Shown here piece after piece: positions 1-64,000 of a stretch of DNA of 64,000 bases. The notes under the pieces were generated by a model, which was given only the letters and a program-made list of their open reading frames with translations, was not told the origin of the DNA and did not search any database. Source of the stretch: Candidatus Nitrosocosmicus franklandus (GTDB lineage Archaea; Thermoproteota; Nitrososphaeria; Nitrososphaerales; Nitrososphaeraceae); the NCBI RefSeq assembly GCF_900696045.1, contig NZ_LR216287.1:2089854-2153853 (forward strand), written 5' to 3'. Within the stretch, counting starts at the first letter, position 1. Each line of letters begins with the position of its first letter. The position numbers and the translations under genes were made by a program.

Positions 1-1
1 C

Positions 2-682
2 TGTAAATATCTAAGTAAATTAACCGGAATTCCTAAGATATTGATTCCAACTACTTTTGGAACTGGGGCTGAAATGACTACATATGCTGTCATTAGCTTT
101 GATCATAAGAAAAAACTATTACAAGATGAGGCATTTTTGGCCGATGCAGCTATAGTTGATCCTTATTTCTTACCTGGTACACCTTTCAATATAATGCGCA
201 ATTCTGCCTGTGATGCAGCTGCACAGGCATCTGAGGGATATGATAGTAAACTTGCAAATCCTTTAACCAAATTATTCTGCAAAGAAGCCTTTGACATATT
301 GGAAGATGCTATAATTAACGACAAACCTGAATTGTTGCCATACGGTGCCATGTTGTCGGGCATCGGCTTTGGTAATTCATCGACCACTTTGGGACATGCA
401 CTTTCTTATGTATTTTCCAATGAGGGGGTTCCTCATGGATACGCACTTTCTTCGTGTACAACTGTAGCCCACAAATTTAATAATTCTCAGTATACTGAGA
501 GATTCAAGAAAATATGTCAAAAATTGAAATTTGAACCCTTGAAGCTAAAACTACCACTTGATGAGGCAGCCGATGTTATCATGCCCGATAGGGGACACCT
601 AGACAATAATCCACGAGATGTTTCGAAGGAAGACATCATTAAATGCTTGGATGAGATAGTAAATAGCAATCCACTTGCATAA
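2..682 (+). CDS. Iron-containing alcohol dehydrogenase, 5' end outside window
   Basis: The frame is open to the left edge, so this is the C-terminal two thirds of a protein that is usually about 380 residues. It would oxidise an alcohol or reduce an aldehyde with NAD(P)H in the cytoplasm; substrate unknown. The segment IPTTFGTGAE is the family's nucleotide-side signature. Metal-ligand positions can be read as the Asp in NSACDAAAQASEGY, the His in LGHALSYVF and the His in GVPHGYALS. Four residues after the Asp, where the family usually has a second ligand His, this protein has Gln. That may change metal binding. The methionine usually predicted at 41 is internal to the domain and is not the true start. 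Confidence 0.86.
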   Translation, partial: CKYLSKLTGIPKILIPTTFGTGAEMTTYAVISFDHKKKLLQDEAFLADAAIVDPYFLPGTPFNIMRNSACDAAAQASEGYDSKLANPLTKLFCKEAFDILEDAIINDKPELLPYGAMLSGIGFGNSSTTLGHALSYVFSNEGVPHGYALSSCTTVAHKFNNSQYTERFKKICQKLKFEPLKLKLPLDEAADVIMPDRGHLDNNPRDVSKEDIIKCLDEIVNSNPLA

Positions 683-692
683 CTTTATTATT

Positions 693-700
693 TTTAAATA
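693..700 (+). promoter_or_regulatory. Archaeal TATA box for the SRPBCC gene
   Basis: TTTAAATA lies 44-51 nt ahead of the ATG at 744 and just after the alcohol dehydrogenase stop. This predicts a separate transcript with a leader of roughly 20 nt. Confidence 0.4.
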
Positions 701-743
701 GGAAAAACTATAAATTCATATTATTTCTTTATCAAGTTATCTT

Positions 744-1343
744 ATGACTACCATTAAGAAAAGTATGGAAATTGCCGCACCATTGAACGAGGTTTTTACT
801 TATTTTGCAAGGCCAGAACACATGGCAGATCAATTTCCAGAAAATATGGGTCTAAATGTAATTCCCTTGGAAGTTAAAAATGGATTTGGAGTAGGAACAA
901 TCTTCAGGATAAGTGGAGATTTTGACGGTAAAAAACTAGAATGGGATTGTGAAACTATCGATTATATTCCACATAAGAAAATAGTCGCTAAAATGATTGA
1001 GGGGCCTTTCAAACACTGGCAAATTACTGTGGACTTTGAAGAATTGGGAGAAAAAAAGACCAGAACTTCTCTTACAGTCGACTATGACATGCCTATGGGT
1101 CCATTAGGAGGCTTGATAGACAAGGTCAAATTAAAGAAAATAGCTGAAAGAGGTATGGAAAATGGTTTGTATCGTGTTAAAGCACTGTTAGAGGGAACCG
1201 GTTCAATTCCTGTATACATTACCCTCGAAGCCTATCGAAAGGTTTTGAAAGAAAAAGAGCTCAGAAAGTGTTCGGTTTCTGAAGCTATAGTTGCGATTAT
1301 CAATCAAAACGAAAAGGCAACAGCAACAGCAGCTCAAGTCTAG
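744..1343 (+). CDS. SRPBCC (START-like) domain protein with ribbon-helix-helix-like C-terminus
   Basis: Residues 1 to about 145 have the helix-grip pattern of the SRPBCC superfamily (polyketide cyclase/CoxG-like): an N-terminal strand KKSMEIAAPLNEVFTYF, a central sheet, and a long C-terminal helix. These proteins bind hydrophobic ligands in a cavity. After a GTGSIP linker, residues about 155-190 read PVYITLEAYRKVLKEKE followed by SVSEAIVAIIN. This matches the strand-helix-turn-helix order of MetJ/Arc-type ribbon-helix-helix DNA-binding domains. The fusion suggests a ligand-sensing regulator, but this is inference; the tail could simply be a dimerisation helix pair. The ATG at 744 follows a TATA box at a sensible distance. 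Confidence 0.7.
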   Translation: MTTIKKSMEIAAPLNEVFTYFARPEHMADQFPENMGLNVIPLEVKNGFGVGTIFRISGDFDGKKLEWDCETIDYIPHKKIVAKMIEGPFKHWQITVDFEELGEKKTRTSLTVDYDMPMGPLGGLIDKVKLKKIAERGMENGLYRVKALLEGTGSIPVYITLEAYRKVLKEKELRKCSVSEAIVAIINQNEKATATAAQV

Positions 1344-1390
1344 AAGACTAAACTTTCTTACCTTTGTGATTCAAGTTCTACGTAGTTTGA

Positions 1391-1398
1391 TTTAAATA
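1391..1398 (+). promoter_or_regulatory. TATA box of tRNA-Lys
   Basis: TTTAAATA lies 28-35 nt upstream of the first base of the tRNA, the normal archaeal box A distance. Confidence 0.6.
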
Positions 1399-1425
1399 GT
1401 GTTTTATTGATTTCTTTTGATCGTA

Positions 1426-1514
1426 GGGTTCGTAGCTCAGCCAGGTAGAGCGTCTGGCTCTTAACCAGATCAAAAGAGGTTAAAATGTCGTGGGTCCGAA
1501 TCCCACCGAACCCG
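1426..1514 (+). tRNA. tRNA-Lys(CUU) with a probable 15-nt variable-region intron
   Basis: Acceptor GGGTTCG (1426-1432) pairs perfectly with CGAACCC (1507-1513). The D stem is GCTC/GAGC, the anticodon stem TCTGG/CCAGA with loop CTCTTAA (anticodon CTT at 1460-1462), and the T stem GTGGG/CCCAC. Between the anticodon stem and T stem there are 20 nt where 5 are expected. A bulge-helix-bulge can be drawn: AACC (1463-1466) pairs with GGTT (1478-1481), with 3-nt bulges at 1467-1469 and 1482-1484. Cutting after the second base of each bulge removes 1469-1483 and leaves CCAGA followed by ATGTC, a normal stem and 5-nt variable loop. CCA is not encoded. The 3' end and downstream CTACTA are echoed in repeats across the window. 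Confidence 0.93.
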
Positions 1515-1926
1515 CTACTATGTTGGTCTTTTTATTCCACCCATTATACTATAATAGCATAATAAATGACGGAATCCGTTTATGAATGGAAGAAAAATGA
1601 TCTTTTTAATAACACTATGACCTGCGAGTTCAATATATATATGAATGATTTAACCTTTATCCTTCACATCCCGAAAACATCCTTATTATCGAACAATATC
1701 AAATACAATAGTTTGAACAATTAATTAGACAATCAAATTGCTCATATCTTTTGAAGTAGGATACCGAGCAAAAACTAAATTTGGAGGACAATTCTAATTT
1801 GATGCATTGATTCTACAGATTTGCATTAATTCAACTATCTTGGGTTTAATTTTCAGATATAAAATCGTATTCGCAAAGAAAATATCTTTGAATATATTTC
1901 CTCTGATTTGCTCCTTACGGGCTTAG
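1515..1926. other. Intergenic, no gene seen
   Basis: AT-rich spacer between tRNA-Lys and the DUF1275 gene. I see no open frame or repeat apart from the CTACTA flank directly after the tRNA, which recurs in the dispersed repeats. Confidence 0.5.
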
Positions 1927-2751
1927 ATGGTCGATCGAGTGGTAAATCGGATGGGTAATTTAGAACGACCATCTTCTAGGATCTCTGATCGCAGTAGAGA
2001 CCTATTGTTTATAGTTTTAACATGTGTTTCAGGAACAGTAGATTCGCTGGGTTTTTTTGGACTAGGTGGCATTTTCATATCTGCTTTATCGGGTAATACC
2101 GTGGTATTAGCTGCGTCAATAATACAAGGAGAATCTACAACAACAATGCTGGGGATTTCTGTTTTTGTCGGCTACCTTTCTGGAGCATCTTTGGCAGCAT
2201 TTCTTTTCAAAAGGAAAGCAAACAATAATGAGATGGGGTGGGATACTCAGGTAACATATATTCTTGGCATAGAGTTAATTGTGCTGGTGTTGTTGTTTGC
2301 TCAATCTTATTTCCATAGATTTGATTCATACTTGAACGTCGAATCAATTATAATGGTTACTACGGCCTCCTTCGGAATGGGGATTCAATTTATTTGTGCA
2401 AGACACGTGAATCGAATTGGAGTCATCACGACTATGATTACCGGCACTCTATCCAACGCTATATATCGAATAATTAACAGAGAAGAACGCTATCCATCTA
2501 TTATAAGGAAAGATATGGACAACTCATCTAGTCTAAAGGGATCTAATAAATCAAAAACGGATGCACATAAAAGAACAACTATTTATCTTTTGACAGTATG
2601 GGTAGGGTATTTTATTGGTGCAGCCATCATGACACTATTTCTCATCAATTTACCTCTTTATATTGCTACAACTTTACCACTAGCGCTGATGCTTTTTATA
2701 TTCTCTTATGCAAGGCTCAACCAAAAGAGTTACCAAAAATTTGAAAATTAA
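1927..2751 (+). CDS. DUF1275 (YoaK-type) integral membrane protein
   Basis: A 274-residue membrane protein of the DUF1275 family, whose function is unknown. The family signature near the N-terminus is clear: SGTVDSLGFFGLGGIFISAL followed by SGNTVVLA. About six hydrophobic segments are visible: near residues 28-48, 75-93, 110-128, 140-158, 220-240 and 245-262. A polar insert at about 180-215, rich in Ser, Lys and Asp, separates the last two helices from the rest. Start: ATG at 1927. It stands alone, with no operon partner. Confidence 0.85.
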   Translation: MVDRVVNRMGNLERPSSRISDRSRDLLFIVLTCVSGTVDSLGFFGLGGIFISALSGNTVVLAASIIQGESTTTMLGISVFVGYLSGASLAAFLFKRKANNNEMGWDTQVTYILGIELIVLVLLFAQSYFHRFDSYLNVESIIMVTTASFGMGIQFICARHVNRIGVITTMITGTLSNAIYRIINREERYPSIIRKDMDNSSSLKGSNKSKTDAHKRTTIYLLTVWVGYFIGAAIMTLFLINLPLYIATTLPLALMLFIFSYARLNQKSYQKFEN

Positions 2752-3158
2752 TCTATCGATATGATTAGTAAGAATATTTTAAGGCGCATAGCATAGTGGC
2801 ATCATTTCATATTTTTTGCTTATACTACTTGTAAATTTAGGTTAGATGTGAGCAAGCATTATAATACTATTTTAAAAAAAAAGAACACCGCAAGAAACAA
2901 AAAAGAAAGATATTTTCGAAACACAAGTAGGAATGATTAGCTTTATCAAAGCATTCGATAAGAGTTGTAATTCTTGACTAAAATAAAATGCTCTATTATT
3001 AAGAATCTGTTCTTCTGAAAAGATTATTACTTTATGTTTCGTCATAGATAAGATCTAATCTCTTACCTGCAAACTTCAAAAAATAAAGTTAGACAGGTTC
3101 TCAAATTGTAAACATTATACAAAGTGGTGATAGAGTTAGATTAATTGACCTTAGTATA
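2752..3158. other. Intergenic, no gene seen
   Basis: AT-rich region with A- and T-runs and no supported open frame. The far end borders the 3' end of a broken minus-strand gene. Confidence 0.45.
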
Positions 3159-3746
3159 CTATTCCCATTCCCAAACCTTTGTTGCAAATTCGTTGTTGTC
3201 TAAGATCACTCCTTCGGTGATTCCTATCATATTATTTAGAAATGCCAATTTGCCTGTAGAATTAGTGTAAAAAACCAATTACCATGTGGAGGATGGGTCT
3301 TATCTTTGAGACTTCCTATAAACTGGAACGTATATGTAGCAGATTCGTTTCCATCTAAAGTAGAGAGAATTCCTTGTCCCTGTCCCTTGACCAAATTATT
3401 TGATAATGGCAATGTCATCATGATGCCTTTATTAGTGATATTTCCGACGTTTACTAAGGGACCATTTGTTTCATAACTATAAGGTTCTGTTATCAACCCT
3501 TTTCCTCATATATGGGTTTGGCGGACTCTTTATCTATTGTAGTATTTGTAGAAGATGTATTCAAAATAGCCGATGAAAACAATTGCATGTTTTCGCTAGA
3601 GGTATTATCTGACAACTGATTTACTTGTTGTGCACTATCTTGGGAAAAATGGCCATAAGAATGGGAGGTAAAAGAAAACATATCTTGCCTATATTCTGAT
3701 TTGAGAATCCACCCATAACCAAAGTTGTAAATATCGTAACAATCAC
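3159..3746 (-). pseudogene. Broken secreted protein, paralogue of the gene at 48697-49253
   Basis: Three frames must be joined to give one protein. A hydrophobic export-like segment (IFTTLVMGG, near 3715-3746) is followed by a Ser/Asn-rich stretch in the frame of 3493-3681, then by 3236-3496 carrying NGPLVNVGNITNKG and ATYTFQFIGS. After a shift at the A6 run 3269-3274, the third frame gives TGKLAFLNNMIGI and ends FATKVWEWE at 3159. The last parts align with NGTLSVNHIGN, ASYTFQAIGN, TGELSFLANTVAV and AFLMWHWR of the plus-strand gene at 48.7-49.3 kb. Function unknown; an exported beta-rich protein seems likely. Shifts near 3495-3503 and 3269-3274 lie in short homopolymers, so consensus error is possible. 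Confidence 0.7.
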
Positions 3747-3982
3747 TATTATCTTAAATTATAATTGAAGTTGTTTCTCACGCGGATTCGATAATGTTTG
3801 TCATATTAAAGTTGTATGCAAATCTGATATAACTTGGTATTTGATTATCTAGTCCAAATAAGTAAATAATCTAAAAACTGGATCTTGATCCTTATATCTC
3901 TTAAATTAATCTCGATCTTGTCAAGAAAATTTTGATTTTTTTTGTCTACACTAGAAGGCTAATACGAGGTCAGAAAATCACT

Positions 3983-4756
3983 TCAAGAGATTGGAACTGT
4001 TCCCCCTTGAACTATAAATTGATTTGTTACATTACATTCGACAGAATCTCCTGCATTAACTGACCCTGTTGCTGTGTTGAAAGATATGACTTCTTGCGTG
4101 CAGTCTCCAGTAAACTCTGGAATGACTCCTAACTCATCTGCGTTTAAATCATCTTTTACCGATTGAATTACTTCATCGTCTACATTCTCTACAATTCTGT
4201 AATCTCCTGCATCTAATGATACATCCGTCCCCGCTTCTGAAGCCGGAAAATTAGATGGATTAGGATTGTTGCCGCTAATTAAAAAAGAAAATAGAGAAGG
4301 ATCTACATTATTTAGAACGTAACTACATACAGCAATATCACTAGGGCTACCTCCGCGACTCTCACATCCTATGATTTTAGCTATTGATAACGTTGCCAGA
4401 TCATCTTCTCCACCCGGTGAAGGTCGACTGGGCTGATTCTCACTGCCAAAGCAAATTTCTTTTATATCTTTTAATGAGTGTTTAGTGGTCATTTTGTGTT
4501 CTCCATTATTACTACAAGAAACTTCGTTTCCAGATCCTGCAGATACATCCCCAGAAGTTACAAAACCGTTTTGACTGGAAGATGATTGAGTTAAGGAATA
4601 TACTTCTGCTTCATTATTGATATTGCTTCCCTTTTGAGATAATCCACCATCTTGAGCATAGGTAAAAAAATTATTAAATTTTTCATTTAAATTAAAAGTA
4701 CCGGTAGAAAATACTAAAGGCAACAGTAGCAATAACGCTATTCTAAACGATTTCAT
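3983..4756 (-). CDS. Secreted protein with prealbumin-like repeat-type domain
   Basis: A 257-residue exported protein. Residues 1-20 form a signal peptide (KSFRIALLLLLPLVFSTGTF). Residues 35-125 are low-complexity Ser/Asn/Gly. Residues about 165-250 resemble the small beta domains of secreted archaeal and actinobacterial proteins: an acidic Gly-rich strand EAGTDVSLDAGDYRIVEN, then FTGDC, then VNAGDSVECNVTNQF. This follows the common order of a GDC motif and a closing Cys-x-x-Thr-Asn. Paired cysteines suggest disulfides outside the cell. It stands alone on the minus strand. The precise family is not certain. Confidence 0.7.
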   Translation of the reverse strand: MKSFRIALLLLLPLVFSTGTFNLNEKFNNFFTYAQDGGLSQKGSNINNEAEVYSLTQSSSSQNGFVTSGDVSAGSGNEVSCSNNGEHKMTTKHSLKDIKEICFGSENQPSRPSPGGEDDLATLSIAKIIGCESRGGSPSDIAVCSYVLNNVDPSLFSFLISGNNPNPSNFPASEAGTDVSLDAGDYRIVENVDDEVIQSVKDDLNADELGVIPEFTGDCTQEVISFNTATGSVNAGDSVECNVTNQFIVQGGTVPIS

Positions 4757-5588
4757 GATATAGTTTATTTTTTACCAGATATATTGAATTGTATATTTTG
4801 TATCTATCCTTTTTAGAATATGAATATCTTATAACTTTTTATGAGAATACATCGTATGATTAATTTTATTGCGATCTTTTTATTTAATGTCATTTATCAT
4901 CTACTCAAAATAATATTAAGGATTACCGCGCCTTGATATTGCACTGGCAATTAAAAGGCGAATATCAAAAACGGATGTGAAAAATTTGAGTTTCCAAAGC
5001 CGTTGCATTCCTTAGATGATCATTTGGTGTCTGTCAAATTCGATGACTCAGAAATTTGAGCGTAGAAACTCATTAATCCCACGTACATTCATTTGATATT
5101 GAATGGGGAATTTCTAGAAGTTAAAACCTTCGACCTGACTTAAATATGATTATTGGTTGTATCTTTGGATCTCTGTTTCTAAATGTTTGTCAAAAAGGTG
5201 ATATTATTGCTAATTCTATTACGGAAAATCTATATTTGTTGCGCTTAATCTGATATGATTGCTTTTTTAAATATATGCTTACTATAATTTAACTTTTGAC
5301 AAAATGTGATGATATGGTTCTTATTCCAAGAATAGTGAAAAATATATTAGTGTATATGATAGAAATGGTGTCTAATTAAAAACCGAATTCAGTACGTTTC
5401 CCACCGTACCTGCTACTAATACTAGTAACGATATAAGACAATTAATCCCTTTTTCCACGTACATTACTGATGGCGTTAATTATTTCACGTAGTAATACAA
5501 TATCCCACCGAACTATCATAGATACGAAATAATAAACATGGATTTATGAAATACATTTCCTCTTTACTGGTCATCATATCTGTTTAGC
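4757..5588. other. Intergenic containing tRNA-end-like repeats
   Basis: No convincing gene. From about 5398 to the start of the next gene the sequence is homologous to 43385-43576. It contains a tRNA-end-like repeat at 5398-5430 and a shorter CCCACCGAACT echo at 5503-5513. Confidence 0.5.
5398..5430 (+). repeat. tRNA-Lys 3'-end-like repeat, copy 1
   Basis: TCCCACCGTACCTGCTACTAA closely matches the T-stem, acceptor strand and 3' flank of tRNA-Lys (1501-1520). It marks the left edge of the duplicated segment 5398-6705. Confidence 0.65.
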
Positions 5589-6416
5589 CTAAAAAAGTCT
5601 AATACATTTTCCTTGGTTTGGATCATATCTTTGCATAATCTTCGCACAATCCTGAATACTTTGCGGATTTTTACACATGTTTGTAATAGGATCAAATAAA
5701 GTTCCTTGAGAATCACAGGATGCTGGAGAAGATTTTGTTACTGTGGTTTCGGAATTGGATTCATCAAGAGTCGGTATGTTATTTTGTGATAGCATTTCCT
5801 TTTCTCCAATAGGATTATTTGAATTCTCTTGATTTTGTGTGGATTGGATAGGTGCACACATGATACCCTCAGGACCGCCTGGAACGTTCTTTAGTTCCAT
5901 TTCGCCTGGTTGACATGATACTCTAGCATTTAGAGGAGATGGTTTCACATAGCATCCTTCTGGTGATCCAGCTGGACATTGTTCATTTTGTGGTGGCTCA
6001 GACAAAGCGGTTAAAGAAGGGTTGACAGTGGTTATGTTCTCTGCTACTTCAGGTACTCCTTGACTATCTTCACCAGCATCTTCGTTGTTGTTGCTGGTGT
6101 CATCAGCTTCCTCTTTAGGTACTCCTTGACTATCTTCACCAGCATCTTCGTTGTTGTTGCTGGTGTCATCAGCTTCCTCTTTAGGTACTCCTTGACTATC
6201 TTCACCAGCATCTTCGTTGTTGTTGCTGGTGTCATCAGCTTCCTCATCCGGGGATGCAAAAACATACGATGTCATTAAATTATTCGGGGTAACCTCGTTT
6301 ACGCCATTTTGAAAAAAGATAGTAGAAGGTATTCCTGATAAAGTAGAATTAATCACAAGCAAAATAACAACAAAAATACTTAGTATAATTGGGGATAAAT
6401 TACAATGATTAGGCAA
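5589..6416 (-). CDS. Secreted modular protein with acidic repeats and Cys modules
   Basis: A 275-residue exported protein; function unknown. An N-terminal hydrophobic signal (SPIILSIFVVILLVINSTLS) is followed at about 55-120 by three tandem 22-residue acidic units, each EEADDTSNNNEDAGEDSQG plus VPK. Then come a Cys module (EQCPAGSPEGCYVKPSPLN to VPGGPEGIMCAP), an Asn/Gln-rich linker, and a C-terminal Cys module (FDPITNMCKNPQ, DCAKIMQRYDPNQGKCI) with spacing like small disulfide-rich carbohydrate-binding folds. The paralogue at 43577-44770 has two acidic units and four Cys modules. The architecture suggests a cell-surface or matrix protein built by unit duplication, which is inference. Confidence 0.75.
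   Translation of the reverse strand: MPNHCNLSPIILSIFVVILLVINSTLSGIPSTIFFQNGVNEVTPNNLMTSYVFASPDEEADDTSNNNEDAGEDSQGVPKEEADDTSNNNEDAGEDSQGVPKEEADDTSNNNEDAGEDSQGVPEVAENITTVNPSLTALSEPPQNEQCPAGSPEGCYVKPSPLNARVSCQPGEMELKNVPGGPEGIMCAPIQSTQNQENSNNPIGEKEMLSQNNIPTLDESNSETTVTKSSPASCDSQGTLFDPITNMCKNPQSIQDCAKIMQRYDPNQGKCIRLF
6051..6248 (-). repeat. Three tandem 66-bp coding units
   Basis: Period 66 bp, with starts at 6051, 6117 and 6183, nearly identical at the DNA level and encoding the 22-residue acidic unit. This makes copy number easy to change by slippage or unequal exchange. Confidence 0.9.
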
Positions 6417-6972
6417 TTATGAAATGGATTATGATGGCAATATAAAATTTTTTACTTTAACCTAATTTGGAGAACATTTGTTTATTTTGACATAGAATTT
6501 TGATTGCTAGTCAGCTAATCATATTGAAAATATTATTCATGTAAGATGGTTTAATATTTACAGGTTCATCCATAGATTAATAATTATGACATTCACATCT
6601 ATTAATTTTGACAACCATTGAAATTAATTCACCTTTAATTTCAAAAAAAATTTCTAACTTGTTTTGGACTCGTTTGGATATCCTCAAGATTTCCACCTGT
6701 GAATATCATTGTTATGATAAAATTGAGTGACAAAAATGAGACAAATTTGTTTCACATACCACCGAACCCGCATAGTATACGGGTCTATATACTAGTTATT
6801 CTATATTATATTCGTCATAAAATAATGAATATTACCGATATTCGTGATAGCAGGAGGCTTTGTTAATGCCAGTAAAGTTAGAGACCTCTATAAAGAATAT
6901 TCAATTATTGGATAACCGTAATAATGCTCAATTAATTCATGAATTTTATTTATACTTGAGATCTGTTAATAC
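6417..6972. other. Intergenic: end of duplication A, then a tRNA-end-like repeat
   Basis: The first 290 bp match 44771-45055. A tRNA-end-like repeat follows at 6742-6795. No open frame is supported. Confidence 0.5.
6742..6795 (+). repeat. tRNA-Lys 3'-end-like repeat with palindrome, copy 2
   Basis: It reads CAAATTTGTTTCACATACC, then ACCGAACCCG, then a near-palindrome CCGCATAGTATACGGG. The leading AAATTTGTTTCACATACCACC is shared with copies at 37.2, 38.7 and 43.4 kb. Confidence 0.7.
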
Positions 6973-7652
6973 GGCTCTGTTCAGTTAACATGTTTTATTT
7001 CTCTGTTATAATAGTCAATAAATAACCGCAACCAATTGTGTACATGCTTCAACTTACAATTCTTTACTCTGCAAGGAAAATAGTCATCGAAACTTTCGGT
7101 TCTATCCTTGATATATTGCATCGTTCTTTCGATTACACTTTTCTCGTAAGAGGAATGAATATGGTGATCGAGTTTGAGAAACTGACAAGCCATGGGATAC
7201 AATGTTCCACCATCTGTGGATAAGGGTGTTTACCGTAATCCCTGACAACTCTTGGCATAAATCTCTCAGCAACAAACATGTCTCTTTCTTGAGTTATAAT
7301 TTGTGCGAGAATTCGACGGTTTTCTGGCTCAATTGCAATCCAAAGCCATATTAATTTTGGACCAATCTTAAATAATATTTCATCAACAATAAATTCCTCT
7401 AGTTTCTTTCTCTTTGGTGAGGATGTTTTTTTTTGGAATGACGCTTTTGAATCCACTTCCAAATTACAACATGGATTCTCTTTATCTTGTGTAAAAAGAA
7501 TAATGCTTTAGAAACGCTTCTAGACGATAATCCAAGAAAGTACATATACAATGCACGATCTATATTGTATGATGTTCTGTATCTTTTACCAAACATATCA
7601 GAAATAGAGCATCTTCTTCGAGCTATAGATTTTTCATTAAGTTAACAGGGCC
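6973..7652 (-). mobile_element. Decayed IS6/IS240-type insertion sequence
   Basis: Terminal sequences GGCTCTGTTCAGTTAAC (left) and GTTAACAGGGCC (right) correspond to the inverted repeats of the intact copy at 15866-16545. Both copies span 680 bp. The transposase is frameshifted, so this copy cannot move without help. Confidence 0.8.
6981..7596 (-). pseudogene. Frameshifted IS6-type transposase
   Basis: Three overlapping frames rebuild the transposase of the 15878-16492 copy. The N-terminal helix-turn-helix (ALYMYFLGLSSRSVSKALFF) is in 7399-7596. The first catalytic Asp region (EFIVDEILFKIG) and WLWIAIEPENRRILAQ are in 7133-7462. The Glu region (EKSVIERTMQYIKDRTESFD) is in 6981-7202. At least two indels separate them. 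The HPVSTDGGTWY segment with the second Asp is disrupted at the second junction. Confidence 0.85.
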
Positions 7653-7778
7653 TGTTTTTTGACCTTTGATCTTTAATATTACTATAACTCCGATACACCT
7701 TTAAATTCATTTTTTGTTCCATTTTCTGATCGTGATTGAATATAACCTGCTTAAAAAATATGTTATACATTAATAACA

Positions 7779-7967
7779 ATGAGTAATACCAAAGATTTTA
7801 TTTTGAATATGGTAATGTGGGTCGGACTATCAATAGGAATAAGCTTGTTGATATCATTTTTTGTTCCATTTCCTTTTTCGTTAATAGGCATAGTTATAGT
7901 ATTAGTTTTAATGGGTTATTTCTTTAGAAAGAAAAGAATGATGTGGGATAACAGAAGTAGAATGTAA
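7779..7967 (+). CDS. Small two-helix membrane protein
   Basis: A 62-residue protein with two hydrophobic helices (about 8-28 and 32-48) and a basic C-terminal tail RKKRMMW. It is clearly homologous to the minus-strand gene at 26055-26249: both have TK-FILN-MW-GLS, ISLLISFF-PFP-SL and GY at the same spacing. Conservation between distant copies argues that this is a real gene. Function unknown. Confidence 0.7.
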   Translation: MSNTKDFILNMVMWVGLSIGISLLISFFVPFPFSLIGIVIVLVLMGYFFRKKRMMWDNRSRM

Positions 7968-8355
7968 AATAGTAATTAGGATGCTTGAGTTTGAACTTGG
8001 TAACTATACAGGAGTTGTTACCTTGTAATAAATCAAAGCCGTAATATTACAGCACAATCCTAGAAAATAGCGGATTTCTTGAATTTATTTGAAGACATAA
8101 ATATAACGAGTTTAGCAAATTACAATCTTTAGCTTTCAAAAAAAGTCATCACTGAAATATATCTTTAGATCAACTTTCTAGAGATACAAAAAGAATCATC
8201 CTGATCCCGAAGGATGTAGAGGGGATATTTGAAAACTCACGAATATTTTAACATGGATCCTAAATCTTAATGCGATAGAGTTGCAGGTCAACAAAAAATG
8301 AATTAAAAGATTTTTCAAGTTTAAATAACTTATTAAACATCTTTAATTATATAAT
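7968..8355. other. Intergenic with a promoter near its end
   Basis: No open frame is supported. The last 35 bp hold the TATA box for the next gene and are homologous to 33398-33433. Confidence 0.45.
8320..8327 (+). promoter_or_regulatory. TATA box, probably driving a leaderless mRNA
   Basis: TTTAAATA ends 29 nt before the GTG at 8356. The paralogous gene at 33434 has the same box at the same distance, which supports both the box and the GTG start. Confidence 0.55.
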
Positions 8356-8862
8356 GTGAGACGAATAACTCGGAAGAAAATCAAGGGGTTATTCACAAAT
8401 GCTTATGAAAAGTACTACAACACTATTTCTCTAAATAAAAATTTACTAATTTCAGGTTCGGCAGGTTTTCTATCTAGCATTATTGTTGCACATTACGTTG
8501 CAGAATTTTCTACTAATTTTCTACTTAATTCTGCAATAACCGTAATCACAGGTTTCTTGACGTACAAGGTAATTTTTGCAATCCTTTTTCATATTGATAA
8601 TAAGCGAAATTATACAAAGCGATTAACTGGAAAAATCAACTTTCCTGAGTTAAGACGAATTTTGATTAAGATGATATTTGCTAGCACTATTTTTGATACT
8701 GTTAATAATATAACAAGGTTTCTTCTCATAATACAACTACTAGAGATAGGGTACTCTGCTATAATGGCTGCTACGCTGTCGTCTCTTGTTGCTTCAATAC
8801 TTTCATACGCAGTAATAAATCTAGTTGTAAAATATATTCATTTATTTACCAAGAAGATATGA
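8356..8862 (+). CDS. Conserved four-helix membrane protein, paralogue A
   Basis: A 168-residue protein of unknown function. A basic N-terminus with AYEKYYNTISLNKNLLISG is followed by about four hydrophobic helices (near 30-50, 55-78, 105-128 and 135-158). A conserved cytoplasmic-type loop between helices 2 and 3 reads FHIDNKRNYTKRLTGKINF. It is roughly 83% identical by eye to 33434-33940 and has the same GTG start and TATA spacing. In both places a zinc-ribbon gene follows on the opposite strand, so the pair was duplicated together. Confidence 0.78.
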   Translation: MRRITRKKIKGLFTNAYEKYYNTISLNKNLLISGSAGFLSSIIVAHYVAEFSTNFLLNSAITVITGFLTYKVIFAILFHIDNKRNYTKRLTGKINFPELRRILIKMIFASTIFDTVNNITRFLLIIQLLEIGYSAIMAATLSSLVASILSYAVINLVVKYIHLFTKKI

Positions 8863-9031
8863 GATAAATCTGTAATGTATCCATATGTCAATACTAAAGA
8901 TGATAAAAATGTAAAAGATGTTGCAGACATCGAGACGGTTAGGGTTCCTGAAAGAAACTGACGTTATAAATTTACGTGGTCAGCTAACTCATTGCTTTTG
9001 TAAAGTAGACTCATTAGGATTAGAATATTAT

Positions 9032-9259
9032 CTACAATACCGGCTCTCCATAGAATTTTATCAGTTTCTTTCTCTTTTCCAAATCAAATTCATATCCGGG
9101 GACAGGATGTTGATACAAACCTACAATAGGTTTGTCACAGTGAGGACAGGTTTGATAATAAATTTCATAAGCTGATTTAATATCTTTAGTAAAGCCTGTT
9201 ATGCGTTGAAAGGTGAGTTCATATTCATCATGACAATGTGGACAATTCATATTTGTCAA
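9032..9259 (-). CDS. Small zinc-ribbon protein, copy 1
   Basis: A 75-residue protein with two CPHC knuckles (MNCPHCHDEYE and TCPHCDKPIVG) about 35 residues apart. These would bind one zinc. A basic tail FDLEKRKKLIKFYGEP follows. It is almost identical to 41164-41388 and similar to 34114-34335. Likely cytoplasmic; binding partner unknown. The start could be either of two nearby methionines (MTNMNCPHC). It converges on the upstream membrane-protein gene. Confidence 0.75.
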   Translation of the reverse strand: MTNMNCPHCHDEYELTFQRITGFTKDIKSAYEIYYQTCPHCDKPIVGLYQHPVPGYEFDLEKRKKLIKFYGEPVL

Positions 9260-9606
9260 TAATAATTTAGCTATTCTTGGTAATAAACAATTATTACATT
9301 TTCTTTAAATAGGAATCTTTTTATCATTTGACTTTTTCTTCATTAAATCCATATGAATTTAATTAATGTGTTGCTCAATTCTAGGAGTAATTCAAAATTT
9401 ATGTAATATTCAGGATTCAAATCCGAGATAAGATTCTTAACCATTATTATGCAAGTTGTCCATCAACATTGCAAATATTACAACTTCAGATCTTTGGGTC
9501 AATTCTCTAACATAATTTGTGTAGATCTTACCCTGGATACGAGGAGTGTGATTTTATCGGTTAACTGAAAGTGGTTGGTATCTGGAAGTCAAATTTGTTC
9601 CACATA
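9036..9606. repeat. About 570-bp recent duplication, copy 1 (copy 2 at 41165-41735)
   Basis: A constant offset of 32129 holds from about 9040 to 9606, so there are no indels, and only a very few mismatches are seen (for example within CGGCTCTCC). Similarity stops abruptly at 9606, exactly where the tRNA-end-like repeat CCACCGAACCC starts in copy 1. Confidence 0.88.
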
Positions 9607-9800
9607 CCACCGAACCCTTATACCATACGGAACTTAATCTCACAGAATAACCGTTGAGTATAAAGGCAAGAAGGGTCTGGATACGATCGAACCCAAATAA
9701 CAAATTTATAGTAACATTATGAAGTAATCGCAGACTGTCTGGAGCAACAATTAAGTGGGTACATAAAATAGGTTGATACTTTTAAAAAAGCACCTAAAAT
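9260..9800. other. Intergenic with repeat copy 3
   Basis: No gene seen. The first 345 bp belong to the 570-bp duplication. Parts of 9440-9560 are also recognisable at 43260-43350. Confidence 0.45.
9590..9650 (+). repeat. tRNA-Lys 3'-end-like repeat with palindrome, copy 3
   Basis: It contains AAATTTGTTCCACATACC, ACCGAACCCTTATACCATAC and GGAACTTAATCTCACAG. This fits the long form of the repeat: acceptor-like end, TATAC-ATACGG, then a second AATCCCAC-like end. Confidence 0.7.
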
Positions 9801-10023
9801 TCATTCCAGTTTATCTTTAATTTTTGAGAATTTTATGATGTCTTCTTGATTAGGTTTTTTGAGCCATCCCAAAATTAGACAAAGTTATAACCTAGATTTC
9901 TTGTGCAGTAATAAGGTATTCAATTTTATGTAGATTAACAACAATTGAAGTCTGATGATTCTTGCCAACTTTGTAACAATTTTTCAATCTGTCATGATTA
10001 TACAAGAAATCTATCTTTTGCAT
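9801..10023 (-). pseudogene. Possible broken small gene
   Basis: A 43-residue frame starts at ATG 10023 (QKIDFLYNHDRLKNCYKVGK onward) and stops at 9892. Other frames then continue with LGYNFV and with GWLKKPNQEDIIKFSKIKDK before a stop at 9801. The composition is protein-like, but the family is not recognised. It may be one gene with two shifts or merely a 43-residue gene. Confidence 0.33.
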
Positions 10024-10047
10024 GAACCTGATGGACAATGAGATGTA

Positions 10048-11121
10048 TTATTGGAGTTCTATATTGTATGCCTGTAAGAAATTTGGATGTATTTCTGTAT
10101 GTACTACCATCATCAAATCCATAGGGGGAGCCTTGTCTCTAACTAGATTGTTGAGATTTATCAATCCGCTCTCAAGATTTGATACGAAAGCCTTTGAATC
10201 CTCACCTGTGGTGGGCAAGGGTTTCAGCTCGTTTTTAAAAATCTCAGGGATTTTTGCAGAAAGGAATTCAGCACTCTGATAGGCACCCATGTCTGTTATC
10301 ATAGTATGGTTTTTACTCGCCTGAATTCTCATATCTATTTCTTTAGTTGATGCGCTGTCCATCTGCATCAAGGATGTGTTGTCACTACTGGGAGACATGT
10401 TATGCTTTATCATGGAGGTATGGTTTTCATTCATTTGCATCATATTTGTCATATCAGTCATGTCATAATCAACATTGAATGCTTCTCCATAATCAATTAA
10501 AACAATGTCAACTAGTTCAGCAATCCTTAGAGGTTGAATTTCGGTATCGTATTGGGTATCACGCTCGAAATCACCGCTACCAAAAAATAAATTGTTAAAG
10601 AATTCTGTGATCGTGTTAAAAAACCTTGTTTCCACTCCTTCTTCCTGCTGTGATTGTTGTTGTCTCTGTTCCAAACTCCAAACTGTTATTTCGTCTGACT
10701 TCTTATTGATGTCTGAAACTATTTGGTTTATTTTTATTTGCTGGTCTTTTGCTGTGGAATTTAATGATATTTTCTGAAGGGTTTCAAGTGTTGCCGTAAT
10801 GTTGTCCGCATTCTTTTGATTCTGCTCTTCAAATTCTGATATCAAATTTCGGTAAAAGAGCTTGCTAGCCTTTTCTACATGTTCTTGGAGGAGTTGAAGG
10901 TTATTATTATCAGAATTTAATTGTACTAAATTTAACTCCGTTTGAAACTGATCTACAGCTGCAATGAAAGAAGCATAGTCATTTGGAGTAAAACTATGAG
11001 CGTTTGCTTTCATGTAGATAAAAGGAGAAGGAAGAGAATAATAGATATCCGAGATACTAAAAATAAAAACGATACTGATGACTATAAAGGTTATCATCAT
11101 CAAATATTGTTTATTTTTCAT
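10048..11121 (-). CDS. Exported Met/His-rich protein, putative extracytoplasmic copper binder
   Basis: A 357-residue protein with an N-terminal hydrophobic segment (8-28) and AHSFTPNDYASF after it. Residues 45-160 are helical and Gln-rich, with TELNLVQLNSDNN and EFEEQNQKNADN. Residues 215-275 hold a dense Met/His cluster: DMTDMTNMMQMNENHTSMIK and similar, with nine or more Met and several His. Such clusters bind copper in exported proteins, but no named family is recognised. It lies 23 bp downstream of the NHL propeller gene on the same strand, in a block with a PQQ-type dehydrogenase and cupredoxins. That context favours a metal or redox role. Confidence 0.68.
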   Translation of the reverse strand: MKNKQYLMMITFIVISIVFIFSISDIYYSLPSPFIYMKANAHSFTPNDYASFIAAVDQFQTELNLVQLNSDNNNLQLLQEHVEKASKLFYRNLISEFEEQNQKNADNITATLETLQKISLNSTAKDQQIKINQIVSDINKKSDEITVWSLEQRQQQSQQEEGVETRFFNTITEFFNNLFFGSGDFERDTQYDTEIQPLRIAELVDIVLIDYGEAFNVDYDMTDMTNMMQMNENHTSMIKHNMSPSSDNTSLMQMDSASTKEIDMRIQASKNHTMITDMGAYQSAEFLSAKIPEIFKNELKPLPTTGEDSKAFVSNLESGLINLNNLVRDKAPPMDLMMVVHTEIHPNFLQAYNIELQ

Positions 11122-11144
11122 TAGTACCTTCTTTTTTATTTTCG

Positions 11145-12278
11145 TTATATAGCTGGGTTTTGTTCAAAGATCTGGATACGATTGTTTCCTGTGTCGGCGA
11201 CGATCACTCTATTTTGTGGATCTACATCTACGCCTTCAGGTTGATTAAACTGACCATCAGCATCACCTTCACTACAGCAAGAACCATTAGCACTAGCACC
11301 AGAACCAGTAGGAGTTGTAACTTCTGCACCTGAAGAACCTATTTGTGTGATAAATTCTCCGTCAGCTGTAAATACCTGGACTCTGTGATTCTCGATATCA
11401 GTGACGTATACATTGTCATTACTGTCAATTGCAACGCCGCCAGGTTCGTCAAACTGTCCTGCTTCAGAGCCGGGAGTACCCCAGGACAATATGAATTCTC
11501 CGTCAGCTGTAAATTTCTGAACTCTTTCGTTTCCGCTGTCTGCAACATACACATTACCTTCTGAATCTACGTCCAAACTTTCAAGTCCTCCAAACTGACC
11601 ATCACCTGTACCCTCAGAACCCCACTTTGTAATAAACTGTCCATCCGTAGTAAATTTCTGTACGTTAAAGTTTTCTGCATCTGTAGTATAGACAAATTCG
11701 TTATTATTGGAATTTGTAGTTTGGTTGTTATTTATTGATGATGGTGATGCTGGTGTTGAGGCTTGATCACTTGAGCCACCTGGTCCCACTGCGATGTCAT
11801 GCAAATGTGTAAACTGACCATCACCGGTACCCTCGCTACCCCACTTTGTAATAAAATTACCCTCTGAATCAAATTTCTGGATACGCAATCCGCTTCGCTC
11901 AGACACATACACGTTTCCATCAGAATCTACTGCCACTCCGTGAGGTTTCTTAAATTCGCCATCTGCTTCACCATATGTTCCACCCCACATTTTCACAAAT
12001 TCTCCTTCTGGTGTGAACATCTGCATTCTTTCATTGTAGTAATCAGCAACGTAAATCGAATTATTAGATGCTGCAACACTATTTTGTCCATCAAACTGAC
12101 CTGGTTCATCGCCTAAAGAACCCCATGTGGTAACAAATGTAAATTCAATCCCACCAGTTTGATTATTGGCTCCGGTAGTTTGAGCTAATGCTGGCAGAGG
12201 TTCGTCAGTAGAAATAATTTGTGCCGATGCTAATAATAACGTAGATATGATTGATATTAGAAATGGATTCCTTATCAT
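11145..12278 (-). CDS. Exported six-bladed NHL-repeat beta-propeller
   Basis: The 377-residue protein has a signal peptide (1-33, ending ALAQ). Six NHL units follow, each with the pattern GQF-x-x-P-x-GVAVDSDGNVYV then RIQKF and a closing G-x-F-x-x-WG. Blade 3 contains a Ser/Asn-rich insert, and between blades 5 and 6 is a loop with a CCSEGDADGQ segment. Six units are enough for a closed propeller. NHL propellers bind proteins or polysaccharides or carry lyase activity; nothing here decides which. It sits in a same-strand block of exported redox proteins. A larger relative is at 52861-54219. Confidence 0.88.
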   Translation of the reverse strand: MIRNPFLISIISTLLLASAQIISTDEPLPALAQTTGANNQTGGIEFTFVTTWGSLGDEPGQFDGQNSVAASNNSIYVADYYNERMQMFTPEGEFVKMWGGTYGEADGEFKKPHGVAVDSDGNVYVSERSGLRIQKFDSEGNFITKWGSEGTGDGQFTHLHDIAVGPGGSSDQASTPASPSSINNNQTTNSNNNEFVYTTDAENFNVQKFTTDGQFITKWGSEGTGDGQFGGLESLDVDSEGNVYVADSGNERVQKFTADGEFILSWGTPGSEAGQFDEPGGVAIDSNDNVYVTDIENHRVQVFTADGEFITQIGSSGAEVTTPTGSGASANGSCCSEGDADGQFNQPEGVDVDPQNRVIVADTGNNRIQIFEQNPAI

Positions 12279-12741
12279 AAAATAAATCCCCTGTGGCTAA
12301 GTCGACAATAGTTGTAATAATAATAAACTGAATTCATTGATAATGTACTGCTTTTCGCATTAAACACTTTGCTTTCAGATAATATAGAACTCGATTTTTC
12401 TGTCATTAAATTAACTAATTACTTTGTCTATTAAAAAGATATGAAAGAATTTAAAATAAGAATGTATTATTCTATTATTCCACTTGGCTGAGCGTCTTCA
12501 GAACTTCTTTTAGAACTTCATGCTTCAGGAACGGGATTATTCATCTCTATTTATATTTTATAAATCGAAAAAAAGTAAAGTTTTAATGTACAACTATGAT
12601 TTAATTTTAAATCCAAAATAATCCAATTTTCAAAAATAAATCTAGTTATTTTAATTTCTCATAAATTTGTCTATCAAAGACATATCGTATTAAATCTTGT
12701 TACTTCTATTGTGATAGACTAAGGACAAAGATAAGTGGGTA
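12279..12741. other. Intergenic promoter region
   Basis: AT-rich spacer between the NHL gene and the dehydrogenase gene, both on the minus strand. No gene or repeat seen. It probably holds the NHL gene promoter. Confidence 0.4.
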
Positions 12742-14490
12742 TTACTCTACTATCACCTCTCCCACCATGGAAGGGTGGTAGAAACAATAATAGGGGTACT
12801 CGCCTGAATCTTCAAATGTAATGCTGTAATATTGGTTCGGTATTATAGCTTTAGAGTCAAACTCTTGACCTGCATCTCCATCATCACCTTGTCCTGAGGT
12901 CACTGAATGTGAAATTGTATCACCATTATACCAGGTTATTGTTTGTCCTTCTTCGATTGTAATGGGGTTTGGAGAATAAGATCTATCTCCGTATAAACCC
13001 AAGATTACTGCTGGAACTGAGTTGCCAGAATTACCACCAGTAACTTGATCATTATCGCTTTCTGATGACTGCTGTGTATCTTGTTCTTGTTCCTCCTCCT
13101 CATTCGTAGTAGCTAATGTATCTGAGATAGCCATTGGTGTACTTGTTAAAGAAGAGGAAAAAGAAGAAGGTACAATTCTAAATAGAGATCCGGTATAGCT
13201 TAACACATACAAATATCCATCTGGACCTACTTCTATATCGGTTATACCTCCGAAACCTTGACCAAAAACAAATGGCTGATTCTCTTTGGGATCATTGACC
13301 TCTCTATCTTCAAGTAGTGTCGTATTTCCCTCTAATTCACCATTATCAAAAGTTAAGTCATCACGTGCCTCATTTAAAACGAACCTGTACAAAAGACCGT
13401 TATTTATATCGCCTACAAACATATCATTTTGATACTGCTCTCCCAGTTTATCTGAATTTAAGAATTTTAAAGCTGTAATTCCGATTGGAGTTATCCATGA
13501 TAATTTGGGTTCTGAATATGATCCCTTTCCAAAATATACGAGGTCCTCAGGAGTTGCACCGTCATTTAATAGATCATTTTTGGATAACCCTTGAATTAAC
13601 TTCCAGCCACTGTTAAAACCTGGATATACCAAATTGATTTCGTCGCCGGCTGTAGGTCCATTCTCTGTATCCCACAAGTTTCCTGTGACCGGATCAAAAT
13701 CCATGCCAAAACTGTTTCGAATGCCCATTGCATAGTACAAGTCAAGGGGTGATTCATCACCAAAGATGGCATCTCCAGGTACAATTTGACCGTCTTGAGT
13801 TATCCGTAATACTCCACCTAAACCATTTGGCTCTGGACCATCTTCAATATTTTGTGCTTGAGTTGTGTGTCCTCCCACTTCTCCTACTATAAAGTAAACA
13901 TTGTTATCTGGACCAATACGAATCTTGCCTCCATTATGCTCGCCTCTATCGTTTGGTGGAGTTGCAGTTAAATCTAAAAGTAGAAAGGGGTTAATCAATT
14001 GCCCATCAACAAATTCATAGCGGTAGAGTCTGTTTCCTTCCGGATCTACGTTATCTTCTACATCGCTTCCGTCTTCATCATTTCCAGATTCTGTATAAGA
14101 GAGAAATACGTATCTAGTTCCATCCGGTTGTTGCTTTGCTATGGCAATACCTAGTAAACCGCGTTCAATACTGTTAGCTACTGATACGTCAAGAACTGGC
14201 TCTTCCTGCAGCTGACCATTTATTACCCGCATAACTTCGCCTGTGTTTTTTTCAGTTACCAGAATATCATCAGGACCCAAAAATGCCATGCTTGTAGGAA
14301 AATCTAATAATCCTTCAACCACTTTTTCAACTACCAGATTATCGTCCTTTACCGTTGGACCGGCGGGTGATAAGGGCGCTTTAATGTAAGCTCCGTATGA
14401 TAGGTTAACTGTAGAATGGTTCGAGTATAGTACTAAAAATATACAAAATAGAGACAAACCAAATAATCTAAATTTTATTCTCTTTCTCAA
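12742..14490 (-). CDS. PQQ-type sugar (glucose/sorbosone) dehydrogenase fused to a cupredoxin
   Basis: Signal peptide at 1-33. Residues about 45-445 form a glucose/sorbosone dehydrogenase propeller. Recognisable motifs are LDFPTSMAFLGPDDILVTEK, ERGLLGIAIA, NDRGEHNGGKIRIGPDN (the catalytic His region), GIRNSFGMDFDP, DTENGPTAGDEINLVYPGFN and FGGITDIEVGPDGYLYVLSY. After an acidic Gln/Ser linker, residues about 490-582 form a type-1 copper domain: ITIEEGQTITWYNGDTISHS (first His) and YPYYCFYHPSMVG (Cys, His, Met). This would oxidise an aldose outside the cell and pass electrons to its own copper centre, then perhaps to an oxidase. That path is inferred. A broken relative lies at 47524-48492. Confidence 0.9.
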   Translation of the reverse strand: MRKRIKFRLFGLSLFCIFLVLYSNHSTVNLSYGAYIKAPLSPAGPTVKDDNLVVEKVVEGLLDFPTSMAFLGPDDILVTEKNTGEVMRVINGQLQEEPVLDVSVANSIERGLLGIAIAKQQPDGTRYVFLSYTESGNDEDGSDVEDNVDPEGNRLYRYEFVDGQLINPFLLLDLTATPPNDRGEHNGGKIRIGPDNNVYFIVGEVGGHTTQAQNIEDGPEPNGLGGVLRITQDGQIVPGDAIFGDESPLDLYYAMGIRNSFGMDFDPVTGNLWDTENGPTAGDEINLVYPGFNSGWKLIQGLSKNDLLNDGATPEDLVYFGKGSYSEPKLSWITPIGITALKFLNSDKLGEQYQNDMFVGDINNGLLYRFVLNEARDDLTFDNGELEGNTTLLEDREVNDPKENQPFVFGQGFGGITDIEVGPDGYLYVLSYTGSLFRIVPSSFSSSLTSTPMAISDTLATTNEEEEQEQDTQQSSESDNDQVTGGNSGNSVPAVILGLYGDRSYSPNPITIEEGQTITWYNGDTISHSVTSGQGDDGDAGQEFDSKAIIPNQYYSITFEDSGEYPYYCFYHPSMVGEVIVE

Positions 14491-14789
14491 TGTTCATTCT
14501 TTGTACATTGTTATGTTATAGATTACTTATCAATCTACCAGTAGAATTGGCATAATAACAATACTTCAAACTTCTTCTGATGATAGAATAATTGAAAATT
14601 ACATCCGGGATGCCTTTCTCAGACTATCCTGGAGGTAAACATCAAAGCCTAAATGATGCATCTATTGTTAACGTAGAATGGATATAAAATATTACGGTCA
14701 GATAAATTCCTGCCAAACGAGAAATAGCAGTAGTGCCTATAGGTAAGAGCCTGTCAATAATTAATGTCAAGGAAAAAAATTGTAGGGTC

Positions 14790-15596
14790 TTAACTATATG
14801 GCAAGTCTAAAGAAATCTCACTTAATGATGAGATTGTTTCGGTTAAATCCTTACCTGATGTAGACCATATGATTAACGTTTGCACGTCTCCTGTGCCTTT
14901 TTGTCCACCCCTCAAATCTTCAAAATCATGTGTACTTTCCACTGTAATTCCTGCGTTTGTAATCTCTGAAAGGTAACTATCTATACCTTGAGTAGGAACC
15001 ATGAATACACCTACAGTATCGAAATTACTCGGACTAGAGTTGATGATTGAGGAATTATTATTTTCAACAACCGTAATTGTTCCTTCCATAGTTACGCCTG
15101 GATCACCTTCTGCTTCATACTCATAAGTTCCAGGATTGGTAAATGTATGTGAAGTGGACATTTGACTGTCTTGTATTTCTCCAGTGTTAAATAGTAAAGT
15201 TCCATCTGAGTTTAGAACATTGATGGTGCGTTCATGACCTACATCGCCATTAAACCATGACACAGTAGTTCCTGTGTTTATAACGGCGTTTTCAGGGACA
15301 AAATGCTGATCCAGAAATCTTGCTTCATTGTCTTCGCCTTCATCATGATGCCCTTCATTTGGAATAAGTATGACAAGATGTTTTACATTACTACCCAACG
15401 TCATTGTTTTTGTGTTGAATAGATCTTCAGTGACAATGTTTGGCTGACCATTATTATTATTACTGACAATCGTGTTATTATTACTAGTATCTGATTGGGC
15501 AAATGTGATGGAATTCCAACCTATAGATTGTACAAAAAGTAGTGCAGAGATAAGAAATAATCCCATAATAACTATCGAGTTTCTTGTAGAAATCAT
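14790..15596 (-). CDS. Exported cupredoxin-like protein with degenerate copper site
   Basis: The 268-residue protein has a signal peptide (1-33). Residues about 90-178 have a plastocyanin-like fold: FVPENAVINTGTTVSWFNGD, VGHERTI and FTNPGTYEYEAEGDPGVTME. The first His and the final Met are present. The usual Cys and second His of a type-1 site are replaced (EYEAEGDPG), so it may not bind copper in the classic way. Residues about 190-268 form a second domain ending in a short alpha/beta segment (VGVFMVPTQGIDSYLSEI), unidentified. It is upstream of the dehydrogenase on the same strand. Confidence 0.78.
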   Translation of the reverse strand: MISTRNSIVIMGLFLISALLFVQSIGWNSITFAQSDTSNNNTIVSNNNNGQPNIVTEDLFNTKTMTLGSNVKHLVILIPNEGHHDEGEDNEARFLDQHFVPENAVINTGTTVSWFNGDVGHERTINVLNSDGTLLFNTGEIQDSQMSTSHTFTNPGTYEYEAEGDPGVTMEGTITVVENNNSSIINSSPSNFDTVGVFMVPTQGIDSYLSEITNAGITVESTHDFEDLRGGQKGTGDVQTLIIWSTSGKDLTETISSLSEISLDLPYS

Positions 15597-15865
15597 ACCT
15601 CACTTTGATTTTGTGGTTATAATAACCAATACAATACAAAATTTACTAAGATATACACAAAATTCAGTGAAGCATTAGCAGTTTCATGACTTTTAAATAT
15701 TTTTTTGTATCAAAAATGAACAAAGATTAGAAAGCCTATAACAATTTCTTGAAAGATATTGACATATGCTCTTAATATCAATTACAGATATGTGTATAGT
15801 TGTTAGATTAGACTGTATTTAAACAATTTTATGTCTACTGATAGCAGGGCTACAAAAAAGGAAAG

Positions 15866-16545
15866 GGCTCTGTTAACTTAAGCATAAATAATCTCCTCGT
15901 TATGATAATTAACAAACAGATTCAACCAGTTCCGCACATGCTTCAACTTACAGTTCTTTATTCTACAGGGAAAATAATCATCAAAACCTTCGGTTCTATC
16001 CTTGATATATTGTATCGTCCTTTCTATCAAGCTTTTCTCTAAAGGAGAATGAACATGGTGATCAATCTTGAGAAACTGACAAGCCATTGGATACCATGTT
16101 CCTCCGTCTGTAGATACAGGGTGTTTTCCGTAGTCTCTGACAACTCCTGAGAGAAACCTCTCAGCAACAAACATGTTTCTTTCTTGAGTTATAGTTTGTG
16201 CGAGAATTTGATGACTTTCTGGCTCAATTGCAACCCATAACCATGTGTATTCTGGACCTACCTTAAGTAATGTTTCATCAACACTGAATTCCTCAATTGT
16301 CCTTCTTTTCTTTGAAGACGCTTTTCTATAATGACATTTTTGAATCCACTTCCAAATTGCAACATGGCTTCTCTTAACTTTATGTAAGAATAACAATGCT
16401 TTAGAAACGCTTCTAGTTGACAAACCAAGAAAATACAAATACAATGCACGTTCGATATCTAACGAAGATGTTCTGTTTCTTTTGATAACCATAATTGAAA
16501 TAGGGCATCTTCAAGCTATAGATTTTTCGTTAAGTTAACAGAGCC
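15866..16545 (-). mobile_element. Intact IS6/IS240-type insertion sequence
   Basis: The 680-bp element has inverted ends: GGCTCTGTTAACTTAA at the left and TTAAGTTAACAGAGCC at the right. It holds one uninterrupted transposase. The flanks (AAGGAAAG and AAAGTAAG) are similar but not an exact 8-bp target duplication. Two older copies lie at 6973-7652 and 45345-45688. Confidence 0.9.
15878..16492 (-). CDS. IS6/IS240-family DDE transposase
   Basis: The 204-residue enzyme cuts and joins DNA at the element ends. An N-terminal helix-turn-helix (ALYLYFLGLSTRSVSKALLF) is followed by an RNase H-like catalytic domain. The acidic triad is visible as Asp in EFSVDETLLKVG, Asp in VSTDGGTWYP and Glu in EKSLIERTIQYIKDR, followed by FDDYFPCR. 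Length and motif order are normal, and the stop codon falls next to the left inverted repeat. This is the only intact copy in the window. Confidence 0.93.
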   Translation of the reverse strand: MVIKRNRTSSLDIERALYLYFLGLSTRSVSKALLFLHKVKRSHVAIWKWIQKCHYRKASSKKRRTIEEFSVDETLLKVGPEYTWLWVAIEPESHQILAQTITQERNMFVAERFLSGVVRDYGKHPVSTDGGTWYPMACQFLKIDHHVHSPLEKSLIERTIQYIKDRTEGFDDYFPCRIKNCKLKHVRNWLNLFVNYHNEEIIYA

Positions 16546-17326
16546 AAAGTAAGACATGTAATTCATAATAAGATTATATGCATAATACTAAACATCCATC
16601 ACTCATTTGGGGTTTGAAATGAGATTCAATCCGGTAAAAGTAAAGACTGAACAAATACATGAAACCATGATCAGAGAAAATAGCACTATGTTTAGTCTGT
16701 TTTTGGACAATGACATTGTGATTGTACTTTATAGTAGGAAAGTGTGGATAAAATAATTTCTAAAAATAAATAGTATACATAATTCTAGTTGAAAAATATG
16801 GTATATCATTCTATACCATTATCTTCAATTCTTTTGTCCCGTTTTGTTTCTATTGAATATCTGTCAAAACAAAACCAGTTCAAATAAAGCGATAGAATCC
16901 TTTTCTATGATCCGACGACTGAGATCAGACACATGTGATAATCAAAGGATTAATAGCATGGTCAACCCTGCAGCGAATTCCTCTATCTACAATTAAACAA
17001 AGTTCGTTCATGTGAGAATACTTGCAAATTTATTTAATTGATTAGAATTGTTTTTTTTCAATGTAGACCTTTTTATCTGAAAAATCGATTATCTTTGTAA
17101 TTTTGCATAAATACATCTATGATTGAGATGATGACATCATAATTCGAGAAACCAAATGCTATAATTGAAGATTTACTATATTTGTATATTTTTTTTGCGC
17201 AATAAAATTATACTCATATTGAGTACTTTTTATGTAAAATATTCAAAAATAATTTACATCACCCCTCATACAAGAATAATTTATTATATGATGAAATAGT
17301 CGAGTTTGAAATGTTATAATACCTAT
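16546..17326. other. Intergenic, no gene seen
   Basis: Very AT-rich, with poly-T tracts and no supported open frame or recognised repeat. The last 100 bp probably contain the promoter of the next gene. Confidence 0.45.
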
Positions 17327-17515
17327 ATGCATAGCGATAGTGGTTTTCACCAAAATGAACCATCAAAGGAATTTGAGAATAACAGAAGATGTGTTATTCA
17401 AAGATGTTATACGCCTGCTGAATATCAATGTCCCGAATGCATGAAAAGATATTGTGATGAACATATTAGGATTCATGCTCATTTGGATAACGGTGCGGGC
17501 GACGATCTAAGATAG
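17327..17515 (+). CDS. Small B-box-like zinc-binding protein
   Basis: A 62-residue protein if the ATG at 17327 is used; a TTG at 17306 is also in frame. Residues 22-50 give RCVIQRCYTPAEYQCPECMK and RYCDEHIRIHAH, a C-x-C-x-C-x-C-x-C-x-H-x-H arrangement as in B-box or AN1-like fingers that bind two zincs. Likely a protein-interaction or regulatory module. It stands alone. Confidence 0.68.
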   Translation: MHSDSGFHQNEPSKEFENNRRCVIQRCYTPAEYQCPECMKRYCDEHIRIHAHLDNGAGDDLR

Positions 17516-17589
17516 CAATTTTATAATATATTAATAGTTAGTAATATTATATTTCCTTCTTAAGATGAAAAATTCATTTGTTTAATATT

Positions 17590-17703
17590 TCATAGTTTCG
17601 AGTCCTTTTTAGTGGCGAAAACATAATGGAAACTACCTGCCGTAGATCCATCATAATAATTTATACAAGCCCAGGTGGATGTTACCCTTTTAGTGTCCGC
17701 CAC
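17590..17703 (-). CDS. Possible 37-residue protein or gene remnant
   Basis: Starting at GTG 17703, the frame reads ADTKRVTSTWACINYYDGS followed by TAGSFHYVFATKKDSKL. The composition looks like real protein. Just upstream another frame gives TDNCHTHLLNRGSYDTAWRT, so this may be the tail of a broken gene. No family is recognised. Confidence 0.35.
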   Translation of the reverse strand: MADTKRVTSTWACINYYDGSTAGSFHYVFATKKDSKL

Positions 17704-18376
17704 GCAGTGTCATAGGATCCTCTGTTCAGTAGATGGGTATGACAGTTGTCAGTCATCCCTAAAGGAATAAACTCGCTAAACTTCGTTAAGTCTTTATTTT
17801 GGGTAGTAAAATATTTTCAGTTGAAATTGCGCCCGGAAGTTTTTCAGAGTACCTTTCTTCAAATATATCTCCATGTAACTACTCCTTCTATTCAGAAATA
17901 ACCACGACTTGAAAGGAGAATTGACAATATTACATTAAATTTTTTACCTTTTTTGATTAAATATTAAATATTGAATCATAGTTTGGTAGTTTATGAATTA
18001 AATTATTTTCAGTAGTTGAAATATCTAGTATGATTTGATATGTTAAAAGACAATTCGTAAAATGTACAAATTATCCGAACCCTTATACCATACGGAACTT
18101 AATCCCACAGCGTCCGTATGAGATTTAACTTTAACGCTATTCAATCGCTAAAGGTTAATTTATCCAACTCTAATTTGTTGGATGGTAAGTTTCAAAAATT
18201 CTCTTTTTAATATCTATATGGTTACATAATATGCCATAAGATTAGTTCATTATCTTTGTTACAACTATTTGGCATTGTAATATGACATCATAGCATAGTT
18301 ATAGAAGTATTCTTCGCTAGTGATTGTATATTTTGCTCAAAAGAGTAAGACTAAATTAGCAATCCGGAGAGAGGTT
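17704..18376. other. Intergenic with repeat copy 4
   Basis: No gene seen except the repeat at 18072-18110. Confidence 0.4.
18072..18110 (+). repeat. tRNA-Lys 3'-end-like repeat, copy 4
   Basis: It reads CCGAACCCTTATACCATACG then GAACTTAATCCCACAG, nearly identical to copy 3 at 9608-9642. The AAATTTGTTTCACATACC leader is missing here. Confidence 0.7.
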
Positions 18377-18928
18377 TCACCTGAAAATTAATTTCTTTCT
18401 TTGAATGTTTCGAAAATCAAAATTATTCATTACATATTCCCATGCAAGGGAGAGGTCTATGAGACATTCAAAAAAAAGACTTTCAGTCAAATTCTCTAAC
18501 TGTAAATCCTTACCAATAGAGATATTGTTAAAATATTTTCCGTTAAATTCTGCTGTGATCTTAAAGTTCTTATCCTCATAAATATCATTTAAGGATTCAA
18601 TAAACTGTTGCTTTATTTTTGTGCTTTTTATGCTACTTAATGCTTCTTTGTCTATATCGTCAAGCCTCCAATGCCAACCTACGACCACGCAGTTTTGAAT
18701 TGCATAATTTTTAATGTAATCTAAAGTTATAGAGATCGTTTTGCCATCATTAAAGAAAATCCATAATTTGTAATAGAGGCCTGGATGAAGTTTATCTTCT
18801 TCCCTGTAAGACAAATCAGGCGCTTCATCAAGCCATTTCTTTATTTTATTTATCATAGAATAGTAGGATAAATTTTCAACTTGACTTTCTTGATGCTTGA
18901 TTTTATTTAATTCCAATAATTTAGTCAC
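18377..18928 (-). CDS. Hypothetical protein, 183 residues
   Basis: Not recognised. It is soluble and mixed alpha/beta. It starts with a helix-rich region (INKIKKWLDEAPDLSYREED), then a beta section (LYYKLWIFFNDGKTISITLD, VVVGWHWRLDDID) and a helical C-terminus (TESLFFECLIDLSLAWEYVM). The layout resembles small archaeal DUF2299-type proteins, but I cannot confirm that. Its start overlaps the end of 18921-19262 by 8 bp, so the two are probably cotranscribed and translationally coupled. Confidence 0.65.
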   Translation of the reverse strand: MTKLLELNKIKHQESQVENLSYYSMINKIKKWLDEAPDLSYREEDKLHPGLYYKLWIFFNDGKTISITLDYIKNYAIQNCVVVGWHWRLDDIDKEALSSIKSTKIKQQFIESLNDIYEDKNFKITAEFNGKYFNNISIGKDLQLENLTESLFFECLIDLSLAWEYVMNNFDFRNIQRKKLIFR

Positions 18929-19262
18929 AATCTACTCTGTATGAAGCAAACTCGTTCCATTCCATGGCTAAAACTATATTATTATTAACTTCTGCTGTTT
19001 TTATCTTAGGAATATCGTATCTTTGTTCGTAGTCTCCAAAAACTATTATTTTTGAATCAGTCATTTCCATCATAAACCCTACGAAGCTATTATCTGATAA
19101 ACTAACTTTCTTGTTAAATAAAGAATTAGGAAATATATCCAAAGCAGTTTCATTAGTTTTGTTTTCAAAGAGTTCTATTTCAAAACCTGACTTTGTAGAT
19201 AGTAAAATATCATTTCTGTTTAAATAATACTTTTTTAATTCGTCATTAGTGGTTATTTGCAT
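18921..19262 (-). CDS. PRC-barrel-like domain protein (single domain)
   Basis: Residues about 45-110 match the domain repeated in 27603-28124: a strand set VGFMMEMTDSKIIVFGDYEQ, then RYDIPKIKTAEV, and a C-terminal WNEFASYRV. The pattern of a short beta-barrel followed by a conserved YDIPK is like PRC-barrel or DUF2171 proteins, which often bind RNA or other proteins. The N-terminal 40 residues are unrelated. It is the first or second gene of a minus-strand unit with 18377-18928. Confidence 0.65.
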   Translation of the reverse strand: MQITTNDELKKYYLNRNDILLSTKSGFEIELFENKTNETALDIFPNSLFNKKVSLSDNSFVGFMMEMTDSKIIVFGDYEQRYDIPKIKTAEVNNNIVLAMEWNEFASYRVDCD

Positions 19263-19265
19263 TAT

Positions 19266-19352
19266 TTAGATTTCAACTTCCTTTTTGGATTTTTGAAACA
19301 AGTCATCAGATATTTTATTACTTATTAAAACACTCACTAGTTTATTTTTCAT
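19266..19352 (-). CDS. Possible 28-residue leader ORF
   Basis: ATG at 19352; the protein reads KNKLVSVLISNKISDDLFQK then SKKEVEI, with a stop 3 nt before the ATG of 18921-19262. Tight spacing suggests coupling, but no second copy supports it. Confidence 0.28.
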   Translation of the reverse strand: MKNKLVSVLISNKISDDLFQKSKKEVEI

Positions 19353-20068
19353 TTTTCTTGGCTGCAATAGCCTTATAGAGAGAATGTAAAGACATCATTA
19401 TGTGATTAGGATATTCTAAGTTTGTCATACAATATATATACATTTTGTGTCTATTAAGTATGTCATGATGCATATCGCTGATAGAATGCTGTAATCGTTA
19501 CTGTGAGCTGAAATATAGGGGTTTCAACTAGTTTTTAAATGATAATGTGCAATATTTAATCAGGATAATAAAATAGATATCATGTCATCGACTGGACAAC
19601 GATTTCTAAATTAAGGAATTATATTTAAATTAATACTTGAAGAACATTTGACTTCGTATCCTGTGAAGCAACTCCTTATCTTTACCGAATTTTCATTGGT
19701 ACAGGTTGCTCTTCTAAATTGTTGATTGCACCAGCATCTCTCTGAATATTAGATAATGAGTATTACTGAGTATCGTGTAATAATGCAGTTTTCTACGATC
19801 TCAAAACAGGAACCCTTATGACTATACTAGTTAAACTAAATTTTACTTTCATTACTCTATCGTACTTTTCTTCTAAATCTGCAGTAAAACATAAAACTAA
19901 TGGAAGGGTAAATAAATGGGTTAAGCAAGCTTAATGCTCGGAGTAATTTGTAATATGCTGCTTGTTTTATCTGTTGAAACCTTAACCCAATAATTAAATT
20001 TTCGCGAAAGTATGTGATGTATAATAATATATGCCATAGATACCATCATTATAATTTCATTTCAGACC
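19353..20068. other. Intergenic, no gene seen
   Basis: AT-rich, with stops in all frames at short intervals. No repeat recognised. Confidence 0.4.
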
Positions 20069-20218
20069 ATGCTCCATTTTGGGTTAATCCTCTATATTGC
20101 TATTTCAATTTTTTTTGACTATACCAAATTACCCAAATTCCGCTATTCTACGGATCAATGCACCTGTATTCTATTGGTTAGAGGAATTTTAATAACAAGG
20201 AGATTTCTACTAAAGGTA

Positions 20219-20851
20219 TTGATTCCGGATATAGTTTCTGTTAGTTTACTTGATTTATTTTCCTTTTTGAATATTTTCGGAGATGATCTTTTAAGATCAA
20301 TTATTGCTCTTTTTGTTGTAATCAACCCAATCGGTACTATCCCATTATTTGCAAGCATTACTCAAAAAATGCAAAAAAAAGAACATAATATGGTACTAAA
20401 AACAACTGTTATTACTGCAGGTACTTTATTAATGATCTTTGCAGCTTTAGGAACGCAAATTCTTTCAATCTTTGGAATTACCATTTCTAGCTTTATGACT
20501 GCAGGTGGAATATTGCTTTTTGTAGTTTCAATAGAATTATTAACACATGGTGCTTGGAGATTTGGAGGCACTGTTTCTGATGACTCGGGTGTAGTTCCAT
20601 TAGCATTTCCTTTATTGGCAGGCCCTGGTGCTATCACTGCTGTAATTCTTTCATACCAAACTGCGGGATTGATCGTCACAATGTTATCAATTGCGATTGT
20701 GATAGTAATTACCTATATGGTGTTCTATTCAACTAGGACCATCTATAGAATACTTGGTAGAAGGGGATCGCTAATTGTTAGTAGGATATTTGCGGTTCTG
20801 ATTGCGGCCATTGCCGTACAATATATAGTAGACGGTTTAAAAACAATTTAA
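20219..20851 (+). CDS. MarC-family multiple-TM membrane protein
   Basis: With the TTG at 20219 the protein is 210 residues, the normal MarC length. An upstream ATG at 20069 would add 50 residues not seen in the family. Motifs include IALFVVINPIGTIPLFASIT (NPxGxxPxF in helix 1), FMTAGGILLFVVSIELL, and PLAFPLLAGPGAITAVILSY in the second half. Six helices are visible. The family resembles small-molecule exporters, but its substrate is unknown, and despite the name it does not confer antibiotic resistance. A truncated copy with the same downstream gene lies at 39593-40020. Confidence 0.85.
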   Translation: MIPDIVSVSLLDLFSFLNIFGDDLLRSIIALFVVINPIGTIPLFASITQKMQKKEHNMVLKTTVITAGTLLMIFAALGTQILSIFGITISSFMTAGGILLFVVSIELLTHGAWRFGGTVSDDSGVVPLAFPLLAGPGAITAVILSYQTAGLIVTMLSIAIVIVITYMVFYSTRTIYRILGRRGSLIVSRIFAVLIAAIAVQYIVDGLKTI

Positions 20852-21130
20852 ATTCCATAAATAATTGTTATTGTCTCAAAGATGATATGGTAAAAGTTTC
20901 ATTAACAATAAGTAATGGGTTTAATAACCTTTTAAAAATTATTCCTTAGATTAAGACTACTGAAGTTTCGTACTTTGTAAGAGTATATCACGTAAATTGC
21001 CGGCATTTGCAAACTAAACATCGATGATCATAAAATTTAGGCCCATTAGGTTCATTTCGGTGTTCAATCTTGGTATGAATGCAATTCTTACATAGAGGTA
21101 TTTGAAGACTATCTAATTTACTCATACTTT
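20410..21130. repeat. Segmental duplication source (copy at 39593-40315)
   Basis: From ACTTTATTAATGATCTTTGC to the start of the 45-residue zinc-ribbon gene, this DNA matches 39593-40315 with scattered point changes. It covers the last two thirds of marC and all of the small gene. Confidence 0.8.
20988..21125 (-). CDS. 45-residue zinc-ribbon microprotein, copy 1
   Basis: ATG at 21125, 45 residues. Two CxxC-type knuckles are clear: SLQIPLCKNCIHTKIEHRN and FYDHRCLVCKCRQF, about 21 residues apart, enough to bind one zinc. The copy at 40172-40309 differs at only a few positions while keeping all cysteines and the exact length, showing selection on the protein. Function unknown; small zinc ribbons often act as adaptors in transcription or translation. 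It converges on the MarC gene. Confidence 0.72.
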   Translation of the reverse strand: MSKLDSLQIPLCKNCIHTKIEHRNEPNGPKFYDHRCLVCKCRQFT

Positions 21131-21478
21131 ATATGTACATGTTAAGTTATTAACGATTATGAAACGCTGAAGGGATCTCCTCTGAAAAGCAAACCAGAGA
21201 ACTAAAATGAAGTATTATTAAAACTACTCAATTAGTTGTATAGGTTTGCAAGATAGTAGGGAAATATAACTTTTGAGAACAACTTTTTCAGTATCTCATC
21301 ATTTACAAAACCGATTACAATACCAGAAACGCAAAGACGTTTGATCATAGTTTCAAAAATATAAATTATTTGGGATTCGAAAAGGGACTATTCCCTCCAC
21401 TCATAAGACGTATAAAGTGGCTTATATGAAATGGTTAAAATGGATGTCTGTAACCACAAAGATTAATGGTAAGAGTAG
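21126..21478. other. Intergenic
   Basis: No gene seen. CTTATATGAA near 21420 may be the TATA element of the universal stress protein gene. Confidence 0.4.
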
Positions 21479-21949
21479 ATGAATGACAGTAAAACTAATA
21501 TTTTAATCCCTTTTGATGCGACTGAGTTATCTGTTAAAGCTTTAGATAAAGCTAAAGAGATTGCTGTAAATCAGAATTCTAACATAATTGTACTATATGT
21601 TATTGATGACACAAGTTTCTATCCTAAAGAAATTGCAAAGTTTATTTCAAATATGGATAACTTTGACAAACTGAGGCACAATTATGAAAAATCAATAAGA
21701 GAGGGAGCGGAGATCATGATTAAGAAGCAGATTGATAGTCTAGTCAAAGAGGGTATTATGGCTAAATCTATAATACGAGTAGGTCATCCAGCCGATGAGA
21801 TCCTCACTGTGTCTAAGGAAGAAAATGTAAGCATGATTGTAATAGGTAGTAGTGGTTCATTGAGAAAAAGGCACGATAGAAAAGGTATTGGAAGCGTTTC
21901 TAGATGGATTTCAGAAGTCGCGACATGCCCGGTTGTTTTGGTAAGATGA
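21479..21949 (+). CDS. Universal stress protein (UspA family)
   Basis: The 156-residue cytoplasmic alpha/beta protein begins with ILIPFDATELSVKALDKAKE. The ATP-type phosphate loop reads IVIGSSGSLRKRHDRKGIGS then VSRWISEVATCPVVLVR, matching G-x2-G-x9-G-S. It therefore probably binds ATP. It precedes a GT4 glycosyltransferase by 86 bp on the same strand and may respond to the same stress. Confidence 0.88.
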   Translation: MNDSKTNILIPFDATELSVKALDKAKEIAVNQNSNIIVLYVIDDTSFYPKEIAKFISNMDNFDKLRHNYEKSIREGAEIMIKKQIDSLVKEGIMAKSIIRVGHPADEILTVSKEENVSMIVIGSSGSLRKRHDRKGIGSVSRWISEVATCPVVLVR

Positions 21950-22035
21950 CCAAAAAATAGTAAATACCGGCAATTAGTTATAGTAGACAGAAATTTGAAA
22001 TACTATTACATTTCCTTATATGTATCGGGTGTAAT

Positions 22036-23382
22036 ATGTTATATGTTACCATAGTGTCCTACAAATTAGATGATATTAATAAATCTACATTAAAAATTCT
22101 TATGATTTCCACCGAGTTCCCACCTATTCCTGGAGGAGTTGGAAGATATACTAAGAACCTTACAGATGGATTAAAAAAAATTGGAATCAAGGTTTCTGTT
22201 TTATGTAATGAGAAAGGAAAAGGGGATTTTATAGGTATTGATCCTAAAAATGAAAATAATTCAAAAATAATATTCGAGGTGCTTGATGAATACGATCCCG
22301 ATCTTGTACATATTCAATTAGAACATGGACTTTATGGACTAAAAATGAACTCTTTTAATCCAAGAAGTTTGAGTACCAACATAGATAAATTCTATAAAGA
22401 ATGCAAGATACCCATAATAACGACATTTCATTCCGCGTATCCCCTTCATCAATGGATGGAGCTATCAAAACATCCGAATCTCCTGAATAAAAACATGATT
22501 ACTGTTTCAATTAACCTCATTAATCAGATAGGTGACTATTGGAAACGGTTCATAAACTACAGATCTTTTAATTTAGCCAACAAACAAAAAATGCAAGCGA
22601 GTCAGGCCAACATAGCTTTTTCGAGTTATTTGGCCCAATTAATATCTGAAAATGAAAATGCAATAAAAGATCAGAAATCGTTGAGTAATTTTTCTGTGAT
22701 ATATCATGGAGCAGAACCAAATATGAACAAATATGTAAAGAAAAGGGAAGCAAGACAATTTTTTTCCTTACCATTGAATCGTAAAATAGCACTTTTCTTT
22801 GGATTCATGACTCATACTAAAGGTTGGGACATTTTAGATAATTTGGATGTTCCGGATGATTGGGTTGTAGTAGTTAATCAATCTGAGAATTTATTTAACT
22901 TAGCAAAGCCATCACCAATCAATAATCAAAAGAGTCAAAAAATACTTAGTCACACAGATAACAAAAACTCACAGAATGGTAAAATAATCAATTTGAATCG
23001 AGGATTTCTAACAGATAAGGAACTTTCAATTCTATTCTATTCATCTGATATTATTGTCCTCCCCTATACTGTAACCTCAGGTTCAGGTGTGATGTTCGAT
23101 GCTCTTGCTCACGGATTACCATTTATTGCAACTGATCTAGGTTTCTTTAAGGAATTTGCAGATAAAGGATTAGGAATAGTAGTAAAAAGAAGACCCAATG
23201 AATTTGCAAAAGCAATAAAGAAATTAGAATCAGAATATTTGCATTATACTCAAAGAATCGAAAACTTCAATAAAGAATTAACATGGGAGAATGTTGCATT
23301 ACAGCACTTTGACCTTTATAGGAATATTTTGGACAAAAACGATAGAATTAAGAACACCCCATTTCCATTTGTGAGTACATAA
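22036..23382 (+). CDS. GT4-type glycosyltransferase
   Basis: A 448-residue GT-B fold retaining transferase. The N-terminal domain starts with ILMISTEFPPIPGGVGRYTK (glycine-rich acceptor-domain loop), and HIQLEHGLYGLK and TTFHSAYPLHQW follow. The C-terminal donor domain has IALFFGFMTHTKGWDILDN, LNRGFLTDKELSILFYSSD and IVLPYTVTSGSGVMFDALAH with an E/G-type nucleotide-sugar site, then GLPFIATDLGFFKEF. The sugar is not predictable. The ATG at 22036 follows a TATA-like element; a start nearer KILMIST is also possible. It faces a GH130 enzyme gene that converges from the other strand, suggesting linked mannoside or surface-glycan metabolism. Confidence 0.87.
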   Translation: MLYVTIVSYKLDDINKSTLKILMISTEFPPIPGGVGRYTKNLTDGLKKIGIKVSVLCNEKGKGDFIGIDPKNENNSKIIFEVLDEYDPDLVHIQLEHGLYGLKMNSFNPRSLSTNIDKFYKECKIPIITTFHSAYPLHQWMELSKHPNLLNKNMITVSINLINQIGDYWKRFINYRSFNLANKQKMQASQANIAFSSYLAQLISENENAIKDQKSLSNFSVIYHGAEPNMNKYVKKREARQFFSLPLNRKIALFFGFMTHTKGWDILDNLDVPDDWVVVVNQSENLFNLAKPSPINNQKSQKILSHTDNKNSQNGKIINLNRGFLTDKELSILFYSSDIIVLPYTVTSGSGVMFDALAHGLPFIATDLGFFKEFADKGLGIVVKRRPNEFAKAIKKLESEYLHYTQRIENFNKELTWENVALQHFDLYRNILDKNDRIKNTPFPFVST

Positions 23383-23745
23383 GCTAATAGAATTTCAATA
23401 AGTTGAATTTGAATCAGAGCCGATTTAAGTCTCGAGTCAACTTATGTGTACAATCAACATGTTATGTGGTAAATGATGTTGCAGATTCAATTTTTATAAG
23501 AGAAATTATTTGACCTTTAACATGTCAGGAGATTAGGTGAGACATATTTTGAGATTACATCATTGAATATAAACACATAGCAGGAGATGAATAGTACAAC
23601 GGATTGAAATTTGATCAATTCATCTAGATCAAGATAGTAATTATGGACGCAATAATCAAGTTATAGATCGACTCTTTCTTGTATTCAAATCTAAGATAAT
23701 TTGGCTTTTAGCCATCAATATGATGGAATTAGTGACCTGTGAAGG
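23383..23745. other. Intergenic between convergent genes
   Basis: No open frame or repeat seen. Confidence 0.4.
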
Positions 23746-24723
23746 TTAATTGTTTTGAAAAAGATAATCAACAAGTTCATTTATTTTGGCTGTAGCAACA
23801 CAACATACCTTATCAGCACCCCCATAATAGACAAATATTTCTTCATCAACAATACAAGCACCGGTTGGAAAAACTACGTTACTAACATCACCATATTTTT
23901 CATACTGTTCTGTAGGTACAAGGATGGGTTCTTTGCTTCTGCATAATATTTTGTAAGGATCCTCTAGATCAAGAAGTGCAGCACCAGCACTATATGTTTT
24001 GTTAGCACTAACTCCATGATAAATTACTAACCATCCATATTTTGTTCTAATAGGCGGAGGTCCAGCACCAATCTTTAATTCTTCCCATTTTTGTTCAGGT
24101 TTCATAAGCAAAGTATGGGTTTCAAACTTTGTTAATGTATTACCCTCTCCGATCCATATACTGGGTTTATCAATTCCGTATGCATCCCCTACCCAAGAAC
24201 TTGGTCTATGTAAACAGAAATATTTCATATTCTTACTACTTAACTTATTTTTAGATCTCAATTTGGTTGGAAACAAAACTACATCTTTGTTATCCGTCCC
24301 TTCACTTGTAATGATACCTAGTCTATCAAATCTTGAATAATCTATGGTAGTTGCTAATGCAGTTGATACCATTGGACCCTTCTTTGGGCGATCAGGTAAT
24401 ACCACATAAGTGATGTAAACTTGATTATCAATTTCAGTTAATCGAGGGTCCTCGATACCAAATTTTTCGTAGTCTACTATGGGATTAATTGCTACCTCAT
24501 TACGCCTTCTAAAGACGTACCCATCATCACTTGATGCATAACCGATCCTTGAAAAATAGTGTTCATACTCTCCTATTGCACGATATAACATGTGAATTTT
24601 TTTTCCACTATATAGTATCGCACAGTTAAAAACAGCTTCTGATTCCCACCAGTTATTCTTATTAGGAATAAGTATAGGGTTATTGGAAGATCTTTTTAAG
24701 ATTTCAGATCCGTTAGAATTCAA
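23746..24723 (-). CDS. GH130 family beta-mannoside phosphorylase or hydrolase
   Basis: A 325-residue five-bladed propeller enzyme. Typical segments are NNPILIPNKNNWWESEAVFN near the N-terminus, KIHMLYRAIGEY, RIGYASSDDGYVF, FGIEDPRLTEIDNQVYITY (the Glu-Asp-Pro-Arg signature with the catalytic Asp), GAGPPPIRTKYGWLVIYHG and YGDVSNVVFPTGACI. GH130 enzymes act on beta-linked mannosides, often by phosphorolysis in the cytoplasm. No signal peptide is present. Its convergent neighbour is a GT4 transferase, which fits synthesis and recycling of one glycan, although that is inference. Confidence 0.88.
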   Translation of the reverse strand: MNSNGSEILKRSSNNPILIPNKNNWWESEAVFNCAILYSGKKIHMLYRAIGEYEHYFSRIGYASSDDGYVFRRRNEVAINPIVDYEKFGIEDPRLTEIDNQVYITYVVLPDRPKKGPMVSTALATTIDYSRFDRLGIITSEGTDNKDVVLFPTKLRSKNKLSSKNMKYFCLHRPSSWVGDAYGIDKPSIWIGEGNTLTKFETHTLLMKPEQKWEELKIGAGPPPIRTKYGWLVIYHGVSANKTYSAGAALLDLEDPYKILCRSKEPILVPTEQYEKYGDVSNVVFPTGACIVDEEIFVYYGGADKVCCVATAKINELVDYLFQNN

Positions 24724-24879
24724 TGGGATAAATCATTAGTATCAGATTTTTTGTTCAAATCAGTGTTGCTTGTATTAAGTATATACATAACTCTTCTTAC
24801 GCAACAAAGGTAATAAAGACAAGGTTTGTTGAAGGGCTTTTAATGCAATCTATTTGTCTGTACAGCTATTTGAATCAAG

Positions 24880-25353
24880 TCATTGATGATAAGTTTTAAT
24901 TTGTCTCATCAACTTGAATTCGTTAATCAGTGTTTCTATTCTATTGAATCTCCTTTCATATAGGTTATCAAAGTAGATGTCTCTTTGTTCCTCAGACTGT
25001 CCACTAGTAGTTAGAAAATTAAGTTTCATTGCATCTTTTATTTGTCTTAGCTCTATTGAGTCACTTCCATATGTTTTTTCAATAACTCTTTCAATCTCTG
25101 CTTTCCATTCAGGATATTTTTCAGGATTATTGGATCTTTGAATTTCAAGAGTATAATTCAATAAATCATCTAAGACCTTATCAGAGCGATCATTCCCGCT
25201 ATCTCTATCATCTTGCAAGTTCATAATTCTATTATCATTTAATTCCGTTTGATTTTTAGACTCTGAGGATTCTATATCATTAATTATCGGATAATTAAAA
25301 TTTGTTGATAAAGTGGATGAAGGGTCTTTAATATGATTTTTTACAATTGACAT
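24880..25353 (-). CDS. Hypothetical soluble protein, 157 residues
   Basis: Not recognised. A polar, Asn/Asp/Ser-rich N-terminal 50 residues precede a helical region with charged heptad-like runs: DLLNYTLEIQRSNNPEKYPE, WKAEIERVIEKTYGSDSIEL and DNLYERRFNRIETLINEFKL. No membrane segment or cysteine pair. A TATATATA-like run just upstream may be the promoter. Confidence 0.55.
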   Translation of the reverse strand: MSIVKNHIKDPSSTLSTNFNYPIINDIESSESKNQTELNDNRIMNLQDDRDSGNDRSDKVLDDLLNYTLEIQRSNNPEKYPEWKAEIERVIEKTYGSDSIELRQIKDAMKLNFLTTSGQSEEQRDIYFDNLYERRFNRIETLINEFKLMRQIKTYHQ

Positions 25354-26054
25354 ACTTATATATATACTCTGTTTCTATTAAATATGTCATAACGAATACC
25401 GTTTTCTAATGAAAGTAAACAGTGTAGAAGCCATAATTGTGAATGATTCCTTCACTAAGTAAAATTAATTTTATCATATCAGTTAAATTAGATAAGAAAC
25501 CAGTAATTTAGATACTTTACTGATTGAATGATAGCCATTATGAATTTGTGTACCATATACAATAACGGACTTATGGCAATACTAATTGTATACAAGAGAA
25601 AATCTGTTTTAAGGAAATTACACACCTAATAGCAAGTCTGATGTATAAAGAATGTGAGAATTAAGAGGTTACCATGCCCAATTGATACCAATTAGGTTGT
25701 CTTACATTTTCAATAGTTTAACCTATATCTTTTTGAATACCCCTGCACCATTCCATTCTGAAATCGCATATGACAGGTGGACCCTGAACCTAATCACTTG
25801 GGCATTTTCCGCTGGCATTCGGTCCTTAGTATGTAGAAACTTCTATCGTGTACTTTTCAATTCGGTATGATCGGTCTATCTTCAGTCTTGGTTAGCTTTT
25901 ATTTAGGCAAGATATTCTTAATTTCATACGACAATTTATATGAAACCTTAAGCATTGTAGGCTTCTTCCTTTTAACTTCCCCATCTAAATACAGGTCAAA
26001 GTTTACCAAAAGGAGACATGGATCTAAAATCCTATCGAATCTTGGGACTGGCTG
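25354..26054. other. Intergenic, two weak overlapping open frames
   Basis: Plus-strand frames of 62 codons (25682-25870) and 80 codons (25867-26109) overlap by ATGA. They look hydrophobic, but match nothing I know and run into the opposite-strand gene at 26055. I treat them as unproven and possibly remains of a membrane protein. Confidence 0.3.
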
Positions 26055-26249
26055 TCAGTATGTTTTTTTCATGCTATTGCGCCCAATTATCCTTATATTT
26101 CTCAAGTAGTAACCTAATAAGACAAATATAGCAATTATTATCACTAAAGAGTACGGAAAGGGAATAAAAAAGGATATCAATAAACTGATCACGAAGGATA
26201 ATCCTATCCACATTGCAAAGTTTAGGATAAAATATTTGGTTTCGTTCAT
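26055..26249 (-). CDS. Small two-helix membrane protein, paralogue of 7779-7967
   Basis: 64 residues with two hydrophobic helices (about 8-28 and 32-50) and a basic tail. Shared pattern with 7779-7967: NETKYFILNFAMWIGLSF against NTKDFILNMVMWVGLSI, then ISLLISFFIPFPYSL and GYYLR. Function unknown. Confidence 0.68.
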   Translation of the reverse strand: MNETKYFILNFAMWIGLSFVISLLISFFIPFPYSLVIIIAIFVLLGYYLRNIRIIGRNSMKKTY

Positions 26250-26445
26250 ATTTTCTCATATACAACAAAGATATTAAAGATAGATTTCTTGAATGAGTTT
26301 TAGTACTGGTGATTTATTTGTGCGGATATTCTGAATGAGTTATTATGATGAGGATCTATTTGTTTCATAGCCTGGAATTATTAATTCACCTTTTTTCCGT
26401 ATGCTCCATGAGGTAAGGATATAAGCCTCGAAATCATAACATATT

Positions 26446-26751
26446 ATGGTCGAATTTAAAAATTTTTTAGAAAAGGTACTCAAGTCTACAAGTGGAGACC
26501 TATTAACTCGTAAGATAGAGGGAATAATACTAGAAATTGTAAAGACAAGATATGGTAAGGGCAAAAATACCGTATCATACTCGGAGTTGATAAAACATAC
26601 TCAGACTGCTTCCCCATATTCACTAGAATTAGCAATAAAAAACCTTTCCAGTAAGAATATATTGGAAAATAAAGATGCTAATAATCTAACTATAACGGAC
26701 AAAGCTAATCAAGAATTTGAAAAGCGGAAAAACGATGGAACATTATTCTGA
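26446..26751 (+). CDS. Small winged-helix-like protein
   Basis: The 101-residue soluble protein has a helix-rich N-terminus (FLEKVLKSTSGDLLTRKIEG) and a winged-helix-like core: VSYSELIKHTQTASPYSLEL (helix-turn-helix), AIKNLSSKNILENKDANNLT (wing) and ITDKANQEFEKRK. This is typical of small archaeal DNA-binding regulators. A decayed fragment of the same gene lies at 40745-40925. Confidence 0.65.
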   Translation: MVEFKNFLEKVLKSTSGDLLTRKIEGIILEIVKTRYGKGKNTVSYSELIKHTQTASPYSLELAIKNLSSKNILENKDANNLTITDKANQEFEKRKNDGTLF

Positions 26752-27130
26752 TCGATAATCGATACGTCGTAGGTAATTCTAAATAGTATACCCTCGGATT
26801 CTCTCCACATGAACGAATAATCTAGTCTTGTTTTTATTACTATATATATCCTATAATACCAATAATCGTAACCAAAATAATACTATCTTTATAATAAAAT
26901 ATCGATTCATTTACCAATTAAATAGGTGCCTAAAAAAGGTTTAGTCCGAGATTAAGTATCAATCGGTAAATCAAATCTCGTCATTTTCTAAATCAATTTT
27001 TCATAAGCCCATAAATCACAAATATAACAATAAGGATTCTAATATGTGGTTACTAATATCAAGATATATTTTTTGATGCCTGCTTTTCTTTATACTCGCC
27101 TGGGTAATGCATAATCAAATGAGTATTAGA
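26752..27130. other. Intergenic, no gene seen
   Basis: AT-rich; no supported frame. Confidence 0.4.
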
Positions 27131-27519
27131 TCAAATGGTAGATTTTAAGACACGATACCGCGTATTTGGATGTATATTTTGAATTCTTCGAGCCTTTTTT
27201 ATATTTTCCAAGTAATCCATTAGATCCCTCATGATCCTTTTTATTCTATTAGTGGACAAGCATTCCCTTTTCCATCCCTTATATTGTAATAATCCTGACT
27301 CTATCTCTTTCGCCAGGTCGTCAAGATTATTTGGATAATTGATTGTAACCCAACTTCGATCAGTAAATTCAATTGTCAGAAAACCATCATCATATCCTGT
27401 TATCCTACCAATTTTTGAATTTCGGATTAGATTACTAGCATTAATCTCAAAACAATTATACTCAGTCCAGTGGACGACACTATTGTTGATAGATATTTCT
27501 ATTCTTCCTCCTCATTCAT
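27131..27519 (-). CDS. Hypothetical protein with damaged or non-standard start
   Basis: A minus-strand frame is open from about 27512 to the stop at 27131 (about 126 residues) but contains no early ATG, GTG or TTG. The protein looks real: RIEISINNSVVHWTEYNCFE, IGRITGYDDGFLTIEFTDRS, WVTINYPNNLDDLAKEIESG, then a basic helical end (LSTNRIKRIMRDLMDYLENI, KKARRIQNIH). An ATG at 27519 lies one frame off, ahead of GAGGAGGAAGAA, so a one-base indel there would restore a start. Otherwise an ATA or ATT start is needed. No family recognised; a beta-rich N-terminal domain followed by helices. Confidence 0.55.
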
Positions 27520-27602
27520 TACTTTAATAAATATAATAGTACTCAATCTCATCATCGAATTGGATTAGAAATTTACGGATCGGATTATCCTCAATTAATT
27601 TA

Positions 27603-28124
27603 CTATTTTGGTAAGATAGTAAGATCATTCACCTTATAAGTCGTAAATTCATCAATATCCATGTTTAGAATAACATTACTACCCACTTTTTTTATTTTTG
27701 ATTTTGGAATATCATACCTCTGATCGTTATCGCCAAATATTACCATTTTATCTCTTGTTTCTTTCATTACAAAGCCCACAAAATCTTCATTTAGTATTCT
27801 CACTCCTCTACTAAGCATTGAATTAGGATGGCTCACGTGATAAGTAGCCATATCGACATTTTCAGGCAGGTGCCACTTTTTTACAATATCATCAACAGGT
27901 AATGGAGAATTTCTAGTTACAAAATATTTCTCATATATCTCCTTCATAGTTAAACCAATAAGCACATTTCTTCCAGTTGTTTTGATTTCAGATTTTGGAA
28001 CGTCAAACCTCTCGTTATTTTCTCCAAATATCACTAGATTATGATCAGTTTCTTTTACTACATGACCAATATGGGGAGCATCTAAAGCCATCACTCCTCG
28101 TTTAAAGTATTTTCCAGTTGACAT
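27603..28124 (-). CDS. Tandem PRC-barrel-like protein
   Basis: 173 residues with two copies of one domain. Copy 1 (about 8-65): KRGVMALDAPHIGHVVKETD, LVIFGENNERFDVPKSEIKT. Copy 2 (about 105-168): SRGVRILNEDFVGFVMKETR, MVIFGDNDQRYDIPKSKIKK, then a conserved FTTYKVN. Each has the short-barrel pattern V-G-x-V-K-E-T-x-x-x-x-V-I-F-G ending in (F/Y)D(V/I)PKS. A single-domain relative is 18921-19262. PRC-barrel proteins can bind RNA, metals or partner proteins; no specific role is evident. Confidence 0.65.
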   Translation of the reverse strand: MSTGKYFKRGVMALDAPHIGHVVKETDHNLVIFGENNERFDVPKSEIKTTGRNVLIGLTMKEIYEKYFVTRNSPLPVDDIVKKWHLPENVDMATYHVSHPNSMLSRGVRILNEDFVGFVMKETRDKMVIFGDNDQRYDIPKSKIKKVGSNVILNMDIDEFTTYKVNDLTILPK

Positions 28125-28367
28125 ATCATTATATACATTTTGTTCCTATTAAGGTTATCAACAAGTAACTCGTTATAAATCAACGTTAATCATCTTTTTA
28201 GATGCTTTCTTACATGATTCCTGCGTAAGTATCATAAGTCAAACCTTTACCAGTGTAGACAAATATACTACAAATACGATCCTGCAGTTATTGGCATATT
28301 CGCTTACTTCTGCCATGGTTATATACTAGTTTACCGTATATAATAGCATACTTGGCATTATTAAGGG

Positions 28368-28375
28368 TATATAAG
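28368..28375 (+). promoter_or_regulatory. TATA box that decides the next start
   Basis: TATATAAG lies about 16-23 nt before ATG 28391. It makes the ATG at 28391 a better start than the in-frame codon at 28352, which precedes the box. Confidence 0.45.
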
Positions 28376-28390
28376 AGAAATTCCACTTTT

Positions 28391-28645
28391 ATGGATATCA
28401 CACAACTGATAGAAAATCTAAGTCAATTAGGTTTAACAAATGCGCTGGAAAAATATTTTAACAAACCTATAGAGAGAGAAACCAAGAGTATCGTCGCAGG
28501 TCCGAGCTTTTTGCAATTTTTGGATAATTTATTCAAAACTCATATTACTCCAGGTGATATAATAGAACTAGAATATGGAAATAGTATTAAATATTATATG
28601 TTATCTACGACAGGTACGTGGGATGAAATTCTAAAGCTCAACTAA
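28391..28645 (+). CDS. Hypothetical small protein
   Basis: 84 residues from the ATG chosen because a TATA box sits just upstream. Helical N-terminus (DITQLIENLSQLGLTNALEK), middle SIVAGPSFLQFLDNLFK, and a beta C-terminus DIIELEYGNSIKYYML. No cysteines or membrane segment. No family recognised. Confidence 0.5.
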   Translation: MDITQLIENLSQLGLTNALEKYFNKPIERETKSIVAGPSFLQFLDNLFKTHITPGDIIELEYGNSIKYYMLSTTGTWDEILKLN

Positions 28646-28841
28646 TCTTCTTGATATATAGAGGTGTAATTTTTTTTAGTTAGAATGAAGTCAAAATCAA
28701 TCGTAAAATTAGTACATTCAATGGTTGATATACTCATGCATAGTGTCTCCTCGATAAAAGGTCATTTAATTCGTATTTGAAGATGTAACAAATTAATAGA
28801 ACATTAAAACTGGACTTGATTTTACATATCTAAACAAAATA

Positions 28842-29057
28842 GTGTTAAATGTTGCAACTCCAAATAATAGACCTCAATTTGATTCTGACATGTATAGCTT
28901 TTTTCCACATAATGGTTTGGGAAAAGGAAATTCATCTAATAAAGGGTCTTTGATAAGGTCTTACATAAGTGATTTTCCTGAAGGTGGTGGTGGTTGTGAC
29001 ATGGATCTACATTTTCCCTTAAACCCTAGCTTTGATTATTATTTGATTATGTCGTGA
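28842..29057 (+). CDS. Weak small ORF
   Basis: A 71-codon frame with a Gly-rich patch (PEGGGGCDMD). It ends just before the convergent winged-helix gene. Low support; it may be chance. Confidence 0.25.
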   Translation: MLNVATPNNRPQFDSDMYSFFPHNGLGKGNSSNKGSLIRSYISDFPEGGGGCDMDLHFPLNPSFDYYLIMS

Positions 29058-29068
29058 TATGGTCTTGA

Positions 29069-29671
29069 CTAAAAGGAATCAAAACCTCCACTGTCCATAC
29101 CACCACTAGCACCCATATCACTAAAACCACCTGTATCGCCAGTGTCAGATGCACCACCTGAATCTGAAGCTGCTCCTGCATCTTCAGATCCTGTTGCTCC
29201 TGATTCATCTACCTGTCCTTCAGTTTGAGCACTTTCAGCTGGATTCATTGCCATTCCCATAAAAGCCATCATAGATCCAAACATTACCATACTCATTATC
29301 CCAGAAAACAACATCATGGGCATCCAACTTCTATTATCGTTCATCATGCTCTGCATCTGACCTCTATCTCCGGTTTGATAGATTTGTTGAAGTCGCTGAG
29401 CTTTATTGAATAATTCTTCTTTTTTAGTTTCTAAAATTCTGGATCCTGTATCTGTCATATACAGTTCTATTTTTTTATTGCCGAAAAAACCTTTTTTTTC
29501 ATTTACATTAATCAACTTTTGAGTTCTTAAATCATTAACAATTAATTTTACCTCATCTTTCGACAACTTGGTTACATTTGCAATGCTACTTACTTTTTTC
29601 ATACCTCGAGCAATAGCGTCTAAAACCATGAAATGTTTTGGATTTTCATTAAATTCTCTATTAAAAGACAT
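29069..29671 (-). CDS. Membrane-anchored winged-helix protein with acidic Gly/Ser tail
   Basis: 200 residues. Residues 1-80 form a winged helix: FMVLDAIARGMKKVSSIANV, TKLSKDEVKLIVNDLRTQKL, then wing KKGFFGNKKIELYMTDTG. A helical linker (AQRLQQIYQTG) leads to a Met-rich hydrophobic segment (about 118-142, MLFSGIMSMVMFGSMMAFMG). The last 55 residues are Gly/Ser/Asp-rich and negatively charged. A DNA-binding domain tethered to the membrane is the simplest reading; the tail would then be extracytoplasmic or a disordered linker. Confidence 0.7.
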   Translation of the reverse strand: MSFNREFNENPKHFMVLDAIARGMKKVSSIANVTKLSKDEVKLIVNDLRTQKLINVNEKKGFFGNKKIELYMTDTGSRILETKKEELFNKAQRLQQIYQTGDRGQMQSMMNDNRSWMPMMLFSGIMSMVMFGSMMAFMGMAMNPAESAQTEGQVDESGATGSEDAGAASDSGGASDTGDTGGFSDMGASGGMDSGGFDSF

Positions 29672-30157
29672 ATTATATACAGGTTAAGATGATATTTAAA
29701 CTACCGGGGTGTTTCGATATAGTGGAGATATACTTGATAATTTATAACCTCTGAGTTCAAAATAGTAGAGTTTATTAACATACATTCACTTGTCAGTGAC
29801 CAAAACTCAATATCATTCTTCATCATACTGTGGAAAGATAAGAGCAAAAATAGACATCAGTGAAATAATTAAATTTCTGCAGGTACTAACTGTATTGAAT
29901 TTCATGTTCATTCCACCGGACCCTTATACCGTACGGGAACTTAATCCGCACGCGCCCAGACTGTTACTAAGAAGCATTCCAAATTATCATATTTTAAGCA
30001 CAAATAAGCATACTTAGGTCAAAGAATTTACTGTTTGTAAAGTGTAATAGAACCCTATTAGTTTCGGATTCTGTAAGTTAATTCTAAAAGTGCTAGAATA
30101 TTAGAGTATTGCACCTAGTTAGCAAATGCCATATATTTTTTCTATGGTATCAAAGAT
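29672..30157. other. Intergenic with repeat copy 5
   Basis: No gene seen. The end includes ATATATTTTT near 30131, about 20-27 nt ahead of the next ATG, a likely TATA element. Confidence 0.4.
29911..29955 (+). repeat. tRNA-Lys 3'-end-like repeat, copy 5
   Basis: It reads TTCCACCGGACCCTTATACC, GTACGGGAACTTAATCCGCA. Same layout as copies 3 and 4, with CCCTTATACCGTACGGG able to fold back. Confidence 0.65.
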
Positions 30158-30787
30158 ATGAATAAAACAAGAAATATTCACAACAAAAATAAAAACAAAC
30201 TCATTGTAGCATCAATCGCAATAGTGGTCGCTATGGTATTAATCACTAGCCCGTTAGTGGCTATGGATAATGACGCCTTTGCAACCAAAAAGAAGAAAGG
30301 TAATGTAGCTCAGCAAGCAATAGAGCAGTCACAAGCCTCGGTACAGAATGCCTTATGTATATCTGGAAGCGGAACATTCATGTCATGTAATAACCTTAGT
30401 TTCCAAAACCAAAAGAATACAGGAAATAACGCCTTAGCACAACAAGCAGGGAGCGGTAGTGGAAAAGGAAGCGGCAACTCTGCTGAACAAAGCATCAGCC
30501 AATCACAATCCTCTAACCAAAACAGCCAGGTAGTATCGGGCGGCGACACAATCGGCTCTGGCAACAATGTAAACGTCCAAAACCAAGAAAACTCTGGTAA
30601 CAACGCATTAGCACAACAAGGTGGAAATGGAAAAGGTGGTAACTCTGCTGAACAAAGCATCAGCCAATCACAATCCTCTAACCAAAACAGCCAGGTAGTA
30701 TCGGGCGGCGACACAATCGGCTCTGGCAACAATGTAAACGTTCAAAGCCAAACAAACAGCGGTAGCAACGCAGCAGCACAAAGCTAA
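30158..30787 (+). CDS. Secreted Gln/Asn/Ser repeat protein (curlin-like composition)
   Basis: 209 residues with a signal peptide after a basic start (about 12-35, LIVASIAIVVAMVLITSPLV). Three repeat units of about 50-55 residues follow. Each carries EQSISQSQSSNQNSQVVSGG, then GSGNNVNVQNQ and SGNNALAQQ. The first unit is more diverged and contains two Cys. Periodic Gln, Asn and Ser with short Gly turns resembles amyloid-forming curlin or other fibre proteins, but no exact family match is claimed. Likely an extracellular matrix or surface fibre component. Confidence 0.7.
   Translation: MNKTRNIHNKNKNKLIVASIAIVVAMVLITSPLVAMDNDAFATKKKKGNVAQQAIEQSQASVQNALCISGSGTFMSCNNLSFQNQKNTGNNALAQQAGSGSGKGSGNSAEQSISQSQSSNQNSQVVSGGDTIGSGNNVNVQNQENSGNNALAQQGGNGKGGNSAEQSISQSQSSNQNSQVVSGGDTIGSGNNVNVQSQTNSGSNAAAQS
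30476..30770 (+). repeat. 165-bp tandem coding repeat
   Basis: AACTCTGCTGAACAAAGC begins at 30476 and again at 30641. About 115 bp are nearly identical between units, showing recent unit duplication or gene conversion. Confidence 0.85.
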
Positions 30788-30800
30788 GTCTAAAAACTGA

Positions 30801-30815
30801 CCTATCTTTTTTTTG
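30801..30815 (+). terminator. T-rich terminator
   Basis: CTATCTTTTTTTTGA follows the stop at 30787. A T8 tract directly after a gene is the usual archaeal terminator. Confidence 0.45.
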
Positions 30816-30939
30816 AATTTGTATTTTTAATATATTGTTAGATTAATTCAAGTATGATTAATAATTTCTATTGAAATGATTATTGCTACACCACTAAGAT
30901 TTAGATCTATAATTTATAGGATAAAATTCATTTTATTAT

Positions 30940-31392
30940 ATGGCAAGTGTCAATCCAATTCCGCAAGGATTTCATTCAATAACTCCATATATAATAACCT
31001 CAGACGCCTCAAAGCTAATAGACTTTATAAAACTAGCATTTGATGCAAAAGAAATTGATAGATTTGAAACAGAAAACTCAATAATACATGCTATAGTTCA
31101 AATCGGTGACTCTAAAATTATGATATCTGATTCCAATGAAAATATGAAACCAATGTCTTGTTTTTTATATTTGTATGTTGAGAACGTGGATGAGACTTAC
31201 AAAAATGCACTAATGGCCGGTGCTACTTCAATGAGGGAACCCACGGATGAATTTTATGGAGATAGGGGTGCAGGAGTTTTGGATTTTGCAGGTAATAACT
31301 GGTATATTGCAACCCACAAGAAGGACGTTTCAAGAGAGGAACTAAAAAGGTTGGCAGAAGAACAAATGAACAAAATCCAAAATAAGGATTAA
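30940..31392 (+). CDS. VOC superfamily (glyoxalase/PhnB-like) protein
   Basis: 150 residues with two beta-alpha-beta-beta-beta modules. PQGFHSITPYIITSDASKLI and DFIKLAFDAKEIDRFE form module 1; FLYLYVENVDETYKNALMAG and DEFYGDRGAGVLDFAGNNWY form module 2. This is the PhnB/YdcI-like branch, including DRGAGVLDFAGN near the C-terminus. The usual metal ligands are only partly present, so the enzyme activity is open. A charged helical tail ends the protein. Cytoplasmic. Confidence 0.83.
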   Translation: MASVNPIPQGFHSITPYIITSDASKLIDFIKLAFDAKEIDRFETENSIIHAIVQIGDSKIMISDSNENMKPMSCFLYLYVENVDETYKNALMAGATSMREPTDEFYGDRGAGVLDFAGNNWYIATHKKDVSREELKRLAEEQMNKIQNKD

Positions 31393-31742
31393 TATTGAAA
31401 TCAGGTAGATTTCATAGATTACACAATTGCCGATATTGTTTCTTTATCAGCCTATGTTTTGGATTAATTTGGGTCTAACTTTACAACAGAAACAACATGT
31501 TTCATTAGTAACGACCATACTATGCAATAATCGAATTTCTCATTGGAAGGTGATCTACCGAAGTTGGTCAATCAATCTATAACCGTTGTTAAAGATAAGA
31601 TTAGTCGCATTAGCATACCTGACTTTTGAATCTAAATAAGATTCATGGTTTTAGGACTTGACAGGAATAATGAATTGAGAGACAGACTAAATATAAAATT
31701 TTACAAAATCAGACACAAAAGCACGTATAATACGTGATCTAA
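31393..31742. other. Intergenic between convergent genes
   Basis: No gene or repeat seen. Confidence 0.4.
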
Positions 31743-31946
31743 TCAATTCTTTAGATATTCACCGTTTGCAAATTTTCTTGCTTTTTCTATGATTTTATGA
31801 TAAACTACTATTTGTTGAAAAGCAAGACAAACTATAAAACATATCATAAAAATTACAGCCAAGACAAACGATAAGTACCCAAGAAAATTCATTAGTGCTG
31901 TAACAGTCGCAGCCAGAAGAAAAGATAGATAACTCAGGAAATTCAT
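31743..31946 (-). CDS. Small membrane protein with internal duplication
   Basis: 67 residues. NFLSYLSFLLAATVTALM is followed by NFLGYLSFVLAVIFMICF, which looks like an 18-residue hydrophobic unit copied once; a short basic tail follows. It lies 20 bp downstream of 31967-32200, so the pair is probably one operon. Confidence 0.5.
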   Translation of the reverse strand: MNFLSYLSFLLAATVTALMNFLGYLSFVLAVIFMICFIVCLAFQQIVVYHKIIEKARKFANGEYLKN

Positions 31947-31966
31947 AGAACCTCATCTATACCTTT

Positions 31967-32200
31967 CTAATTCAAATTTTCTTGCTTTTTTTCTTTATCC
32001 AATTCGGTGTTAAAGTCCTTGTCCTTATCTATAACCTTTTTAGTAAATGCTATTGTTCTTGATTTCAGTTTTTCAACTAATCTCTTTAAAATATTCTTCG
32101 ATTCATTTTTTGGTCTTTCATTTTTGGTATACTTAATAGTAATGTCAAGAAGATTTTCTCTACAGTCTTCTATCTTTTTATTATCTTGATTTTCAGTCAT
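31967..32200 (-). CDS. Small charged helical protein
   Basis: 77 residues when started at the internal Met (TENQDNKKIEDCRENLLD). Starting at 32227 would add nine residues. Very Lys/Glu-rich, predicted helical (ESKNILKRLVEKLKSRTIAF). No family recognised. It is the upstream partner of the small membrane protein. Confidence 0.5.
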   Translation of the reverse strand: MTENQDNKKIEDCRENLLDITIKYTKNERPKNESKNILKRLVEKLKSRTIAFTKKVIDKDKDFNTELDKEKKQENLN

Positions 32201-32374
32201 TACAAAATATAATGCGCAATAAAACATAAATAATCAATTGAAGGGTTACCAAACTCTAAATAAAATTATATTATCTTGATATAAAAAATCAAAAAAATTT
32301 TAATGCTAATAATAGTGAATTAAGCATCCAGATATCTTAAAGCCAAAAACACATTGTAGTAAGTAAGAATTAAT

Positions 32375-32611
32375 ATGTGTGTCACCGATAGCATATTTAT
32401 ACTATTTTGCTTCATTGTGTTTTTTTCCGATAATTTACTCATAAGATACTGTTTAGGGTATCTCTCAAAAGGATTGTATATATTACTAAATATGAATCCC
32501 CGAAAAATTTACTATTGTCTTAGAAACTATGACAATGTTAAGACATGGGTGCTTGGATATGACTCATTTTATTCTAAAAACTCAATTGCTAGAAGGTTGA
32601 CAGTTAAGTAA
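32375..32611 (+). CDS. Weak small ORF
   Basis: A 78-codon frame whose second half (NPRKIYYCLRNYDNVKTWVL, GYDSFYSKNSIARR) looks protein-like and could start at an internal Met about 117 bp before the stop. It ends immediately before the convergent receiver gene. Not recognised. Confidence 0.3.
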   Translation: MCVTDSIFILFCFIVFFSDNLLIRYCLGYLSKGLYILLNMNPRKIYYCLRNYDNVKTWVLGYDSFYSKNSIARRLTVK

Positions 32612-33061
32612 TTAGTTTTTTAGTGCTGTTACAAGCTTTGATAGTCTAAAGGGCATTGTGAGAATATCCTTATCCTCTATTCCTGCAGTTTTTAGACACT
32701 CTGCAGGCAAGTACTCTTTTGGAGTTGTTGTAACTATTAACATCTTTTGGTCTGGCTTTTCTGAGTGTATTCTCTTGGCAACATCGAGACCAGTGGGGTT
32801 ATTCAAATGGGTATCTAATACAATAGCGTTGTATGGTCTGTTCTTCCTCTTGCTATCATTAAAGTAATCTAGAGCCTCATCTCCACTATTAGCTGTTTTT
32901 ATACTCATACCTAATGAAGTCAAGTAAGTCCTAAATAGAAATAACAACTCGCTTTCAGCCTCGGCAATCAAGATCTTTACTTGCTCCAAGTCTTTTTTCA
33001 TTAGAAATTGAGCATCAATTACTTGCTTACTTTGAAGAGGACCATTTTTAATACATTTCAC
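32612..33061 (-). CDS. Stand-alone response-regulator receiver domain
   Basis: 149 residues, CheY-like. VKILIAEAESELLFLFRTYL holds the acidic pair region, YNAIVLDTHLNNPTGLDV the phospho-accepting Asp, and KMLIVTTTPKEYLP the Thr switch. At the position of the conserved Lys in the usual KP-F motif the sequence is LTMPFRL, so Lys is replaced by Met. No output domain. No kinase gene is adjacent, but a kinase fragment is seen near 52.5 kb. Confidence 0.8.
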   Translation of the reverse strand: MKCIKNGPLQSKQVIDAQFLMKKDLEQVKILIAEAESELLFLFRTYLTSLGMSIKTANSGDEALDYFNDSKRKNRPYNAIVLDTHLNNPTGLDVAKRIHSEKPDQKMLIVTTTPKEYLPAECLKTAGIEDKDILTMPFRLSKLVTALKN

Positions 33062-33433
33062 TTGTAATGGAATATTAGGGTTAACATTGTTTATATAAAT
33101 AGGTAAAAATTTACTACTTATGGTAATAGTTACAATAAATCACTAGATCCATCTTAAGCACAGAGTGACAATAATATTGGTAAATTAGGTAAGAAGTATT
33201 TATGTCTATTTGGTTAATTACGACGCAAATTCGGGAGCACTTATTGCTGGGTTGTCCTCTAGACTAGAGCGATACACTATCCCAGTATACACTGATTGTC
33301 CCTTTCTTTGACATTAGAAACTATTGAACTGTCAACGAACTCTACCTCAGTTATTTGATCCCTAGAATTGAATTGACTCGATTGTCTTTTTATCAGTTTT
33401 AAATAACTTATTGAACATCTCTAGTTATATCAA
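33062..33433. other. Intergenic with a promoter at its end
   Basis: No gene. The final 35 bp are homologous to the upstream region of 8356-8862. Confidence 0.4.
33398..33405 (+). promoter_or_regulatory. TATA box, paralogue of the box at 8320
   Basis: TTTAAATA ends 29 nt before the GTG at 33434. Spacing is identical to the paralogous locus. Confidence 0.55.
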
Positions 33434-33940
33434 GTGAAACCAATAACTCAGAAGAAAATAAACAGATTCTTCACAAAGGCTTACGAAAAGTATTATAATA
33501 CAATCTCTCTAAACAAAAATTTACTAATTTCGGGCTCAGCCGGCTTTTTATCCAGTATTATTATTGCACACTTTGTTGCAGGATTTTCTATCAGTCATGT
33601 CCTAAATTCTGCAATAACTGTTATCACAGGATTCTTGACTTACAAGGTAATTTTTGCAATTCTTTTTCATATTGACAATAAACGAGATTACACAAAGCGG
33701 TTAACTGGAAAAATCAACTTTATTGCATTAAGGAAGATATTGATTAAAATGATATTTGCTAGCACCATATTCGATACTGTCAATAACATAACAAGGTTTC
33801 TTCTCATAATACAATTGCTAAAGTTAGAATACTCTGCTATAGAAGCTGCTACGATTTCATCTCTTATTGCTTCAGTGCTTTCGTATGCAATCATTAATTT
33901 AATAGTAAAATATATCCATCTATTTACCAAGAAAAAATGA
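33434..33940 (+). CDS. Conserved four-helix membrane protein, paralogue B
   Basis: 168 residues, same length, GTG start and topology as 8356-8862. The loop FHIDNKRDYTKRLTGKINF and the segment STIFDTVNNITRFLLIIQLL are essentially unchanged. Differences cluster in helix interiors (I/V/L swaps) and at the termini, as expected under protein-level selection. Function unknown. The zinc-ribbon gene follows on the opposite strand, as in copy A. Confidence 0.78.
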   Translation: MKPITQKKINRFFTKAYEKYYNTISLNKNLLISGSAGFLSSIIIAHFVAGFSISHVLNSAITVITGFLTYKVIFAILFHIDNKRDYTKRLTGKINFIALRKILIKMIFASTIFDTVNNITRFLLIIQLLKLEYSAIEAATISSLIASVLSYAIINLIVKYIHLFTKKK

Positions 33941-34113
33941 GATAAATTTGTAATGTATTCATATCATCCTTGCTTGATATGATAGAGCATGTAAAATATA
34001 TTGCAGACATCTAGACGGCGAGGTATCGTGAAAGAAATTTACGTTACAGCGCTACTTGATCAGTTAACTCATCTCTATCGCAAAGTAGATTGATTAGCAT
34101 TAGAATTGACTTA

Positions 34114-34335
34114 CTATGCTGGCTCACCATAGAATTTTATTAGTTTCTTTCTCTTTTCAAAATCAAATTCATATCCAGGAACAGGATGTTGATACATACC
34201 TACAATTGGTTTGTCACAATGAGGACAAGTTTGATAATAAATTTCATAAGCCGATTTAATTCCTTTGGTAAAGCCTGTAATGCGTTGATAGGCGACTTGA
34301 TATTCGTTTTGACAATGGGGACAATTCATATTCAT
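34114..34335 (-). CDS. Small zinc-ribbon protein, copy 2
   Basis: 73 residues with two CPHC knuckles (MNCPHCQNEYQ and TCPHCDKPIVG) and a C-terminal FDFEKRKKLIKFYGEPA. It is more diverged from the 9032 and 41164 copies than they are from each other, so it is an older duplicate. Confidence 0.74.
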   Translation of the reverse strand: MNMNCPHCQNEYQVAYQRITGFTKGIKSAYEIYYQTCPHCDKPIVGMYQHPVPGYEFDFEKRKKLIKFYGEPA

Positions 34336-34478
34336 TAATAGTAATATAGCTATTCTCGGTAATAAACAATCATAACATTTCTTAAATCATGAATCCTTTT
34401 AGCAGCTGGTCTAATCCATTTACCCAGTATAAGAGATATTATTAATATAATATAAAATCTATTAGTGTACGATTATTA

Positions 34479-35444
34479 TTGGTAGATCTTGTATATGGAA
34501 TGGGTATAACCGATATTGTCAGAGATTTTCCTGCTCATTTTAGTATGCTCACTAAATACTTATCCATTAAGCTGTTTAAGTCAAAACCTTTTATTTATGG
34601 TTCTGCAGATATTATCAACATATGTAACCTTCACTGCTCTCATTGTTATTGGTGGAAAACTAGGAGAAACGAAAAGGACGAGTTAAGTGTAGAGGATTGG
34701 AGGAAATTAATTAAAAATACGTTTAAAAAACATCATGTTTATGTAGTTACACTTGTAGGAGGAGAACCTTTGATGCGTCAGGAGGTGGTTGAAACCTTTT
34801 GCGAAGAAATGCCTAGACGTATTTGTGTGGTAACAAATGGGACCTATCCGTTACCACGATTCAAAAATCTTTATTTTTACTGGGTTTCTCTAGATGGTAC
34901 TGAACAAATACACGATAGCATAAGAGGTAAAGGAGCATATGCAAAAACAAAGAAAAATATTTTAGACTATATAGCAGGTCCATCTAGAAATGGCAAACCC
35001 GCTTGGAAGGATATCTGGATAACTATGACTATAAATTCAATGAATTACAAGACTATAGAAGGTTTAATTGAAGAATGGAAAGGAACTATCAATAAAATTG
35101 GATTTCAGTTTCACACACCGTTTGATGATAATGATCCTCTTTGGCTTCCATTTGGAGAGAATAGAAGTAAGGTGGTTGACAAGATAATTGAATTAAGAAA
35201 AAGGTATCCTGATTTTATTATGAACACCGAAAAACAACTACAGTTAATGAAGGGAACATGGGGAGGTACAAAGACTACTCCGATTGACTGTCCTTCTTGG
35301 GCAATATTATCATTAGATCATAAAGGGAAAACAAAACATCCGTGTTGTATAGGAAGTTCTGATTCTAATGCACTTAAGCCAATATGTGAAAAATGTGGTG
35401 TAGGATGTTATTCCATTTTGGTAGCCCAGGGATTAAAGAACTAA
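34479..35444 (+). CDS. Radical SAM protein with SPASM-like C-terminal cysteines
   Basis: 321 residues. The 4Fe-4S site is CNLHCSHCYWWK (CxxxCxxC) at about 48-55. The SAM-binding region has VVTLVGGEPLMRQEVV, then YFYWVSLDGTEQIHDSIRGK. Six further Cys occur near the C-terminus (DCPSWAI, PCCIGSS, CEKCGVGCYS), suggesting a second cluster as in SPASM or twitch domains. Such enzymes modify peptides, heme or cofactors. No peptide precursor is obvious next to it. The start is a TTG; no better codon is seen close by. Confidence 0.85.
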   Translation: MVDLVYGMGITDIVRDFPAHFSMLTKYLSIKLFKSKPFIYGSADIINICNLHCSHCYWWKTRRNEKDELSVEDWRKLIKNTFKKHHVYVVTLVGGEPLMRQEVVETFCEEMPRRICVVTNGTYPLPRFKNLYFYWVSLDGTEQIHDSIRGKGAYAKTKKNILDYIAGPSRNGKPAWKDIWITMTINSMNYKTIEGLIEEWKGTINKIGFQFHTPFDDNDPLWLPFGENRSKVVDKIIELRKRYPDFIMNTEKQLQLMKGTWGGTKTTPIDCPSWAILSLDHKGKTKHPCCIGSSDSNALKPICEKCGVGCYSILVAQGLKN

Positions 35445-35573
35445 TAGCATAAAGATTAGCACAGTTAATTAGTATCATCATTCTATCCCACACCTTCCTT
35501 CCTATCTACGATTATTAAGATCTTAAAGTATTATAAATTTGATTTTTGAATTATTTATTTGGAGTTCAGCATT

Positions 35574-36893
35574 CTAATATCTATGATCCCATTTAACAAA
35601 ATCTACTCCTACCTTATCCTCAAATTGGATCTCCCATAATTCTTTGCTAGATAACAATTCTTGCAAAAATAATTCAGAATTCTTGTAATACTGGGCATTT
35701 GAATCAGAGATCCAAATTCTGTTTCGTTTATCGCTGTTATTATTTTCACTTGTCCCAAACTTTTCAAATTGCATCACATATTTTTCTTTCCAAAATCCCA
35801 TTTGAGTACTTTTAAGGTAAAATGTAGGCAGTTTGTCTTCCAACATTCTGACAATCTCTAAAGATCTATCTGGATCTATCTGTAATAACGTGACACCCCA
35901 TTCTTTATGCCATCTAAAAAAATCAGTACTTAGATCTCTAGTTTTAGAATTCTGCCAATCTTTTAAGATTAATAATTTATCAAGAACCATTATTCGTACA
36001 CTCTTAAAATCCTCATGTCTAGCCCGACGTATCATATTTGCCTGACAGCTTAAGTAAGATGTCCTTAACTGATACTCTTGAAATTTACTTGGAATAAGTA
36101 AATTGGTAGAATCATACTGCTTGGCGTCTTCAAATAACGCATGATAAAGATTTGTTATTGATTCATCAAGCAGTACTATTTCCTTACCGTTATCAATTTT
36201 CTTCTTTAACGATAACGCTTCAGATTCTAAAAATAGATCAAATGGAACTACTAAATCCGGGTTTATATCTATCCTGTCAATTAATCCTCTTTTATCTCTT
36301 GGAATATCCATATTTCCGAAACTAAATAATTCTTTACCTTTCTTGGTATTGCAATAATTGTAGACATGAACAGGTTTTCTATGTTTTACAAAGAATTCTC
36401 CAAGGTCTTGAAAGAATCGACCATCAACCATATTAAAACCGAACTGATCATGAGTTATTTTTCCATAATTTTCAATAAAGTACTTGTAGGCATTTTCATC
36501 AAGTAAAATGTGACCGTCGTCACACAGATCACACAATCTCCTAGCGAAGGTTGGACCTTTACCCCACACTGGTATACCTAGTATTGATTTAGCTGACTGT
36601 ATTTCTGCTACTTTATCTCGTGCAATACCAATTTTTAAACCAAAGCTTTGTTCTTCAGTACATTGTGGAAATTTTTCATGAATTTTCAATGCCAATTGTA
36701 AAGGTAAGATGGAATCTTTTCTAAACCAAATTATTGCCCCATCGCCAGTAAATGATGTTTGTAGTTCCCCTTCATTAGCAGTAGACAGAAAATCCTTAAT
36801 TTCTTTAAGTAAATCTTCTATATTATTTAATTGAGTGTCAACTTCAATTGATGATCCAATAATATCTATGCATAAGAAATTATAATATTCCAC
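35574..36893 (-). CDS. Adenylate/guanylate cyclase-type catalytic domain protein
   Basis: 439 residues. Residues 1 to about 175 form a class III nucleotidyl cyclase-like domain: NFLCIDIIGSSIEV (first metal Asp), LQTSFTGDGAIIWF (GDG), FGLKIGIARDKVAE and VWGKGPTFARRLCDLCDDGH. Residues 180-439 are mostly helical and unrecognised (EALSLKKKIDNGKEIVLLDE, RIMVLDKLLILKDWQNSK). Cytoplasmic. Whether it makes a cyclic nucleotide is open because the base-recognition residues were not checked. A piece of its 3' end is copied at 40495-40745. Confidence 0.75.
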   Translation of the reverse strand: MEYYNFLCIDIIGSSIEVDTQLNNIEDLLKEIKDFLSTANEGELQTSFTGDGAIIWFRKDSILPLQLALKIHEKFPQCTEEQSFGLKIGIARDKVAEIQSAKSILGIPVWGKGPTFARRLCDLCDDGHILLDENAYKYFIENYGKITHDQFGFNMVDGRFFQDLGEFFVKHRKPVHVYNYCNTKKGKELFSFGNMDIPRDKRGLIDRIDINPDLVVPFDLFLESEALSLKKKIDNGKEIVLLDESITNLYHALFEDAKQYDSTNLLIPSKFQEYQLRTSYLSCQANMIRRARHEDFKSVRIMVLDKLLILKDWQNSKTRDLSTDFFRWHKEWGVTLLQIDPDRSLEIVRMLEDKLPTFYLKSTQMGFWKEKYVMQFEKFGTSENNNSDKRNRIWISDSNAQYYKNSELFLQELLSSKELWEIQFEDKVGVDFVKWDHRY

Positions 36894-37304
36894 TGGTTAT
36901 AGTACAATCAGCTTGATATTATTTTTTTAAATAACATTTTAAGTCCGAGTTTTAGTTTTAGATTATCAATAAATTAGGATCTAATATCGTTCCAGTATTG
37001 AATGCAAATTCATAGATCTAAGACTGTATATCAGTCCCGCTAGGTAAATTATTAAAATTTGGGATTAGGGTACGCGTAAATCTCTACAATATTCATAGGT
37101 GAAACTCTATTTCAGTTTTAGCAACTATTTTATTGTTATTGAAAACAACTTTATGCGTGACAAAATTGAGTCAAATTTGTTTCACATACCACCGAACCCG
37201 TATACTATACGGAACTTAATCCCACCGAACCAGATACTAATAAAGAGTAGCAGTATTTCTTTTCCATTCACATGTTTAAATAGTACCTTACTTAGCAATT
37301 ACCA
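36894..37304. other. Intergenic with repeat copy 6
   Basis: No gene seen. Holds the most complete tRNA-end-like repeat (37170-37245). Confidence 0.45.
37170..37245 (+). repeat. tRNA-Lys 3'-end-like repeat, copy 6 (fullest form)
   Basis: Order: TCAAATTTGTTTCACATACC, ACCGAACCCG, perfect palindrome CCGTATACTATACGG, AACTTAATCCCACCGAACC, AGATACTAATA. The second half reproduces the tRNA T-stem, acceptor strand and flank a second time. Confidence 0.75.
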
Positions 37305-38633
37305 TTGAAAGATAATTTCGCGTCTAAAATAGTCACTTTATTCTTTACTCTGCTTATTTTATCAATAATAGTTCCATCTACGTTAAAAACTACCGTTGTA
37401 TCTGCCTCGTCTCAGGCTGAATTTCCAACTGCACTAAATTCCTCTTCTTCTTTAGACAGCCAAGTTAATTACTCATTACCTCAATTCACGATTACACATG
37501 AACTAATAAATTTATTAAAAGACGTTGTGGACACGAATAGAACTAAAGGCGCATTTGTAGTAGGACTTGTTGATCCAAACGGAACCCAATTTTATGGATA
37601 TGGCAACGCAAGCAAAGCAAATAATTCTACTGTTAATCAAAACACAATTTTTGCTATTGGATCTCACACCAAAGTTTTTACCGCAGTACTTTTGGCCGAT
37701 ATGGTTGAAAATGGTCTTATCAAACTAAATGATCCTATAGCTAATTATCTGCCATCAAATGTTAAGGTACCTGAATATAGAGGACACAAGATTACCGTGG
37801 AGGATTTGGCAACTCATACTTCGGGACTGCCTGAATTTCCAGATAATTATTGTTCTGAAATAGCAGGTGAAAATCCCCAGACTCCAGATGAAAAAATTCA
37901 ATTCCAAATGAAATTTGCTAACTGTGCTAAGGATTATACACTTGACCAATTCTATCAGGGACTCTCCAATGCTACCATTACAAGGGAACCAGGGACAAAA
38001 TTAGAATACTCAACATTTGGTGCCGCATTGCTTGGAAACATCCTGCTGTCTTTATCAAATGAAACATCTTACGAAGTTCTATTGAAAAAACGGATTTTAG
38101 ATGTTTTGGGAATGAATGATACTAGGATATTTCTTTCTAATGAACAAAAATCTAGGTTGGCCGTTGGACATCTGTATGGACAAGAACTTGAATTATTTAA
38201 CTACTCAAATCCAATAGTTCCAGGTGGTGGACTTTATTCTTCTACCAGTGATATGCTAAAGTTTATCTCTGCTAACATCGGGTTGATGAAAACAAAACTA
38301 AATGATGCTATGCAACTATCACATTTAATAAGACATACTTCTGGTGAGACGATGGAAAATAACATACAGTTAACTAATCAGAATAGCACAGATTCTGTAG
38401 GATTTTATATTGGGTTAGGATGGTTTGTTACAACAAATTTTGGTACTGAAATTATTCGACACAATGGCGCTACAGGAGGTGGATATAATGCCTTTATGGC
38501 TTTTAATCCTGACACTGAAAGGGGTATCATAATTATTTGCAGTTCAGATATAAGTAACGCAAACATTACAACTGCGGGTCTTTATGAGGATAATCCTCTT
38601 TCATATTTTGTATGGAACTTACTCAAAGGATGA
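37305..38633 (+). CDS. Exported class C beta-lactamase-like serine hydrolase
   Basis: 442 residues with a signal peptide (about 5-35, IVTLFFTLLILSIIVPSTLK). The catalytic SxxK is intact in FAIGSHTKVFTAVLLADMVE. Next come LATHTSGLPEFPD and LEYSTFGAALLGNILLSLSN (the YxN-equivalent region, here YST), then RHNGATGGGYNAFMAFNP near the C-terminus (HxG motif). These enzymes hydrolyse peptides, esters or cell-wall-like substrates outside the cell. The start is TTG at 37305. A second, unrelated-looking member is at 55365-56609. Confidence 0.86.
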   Translation: MKDNFASKIVTLFFTLLILSIIVPSTLKTTVVSASSQAEFPTALNSSSSLDSQVNYSLPQFTITHELINLLKDVVDTNRTKGAFVVGLVDPNGTQFYGYGNASKANNSTVNQNTIFAIGSHTKVFTAVLLADMVENGLIKLNDPIANYLPSNVKVPEYRGHKITVEDLATHTSGLPEFPDNYCSEIAGENPQTPDEKIQFQMKFANCAKDYTLDQFYQGLSNATITREPGTKLEYSTFGAALLGNILLSLSNETSYEVLLKKRILDVLGMNDTRIFLSNEQKSRLAVGHLYGQELELFNYSNPIVPGGGLYSSTSDMLKFISANIGLMKTKLNDAMQLSHLIRHTSGETMENNIQLTNQNSTDSVGFYIGLGWFVTTNFGTEIIRHNGATGGGYNAFMAFNPDTERGIIIICSSDISNANITTAGLYEDNPLSYFVWNLLKG

Positions 38634-38680
38634 ATAGTGTGATTTAATCGGTTAATTGAAAATGAGTGGTAATTATCACT

Positions 38681-38727
38681 CAAATTTGTTTCACATACCA
38701 CCAAACCCGCTACCAAATATAGTAACA
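38681..38727 (+). repeat. tRNA-Lys 3'-end-like repeat, copy 7
   Basis: CAAATTTGTTTCACATACC, ACCAAACCCGCTACC, then AAATATAGTAAC. Short form without the palindrome, with the CTAC flank of the tRNA gene. It sits between the hydrolase and the broken metallo-hydrolase. Confidence 0.68.
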
Positions 38728-38772
38728 TCTAAACAAAATTTTATTAAAATTCTAATTCAGCTTGCAAGTATT

Positions 38773-39567
38773 CTATAAAGGTTCGAACATTTGGCTTTTT
38801 AAATTTCGTATGTATTCATCAACTAGTTTTTCGACAGCCTCTCTGGCTCCTTCTAACAATGGCGAATCTTGATGAGCCATCAATAACTTGTCAAAATTAA
38901 CCTTTGAAAGCCTTTGCGCAGATACTATTGCTGTAGTCGGATCCATCGATATCTGAGGAACAGAAATATGCATACCCTCAGCTCCAAAGGCCTTTTTATA
39001 TATACTATCAGCACCCAGAAGTAGTTTATCTTTTTCATAATAAAGCGATATGTGACCTGGTGTATGACCTGGTGTATGACCTGGTGTATGAATAACCTTA
39101 AGACTTCCAATCATGTCGCCATCTGAGACTTGATCATCAACGCTAATAGGTTCAACTTCTAATGTTCCATATTCTCTTGATAATGACTCTGCTGAGACAC
39201 CAAGATTTTCTAGTTTTTCAAGAGTTTCTTGTGTAGACGGAGGTCCCATGTAGGGTGGATTGTGGGCAAGATATCTTGACTCAATCCGATGCGAATAAAT
39301 CCTAGCACCTGACTATCTCTTTACCTCATTGGCAGCTTGTGCGTGGTCGACGTGGACATGAGTTAGGATTATTCGCTTCACGTTCTTAATGTCATATCCT
39401 ATGTTCTGCAGATATTTTTCAAGCACAGGTATTTGTGCAAGAAAACCAGGATCGATTAACGTCAAATTATCTTCATCCTCTATAAACAAGTAAGGAAAGA
39501 CCTTTCACCGTGGATCGGGATGAATCATACCTTCTATTGAGTAAACCTTCTTAGTAATCTGAGTCAT
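38773..39567 (-). pseudogene. Metallo-beta-lactamase-fold hydrolase with two in-frame stops
   Basis: One frame runs from ATG 39567 (TQITKKVYSIEGMIHPDPR) to 38773 but is cut by TGA at 39505-39507 and TAG at 39313-39315. Between the stops lie LTLIDPGFLAQIPVLEKYLQ and ILTHVHVDHAQAANE, the zinc-binding HxHxDH motif. After the second stop come HTPGHTPGHTPGHISLYY (the third zinc His region) and LLLGADSIYK. The HTPGH element occurs three times through a 12-bp tandem repeat, where the family has one or two. Both stops are single-base changes, so decay is recent. Confidence 0.85.
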
Positions 39568-39592
39568 AGCCTTTCAAATATCAGTCTGTAAG

Positions 39593-40020
39593 ACTTTATT
39601 AATGATCTTTGCAGCTTTAGGAACACAAATTCTTTCAGTCTTTGGAATTACCATTTCTAGCTTTATGATAGAGGGTGGGATATTGCTTTTTGTAGTCTCA
39701 ATAGAATTATTAACATTTGGTGGTTTGAGATTTGGAGGAACTGTTTCTGATGACTCGGGTGTGTTCCATTAGCATTTCCTTTATTGGCAGGTCCGGGTGC
39801 TATCACCGCAGTAATACTTTCATACCAAACTGTGGGATTGATCGTCACGATGTTATCAATTGCGATTGTGATAGGAATTACCTATACGGTGTTCTATTCA
39901 ACTAGGACCATCTACAGAATACTTGGAAGACGGGGTTCTCTAATTGTTAGTAGAATATTTGCGGCTCTGATTGCAGCTATTGCTGTACAATATATAGTAG
40001 ACGGTTTAAAAACAATTTAA
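39593..40020 (+). pseudogene. Truncated, frameshifted MarC copy
   Basis: The fragment begins at ACTTTATTAATGATC, matching codon about 120 of the intact gene at 20219-20851. It continues to the same C-terminus (QYIVDGLKTI). One base is missing at GGGTGTGTTCCATT (about 39760), where the intact gene has GGGTGTAGTTCCATT. The left junction abuts the upstream region of the broken metallo-hydrolase gene. Confidence 0.85.
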
Positions 40021-40171
40021 ATTTCATAAATAATTGTTATTGCATAGAGGATGATGTGGTAAAAAGGTTCATTAATAACAAGTAGTAGATTAAAAACATC
40101 GATGTATTAAACCTTTTAAAACTCATTCCTACAATTAAGACTATGTGAGTCGACTACTTTGTAGGATCATA

Positions 40172-40309
40172 TCACGTAAATTGCCGACATTTGCAAACTA
40201 AACATCTATGGTCGTAGAATTTTGGCCCGTTAGGTTCGTTTCTGTGCTCCATCTTGGTATGAATACAATTTTTACATAGAGAAATTTGAAGATTATCTAA
40301 TTTACTCAT
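40172..40309 (-). CDS. 45-residue zinc-ribbon microprotein, copy 2
   Basis: ATG at 40309, 45 residues, same length as 20988-21125. Cysteine knuckles SLCKNCIHTKMEHRN and FYDHRCLVCKCRQF are intact. Changes are conservative (S/N, P/S, I/M) even though the adjacent marC copy has decayed. That contrast suggests this small gene is still useful. Confidence 0.7.
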   Translation of the reverse strand: MSKLDNLQISLCKNCIHTKMEHRNEPNGPKFYDHRCLVCKCRQFT

Positions 40310-40494
40310 ATTTTTGTTGTACATGATACATTATTAACCTTTGTGAAACCTATTACAATCATAATTCCAGTATAATCATGGTAAGTAACATGACCGAGAA
40401 ATATTATTACCTTTTTGTGAAATAAATGGATATCCAATTCGAAGAAAACCTTAACTGAAATCAAAAAGTGGGGCAAAATAATTAGTTTTGAAAT
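40310..40494. other. Intergenic
   Basis: No gene seen; it separates two duplicated blocks. Confidence 0.35.
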
Positions 40495-40745
40495 CATCCT
40501 AGTTGATTAGTATCATCCTTCTATTTCATCCTTAAATATCTACGATTATTAAGATCTTTAAGTATTGAAGATTTGATTTTTAGGTAGTTTATTGCAGTTC
40601 AGGGTTTTGATGTATGCCATCCCACTTAACAAAATCTATTCCTACTTTATCCTCAAATCGGATCTCCCATTATTCTTGACAACATTTTTGAAAAATAAAT
40701 TAGAATTCTGGTAATACGTAGCATTGGAGTAAGAGATCCAAAGCC
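40495..40745 (-). pseudogene. Fragment of the cyclase-domain gene (3' end and downstream region)
   Basis: TTAGTATCATCC and ATCTACGATTATTAAGATCT match 35466-35525. CTTAACAAAATCTATTCCTA and CGGATCTCCCATTATTCTTG match the last codons of 35574-36893 with indels. No open frame remains. Confidence 0.75.
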
Positions 40746-40925
40746 GAATATATGATATCATACTTGGAGTTGATGATATACTCAGACCACTACCATATTC
40801 CCTTGAATTAGCAAAAGAATCCTTTCCAGTATGAATATTTTGGTAAGATACAAATGATCTAACTAAACAGACAAAATCAATCAGGACTTTAAAAAACGGA
40901 AAAATGATGGAACGTTATTCTGAGC
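40745..40925 (+). pseudogene. Fragment of the winged-helix gene at 26446-26751
   Basis: ATCATACTTGGAGTTGATGA, CCTTGAATTAGCAAAAG, CCTTTCCAGTATGAATAT and AAACGGAAAAATGATGGAAC match 26575-26750 in order, with several indels. The frame is destroyed. Joined directly to the cyclase fragment, which is not the order at the source loci. Confidence 0.75.
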
Positions 40926-41163
40926 ATCAGCTTTATTAGTAGACGTTGGTGGCTTGATTACCTTTTTTGATGTTACTTTCATCTATAATATTAGGATAAA
41001 TTTGTATACATTTGAGCACTGCTAAGGTTGATAAATCACGTAAAATATATTGCAGACTTTAGATGGGTAAGGTTCATGGAAGAGATTAACGCTACACCTT
41101 TGCGTTTTCGATAAGTTCATCCTGTTAAAGATGTGGGTTGATTTAGGACTAGGATTTAATTTA

Positions 41164-41388
41164 TTATACCGGCTCCCCATAGAATTTTATCAGTTTCTTT
41201 CTCTTTTCCAAATCAAATTCATATCCGGGGACAGGATGTTGATACAAACCTACAATAGGTTTGTCACAGTGAGGACAGGTTTGATAATAAATTTCATAAG
41301 CTGATTTAATATCTTTAGTAAAGCCTGTTATGCGTTGAAAGGTGAGTTCATATTCATCATGACAATGTGGACAATTCATATTTGTCAA
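41164..41388 (-). CDS. Small zinc-ribbon protein, copy 3
   Basis: 74 residues, identical to the 9032-9259 protein apart from the last residue. The gene lies inside the 570-bp recent duplication and has lost the membrane-protein partner that accompanies the other two copies. Confidence 0.72.
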   Translation of the reverse strand: MTNMNCPHCHDEYELTFQRITGFTKDIKSAYEIYYQTCPHCDKPIVGLYQHPVPGYEFDLEKRKKLIKFYGEPV

Positions 41389-41735
41389 TAATAATTTAGC
41401 TATTCTTGGTAATAAACAATTATTACATTTTCTTTAAATAGGAATCTTTTTATCATTTGACTTTTTCTTCATTAAATCCATATGAATTTAATTAATGTGT
41501 TGCTCAATTCTAGGAGTAATTCAAAATTTATGTAATATTCAGGATTCAAATCCGAGATAAGATTCTTAACCATTATTATGCAAGTTGTCCATCAACATTG
41601 CAAATATTACAACTTCAGATCTTTGGGTCAATTCTCTAACATAATTTGTGTAGATCTTACCCTGGATACGAGGAGTGTGATTTTATCGGTTAACTGAAAG
41701 TGGTTGGTATCTGGAAGTCAAATTTGTTCCACATA
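41165..41735. repeat. About 570-bp recent duplication, copy 2
   Basis: Indel-free match to 9036-9606. At 41736 the sequence leaves the match, whereas copy 1 continues into a tRNA-end-like repeat. Confidence 0.88.
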
Positions 41736-41954
41736 TCACATATAACTCTCTCATTTAGTAACAAAAATAATCTAGAACCTAGAGTTAGAAATCATATTTT
41801 AAGACTAGTGTTCTGGGCCAATGAATTCTAAATCAAGTACTAAATTATTCTATTATAGATGAAGTGATATTCAATCTAATCATACACAATCTGAATCTGA
41901 TATCAAAATCTCACCTACAAGAATATTTTCAATTAGAGGGTAAGGAGATAGGTA

Positions 41955-42601
41955 TTACCTCTGCATGCAACAATCATCTACTCCAAGTTCTTCTATCCTT
42001 TGATATCCCTTAAATTCAAGAAAGTCTCTAATCTTTTCGCGTACTGGGAAATGATTGTGTTCTACAGTTATAATACGAAAAGAGTATTCATCAAATGGAA
42101 AACTCTTTAGAATTGCTAGTTCAGAACCCTCTGTATCCAGACTCCAATAATCTATGGTTTGTGGAACGTTACATTCTTTCAGGACTTGACCTATTGTACG
42201 TGTCAATTTCTTAACTGTCTTTGGATTTCCGTACAAATCTTTGTTAACATCATATGATGCTTTTGCTCGATCTAAGTGCAAAGGATGATATTCTTCCATG
42301 ATCCCCCCAACATCGTTTCCTAGTTCTAAAAAATCAACATAATCTTCCTTATCATATAGACAATAATTCAAGCAATGACATTTGCGATTTTTCACTAGAT
42401 TTTCAAAAAAAACTTCATTCGGTTCAATACATACGCCATTCCAGTCATAAGCAACTTCTAAAAGGTGAGTGTTATTTGATTGCACCCCGTCTGAAGCCCC
42501 TGAATCAAGAAAAAACCATTACGTTTCCATCCAAGCATTTCTAAAACAAGTAGATCTTGACCAAATTCGGAATAAATCTCATTAATTTTGGTTTCTTTCA
42601 T
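41955..42601 (-). pseudogene. FkbM-type methyltransferase with one frameshift
   Basis: Start ATG 42601 (KETKINEIYSEFGQDLLVLE, MLGWKRNGFF). After the A6 run at 42510-42515 the reading frame must shift to give LDSGASDGVQSNNTHLLEVA, the SAM-binding motif I. The rest follows in 41955-42485: WNGVCIEPNEVFFENLVKNR, DYWSLDTEGSELAILKSFPF, and a C-terminal VEHNHFPVREKI. This is the FkbM branch that methylates sugars or lipids. Because the shift is a single base in a homopolymer, the gene may be functional and the break an assembly error. Confidence 0.82.
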
Positions 42602-42844
42602 AATTATTTTGTTTTGCTTTTTACTGGTTATTAAATGAAAAATCTAATTGTTAGTTAGGATACATAATTATTCCTGAACAGTATGTTTTTATTAATACAG
42701 AATGAAATAATATCGCATATTCAAAGCTCTTCAATTAACGGTTTTTAATTCATCGCTATGATAATTTACCTTGGGATTTAAAAGTCAGAATAGAATTTTA
42801 TGCCTTTATAGATAGTTAAGACCTTTGTTATAAATCAAATATAT

Positions 42845-43120
42845 ATGGATATTGAATTTACACCCAAAATGCTTGCTGTGTTTTTTATCATAGCTGGAAT
42901 AATTGTAGTTTTTATGCTGATGGGTGGCTCACTAACACAACTCTTTAGTGCGAGTATACAAGAGGTAGTTTCAATACAAATTAAACAAGATAATACATGT
43001 ATAGTGGAAGCTTCGGATGGAGTGCCTAGATCCATTGACAATTGTCCTTATCAACTAGGAGATAATGTAACTATAAATTACAAACAAGGAATACCCACAA
43101 TTGAGAGTCACAGACAATAA
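42845..43120 (+). CDS. Small membrane-anchored protein
   Basis: 91 residues. One N-terminal helix (about 8-30, KMLAVFFIIAGIIVVFMLMG) leads to a soluble beta-rich domain: SIQIKQDNTCIVEASDGVP, then DNCPYQLGDNVTINYKQG. Two Cys could form a disulfide on the outside. A decayed copy of the C-terminal half is at 60860-61004. No family recognised. Confidence 0.62.
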   Translation: MDIEFTPKMLAVFFIIAGIIVVFMLMGGSLTQLFSASIQEVVSIQIKQDNTCIVEASDGVPRSIDNCPYQLGDNVTINYKQGIPTIESHRQ

Positions 43121-43576
43121 ATGGTTATGATGTAATGATGTTAATTTTACATCAAGTTCAATCATTTTTAAATTATAGAACTTTGTGCAGAAGATAATTG
43201 AATTTATTGCCTTTTATAAATTTGATTGTTGTATCTTTATATTTTTTATTTCGAGGTTTATTACAGCTTCAGATCTTTCGCTAAATCCTCTTCCATAATT
43301 TGTGTGAAGTATACCCAAGAGATGAAGAGTGTGATTATTATGGGTTAGATGAATTGGGTATGGATTGTGAGTCAAATTTGTTTCACATGCCGCCGAACCC
43401 GCTACTAATTATAGTAATGATATAAGACAATTAATCTTTTTTCCACGTACATGATTGATGGCGTTAATTATTTCGGGTAGTAATACAATATACCACCGAA
43501 CTGTCATAGATATGAAATAATAAACATGGATTTATGAAATACATTTCCTCTTTACTGGTTATCATATCTGTTTAGC
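43121..43576. other. Intergenic with repeat copy 8
   Basis: No gene. 43260-43350 resembles 9475-9560, and 43385-43576 is the left flank of duplication B. Confidence 0.45.
43372..43419 (+). repeat. tRNA-Lys 3'-end-like repeat, copy 8
   Basis: TCAAATTTGTTTCACATGCC, GCCGAACCCGCTACTAATTA, TAGTAATG. It retains the longest run in common with the tRNA gene (CCGAACCCGCTACTA). Confidence 0.75.
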
Positions 43577-44770
43577 CTAAAAAAATCTAATACATTTTCC
43601 TTGGTTTGGATCATATTTTTGCATAATCTTCGCACAATCTTGTATACTTTGGGGATTTTTACACATACCTGTAATTGGATCAAATGGAGTTCCTTGAGAA
43701 TTACAGGATGCTGGAGAAGATTTTGTTACTGTGGCTTCGGAATTGGATTCATCCAGAGTCGGTATGTTATTTTGTGATAGCATTTCCTTTTCTCCAATAG
43801 GATTGTTTGGATTCTCTTGATTTTGTATGGATTGGATGGGTGCACACATGATACCCTTAGGACCACCTGGAACGTTCTTTAGTTCCATTTCGCCTGGTTG
43901 ACATGATACTCTAGCATTTAGAGGAGCTGGTTTCACATAGCATCCTTCTGGTGATCCAGCTGGACATTCCTCTGGTGGAATAGGTGCACACATGATACCC
44001 TTAGGACCACCTGGAACGTTCTTTAGTTCCATTTCGCCTGGTTGACATGATACTCTAGCATTTAGAGGAGCTGGTTTCACATAGCATCCTTCTGGTGATC
44101 CAGCTGGACATTCCTCTGGTGGAATAGGTGCACACATGATACCCTTAGGACCACCTGGAACGTTCTTTAGTTCCATTTCGCCTGGTTGACATGATACTCT
44201 AGCATTTAGAGGAGCTGGTTTCACATAGCATCCTTCTGGTGATCCAGCTGGACATTCCTCTGGTGGAATAGGTGCACACATGATACCCTTAGGACCACCT
44301 GGAACGTTCTTTAGTTCCATTTCGCCTGGTTGACATGATACTCTAGCATTTAGAGGAGCTGGTTTCACATAGCATCCTTCTGGTGATCCAGCTGGACATT
44401 GTTCATTTTGCGGTGGCTCAGACAAAGCGGTTAAAGAAGGGTTGACAGTGGTTATGTTCTCTGCTACTTCAGATAATCCTTGACTATCTTCACCAGCATC
44501 TTCGTTGTTGTTGCTGGTGTCATCAGCTTCCTCTTCAGATAATCCTTGACTATCTTCACCAGCATCTTCGTTGTTGTTGCTGGTGTCATCAGCTTCCTCA
44601 TCCGGGGATGCAAAAACATACGATGTCATTAAATTATTCTGGGTAATATCACCTCCGCCATTAGGAAAAAATAACGTAGAAGAAATTCCTGCTAAAGTAG
44701 AATTAAACACAAGCAAAATAACAACAAAAATACTTTGTATAATTGGAGATAAATTACAATGAATAGACAA
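43577..44770 (-). CDS. Secreted modular protein with four Cys modules
   Basis: 397 residues, paralogue of 5589-6416. Signal segment SPIIQSIFVVILLVFNSTLA, two acidic 22-residue units (EEADDTSNNNEDAGEDSQG plus LS), then four 48-residue modules, each ECPAGSPEGCYVKPAPLNAR, VSCQPGEMELKNVPGG, PKGIMCAP with four Cys. The Asn/Ser linker and terminal Cys module (FDPITGMCKNPQ, YDPNQGKCIRF) are as in the paralogue. The modules are almost identical at DNA level, so expansion is recent. Probably a surface or matrix protein. Confidence 0.76.
   Translation of the reverse strand: MSIHCNLSPIIQSIFVVILLVFNSTLAGISSTLFFPNGGGDITQNNLMTSYVFASPDEEADDTSNNNEDAGEDSQGLSEEEADDTSNNNEDAGEDSQGLSEVAENITTVNPSLTALSEPPQNEQCPAGSPEGCYVKPAPLNARVSCQPGEMELKNVPGGPKGIMCAPIPPEECPAGSPEGCYVKPAPLNARVSCQPGEMELKNVPGGPKGIMCAPIPPEECPAGSPEGCYVKPAPLNARVSCQPGEMELKNVPGGPKGIMCAPIPPEECPAGSPEGCYVKPAPLNARVSCQPGEMELKNVPGGPKGIMCAPIQSIQNQENPNNPIGEKEMLSQNNIPTLDESNSEATVTKSSPASCNSQGTPFDPITGMCKNPQSIQDCAKIMQKYDPNQGKCIRFF
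43830..44405 (-). repeat. Four tandem 144-bp coding modules
   Basis: Marker TCTGGTGGAA recurs at 43971, 44115 and 44259, a constant 144-bp step (48 residues). Only one module is present in the paralogue at 5589-6416. Confidence 0.92.
44471..44602 (-). repeat. Two tandem 66-bp coding units
   Basis: Same 22-residue acidic unit as at 6051-6248, here two copies rather than three. Confidence 0.88.
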
Positions 44771-45344
44771 TATTATGAAATGGATTATGATGGTAATATA
44801 AAATATTTTACTTTAACCCAATTTGGAAATATTTGTTTATTTTGACATAGAATTTTGATTGCTAGTCAGCTAATCATATTGAAAATATTATTCATGTAAG
44901 ATGGTTTAATATTTACAGGTTAATTCATAGATTAATAATTATGATATTCACGTCTATTAATTTTCGTGGCCCTTGGAATTAATTCACTTTTAATTTCAAA
45001 AAAAATTTCTAACTTGTTTTGGACTCATATGGATATCCTCATGATTTCCACCGAACCAGATACTAATAGTTGGTAACTATAGTATATAATAGTAAGAAAT
45101 AACTTACATGAAATTAAAGTTTTAATTTATATATTCGTCTGAATGTGGGCCTATCCAGTTAAAGGATATTTGCTTACTCGACCTGCTCTCTCTCTACTCC
45201 ACTTAATACTCATTGCATCTACTTCATCTTTTACAGATGTTCCTCATGCCGCAACACCACCGCCTAGACCAACTATCTTTCCAAGGATTATCTGTTTGAA
45301 ATAACACTCTATTCAAGTTATTATACCTATGAGGACGGTGGTCA
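44771..45344. other. Intergenic with repeat copy 9
   Basis: The first 285 bp are the right flank of duplication B. The rest has no supported gene. Confidence 0.4.
45045..45077 (+). repeat. tRNA-Lys 3'-end-like repeat, copy 9
   Basis: TTTCCACCGAACCAGATACT, AATAGTTGGTAAC. The CCACCGAACCAGATACTAATA string is the same as the second half of copy 6. It marks the right end of duplication B; copy A has TTTCCACCTGTG at the same place. Confidence 0.68.
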
Positions 45345-45688
45345 GAAATCTCTAAGGAAAGAAACATTTTTGATGTTGAGTGGATTCTGTTATGCGTTGT
45401 GAGATACTATGAGAAACATGTTGTATTCACCGATGGCGGTGGTACATAGTATCAACCACAAGACTGTGAATTTCTAAAAATGGAACATCACAGTCAATCT
45501 TTTTTTTGGCAAACAGGAAAAAAGATTGATTGAAAAAAAGGTACAATATATAAAAGGCAGAACGGAAGGTTTCGATGACTACTTCCACGTAAAATAAATA
45601 ACTGCAAACTAATGCACATAAAGAATTGGGTGAATCTATTAAGTATCAACATAACAGGGATATGATTAACGCTTAAGTTAACAGCACC
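45345..45688 (+). pseudogene. Old IS6-type transposase remnant
   Basis: Frames read in order give SKERNIFDVEWILLCVVRYY, EKHVVFTDGGGT, then EFLKMEHHSQS, IEKKVQYIKGRTEGFDDYF. They align with ITQERNMFVAERFLSGVVRD, GKHPVSTDGGTW and IERTIQYIKDRTEGFDDYF of the intact copy. Several stops and indels. The end TTAAGTTAACAGCACC (45673-45688) is a worn terminal repeat. Much more diverged than the 6973-7652 copy. Confidence 0.8.
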
Positions 45689-45740
45689 ATCAAATCTTCC
45701 GAATATTCAAATATGTCTAAATTCAACAATAGCTAAACTT

Positions 45741-47213
45741 ATGAAATTTGGTGGCAATCTAATACACTATCATTCCATGTATCTTTTTGTTGTTATGTTT
45801 GTGTTTTTGTTGACATTTACAATTATTGCTAGTCAAGTTGCTCATGGTAAGCAAGAGTCTTCATTTAATGGGATAAATTTCTCAAAGCATGTCGATGTAT
45901 ATAGTAATAAGGAAGGAATATTGGATACTTCCCTAATTGTTGAAGCGAAGCAAGGTACGATTGGAAACCAACCAATCACAGCGTTGGCGTACAACGGGTC
46001 ACTCATGGCACCAACGTTACACATTAAACCAGGAGAACGACTGGTGGTAAATCTTGTTAACAAGATAGATGAAACTAACATACATTATCATGGTTTCCAT
46101 GTGTCGCCGATGGGCAGCTCCGACAACGTCTTTCGTGTAGTTGAAACTGGACAAACCGCGAGGTACGTGCTAGATATACCTATCGATCATCCATCAGGAA
46201 CTTTTTGGTACCATCCACACATCCATGGTCTCGCTACAACTCAAGTAGGCAGCGGGATGTCAGGTCTGATCGAAATCGAAGGTTTGAAAGACTTGTTACC
46301 TACTTCCTTACACAATATCACTGAGCAAACTGTGGCTTTGAAGGCTTTTCCATGGAATCTAAACGGAACTTCAATGAATCCAATATATAAGTGGGCAGAT
46401 TACCTTACTGTTAATGGTCAGATTAATCCTATTATAGATATTTCATCAGGGGAGACTCAACTTTGGAAACTTGCAAATATTGATCCCGCTACGTATTACA
46501 ATATAACATTACCAGGTCACATCTTCGAGGTGATAGCAGAAGATGGTAACCCGGTCTGGGATGTTTGGAAAGCAAAAAGCCTCTTACTTCCTGCTGGCAA
46601 GAGATTTGATGTGTTGGTTACTGGAGGAGAGAATGGAACTTATCCTCTACTGTCACTCCCATATAACCGCTCTGGATTTTCTCCGACCTCAGAGGTAAAT
46701 CTGGCTACGGTAAATGTGCATGACAAAGAAGGTTCAGAGACGCCAGAAGTCGCTCCTTCGAGTTTAGCACTAAGACACGATCTTGAAGGTGCACAGATCA
46801 CGGCTAATCGTACACTAGTCTTTGATGGCTCACCAAACAACAATACTGTTAACCGATTTGGTGACGTGGGAACTAACCAGATAAACGGTAAAGTCTTTGA
46901 TCATAAACGAGTCGACTACACCGTCAAGCTAGGTGATGTAGAGGAGTGGACACTCAAAAATACCGATGACGAAGATCATACATTCCACATCCATATCAAT
47001 GACTTTCAGGTAATGTCAGTAAACGGTCAACCTTATAATGCACATAGTTTGCAGGACTTGGTAGTCATTCCACAAGGTGGTGAAGTTGTGATTCGTATTC
47101 CATTTACAGATTTTGTTGGAAAATTTTTCTTTCACTGCCACATTCTCCCACATGAAGACACTGGTATGATGGGCGTAATTGAGGTGGTCGACCCATTCAC
47201 ACCACAGGATTAA
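45741..47213 (+). CDS. Exported three-domain multicopper oxidase, copy 1
   Basis: 490 residues with a signal peptide (about 10-35). All four copper motifs of a laccase-type oxidase are present: NIHYHGFHVSP, TFWYHPHIHGLA, EDHTFHIHINDFQV, and FFHCHILPHEDTGMMG, with the type-1 Cys, two His and axial Met in the last. It should oxidise a substrate or metal outside the cell and reduce oxygen at the trinuclear centre. Substrate unknown. Such enzymes are abundant in ammonia-oxidising archaea. It starts about 50 bp after an old IS end, so its promoter lies close to or in IS-derived DNA. Confidence 0.9.
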   Translation: MKFGGNLIHYHSMYLFVVMFVFLLTFTIIASQVAHGKQESSFNGINFSKHVDVYSNKEGILDTSLIVEAKQGTIGNQPITALAYNGSLMAPTLHIKPGERLVVNLVNKIDETNIHYHGFHVSPMGSSDNVFRVVETGQTARYVLDIPIDHPSGTFWYHPHIHGLATTQVGSGMSGLIEIEGLKDLLPTSLHNITEQTVALKAFPWNLNGTSMNPIYKWADYLTVNGQINPIIDISSGETQLWKLANIDPATYYNITLPGHIFEVIAEDGNPVWDVWKAKSLLLPAGKRFDVLVTGGENGTYPLLSLPYNRSGFSPTSEVNLATVNVHDKEGSETPEVAPSSLALRHDLEGAQITANRTLVFDGSPNNNTVNRFGDVGTNQINGKVFDHKRVDYTVKLGDVEEWTLKNTDDEDHTFHIHINDFQVMSVNGQPYNAHSLQDLVVIPQGGEVVIRIPFTDFVGKFFFHCHILPHEDTGMMGVIEVVDPFTPQD

Positions 47214-47523
47214 TTGAGTGGTTCGAAATTATGTTAATGGTGTTTAACAAGAATCATTATTTTTGACTTTTACTTTTTTTCTTTTATCGTCGAAGAAATA
47301 TTATCTGAACTAACATGAATAATCTCTATGATCTGATAACAACTCTTTGTTAAATGATCTTTGATATTTTAGTTTACTGCTTTATGATTCTCTTATAGAG
47401 TTTGACTCACAAAATAAGCGAAATATGTTGTTACTCCATACTAATTAACCAAGGATCTGATGAGTTGAATATGAATTTCATTTAAACGAGCATACCACAT
47501 ACAATGTCTAAACAATTCTTATT
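47214..47523. other. Intergenic
   Basis: About 310 bp with a T-rich stretch (ACTTTTTTTCTTTTATCG) shortly after the oxidase stop, a likely terminator. No gene. Confidence 0.4.
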
Positions 47524-48492
47524 ATGATATTTGTGGATATGCTTTTGATGCTGTTCATATTGCATGAAATTCGATTCATCATAATTGCTTTGCTTTGTGG
47601 TGGATTCTTGACCTCTTTTATACCGTTTATTTTTGCTGAACCTTCCATTGTAGACCGTTCATTAAAGATCGAACTGATTGCAGAGGGGCTCTCATCACCA
47701 ACTAGTATGGCTTTTGTTGATTCTCAAAATATACTCGTGTTGGAAAAAAATAGTAGAGATGTAAGATTGGTCTCTAATGGTTACTTAAAAGAATAACCCG
47801 GTTTACAACTAGATGTTGATTCTACAACCTTGACCTGCTGTAGAGGATTGCTCGGCATTGCAGTTAATAACCTCGGTTATACCAGTGGTAATAAACAAGT
47901 CTTTCTCTACTTTGCTGCAGCAGCAGGTAAAGATGATAACCCGATCTTGAATAAAGTTAACAGGTATGATTGGGATGGCAAAAACCTTCTAAATCCTCTT
48001 AACATTTTGAATTTGCCTGCAATACCCGAACCAAATCATCCCGGAGGTAAACTAACACTGGATAAAAAAGAAGGTAAACTATATGCAGTGATCGGAGACC
48101 CTAACAACGTAGGCATACTCCAAAATACAAAAAATAATAATAACAACAATAATGATCTTACCGACAGCTCTGTTATCATAAGAATCAATTCAACGGATGG
48201 TTCGGCCCCACCAAATAACCCTTTCGCAAGCATCAAAGATGCTTTTCCTTCGAGTCAGGTTGAGAAATACTATGGATATGGGATAAGAAACAGCTTTGGA
48301 TTAGCAATAGACCCAGTGACCAATAACTTATGGGATACAGAAAAAGGGGATAAGGATTTTGATGAAATAAACCTAGTGCGAGCTGGTTTCAATAGCTGCT
48401 GGAAAAAATTAATGGGACTCATCTCACAAAGCGATATTTACTGGCAGACTAGTTACTCAAAATACACATCCAAACTGCCAAAGATGAATTAA
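47524..48492 (+). pseudogene. Sugar dehydrogenase with nonsense mutation and lost C-terminus
   Basis: The frame begins with a hydrophobic leader and SLKIELIAEGLSSPTSMAFV, and meets TAA at 47794-47796 where the intact paralogue (12742-14490) has Glu. It continues in frame with RGLLGIAVNN, NHPGGKLTLDKKEGK, GYGIRNSFGLAIDPVTNNLW, and DTEKGDKDFDEINLVRAGFN, then stops. The last third of the propeller and the cupredoxin are missing. A cupredoxin-like remnant is 3.5 kb away on the other strand. NHPGG replaces the catalytic HNGG, so activity may have been lost before the stop arose. Confidence 0.85.
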
Positions 48493-48696
48493 TAAGTTTG
48501 TAAGGTATCCTTACTGAAGTGCTAACCCTGCAGTCTTCTATGGGACCAGAATAAGGAGCTTTTGATTCCCATCCCAAATTGAAAGTATATAGTTACTACA
48601 CAGGATAATTAAGGAAAGACGGGGTAAGAACACCTTTATAAAAAGTTTAAATAGTAATGGTCATTGTTTAACTATTACAATGGGGCACAATTTAGT

Positions 48697-49253
48697 TTGA
48701 AAATAGAAAACAAGAACAAAATCGTCTACACTTTTCTGATGATTGGTTCTGTCTTAATGGTTTTTGGTTTTACATTATTTATACTTCCAAACGTGTATAT
48801 GCTTCCAATAATACCGGTTCCATAGAATACCTAGCCGATCCTGCGGTATTGGGTAGTCCCTTTTATATTCAGCAATATCAGCACGTGGTTGAGAAGCCAC
48901 AATCGGAATCGGAATCAAAGCTTTATCTGAACCATACAAATGTAGGAGTAATCAATGGAACTTTAAGCGTCAATCATATTGGAAACACCACTGAGACTCT
49001 TAGAGATAATAACACGGTGTATCTACAAGGCTTTAGAAATTTAACAGCTGATAATGACATGGGTTCAGCGTCTTATACCTTTCAAGCAATAGGTAACTAT
49101 GATTCCTACAACAATTACAAAAGCAGAGGAGTGGCGATTTTTGACGAAGTTGCTACTGGAGAGCTATCATTCCTAGCTAATACTGTTGCTGTTTATAAGA
49201 CCAGTGTTGATGCTGACGGAAACGGGGCATTTCTCATGTGGCATTGGAGATAA
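48697..49253 (+). pseudogene. Secreted beta-rich protein with frameshift near the signal cleavage site
   Basis: A signal peptide begins at TTG 48697 (KIENKNKIVYTFLMIGSVLM, VFGFTLF) in one frame. Mature sequence VYASNNTGSIEYLADPAVLG continues in another from about 48795. The mature part ends NGAFLMWHWR. The region LNHTNVGVINGTLSVNHIGN and the TGELSFLANTVAVYKT segment match the broken gene at 3159-3746. One base change would restore it, so it could be intact in the living cell. It lies 22 bp before the second multicopper oxidase and may share its transcript. Confidence 0.72.
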
Positions 49254-49275
49254 GAATAAGGTGATATTTGATTAA

Positions 49276-50814
49276 ATGTTCCACAAAATAGAATCTGTAA
49301 ATAACAGGGGTATGATTTTTACTTTTACCATCTTTTCTCTTTGTTTGATCGCGATGATTACAATCGCACCTCAAAGCTCCACCTTCACTTCTCCATGGAA
49401 TGCATTTTTGAATCCACAAATCGAAGCTTTTGCACAACCATTGATTAGGGATCAACCATCGTCTCTAGATGGTATGAACTATTCAAAACCTCAAGATGTA
49501 TATAGTAAAGATGGTGTTTTGAAAACTACTCTCACGGTAGACTATTTGATGGGTAAGCTCGACAACAAGTCAATTGTTTCTATGGCCTATAATGGTTCGA
49601 TTCCAGGACCTGCTTTTCATGTTTATCCTAGAGATAGAGTTGAAATTGATTTGATAAATAATCTTAATGAGTCCACCAATCTTCATTTTCATGGACTTCA
49701 CGTATCTCCTACGAATAATTCTGATGGAAGCGCATCGGATAATATATTCCTCAATGTTGAACCTGGTAAGACACAGAAATATGTCCTCAATATTCCAAAG
49801 GATCACCATCCCGGCTCGGATTGGTATCATTCACATTTTCATAAACTTTCTTATGGACAAGTCTCTGCAGGTCTGTCTGGCATGTTCATTATTGAAGGGT
49901 TAGAAAAGTTATTACCAGAATCCTTACAGAATATCACGACACATACCTTTGCCATGAGAGATATTCCATTCGACCAGGCATACATTACTACACAACACTT
50001 GCCACACAGCATAAGTAATACAAATACAGGCACTGAAAGAAATACTGTTAATGGAGAAATTAATCCAGTCATCAATATTACATCCGGAGAGACTCAGTTA
50101 TGGCGGTTCGCAAACATAGGTCCTGAGAATGAGCTTGCAGTTGAACTCCCTGGCAACACATTCTATGTCTTAGCTGAAGATGGAAGTCCAGTTTGGGAGG
50201 TATGGAAAAATGATTCTCTTTTCCTTCCTTCCGGAAAGCGGTTTGATGTACTCGTGACTGCGACAGGAAACGGATCTATTCCACTTAATAATACATTTGC
50301 TGAACCGTACGGTACATGGGACCATAATATTATTGCAACTGTAAATATACAAGGCAATCAAAAAGATACAGAGAATTCAACTATTATTCCAACGAGCTTA
50401 AGGGCCAAGGAAGACCTGAATCTTAAAAACATTACTAATAGTCGAGTTCTTAATTTTTCATCAAATGACATAGAATGGACATACAAGATAGATAACGTGA
50501 CGTTCGATCCAAACAGGATAGATCAAACAGTTAAGCTTGGAACTGTAGAGGAGTGGAGGTTAGTAAACCTTGACGGAGTAAATACAACAAATATTCATCC
50601 ATTTCATATCCATGTGAATGATTTTCAAGTAATTTCAGTAAATGGGGAGCCATATGAGGCTAGGGGATTACAAGATACAGTTATTATTCCAACGGGTGGT
50701 GAAGTGGTCATAAGGATACCATTTGATGATTTTGAAGGAAAAACTGTTTATCACTGCCATCTGATGTTTCATGGCGACTTTGGTATGATGGGTATTGTGG
50801 AAATGGTCAAATAG
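49276..50814 (+). CDS. Exported three-domain multicopper oxidase, copy 2
   Basis: 512 residues, signal peptide about 10-32. Copper motifs: NLHFHGLHVSP, DWYHSHFHKLSYG, IHPFHIHVNDFQVISVNG, and VYHCHLMFHGDFGMMGIVEM. All trinuclear His and the type-1 Cys/His/Met are present. Roughly half of the residues match the oxidase at 45741-47213, so they are paralogues that diverged some time ago. The next gene begins 10 bp downstream, forming an operon with a small exported protein. Confidence 0.9.
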   Translation: MFHKIESVNNRGMIFTFTIFSLCLIAMITIAPQSSTFTSPWNAFLNPQIEAFAQPLIRDQPSSLDGMNYSKPQDVYSKDGVLKTTLTVDYLMGKLDNKSIVSMAYNGSIPGPAFHVYPRDRVEIDLINNLNESTNLHFHGLHVSPTNNSDGSASDNIFLNVEPGKTQKYVLNIPKDHHPGSDWYHSHFHKLSYGQVSAGLSGMFIIEGLEKLLPESLQNITTHTFAMRDIPFDQAYITTQHLPHSISNTNTGTERNTVNGEINPVINITSGETQLWRFANIGPENELAVELPGNTFYVLAEDGSPVWEVWKNDSLFLPSGKRFDVLVTATGNGSIPLNNTFAEPYGTWDHNIIATVNIQGNQKDTENSTIIPTSLRAKEDLNLKNITNSRVLNFSSNDIEWTYKIDNVTFDPNRIDQTVKLGTVEEWRLVNLDGVNTTNIHPFHIHVNDFQVISVNGEPYEARGLQDTVIIPTGGEVVIRIPFDDFEGKTVYHCHLMFHGDFGMMGIVEMVK

Positions 50815-50824
50815 GTGATGGAAT

Positions 50825-51331
50825 GTGAAGATTAGCAATATCAATACAAATATTTCCAAAAAAATTTCAGCTGTGACTTTGTTTGCGATAATGACATTTA
50901 CCTTAGCTGGACTTTTAGAAATAACTTTGCTATCTGAGTCACCTGCGGTAGCACAAGAGCGAGAACGGGAGCGAAGTGACCCAATTACGGGATGTTTCAA
51001 GGAAGTTGGCGAAACGCAAGTAGCACCTAACGGTATTCAGAATTGGACTGAAAGCATACAGAACTTCGACTCCTTAATACCAACTTCTGATACACTGACA
51101 TTAATAAATAATATTGTAGTCGGAGATAGCGGCCCAGTAAATGATATGACGGGGATATGGTATGTTCTAATAAATGGAAACAGCACAGCTCATGACAGGC
51201 AGATGGTTTTGGACGAGGTTAATAGTCTTTTAGCCGCCTCCAAACCAGGGTTTACCAAAATACAACAGGACTCGCTAAGTAGATGCATAACTAACGAAAC
51301 CAACTCTTTAGGCCCTACGCCAAACTATTAG
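50825..51331 (+). CDS. Small exported protein in the multicopper oxidase operon
   Basis: 168 residues from a GTG 10 bp after the oxidase stop. A signal-type segment (about 13-35) is followed by a charged run ERERERSDPIT. The mature part has two Cys (DPITGCFKEVGE and LSRCITNE) that could pair, and a helical region HDRQMVLDEVNSLLAASKPG. Family unknown. Tight coupling to the oxidase suggests a partner, for example a copper donor or electron mediator, but no copper motif is visible. Confidence 0.65.
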   Translation: MKISNINTNISKKISAVTLFAIMTFTLAGLLEITLLSESPAVAQERERERSDPITGCFKEVGETQVAPNGIQNWTESIQNFDSLIPTSDTLTLINNIVVGDSGPVNDMTGIWYVLINGNSTAHDRQMVLDEVNSLLAASKPGFTKIQQDSLSRCITNETNSLGPTPNY

Positions 51332-51959
51332 GGCCCCACACCTCTTTAAGTAATGCAATTGCCTAACACTTACCAAAACAAATTACTATAAATGGGGAAA
51401 CTAGGGGAAAGGAAAATACTTCATTTGAAAAATATTTAGAGATTAGCTGCCCTATCTATAATCAATTCGTGATCCTAAATGTTTCAACAAAATAAAATTA
51501 AGTTAACTATTTCAACAATTTAATTCAAACAAATGAATAAAATTATAAAATAAATCACACACTCTGTTACCTTAGGTAGTTTTTTTCAATCTCTTTCCAA
51601 TATTTTTCTTATTTAAAGAACTCTTTTAAAATCCATTTGTGCCCAAGATCAGATACATTTTGCTAAATTTAGATCAGCTAAATCAAGAATTAGATATTTA
51701 TTCTCTTATAAATTGCTCAAGTTAATAGGACCTTGTTGATATGAGGGCATTTTATGTAAACCTGATACATTTGATTTAAAGTAGACAACCATTACTTAGT
51801 ATGCTCTAGCTCATATTTGGCTATCTTATGACGATTATTTATCAAAAGAACCGAACCCTTCCGTCATACGGAACTTTCCCACCTGATTTTAACTCAATAG
51901 TGAGTTCCGTTCAATATTTGAAAGAAAGAATAGTCAGATGTGATATGTGTCATCTGGAT
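51332..51959. other. Intergenic with repeat copy 10
   Basis: No gene seen. TTAGTTTTTTTCAATCTC-like T-rich tracts lie near 51575. Confidence 0.4.
51848..51885 (+). repeat. tRNA-Lys 3'-end-like repeat, copy 10
   Basis: AACCGAACCCTTCCGTCATA, CGGAACTTTCCCACCTG. Same order as copies 3 to 5 but more worn. Confidence 0.6.
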
Positions 51960-52260
51960 ATCACTTGACTAATATTTCTCCCACAATTGATGGATGACAA
52001 AAATAATAATAATAATAATAATAATCATATTTACCCAAGTCATCAAATTGAGACTAAATTATTGATTTGGTAAAATAACCTTAGAATCAAATTCTTGACC
52101 TGCATCTTTCTCACCAGCTTGACCTGAAGCAACAGTAGGAGAATACTATCGCCATTAAATCAAGTTATTGTTGACCTTTTTTATTGTGATAAGGTTAGGT
52201 GAATATAAGCGATCACTAATTAGAACCGATATTACTGCTGGAATGGATGGAATTATCGTT
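51960..52260 (-). pseudogene. Remnant of a cupredoxin domain
   Basis: In reverse, PAVISVLISDRLYSPNLITI matches PAVILGLYGDRSYSPNPITI of the dehydrogenase-fused cupredoxin at 12742-14490. Further on, the nucleotides for QEFDSKAIIPNQ are recognisable around 52085-52115, and the copper-ligand end is replaced by an AAT microsatellite (52002-52024). Stops and indels throughout. Confidence 0.7.
52002..52024. repeat. AAT trinucleotide microsatellite
   Basis: About eight consecutive AAT units, lying where a decayed cupredoxin gene would encode its C-terminal copper ligands. Confidence 0.85.
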
Positions 52261-52860
52261 TTTAAAATTCCATTGATCAAAGGTTTCAGGTTGTTTATTC
52301 CGGAATTGTTATATTTTATTAGAATCGATATCGGATAAAATACAGAGCAGATTTGTGGATCTAGCAGTGCGTGTATTACGTACACTTTTGCAGTCACTAT
52401 TGGGATTTATTGAAATATTAAGAAAAGACATCAACAACAATGCAGAATTCTATAATGCAGATAATTATGTCAAACGCAAGAAGATTACATAAATTATCTG
52501 AAGAAATAATGATATAAAACGTCTTGAAGGAAATATACTTTACCTTTACAAAGATGAATTTAGTCTAAATGAATTGGAAAAAACGTTAGAACTAAAAGCA
52601 ATTCGTAATTCAGGTATTTGATAAATTATATAGTTATTTGATTGCTCCTTCCTTAATGATCACTTTGCTAGTATAGTTTTACTGATGCACTTATTTTGCG
52701 GATCAAGGCGTTGATCTGGAAAACCATTATGCGTCATTCATAATAACAATCAGTATTTCGGTTGGTCAGAAAAAAGAAGAAAAAAATCAAACATTATGAG
52801 TTTTATAATTCAAAAGACCGGTAAGGTAAGGCAAGGTAAGGCAAGGTAAGCCTTATCCAG
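52261..52860. other. Gene remnants and a short tandem repeat
   Basis: Holds a histidine-kinase-like fragment (52456-52545) and, at 52818-52855, a 10-bp tandem GGTAAGGCAA run just before the convergent end of the NHL gene. Nothing intact. Confidence 0.4.
52456..52545 (+). pseudogene. Possible histidine kinase dimerisation-domain fragment
   Basis: QIIMSNARRLHKLSEEIMI resembles the second helix of HisKA domains (Ile-x-x-Asn-x-x-Arg-Leu-x-x-Leu-x-x-Asp-Ile). The frame then stops. Too short to be sure. Confidence 0.35.
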
Positions 52861-54219
52861 TCAGGTACCCACGACAATACTGTGGGGGTCTAGAAATTGA
52901 TCATTGTTGCTACCCTGGGTGCCCCAAGAAGCCAAATATTTGCCATCTGGACTGAATTTCTGAACTCTGAAATTATCTTGTTCTACTACATATGAGTTAC
53001 CCTCCGAATCGACAGAAATATCATGCGGACTGGCTAGTTGTCCGGGTTCCGAGCCCTTTGAGCCCCATGAATCTATGAATTTGCCATCTGGACTGAATTT
53101 CTGAACTCTGCTATTTCCAGCATCAACAACATAAACATTGTCACTTGAATCAATGTCCAAGCCTGCTGGTCTTTTGAACTGACCGTCTCCTGTTCCCATC
53201 GAACCCCATTTGAGGATGAAATTGCCCTGACTGTCAAATTTTTGAACATTGTTGTTATCTGTATCAGTAACATATAGGTTATCTGATGAATCCACGGCTA
53301 TTCCTTCTGGAGCATTAAACTGACCGTCTCCTGTTCCCATCGAACCCCATTTGAGGATGAAATTGCCCTGACTGTCAAATTTTTGAACATTAAAGTTAGC
53401 CATATCAGTCACATAGACATTTTCAGAAGAGTCCAGTGTTACACTGTGAGGATGCATAAACTGACCGTCTCCTGTTCCCATCGAACCCCATTTGAGGATG
53501 AAATTGCCCTGACTGTCAAATTTTTGAACATTGTTGTTATCCATGTCTACCACGTATACATTACCCTGTTTGTCAAGATCGATTCCGTGAGGTACGCCAA
53601 ACTGACCGTCTTCTTTACCTCTGTCTCCCCATTTTAAGACAAAATCACCATTATCATTAAATTTTTGTATTCGAGTGTTTTGGTAGTCAACAACATAAAT
53701 ACTCTTTCTCATGTCATTGGATGTTGCTGAATCCACTGTTGATTCGCCTTTCCCTTCTTCTCCTGCAGTCTCTAAATCATCTAGAATTATATCATCAATT
53801 GTCTTTGAACTCGGGGTTCTTTGATCATGTGGTAGAATTTTTTCTTTCACAGAATCCTCCAAATCACCTTTATAAGAGTTTAAGTTCGACAATTCGTCTC
53901 CAAAGTACATTGGAAGATCTGAATAACTGTCTGGAAGAGACAATGAAGGCATTTGAGGGTCACCTGAATACTTTTCCTCCTTCACCACATCTTTTTGTGC
54001 ATATACATGATCATATTTTATTGCCAATGGAATCACTTCAGAAAAACTAGATTTTGATAATTGGTTAGAGAGTATGTTTACAATGACTCCGACTGCACCA
54101 CTATCATCAACATTTGCAACCCAATTTACTTTTACTCCTGTGGTCTCTAGCATTCCGAATGTAACTGCAGTGGTAGTTGTGAAACCTATTATCAAAATCA
54201 AAAAAAATCGATTAATCAC
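52861..54219 (-). CDS. Exported NHL-repeat beta-propeller, long form
   Basis: 452 residues. An N-terminal hydrophobic helix (3-24) and a 150-residue linker with acidic Ser/Asp patches precede six NHL blades. The propeller starts at RKSIYVVDYQNTRIQKFNDN and closes with QFLDPHSIVVG, so first and last strands can complete one blade. Blades 2 to 4 share an exact segment VQKFDSQGNFILKWGSMGTG. Compared with 11145-12278, the propeller is similar and the linker is new. Likely surface-exposed; ligand unknown. Confidence 0.85.
   Translation of the reverse strand: MINRFFLILIIGFTTTTAVTFGMLETTGVKVNWVANVDDSGAVGVIVNILSNQLSKSSFSEVIPLAIKYDHVYAQKDVVKEEKYSGDPQMPSLSLPDSYSDLPMYFGDELSNLNSYKGDLEDSVKEKILPHDQRTPSSKTIDDIILDDLETAGEEGKGESTVDSATSNDMRKSIYVVDYQNTRIQKFNDNGDFVLKWGDRGKEDGQFGVPHGIDLDKQGNVYVVDMDNNNVQKFDSQGNFILKWGSMGTGDGQFMHPHSVTLDSSENVYVTDMANFNVQKFDSQGNFILKWGSMGTGDGQFNAPEGIAVDSSDNLYVTDTDNNNVQKFDSQGNFILKWGSMGTGDGQFKRPAGLDIDSSDNVYVVDAGNSRVQKFSPDGKFIDSWGSKGSEPGQLASPHDISVDSEGNSYVVEQDNFRVQKFSPDGKYLASWGTQGSNNDQFLDPHSIVVGT
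53177..53532 (-). repeat. 141-bp tandem repeat inside the NHL gene
   Basis: The run AACTGACCGTCTCCTGTTCC begins at 53177, 53318 and 53459, a 141-bp (47-residue) step, with about 70 bp identical in each. The identical part is the inter-blade segment while the variable part differs, a pattern expected from repeated unit duplication or conversion. Confidence 0.9.
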
Positions 54220-55364
54220 ATGAAATTAATGATGAAGTTACTCTTATGGAATTGGGAATTAACGACAAATACTATCTAATGGGATATTTTAGGATATTAT
54301 TAGCTTGAAAAAATATTATTTTCAAATCAACTGTAAAAGATGAATTAAAAAAAGAAACAAATTCAAATATCCTGGTTGGGTTAATTCCATCTTCATAAGA
54401 TCTTCACTTGTAACTTTAATTGAAGTTTTATTTTGGATAGTCTCTTGTCAAACTGCTAATAACAACCATTCAGAACAGCAATATTATAATCAGATTATAT
54501 TCAATTCAAAACAGTAAACAGAAACAACGTGATCTATTCTGAGATACAATCACAATCGCATCAAATTTTATTTACAATCTGGACTCCAGGATCATAGTAT
54601 AACAAGGTTTCAAAAACTTTAGTTACTAAATGGCGTAATTTGATCAATGAGATTCGTGCATGGTAGGAAAAGGGTTTAAATGTTATTTTGAATTAAAAAC
54701 TTTCAATTTTAATCTTTGTTCTGGAGGATATTTGGTTAGACATGGTAAGTATTGATTGAAACAATAATTTATCAAACTTAGCTAAACGTTACAATAAAAA
54801 GATTGTTACCGCGCTTTTTTCCTATAAGATATCAGAGAATTGTTGGACAAGAATGATCTCGACGGAATAGCGTGGTTGGAAATTCTAAAATCCATTTTAG
54901 CATCTTTGACTTTCACACAAGCAGTCAATAAAAGTTGGGGATATGCTTCAATAATCTAAATTTAATATTCCAGAAATAGATAAGCGAGTATATAATTTGG
55001 ATAATGACTTAAATTATATGCTTTCTTGTGAAAAGGAACGTTGTAAAGATTCTTTAAATTACTTTTGTTTCTTTTGTTTTTTTACCGTGTCTAACAAGTT
55101 CAATCAAAATAATAACTAATTGGATTTCTTTAAAACAGGAACCATTAGCTGGGATTATAGAGGTTGATACTTCGTTGCCACTTGCATATGTGTTAGACAA
55201 TAAGGATCAGTATTATTATTCCTCTTTCAAGAAGGATAAGGTAATGAACAATATCATATATGAAAGACGGAATAAATCACTTTAATTTTATTTTAGACCA
55301 AAGAATTGAGAACTTTTGAGGCAAAAAAGACAAAAAAAACAGAAGTAAGGTCAAGATCATGTGA
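54220..55364. other. Intergenic, about 1.1 kb
   Basis: No intact gene. A plus-strand stretch around 54837-54958 could encode ELLDKNDLDGIAWLEILKSI then LASLTFTQAVNKSWGYASII, perhaps a remnant. The rest is AT-rich. Confidence 0.4.
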
Positions 55365-56609
55365 TTAACGATCATTGACTGTTGAGGGTAAAGTTGGTGC
55401 CAGGTACGCAGCAAGTTCCTTGAAGATGTCGGTGGCGATGCTCGTGCCCTCTGTGGCGTTCGGGCCATGCGTATTGACGATCACGATCGAGAGCTGCTGC
55501 GACGGCAGGTATGCGGCGATCCCTTCGTATCCGTTGAAGACCGGGTTCTGCAACACCCACCCATTGCCGACGGCGACCCCAAGTCCATAGCCGATCTGCC
55601 CCGGCGCACCCGGCAGACCCTTAGACAGATCCTCGACCTGCTCGCTCGCTGACTCCTTCGAGAGCAGCTTGCCGGTGCCGATCGCCTTGATGAGCGTAGT
55701 CATGTCGCGCAGTGTCGAGGTCATGATGAGTCCGTCGCCGAGGCCCCACGACGGGCTCCATCCTGTCGACTCCTCGTAGACACCGCGCTCTGACGTGTAC
55801 GCGTGAAGTGCGGGTGAAGGGATGGCCGGGAGCTTCGTGATATTTGTTTCGGTGAGCCCGAGCGGACCGAGGAACTTTTGCTGCAAGAGCTCGGTGATCG
55901 ACTTTCCTGTGATCTTCTCAACAACGTTACCGAGGATGATAAAGTTGGTGTGCGCGTAGTGGAAACACGTGCCCGGGTCGCAGACGATCGGCTGCGCGAA
56001 CGCGTATTGCAGCAGCTCGTCGTCCGTCCAATGGCGGAACGGCTCTGCGAACTGCGCCGCCTGGAAGGGCGGGTTTTCTTGAATGTAGTCGGGGTAGCCG
56101 GAGGTGACACTCGAGAGCATCCGCAGTGTCACCTTGTCGGCGTTGGGGTAATGCGGGAACCACTTCGACAGGGTGTCATCGAGGCTGAGCTTGCCCTGCT
56201 CCTGCAGCTGCAGCACCAGAGTCGTGAGCATAGGGATCGCCATTGAGCCGGGACGGAACTTCATATCCGGGGTCGCCGGCACTCCCTCTTGGGAATCCCC
56301 GAGACCCGTATTGACGACAGTACTATTGCCGACGTCGACGCGCAGGAGCGCAGCCTTGGCATCCTCCTTCTGCATGACACCTTGCGTGATCGAGATGATC
56401 TGCTTCGACACCTCGGCCTTACTCGTACACGTACCGCCGATGTCGATCTGACTAGACAAGCACTTCGAGATGATTGTCGTTGTATTAGTACCTATAGTAG
56501 AATTCTCAAGTGTATTGTTTGTTGGAGTTATGTTCACAACTTGTCCCATTGCTGTAGTTGGAACGAGTATGAACGCTGCCAGCACTAAGCCTAAGCAAAA
56601 TGGTTTCAT
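55365..56609 (-). CDS. Exported serine-hydrolase-like protein, GC-rich acquired body with AT-rich signal region
   Basis: 414 residues. The first 50 (KPFCLGLVLAAFILVPTTAM, then an Asn/Thr-rich spacer TPTNNTLENSTIGTNTTT) are AT-rich and typical of this genome. From about residue 50 to the end the DNA is strikingly GC-rich: 56041-56100 has 38 of 60 G/C, while 55261-55320 just outside has 16 of 60. The fold is class C beta-lactamase-like (QLQEQGKLSLDDTLSKWFPH, FHYAHTNFIILGNVVEKITG, ELAAYLAP). Key residues are altered: the SxxK position reads SMAI and the YxN region reads YAH. It may therefore not be a classic serine hydrolase. It is preceded without a gap by 56610-56918. Confidence 0.85.
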   Translation of the reverse strand: MKPFCLGLVLAAFILVPTTAMGQVVNITPTNNTLENSTIGTNTTTIISKCLSSQIDIGGTCTSKAEVSKQIISITQGVMQKEDAKAALLRVDVGNSTVVNTGLGDSQEGVPATPDMKFRPGSMAIPMLTTLVLQLQEQGKLSLDDTLSKWFPHYPNADKVTLRMLSSVTSGYPDYIQENPPFQAAQFAEPFRHWTDDELLQYAFAQPIVCDPGTCFHYAHTNFIILGNVVEKITGKSITELLQQKFLGPLGLTETNITKLPAIPSPALHAYTSERGVYEESTGWSPSWGLGDGLIMTSTLRDMTTLIKAIGTGKLLSKESASEQVEDLSKGLPGAPGQIGYGLGVAVGNGWVLQNPVFNGYEGIAAYLPSQQLSIVIVNTHGPNATEGTSIATDIFKELAAYLAPTLPSTVNDR

Positions 56610-56918
56610 TTATGTATACTCCAGTTTAGTCACGAACATACCTGCGGCTTTCATTGAACCAACACTAGATCGATTCATTTCAAGTTCTTTAGGGATCCCA
56701 TCAATTGCAACAGATCGATCTGTGGTTTCAATGACCTTTCCGTTATTATCTTTTGTAGAAGAAGGATTACACACAAAATTACCTCCACCACCATCTCCTA
56801 TGGGGGTATGACCTTTTACAATAGCTGTCACATTTAATTTAAATAAGTCTTGAATTGTTTTTCCACTTATAGCGCCTAATTCACTTATCCTATCTACTGT
56901 TATTATGGACCCGAACAT
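56610..56918 (-). CDS. Short protein resembling the N-terminal cap of pectate-lyase-fold proteins
   Basis: 102 residues. The segment VKGHTPIGDGGGGNFVCNPS then STKDNNGKVIE follows the pattern GDGGGG-x-F-x-x-x-x-S-S-x-x-D-x-G-x-V-I that opens pectate lyase superfamily and phage tailspike proteins. The beta-helix that should follow is absent, so this is either a stand-alone cap or a truncated gene. Its stop directly abuts the ATG of the hydrolase at 56609, so the two are probably translated together. Composition is AT-rich like the host. Confidence 0.62.
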   Translation of the reverse strand: MFGSIITVDRISELGAISGKTIQDLFKLNVTAIVKGHTPIGDGGGGNFVCNPSSTKDNNGKVIETTDRSVAIDGIPKELEMNRSSVGSMKAAGMFVTKLEYT

Positions 56919-57629
56919 ATTTTCAAATATGTAGATTGATATTTAAATTCGGTGTTAATAGACAAAATCAAGAATTAACGGAAAATGACTATCAATAACG
57001 GGTCCAAACTGCTAAAACTAGTTAATTCATGGAGCAATTTCTACTCCGAGTTAATATCAAAATATCCATTCAAGAACTTATCCATGCTTGGAAGATTCGA
57101 AAGTCACTGATGAATATAAAGATGTTAACTGATACATAAGATAGAAAGATTTGTGAATCATTTATGGATATAGAAATACACCTATAATCCAAACTTCAGA
57201 AATGTCGTGTTTTATGAAGATATAAAATTTTTATAGAAATTAGGACATCTTTTCTTACACCCATCGAATTATTACGTATATTTTGTTTGTATGCATACTA
57301 ACTTGCATTAGGATTGGGCCATTTAAATAGTCAACTTTGTTATTAGTCCCATCTAACCTGTAACAGATCTGTAACGAATCTTTAAATAATCCACAGACGA
57401 TGACATCAGAGACGTATATTTCTAATTTTGATATGTCTGCCAATGAACAAAATTTTAATGATTATTGATTAGCGGATCTATCATCCTATGAAGACTTATC
57501 TCGAGATCTACCTATTACAATTCTAAGAAGGAATTATATCAAGATGAAAAGTTTCAATCATTGAAAATATTTGAATAGTTTTTTTAAGATACTTGACACA
57601 ATCTCTCATCTTGTATTAAAGTAGAAAAA
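56919..57629. other. Intergenic with one weak ORF
   Basis: A minus-strand frame at 57255-57443 (62 codons, ADISKLEIYVSDVIVCGLFK) is possible but unsupported. No repeat recognised. Confidence 0.3.
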
Positions 57630-58253
57630 TTATGTGTTAAACTTCAAGCTCTTAATTATTTGTTGAGCTGTAGGTAATGTTTCTGAAACATTTGAAATGG
57701 GCGTAGTGAAATGTAATAGATATTGTTTATCTCCATGAATCACAACTATTTCTGAATCAAAAGTTCCTAAACCGTGAATAAGATAGATTAATTCTTTTGC
57801 AGGTAAACTATCTACCGTTGTTGCATTGTTTGCGAGTATTTCAACATCTAGGTTACCATAAAATGACTCTGGATCTTGTAAAAATGCAATCTGCTCTGAA
57901 ACAATTTTGTCTAAACTATCACGTGATGCTGCTAGGGATGTATTACCTAATGATGTACCTACCTGAAGCGGAGAAATATTAAGATAGGTGATATTTAGAG
58001 GGTTTGTTTCACCAATCGGTTTGAAAACTACTAAAGTATCAGATCCATAATAAGGAAAGGTTGAATTTGTTGTTGGAGCAATTTCCCAGCTCGAAGGATA
58101 GTTTACTTTAATTTCTGAATTGTTAAATGTTTGTAATTCTGTCTCCTGAGAGTTTACATTTGACGTTTCAATGAGAGCGGTAATTAATAATGCTGATAGA
58201 ATGAAAATACTTGAATCTTTTAACTGACTAATCGTGTTGACTATGATATCATA
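57630..58253 (-). CDS. Exported protein, PsbP-like pattern, no standard start codon
   Basis: An uninterrupted minus-strand frame of about 207 codons contains no ATG, GTG or TTG until near its end, so start-codon-based calling misses it. It has an export-type helix (SSIFILSALLITALIE), then FNNSEIKVNYPSSWEIAPTT, TLVVFKPIGETNPLNITYLN, a middle region with SESFYGNLDVEILANN-like strands, then DSEIVVIHGDKQYLLHFTTP and LPTAQQIIKSLKF. The order, a YPSSW motif, beta strands, an ITY-like strand and a closing helix I-x-x-I-x-S-L, resembles PsbP-domain secreted proteins common in these archaea. ATGs at about 58249 and 58256 are in other frames, so a one-base indel at the start is likely. Confidence 0.65.
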   Translation of the reverse strand, partial: YDIIVNTISQLKDSSIFILSALLITALIETSNVNSQETELQTFNNSEIKVNYPSSWEIAPTTNSTFPYYGSDTLVVFKPIGETNPLNITYLNISPLQVGTSLGNTSLAASRDSLDKIVSEQIAFLQDPESFYGNLDVEILANNATTVDSLPAKELIYLIHGLGTFDSEIVVIHGDKQYLLHFTTPISNVSETLPTAQQIIKSLKFNT

Positions 58254-58766
58254 TCATTGTCACACTATTTAAAATATATAATTTGGGTAGCCGCAGTTCA
58301 CCATGAAATTTCTGATTTACTTAGTCTATGGAGTCTTGTCAGATGAAATAGTAAGAGGATAAGTGGCAGGACTTTGTATATAATACACGTATGGTCAAAT
58401 CTACATCTTAACACACAACCTAAAGATACTCATGAGGCGTTTAAACTAGGAAACAAATTCAATTATTTTGTCGCATCAACAACATGTATTGATATTCTTC
58501 ATCTACTCAATAAGGGCGGTGCCTAAAACATGTTGAGATTACTACAGAGCGTGACCGACCCTCTACGCACAAACTAACACCATAACCCAAGTAGACATAA
58601 ACCAATATGAGGTAAAGAAGATGACAAGCAAGTATAAAAAAACAGATAATCACAATGCTAGACAGTAATACAGACGCGTGCTTCTGTGAAGATTTTGAAT
58701 ATGGGAAAAAGTATGTAAACACATCGTATAGGTAATGATTAAAGTAGTTGAGATAACATCATAATC
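58254..58766. other. Intergenic, no supported gene
   Basis: Contains a hydrophobic minus-strand frame (58507-58722) that I do not support. No repeat. Confidence 0.35.
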
Positions 58767-58847
58767 GTGAGCGACCGCGACCCCAACAAACAACTCGAAA
58801 AACTTGAATTACAATCTGGACAAATTACCATGATACTAGACAAATGA
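58767..58847 (+). CDS. Possible 26-residue protein coupled to the next gene
   Basis: GTG 58767; SDRDPNKQLEKLELQSGQIT then MILDK. Its stop TGA overlaps the ATG at 58844 (ATGA), a typical coupling arrangement. It is the main argument that this short frame is translated. Confidence 0.33.
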   Translation: MSDRDPNKQLEKLELQSGQITMILDK

Positions 58848-59143
58848 CCATAACCAAAGCCCAACAAATAGAGCTAACCAGAAAAATTTTTAAAATACTT
58901 GGGGGTGAGAAGAACGTATATAATTTACACTTTTACTGGAATAAGGGCGACGGGTTAGAATTCTACACTGGTAGTATATCAAAGGTTCAAAAGAAACAAA
59001 TCAAAAAATTGTTTGATAGGAATAGGTTCTACATATTGGTAGAGAATTCAAAACCTAACCTATTAGAAACATACTGTCCTAACAATGGTTTACACTTTTG
59101 GATATGCGAAAAGCCCACGTATAAAAATCCTCCAACATTATGA
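58844..59143 (+). CDS. Hypothetical soluble protein, 99 residues
   Basis: Mixed alpha/beta: TITKAQQIELTRKIFKILGG, VYNLHFYWNKGDGLEFYTGS, VQKKQIKKLFDRNRFYILVE, then GLHFWICEKP. The order resembles a small beta-alpha-beta domain. No family recognised. Confidence 0.55.
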   Translation: MTITKAQQIELTRKIFKILGGEKNVYNLHFYWNKGDGLEFYTGSISKVQKKQIKKLFDRNRFYILVENSKPNLLETYCPNNGLHFWICEKPTYKNPPTL

Positions 59144-59908
59144 GGCTCAACATACAAGCGCCCCATCTTTTAACACCACATTATATTATATTATGGACTC
59201 ACCATCTCTGTCTTTTATCTTTTCTAAGGAAAAAGAATCTGCGTAAATCAATTTCTAACCTAAATTGTGTGTATTTATCAACGAATAGTAATTTTGTTAT
59301 GCATTCCTTCTGTAGTAAAAACTAAATCCTATTTTACTTGATGTTATAATAAGTTCTTAATCGACTTAAACTTATATCTAGAGATTTTGGATTTATCTAA
59401 ATCATTATTGGTTTGAATAATATTAAAGAAATATTTTAATTTTGAATCTCGACCGAAACCATATACAATACGGAAATTAATACTACCGAACCTGCAAGGA
59501 TGTCTAATTCACATCCAAAATCTACGATTATTTTCATCAACTGTTTCCATTGATAGATAAATTTGACAAAATTTAATATTTAGCAAAATCAAAAATAAAG
59601 TTCTTAGTGTCCTTCTATTTTATTGTTGTGATAATTATTTTATATGAATTGGTTACAGCTTATCAGGGATGTCAATAGCATCCGTTAGTTTGATCAAATT
59701 TAGTAGAACAGAAGGTATGTCAAATAGAAACATTCGCAATTTGAATTATCTTATTTATTATAAAGTAAAAAAAGTGACTAATAGTATAACAACATTTTAT
59801 ATATTTGCATAAATTACTGTTTCTATCCCAAGTAATTTTTATTTTCAGGAATCTGATTTTGAAAGCTTTGATTCTAAATTATCTATCTTCTTTCTTATTT
59901 CTTTTATT
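59144..59908. other. Intergenic with repeat copy 11
   Basis: A 61-codon plus frame starting at 59140 is not supported. No other gene seen. Confidence 0.35.
59449..59502 (+). repeat. tRNA-Lys 3'-end-like repeat, copy 11
   Basis: GACCGAAACCATATACAATA, CGGAAATTAATACTACCGAA, CCTGCAAGG. Same order as the full form (copy 6) but degraded. Confidence 0.6.
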
Positions 59909-60649
59909 TCATCCAATATCTCTCTGAGTTATAGGTGTGACAGATATGTGACTTTCAATTTGTTTATAGGCTTCTTCAGATTTTCTTACTATTACTCCTA
60001 TGAATATATTGATGACTACAAAAGTACTTATTAAGATGAAACTAATGAAATAAATTCCATACAAATGATTAACATCGATAGCAATATACATTATATCTGT
60101 CCAATTCGCTAATGTTAATATTTCAAATAGTGTCAAAAAGGATCTAGGCAAAGAATCCCAATGCTTAGGGTCTATGTCATTAAACAGATGATAACCTGTT
60201 ATACCAAATATGAAAAAAACAAGTAATAAAAGTAGAAGAATATTTATCATACTTGGTATCGATTTTATTATTGTCATAACCACTGCAGACATTTCTTTTG
60301 ATGTACTTGTAAGTCGAGTAACCCTGAGAAGTCTTACCAATCTTGCAATCGTTGAATATCCTCCGCTGAAAGGAATTAATGATAATACTATTATGGAAAA
60401 ATCAAACAAATTCCATCCATCCTTAAAATACAAAGTAACATTCGGATAGGTAGAGAATATTTTTAATGAAGCTTCAACTATGAAAACAACTATAACGAAA
60501 ATATTGATTGATTCAAAGAGTACCTTATACGTATCTAACTCTTGAAATGTTTCTAATGCTAAACTAGCTGCCTGTAAGAGAATAACTATTGTAATAAAAT
60601 GATTAAACTTTGGATCATCTACTGTTTTCTTTATTTTACTGATAAACAT
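59909..60649 (-). CDS. Single-domain voltage-gated cation channel (NaChBac-like)
   Basis: 246 residues with six helices and a pore loop, the size of bacterial sodium channels, which assemble as tetramers. S1 about 17-35, S2 48-66, S3 80-94. S4 is at 101-113 with Arg every third residue (ARLVRLLRVTRL). S5 is 128-152, the pore helix 168-180 and S6 198-222 (FISFILISTFVVINIFIGVI). The selectivity filter is TLANWTD (179-185), where NaChBac has TLESW and calcium-selective variants TLDDW. The acidic filter residue is thus Ala, while the later Asp is kept. A short C-terminal tail follows. Stands alone. Confidence 0.88.
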   Translation of the reverse strand: MFISKIKKTVDDPKFNHFITIVILLQAASLALETFQELDTYKVLFESINIFVIVVFIVEASLKIFSTYPNVTLYFKDGWNLFDFSIIVLSLIPFSGGYSTIARLVRLLRVTRLTSTSKEMSAVVMTIIKSIPSMINILLLLLLVFFIFGITGYHLFNDIDPKHWDSLPRSFLTLFEILTLANWTDIMYIAIDVNHLYGIYFISFILISTFVVINIFIGVIVRKSEEAYKQIESHISVTPITQRDIG

Positions 60650-60859
60650 TCCTACTTGTTATATAAGGAAAAATATATTATTGTTCTATATAGTCTATTG
60701 CCCTTACTTTGAATTTGATTAATACAATAACAATCTTCCAAAAAAATGATGTTATTTTAAGACAAAAGAATCTTTTTTTATAAGTATAACGTTTGTATGT
60801 CATTGTGTTTACTTTGGAAAATTAGTATAGACATCAAACAACTAATTTGGTTGTGAAGT
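60650..60859. other. Intergenic upstream of the channel
   Basis: About 210 bp of AT-rich sequence; the channel promoter should be here. Confidence 0.3.
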
Positions 60860-61004
60860 ATAAATCAAACTGAGTGATACCTGTGCGATATAAACTTCGA
60901 AAGCTCTGGTTAGATCCATTGATAATTATCCTTATCAAGTAGCAGATTATGTATCTATGAATTATAAACAAGGAATGCCTGCAATCAAAAGCCATAAACA
61001 ATAG
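60860..61004 (+). pseudogene. Fragment of the small membrane protein at 42845-43120
   Basis: VRSIDNYPYQVADYVSMNYK, QGMPAIKSHKQ, then a stop, matching PRSIDNCPYQLGDNVTINYK, QGIPTIESHRQ. The N-terminal helix is missing and the 5' part is out of frame. The Cys of the intact copy is replaced by Tyr. Confidence 0.75.
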
Positions 61005-61106
61005 ATGGACATCGAGTCAAGTAAATTAATCTACATCCTAAATTAACCTTTTTAAAGTTCAAATATGTTTAATGACACGTTTTGATATTAAAAGATTATT
61101 TTATTA

Positions 61107-62056
61107 AGAGCCTATCCCAAAATTAACTTTCTATAGATGATTATACTACAAGAGAACTGTGCTAGACCAAGATAGTTTTCATCCTTCTTTTCATATCGTG
61201 TGAAGAGTTTCCTAAACCTGTTATGCCATGAATTCGTTCTCTCTACAACCCATCTCTTGGAAGAATATTTCTTACGGTTTGGCATTGATATTTCTTTGCC
61301 AATTTCACCTTTCTTCCCTTTTTTCTTCTTGATTGGAATGTGCAGAACATATCCTCGTTTGATTAATTCCTGTTCTTCCTCTGCAGATTTGTATCCCTTA
61401 TCAAGACACAGATGTTGTAATCGTCGTCGTCGTCGTCTCGATCTGGATAATGATTTTGGTCTTTTTATTACTGTATTATCGACTACATCTGTTACCAGAT
61501 TGATGTCGTGAGTGCTAGCAGGTGAAATTACAACCGATAGAGGAATACCTTTCTTCTCTGTCAAAATGTGTCTTTTTGTGCCTAGTTTGCTCCTGTCTGT
61601 GGGATTATTTCCAGTCTTGGCCCCCCTAAAGGTGACTTTATGGATATACTGTCTATGGATTGCCACGTCCAGTTGAGACCAATTTTATCTTCATAATCTT
61701 TCAATAGTTTGATCCATGCATTTTTAAATACATCCAGTTTATTCCACTCCTGAAATCTCCTGTGACAGGTAGAACCTGAACCATATTCTTTTGGAAGCAT
61801 CTTCCATTGGCACCCCGTTCTAAGAACGTAAAGGATCCCATCCAGTACTTGTTTATATGGAATAATCGGTCTACCCACAGTTTTTGGAGGCTTTTCTTTA
61901 GGCAGTATCTTCTTACACTCGTCCCATTATTCATCGGGAATCCTTCTGATAGTAGGAAGAGTGTGTTTTGCTTTGTCTTCCTTAGTCTGGACACAGATCA
62001 CGGTTTACCAAGACAGATAAGGGGCTATATTTCTATCGAATTTTGGGATAGGTTCT
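61107..62056 (-). mobile_element. IS5-type (IS427-like) insertion sequence, damaged
   Basis: Ends match as inverted repeats: AGAGCCTATCCCAAAATT at the left and AATTTTGGGATAGGTTCT at the right. The single transposase has an in-frame stop and a shift. Length about 950 bp. Flanking target duplication not established. Confidence 0.85.
61112..62001 (-). pseudogene. IS5-type DDE transposase with stop and frame change
   Basis: From GTG 62001, the frame has TLPTIRRIPDE, then TAA at 61927-61929 in place of a Gln-type codon, then WDECKKILPKEKPPKTVGRP and GILYVLRTGCQWKMLPKEYG. At the C6 run 61621-61626 (G6 on the coding strand) the frame must shift by one to read from SIKSPLGG to AKTGNNPTDRSKLGTKRHIL. 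Triad residues: Asp in QSIDS, Asp in LDKGY, Glu in RWVVERTNSWHNRFRKL. IS427-type elements can use programmed frameshifting, so the shift may be natural; the stop is not. Confidence 0.85.
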
Positions 62057-62841
62057 TATTTATTTTGTTTGATCCTTATAAGAGAATCTAAAAATGACAA
62101 TAGATTTTTCATAAATAAATTCGGTGAAAACAAGTTCCTTATGGAAAGGGGTTTGGCTAAAACAATAGTAATAATGTCAAGCAGTAGAAATATCACCTAA
62201 TAATGAACTTTATATTTAGAACAGTCATGATGATAAAACTTTATTGTGGTTTAAATCACAGTTCACATCATAGTTTCTTACTGGTTTTTTGTTCTGCACC
62301 CACAGATGTTTCAGATCAATATATAGAATACCATCATTTCTGAATGGATGGCTACAGAATTGACAATCAATTACTGCAACATATGGTTCTAAATTACGAG
62401 TTTCGTAATGTATTAGTATTTTAATTTAAACTCTACTACCACTCAATTGGTATAGTAAATGACAACTTTATATTTTGACCGTTCATTCGTTTTTGTTATT
62501 TTATAATATCACACCATTTATGATCTAACGCAGAATTTAAAAGTAGATGGTTTAATTTGGTTAGGAATAGAGTGGAATTTTTATCAAGTTGTACCTGATC
62601 TTTCTAAATTTCGTCTCGTTTGGTTTGTATTTTTTTATTTCGTCTATGATTAATACTCTTATTTGGTGTAACGATAAACGATAGCTTAAATCGGGCTATT
62701 AAATGGTGTAAAAATTACTATTTTTCCATTATTTACAAATACATACACAAAAAGACGATTTATAAATTTCGTAGCCAGTGATGCATTGATCAAAAAATAA
62801 ATTCAATTCATTTGTATTTTGACCATGTGATCTGTATTTAA
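62057..62841. other. Intergenic, no gene seen
   Basis: AT-rich with T-runs; no open frame or recognised repeat. Confidence 0.4.
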
Positions 62842-63069
62842 TCATAGTTCCAGTATAGAATTATTTCTTTTGACCTTTAGAATGTTACATTGTGATTCTA
62901 GTATTTTAACAAGATTGTTTTTTGACACTAAACTTGCGTCATATTGAAGCATCATAATATTGGTAATATAGTTTAGTTCAATTTTTTTAACACCATTTAG
63001 ACTATCTAAGGTGCCATCTAATTCAGTTTGACACCTAGTGCAACATCTTCCATCAATTTTGAAAAACAC
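62842..63069 (-). CDS. Heavy-metal-associated (HMA) domain protein
   Basis: 75 residues forming one ferredoxin-like HMA domain. The CxxC metal site is in KIDGRCCTRCQTELDGTL. VKKIELNYITNIMMLQYDAS and NNLVKILESQCNILKVKR follow in the usual order. A single HMA domain acts as a copper or zinc chaperone in the cytoplasm. It is divergent from the CDF exporter gene starting at 63207, so the intergenic 137 bp may be a shared, metal-responsive control region. That is inferred from context. Confidence 0.78.
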   Translation of the reverse strand: MFFKIDGRCCTRCQTELDGTLDSLNGVKKIELNYITNIMMLQYDASLVSKNNLVKILESQCNILKVKRNNSILEL

Positions 63070-63206
63070 TTTTCTATGAACTGATGATGATGATGATTCT
63101 AGTGGATGAGTTTGGGTTTGAATAAATTATTACTAATGATTCCTATATAAAAAAGTTTCAGAGACAAGATTTTTCTTATACATTGTAGAATTCCTACTTG
63201 ATGTAA

Positions 63207-64000
63207 TTGATTACAACCAAACAAACGCTTCCTACAAATAGTATAGAATTCTTACAATCAATTTTGGATTCGGTATTTAATTATAAATGGGTGGCATATT
63301 ACAAAAATTTTTGGCGGCGGTGGCTCGAAAAAAGCAATTTACGCCGCTTTATTTGGGAATTTAGGAATTGCAGTATCAAAGCTCATTGCAGCGCTAATGA
63401 CTGGTAGCACTTCTATGTGGGCTGAAACATATCATTCGTTTTCTGATACTTTTAATCAGGTATTACTGCTAGTTGGAATTAGAACAAGTAAAAGACAGGT
63501 TACCGAAAGACATCCATTGGGCTATGGTAAAGAACAATTTTTCTGGTCTTTTATAGTCGCCACTCTAATATTTGGTATATCTGGAATATTATCATTAGAA
63601 CAAGGGTTCAGTTCTTTATTGGGAACAAAAAGCCATCACCTAGAAAACGTAACTATAACTTATATAATTTTGGCAATTTCTTTCGTGTTTGAAGCAAATG
63701 CCCTAAGAATAGCTTTTAGAATATTTAAGAAAGGAATTGAAGATAGAGGCGAAAAATTAACTTTCTCTAGTATGAGGACAGAATTTAAGGAAAGCAAAGA
63801 TACATCTATCTTAACGGTTATAGTGGAAGATTCAGCCGCTCTGTTAGGAATTGCTATAGCGACTACCGCGGTTTTTCTTTCAGATGTAACGGGAAATCTA
63901 ATTTAAGATGTTGTTGGTTCACTCTTGATTGGTACAGTACTAATGTCCTTTGCATTCTTTTTAACTAGAGAAAATAAAGATTTGTTAATAGGAGAATCAA
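63207..64000 (+). pseudogene. CDF-family cation efflux protein, frameshift and stop, runs off window
   Basis: The first frame (63207 onward) ends ...FNYKWVAYYK at the A5T5 run 63303-63312. After a one-base shift it continues IFGGGGSKKAIYAALFGNLG, IAVSKLIAALMTGSTSMWAE. The metal-site region is ETYHSFSDTFNQVLLLVGIR, followed by RHPLGYGKEQFFWSFI and DSAALLGIAIATTAVFLSDV. An in-frame TAA at 63904-63906 falls where the family has Tyr (GNLIYD); DVVGSLLIGTVLMSFAFFLT follows it to the edge. CDF proteins export zinc, cobalt or iron. Both lesions are single-base. Confidence 0.85.

What the first reader, a model, noticed from the sequence alone, without database searches (positions are those of the whole stretch)
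55365..56609. Chimaeric gene: native signal peptide on a GC-rich acquired hydrolase body
The first 50 codons, with signal peptide and Asn/Thr-rich spacer, have the AT-rich composition of this genome. From about 56470 down to 55375 the DNA is about 60% G+C (38 of 60 bases in 56041-56100), then returns abruptly to AT-rich. This suggests a bacterial gene acquired recently and placed behind a resident export signal. Its catalytic motif SxxK reads SMAI, so function may have shifted.
Basis: partly seen in the sequence, partly recalled or inferred. Interest (0 to 1): 0.78.

Follow-up and report, generated by a model that had tools for sequence, protein, structure and literature searches.

The report
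Bacterial pseudo-hydrolase in archaeal mobile cassette
A soil ammonia-oxidising archaeon carries a GC-rich gene taken from an actinobacterium, fused to an archaeal-looking secretion signal and apparently passed between archaeal species as a small cassette beside a tRNA gene; the protein is probably a secreted, catalytically dead relative of a peptidase.

Summary
A maximum-likelihood split places the GC-rich block at 55396-56469 (60% G+C against 31% around it). Its third-position GC is 0.78, against 0.30±0.04 in 279 genes of the same genome. It is not contamination: three single-contig and six draft genomes carry the gene. Phylogeny nests all archaeal copies in Actinomycetota (sister 71% identical). 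The body's synonymous divergence between species is 0.07-0.42, while rpoB is saturated for almost all pairs. So after one entry the gene spread laterally, and it is now drifting towards AT. The join is shared by seven genomes; another genus carries the same body behind a different leader. The SxxK loss is not an archaeal innovation: the whole bacterial clade lacks all three catalytic motifs (SxxK, YxN, HxG became [SA]xxI, YAH, QNP). Ser is Ala in four archaeal copies, yet dN/dS stays at 0.08-0.32. The protein is best read as a secreted pseudo-hydrolase. The unexpected part is the vehicle. The gene forms a ~2.1 kb unit between repeats copying the 3' end of tRNA-Lys(CTT). These form tRNA-anchored, co-oriented arrays (up to 33 sites), with an integrase beside the tRNA in two relatives. 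In five relatives a repeat abuts the bacterial segment's 3' edge.

The parts
55365..56609 (-). Chimaeric gene, 414 aa: signal peptide + Asn/Thr-rich linker + S12/beta-lactamase-fold body
   Evidence: ORF; PF00144 E=1.9e-49, residues 76-390
56544..56609 (-). Predicted Sec-type signal peptide, residues 1-22 (MKPFCLGLVLAAFILVPTTAMG), GC 0.455
   Evidence: read from sequence; composition; not run through a signal-peptide predictor
56472..56543 (-). AT-rich Asn/Thr linker, residues 23-46, with four NxS/T sequons kept in every copy whose leader is fully readable
55396..56469 (-). GC-rich body of actinobacterial origin
   Evidence: ML segmentation; tree
56235..56246 (-). Former SxxK motif, S122-M-A-I125 (Ala at 122 in four other archaeal copies)
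55950..55958 (-). Former YxN motif, Y218-A-H220
55542..55550 (-). Former HxG/KTG motif, Q354-N355-P356
55354..57352 (.). Conserved unit A (gene + upstream ORF + upstream non-coding), 88-94% nt identity in six other species, in different neighbourhoods
56610..56918 (-). 102-aa ORF ending directly before the gene; near-neutral dN/dS 0.4-0.9, probable decaying remnant
58760..59492 (.). Unit B (ORF 58844-59143), follows A in the window but precedes it in others
1426..1515 (+). tRNA-Lys(CTT), anchor of the array; its 3' end is the repeat core AATCCCACCGAACCCGCTAC
6667..6783 (+). att-like repeat (P1/P2/core)
9597..9647 (+). att-like repeat
18075..18110 (+). att-like repeat
29906..29947 (+). att-like repeat
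37179..37237 (+). att-like repeat
43381..43435 (+). att-like repeat (core)
45022..45057 (+). att-like repeat (P1/core)
59449..59495 (+). att-like repeat at the end of unit B

Best explanation
The gene is an actinobacterial, secreted beta-lactamase-fold protein that had already lost its catalytic residues. It entered the Nitrosososphaeraceae once and was joined at codon ~47 to an archaeal-type signal peptide and sequon-rich linker. It now circulates between Nitrosocosmicus species as cargo of a tRNA-Lys(CTT)-anchored island. In that island ~2 kb units lie between co-oriented repeats of the tRNA 3' end. Proposed mechanism (inferred): a tyrosine recombinase recombines these att-like sites, excising units and inserting them at the array, so integrase-less units such as A are mobilised in trans. 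The 3' edge of the bacterial DNA is the recombination edge: in G005, G007, G009, G010 and G016 the att repeat abuts it, and where an intact 3' end was translated (G005, G007, G010) the last residues (PTSLP-stop) are read from the att repeat. In this genome the repeats flanking unit A and the integrase at the tRNA have been lost. At the surface the protein most likely binds a peptide, glycan or partner protein rather than hydrolysing anything. Shown: origin, single entry, shared join, lateral spread, purifying selection, motif loss, repeat arrays and orientation, tRNA-Lys anchor, integrase beside the anchor in two relatives. Inferred: recombinase activity on these repeats, N-glycosylation, binding function.
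For: Tree of 39 rows: archaeal copies monophyletic (100/100), sister to an Acidimicrobiia copy (100/98), then Patulibacter (100/99), then Solirubrobacterales. That Acidimicrobiia genome holds further family members, one in tandem. Body dS 0.07-0.42 while rpoB dS is at least 1.05 or saturated for every pair except the sister species G008/G016 (0.16); the other genus G001 has dS 0.09 to G008 against rpoB 74% nt identity. Non-coding DNA of unit A is equally conserved. dN/dS 0.08-0.32 for the body. Private synonymous changes: 73 GC->AT against 6 AT->GC; the donor GC3 equilibrium (0.92) is rejected, p=1.7e-17. All three S12 motifs are replaced across the clade while canonical outgroups keep SxxK. 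Repeats: 0 hits in 360 kb of background against 33 (all +, bar two palindromic self-hits), 20 (-), 18 (-) and 13 (-) in four relatives' arrays, oriented like the adjacent tRNA-Lys in G000, G008, G007, G005. A 454-aa tyrosine recombinase directly follows the tRNA in G007, and an integrase hit does so in G005. Backbone synteny G000/G008 stops at the tRNA. The att repeat abuts the GC-rich edge, which matches the ML breakpoint at 55396.
Against: In the window itself the repeats flanking unit A and an integrase at the tRNA are missing, so mobility rests on relatives. Part of the repeat model was built from the same loci, and three repeats right of the window point the other way. No excised circle was or could be observed. 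Homologous recombination alone could shuffle the units. The AlphaFold2 model (pLDDT 69.5) is poor around the pocket, so a re-invented active site is not excluded. The G001 copy is on a MAG contig that ends inside the gene.
Confidence: 0.77

Rival explanations
1. Same origin and spread, but the protein is an active hydrolase with a rebuilt active site, using residues conserved in this clade (Y218, H220, C210/C215, Q354-N355, E279).
For: Those positions are invariant or nearly so across 15 members at 34-95% identity; purifying selection.
Against: The nucleophile position is Ser or Ala even among close copies, Lys and the third motif are gone, and no family member with known activity was found that shares this residue set. 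Binding proteins also conserve pockets.
Confidence: 0.2
2. Ordinary cross-domain transfer followed by shuffling through homologous recombination between dispersed repeats; the tRNA-like repeats are passive and no recombinase acts on them now.
For: The window's array lacks an integrase at the tRNA and lost the repeats around unit A; repeats are long enough for recombination.
Against: Strict co-orientation with the tRNA, tRNA-derived core, and an integrase directly beside the tRNA in two relatives are the marks of site-specific integration.
Confidence: 0.25
3. Contaminant or misassembled insert.
For: Sharp composition break.
Against: Independent assemblies of several species, three of them single-contig, carry the same join; AT-directed drift has begun in place.
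Confidence: 0.01
4. Archaeal gene passed to bacteria.
For: Scattered presence in Acidimicrobiia: 3 of 395 genomes.
Against: Archaeal copies nest inside an actinobacterial family (16 of 399 Thermoleophilia genomes) and have non-native GC3 moving to native values.
Confidence: 0.02

Closest known systems
PF00144 / MEROPS S12 serine hydrolases (Streptomyces R61 DD-peptidase, D-aminopeptidases, class C beta-lactamases)
   Same: Profile match E=1.9e-49 and Foldseek probability 1.00 to R61 and D-stereospecific hydrolases
   Different: SxxK, YxN and HxG/KTG are all replaced; NCBIfam enzyme models score far below their cut-offs
Unnamed actinobacterial subfamily with [SA]xxI / YAH / QNP (Solirubrobacterales, Patulibacter, some Acidimicrobiia)
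   Same: 46-71% identity over the body; same altered motifs
   Different: Archaeal copies have a different leader, sequon-rich linker and an att-derived or foreign C-terminal tail
Dehalococcoides ssrA-specific genomic islands (PMC3146451)
   Same: Many same-site direct repeats of an RNA gene's 3' end within ~100 kb, tandem units, some without integrase, cargo with foreign codon bias
   Different: tmRNA instead of tRNA-Lys, bacterial, units with an integration module; here up to 33 sites with median spacing 1.6 kb, in archaea
Thaumarchaeal integrated mobile elements (PMC6563490)
   Same: Tyrosine-recombinase integration at tRNA genes in the same phylum; tandem integrations occur
   Different: A term search of that paper found no mention of Nitrosocosmicus or tRNA-Lys; its classes include proviruses and casposons, not arrays of 2 kb units
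Integrons, including archaeal ones (PMC9668308)
   Same: Array of small gene cassettes with co-oriented recombination sites; cross-domain cargo
   Different: No integron integrase above cut-off; sites derive from tRNA-Lys and were not tested against attC models

Membership tests
Active S12 serine hydrolase | beta-lactamase/PBP fold | tested here: met
   PF00144 169 bits; Foldseek to R61 probability 1.00, TM 0.58 by query and 0.69 by target
Active S12 serine hydrolase | SxxK nucleophile and base | tested here: not met
   SMAI; Lys absent in all clade members, Ser->Ala in four archaeal copies
Active S12 serine hydrolase | YxN and HxG/KTG motifs | tested here: not met
   YAH and QNP in the archaeal copies and nearly all of the clade
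Active S12 serine hydrolase | hydrolytic activity | not testable with these tools
   needs protein
tRNA-anchored tandem integrative island | array begins at a tRNA 3' end and repeats copy it | tested here: met
   tRNA-Lys window 1426-1515; core AATCCCACCGAACCCGCTAC
tRNA-anchored tandem integrative island | repeats co-oriented with the tRNA | tested here: met
   G008, G007, G005 without true exception; G000 10 of 13
tRNA-anchored tandem integrative island | integrase gene beside the anchor | tested here: inconclusive
   present in G007 and G005; no hit in the window or beside its tRNA
tRNA-anchored tandem integrative island | excision and integration | not testable with these tools
   needs reads or bench work
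Integron | IntI integrase | tested here: not met
   TIGR02249: no match over cut-off in six genomes
Integron | attC sites (R'/R'' boxes folding as a single strand) | not tested
   no attC model was run

The most novel reading that the evidence does not exclude
Nitrosocosmicus has an integron-like system that evolved independently of IntI: a dedicated tyrosine recombinase beside tRNA-Lys(CTT) collects and shuffles 1-3 kb gene cassettes bounded by tRNA-derived sites, forming arrays of up to 33 sites. It is a route by which genes of bacterial origin spread among ammonia-oxidising archaea, and the chimaeric pseudo-hydrolase is one cassette.
Probability: 0.35. Interest if true: 0.85.

Novelty: new variant of a known kind. 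Interest (0 to 1): 0.64.

Why it matters
It catches a bacteria-to-archaea transfer in mid-amelioration, with both breakpoints resolved and a candidate vehicle identified. How such genes enter and spread in ammonia-oxidising archaea is largely unexplained. The tRNA-Lys arrays make it testable: the sites, a recombinase and a marked cargo are all named. The gene is also a clean example of a catalytically dead enzyme fold that keeps being selected and exchanged.

Tried and rejected
Contamination or misassembly: rejected (same gene and join in independent assemblies). Private recent transfer: rejected. Second copy of the leader in the genome: none by DNA. Viral vector: no relative in viral contigs; plasmid matches at most 42% identical. 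Integron integrase: none over cut-off. Upstream 102-aa ORF as a functional partner: near-neutral dN/dS and a stop in G010 make it unlikely; the G005 and G016 pairs of that test are out of register by one codon and were ignored. No conserved gene neighbourhood around bacterial relatives (by eye). The raw 84:6 count of AT-directed changes overstates the bias because most sites are G/C, so it was replaced by the per-site test. AlphaFold model too weak around the pocket to map residues. An early codon comparison used two copies on the wrong strand and was redone.

Full report
OBSERVATION. The ORF at 55365-56609 (-) is real and the composition break is extreme. Maximum-likelihood segmentation puts the GC-rich block at 55396-56469, 60.2% against 31.1% G+C. 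Codons 47-414 have GC3 0.777; 279 genes of the same genome average 0.30±0.04, and no other gene in that sample exceeds 0.41. Codons 1-46 (signal peptide, Asn/Thr linker) have GC3 0.33. The genome is a single 2.84 Mb contig.

RELATIVES. Full-length copies with the same leader occur in other Nitrosocosmicus genomes (G005, G007, G008, G010), with frameshifted or gapped copies in G016 and G009 and a 3'-part copy in G015. G001, assigned to another genus of the family, carries the same body (92% identical) behind a different leader, MNKRQSFNIIAILAFTI..., with GC-rich DNA starting about 25 codons before the conserved Cys. The leader plus upstream DNA was found in no genome of the family without the body. 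Bacterial relatives are an Acidimicrobiia MAG (71%), Patulibacter (56%) and Solirubrobacterales (46-51%). Class surveys found strong matches in 3 of 395 Acidimicrobiia and 16 of 399 Thermoleophilia genomes. The tree nests the archaeal copies inside this group, with strong support for the nearest nodes.

TIMING AND SPREAD. Synonymous divergence of the body is 0.07-0.42 between species whose rpoB synonymous sites are saturated or nearly so; the sister species G008 and G016 agree (0.15 body, 0.16 rpoB). Hence one entry, then lateral spread within the family. Synonymous changes private to one copy are 73 GC->AT and 6 AT->GC; per site this implies an equilibrium GC3 near 0.46 and rejects the donor value of 0.92 (p=1.7e-17). 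The window copy is the most ameliorated (0.776; G001 0.919; bacterial L008 0.928).

PROTEIN. The profile match is PF00144 and the predicted fold resembles R61 DD-peptidase and D-aminopeptidases. All three catalytic motifs are replaced in the bacterial-archaeal clade, while outgroups and two of the archaeon's own paralogues keep SxxK. S122 is Ala in G005, G007, G009, G010 and in the bacterial sister, yet dN/dS between archaeal copies is 0.08-0.32. A selected, non-catalytic role is the simplest reading. Four NxS/T sequons in the linker are kept in every copy whose leader is fully readable, and the body carries 3-6, against none in the two closest bacterial relatives. This suggests, but does not show, archaeal N-glycosylation; AT drift alone raises Asn, so the body count is weak evidence.

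VEHICLE. The gene sits in a ~2 kb block (55354-57352) conserved at 88-94% across species but with different neighbours and a changing position relative to a second block. In relatives these blocks are delimited by ~100 bp composite repeats. Their core, AATCCCACCGAACCCGCTAC, is the 3' end of tRNA-Lys(CTT), located at window 1426-1515. Chromosomal colinearity between this genome and G008 runs up to that tRNA and stops there. Repeat clusters: G008 33 forward (two reverse calls are palindromic self-hits), G006 20 reverse, G005 18 reverse, G007 13 reverse, G000 10 forward and 3 reverse beyond the window; none in 360 kb of background. Orientation equals that of the tRNA in G000, G005, G007 and G008. 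In G007 a 454-aa tyrosine recombinase directly follows the tRNA; G005 shows an integrase hit at the same place. In G005, G007, G009, G010 and G016 the repeat abuts the 3' end of the bacterial segment; where an intact 3' end was translated (G005, G007, G010) it supplies the last residues, PTSLP-stop. This is the same position as the composition breakpoint in the window, where the repeat has been lost and a different tail (TLPSTVNDR) is present.

COMPARISON. As a protein this has the S12 fold but fails the defining catalytic motifs, so it is not filed as an active S12 enzyme. As a vehicle it works like the Dehalococcoides ssrA islands (PMC3146451) and fits the known habit of thaumarchaeal elements to use tRNA genes (PMC6563490; PMC8371274). 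It resembles an integron in layout but lacks IntI (archaeal integrons: PMC9668308). Genomic islands flanked by integrases have been mentioned in Nitrosocosmicus epidermidis (PMC13245735), without such arrays in the passages read. The literature search was limited to open-licence papers.

LIMITS. Mobility is inferred from anatomy. The origin of the leader is unknown. G001 is a 75% complete MAG whose contig ends inside the gene. The pocket could not be modelled well.

Noticed in passing
window 1426-64000; G008:C1:1344257-1442678; G006:C14; G005:C28; G007:C1:2408001-2476500: Co-oriented arrays of tRNA-Lys(CTT) 3'-end repeats, up to 33 sites with median spacing 1.6 kb, bounding shuffled gene blocks; an integrase sits next to the tRNA in G005 and G007. 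Probably a more important discovery than the gene itself.
   Followed up: partly
G000:C1:2156889-2173438 (right of the window): Three repeats point opposite to those in the window, suggesting an inversion or a second array end.
   Followed up: no
window 56610-56918: 102-aa ORF with a GDGGGGNF motif reminiscent of tailspike or beta-helix N-termini (from memory; weak PHROG match E=6e-4), evolving near-neutrally.
   Followed up: partly
window 44987-48437 and 49277-51810: Blocks 93-96% and 85% identical to G005 (rpoB 79%), the second holding a multicopper oxidase: further candidates for recent exchange.
   Followed up: no
G007:C1:1796611-1808584 (L153, L179): A second cluster of three same-strand repeats with an integrase-like gene beside it, away from the main array.
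   Followed up: no
window 61112-61878: DDE transposase (PF01609) split over two frames; related copy at 76% in G015.
   Followed up: no
window 59909-60649: Voltage-gated-type ion channel (PF00520, E=3e-49) in the array.
   Followed up: no
window 43692-44544: 144-bp tandem repeats within a secreted-protein-like region.
   Followed up: no
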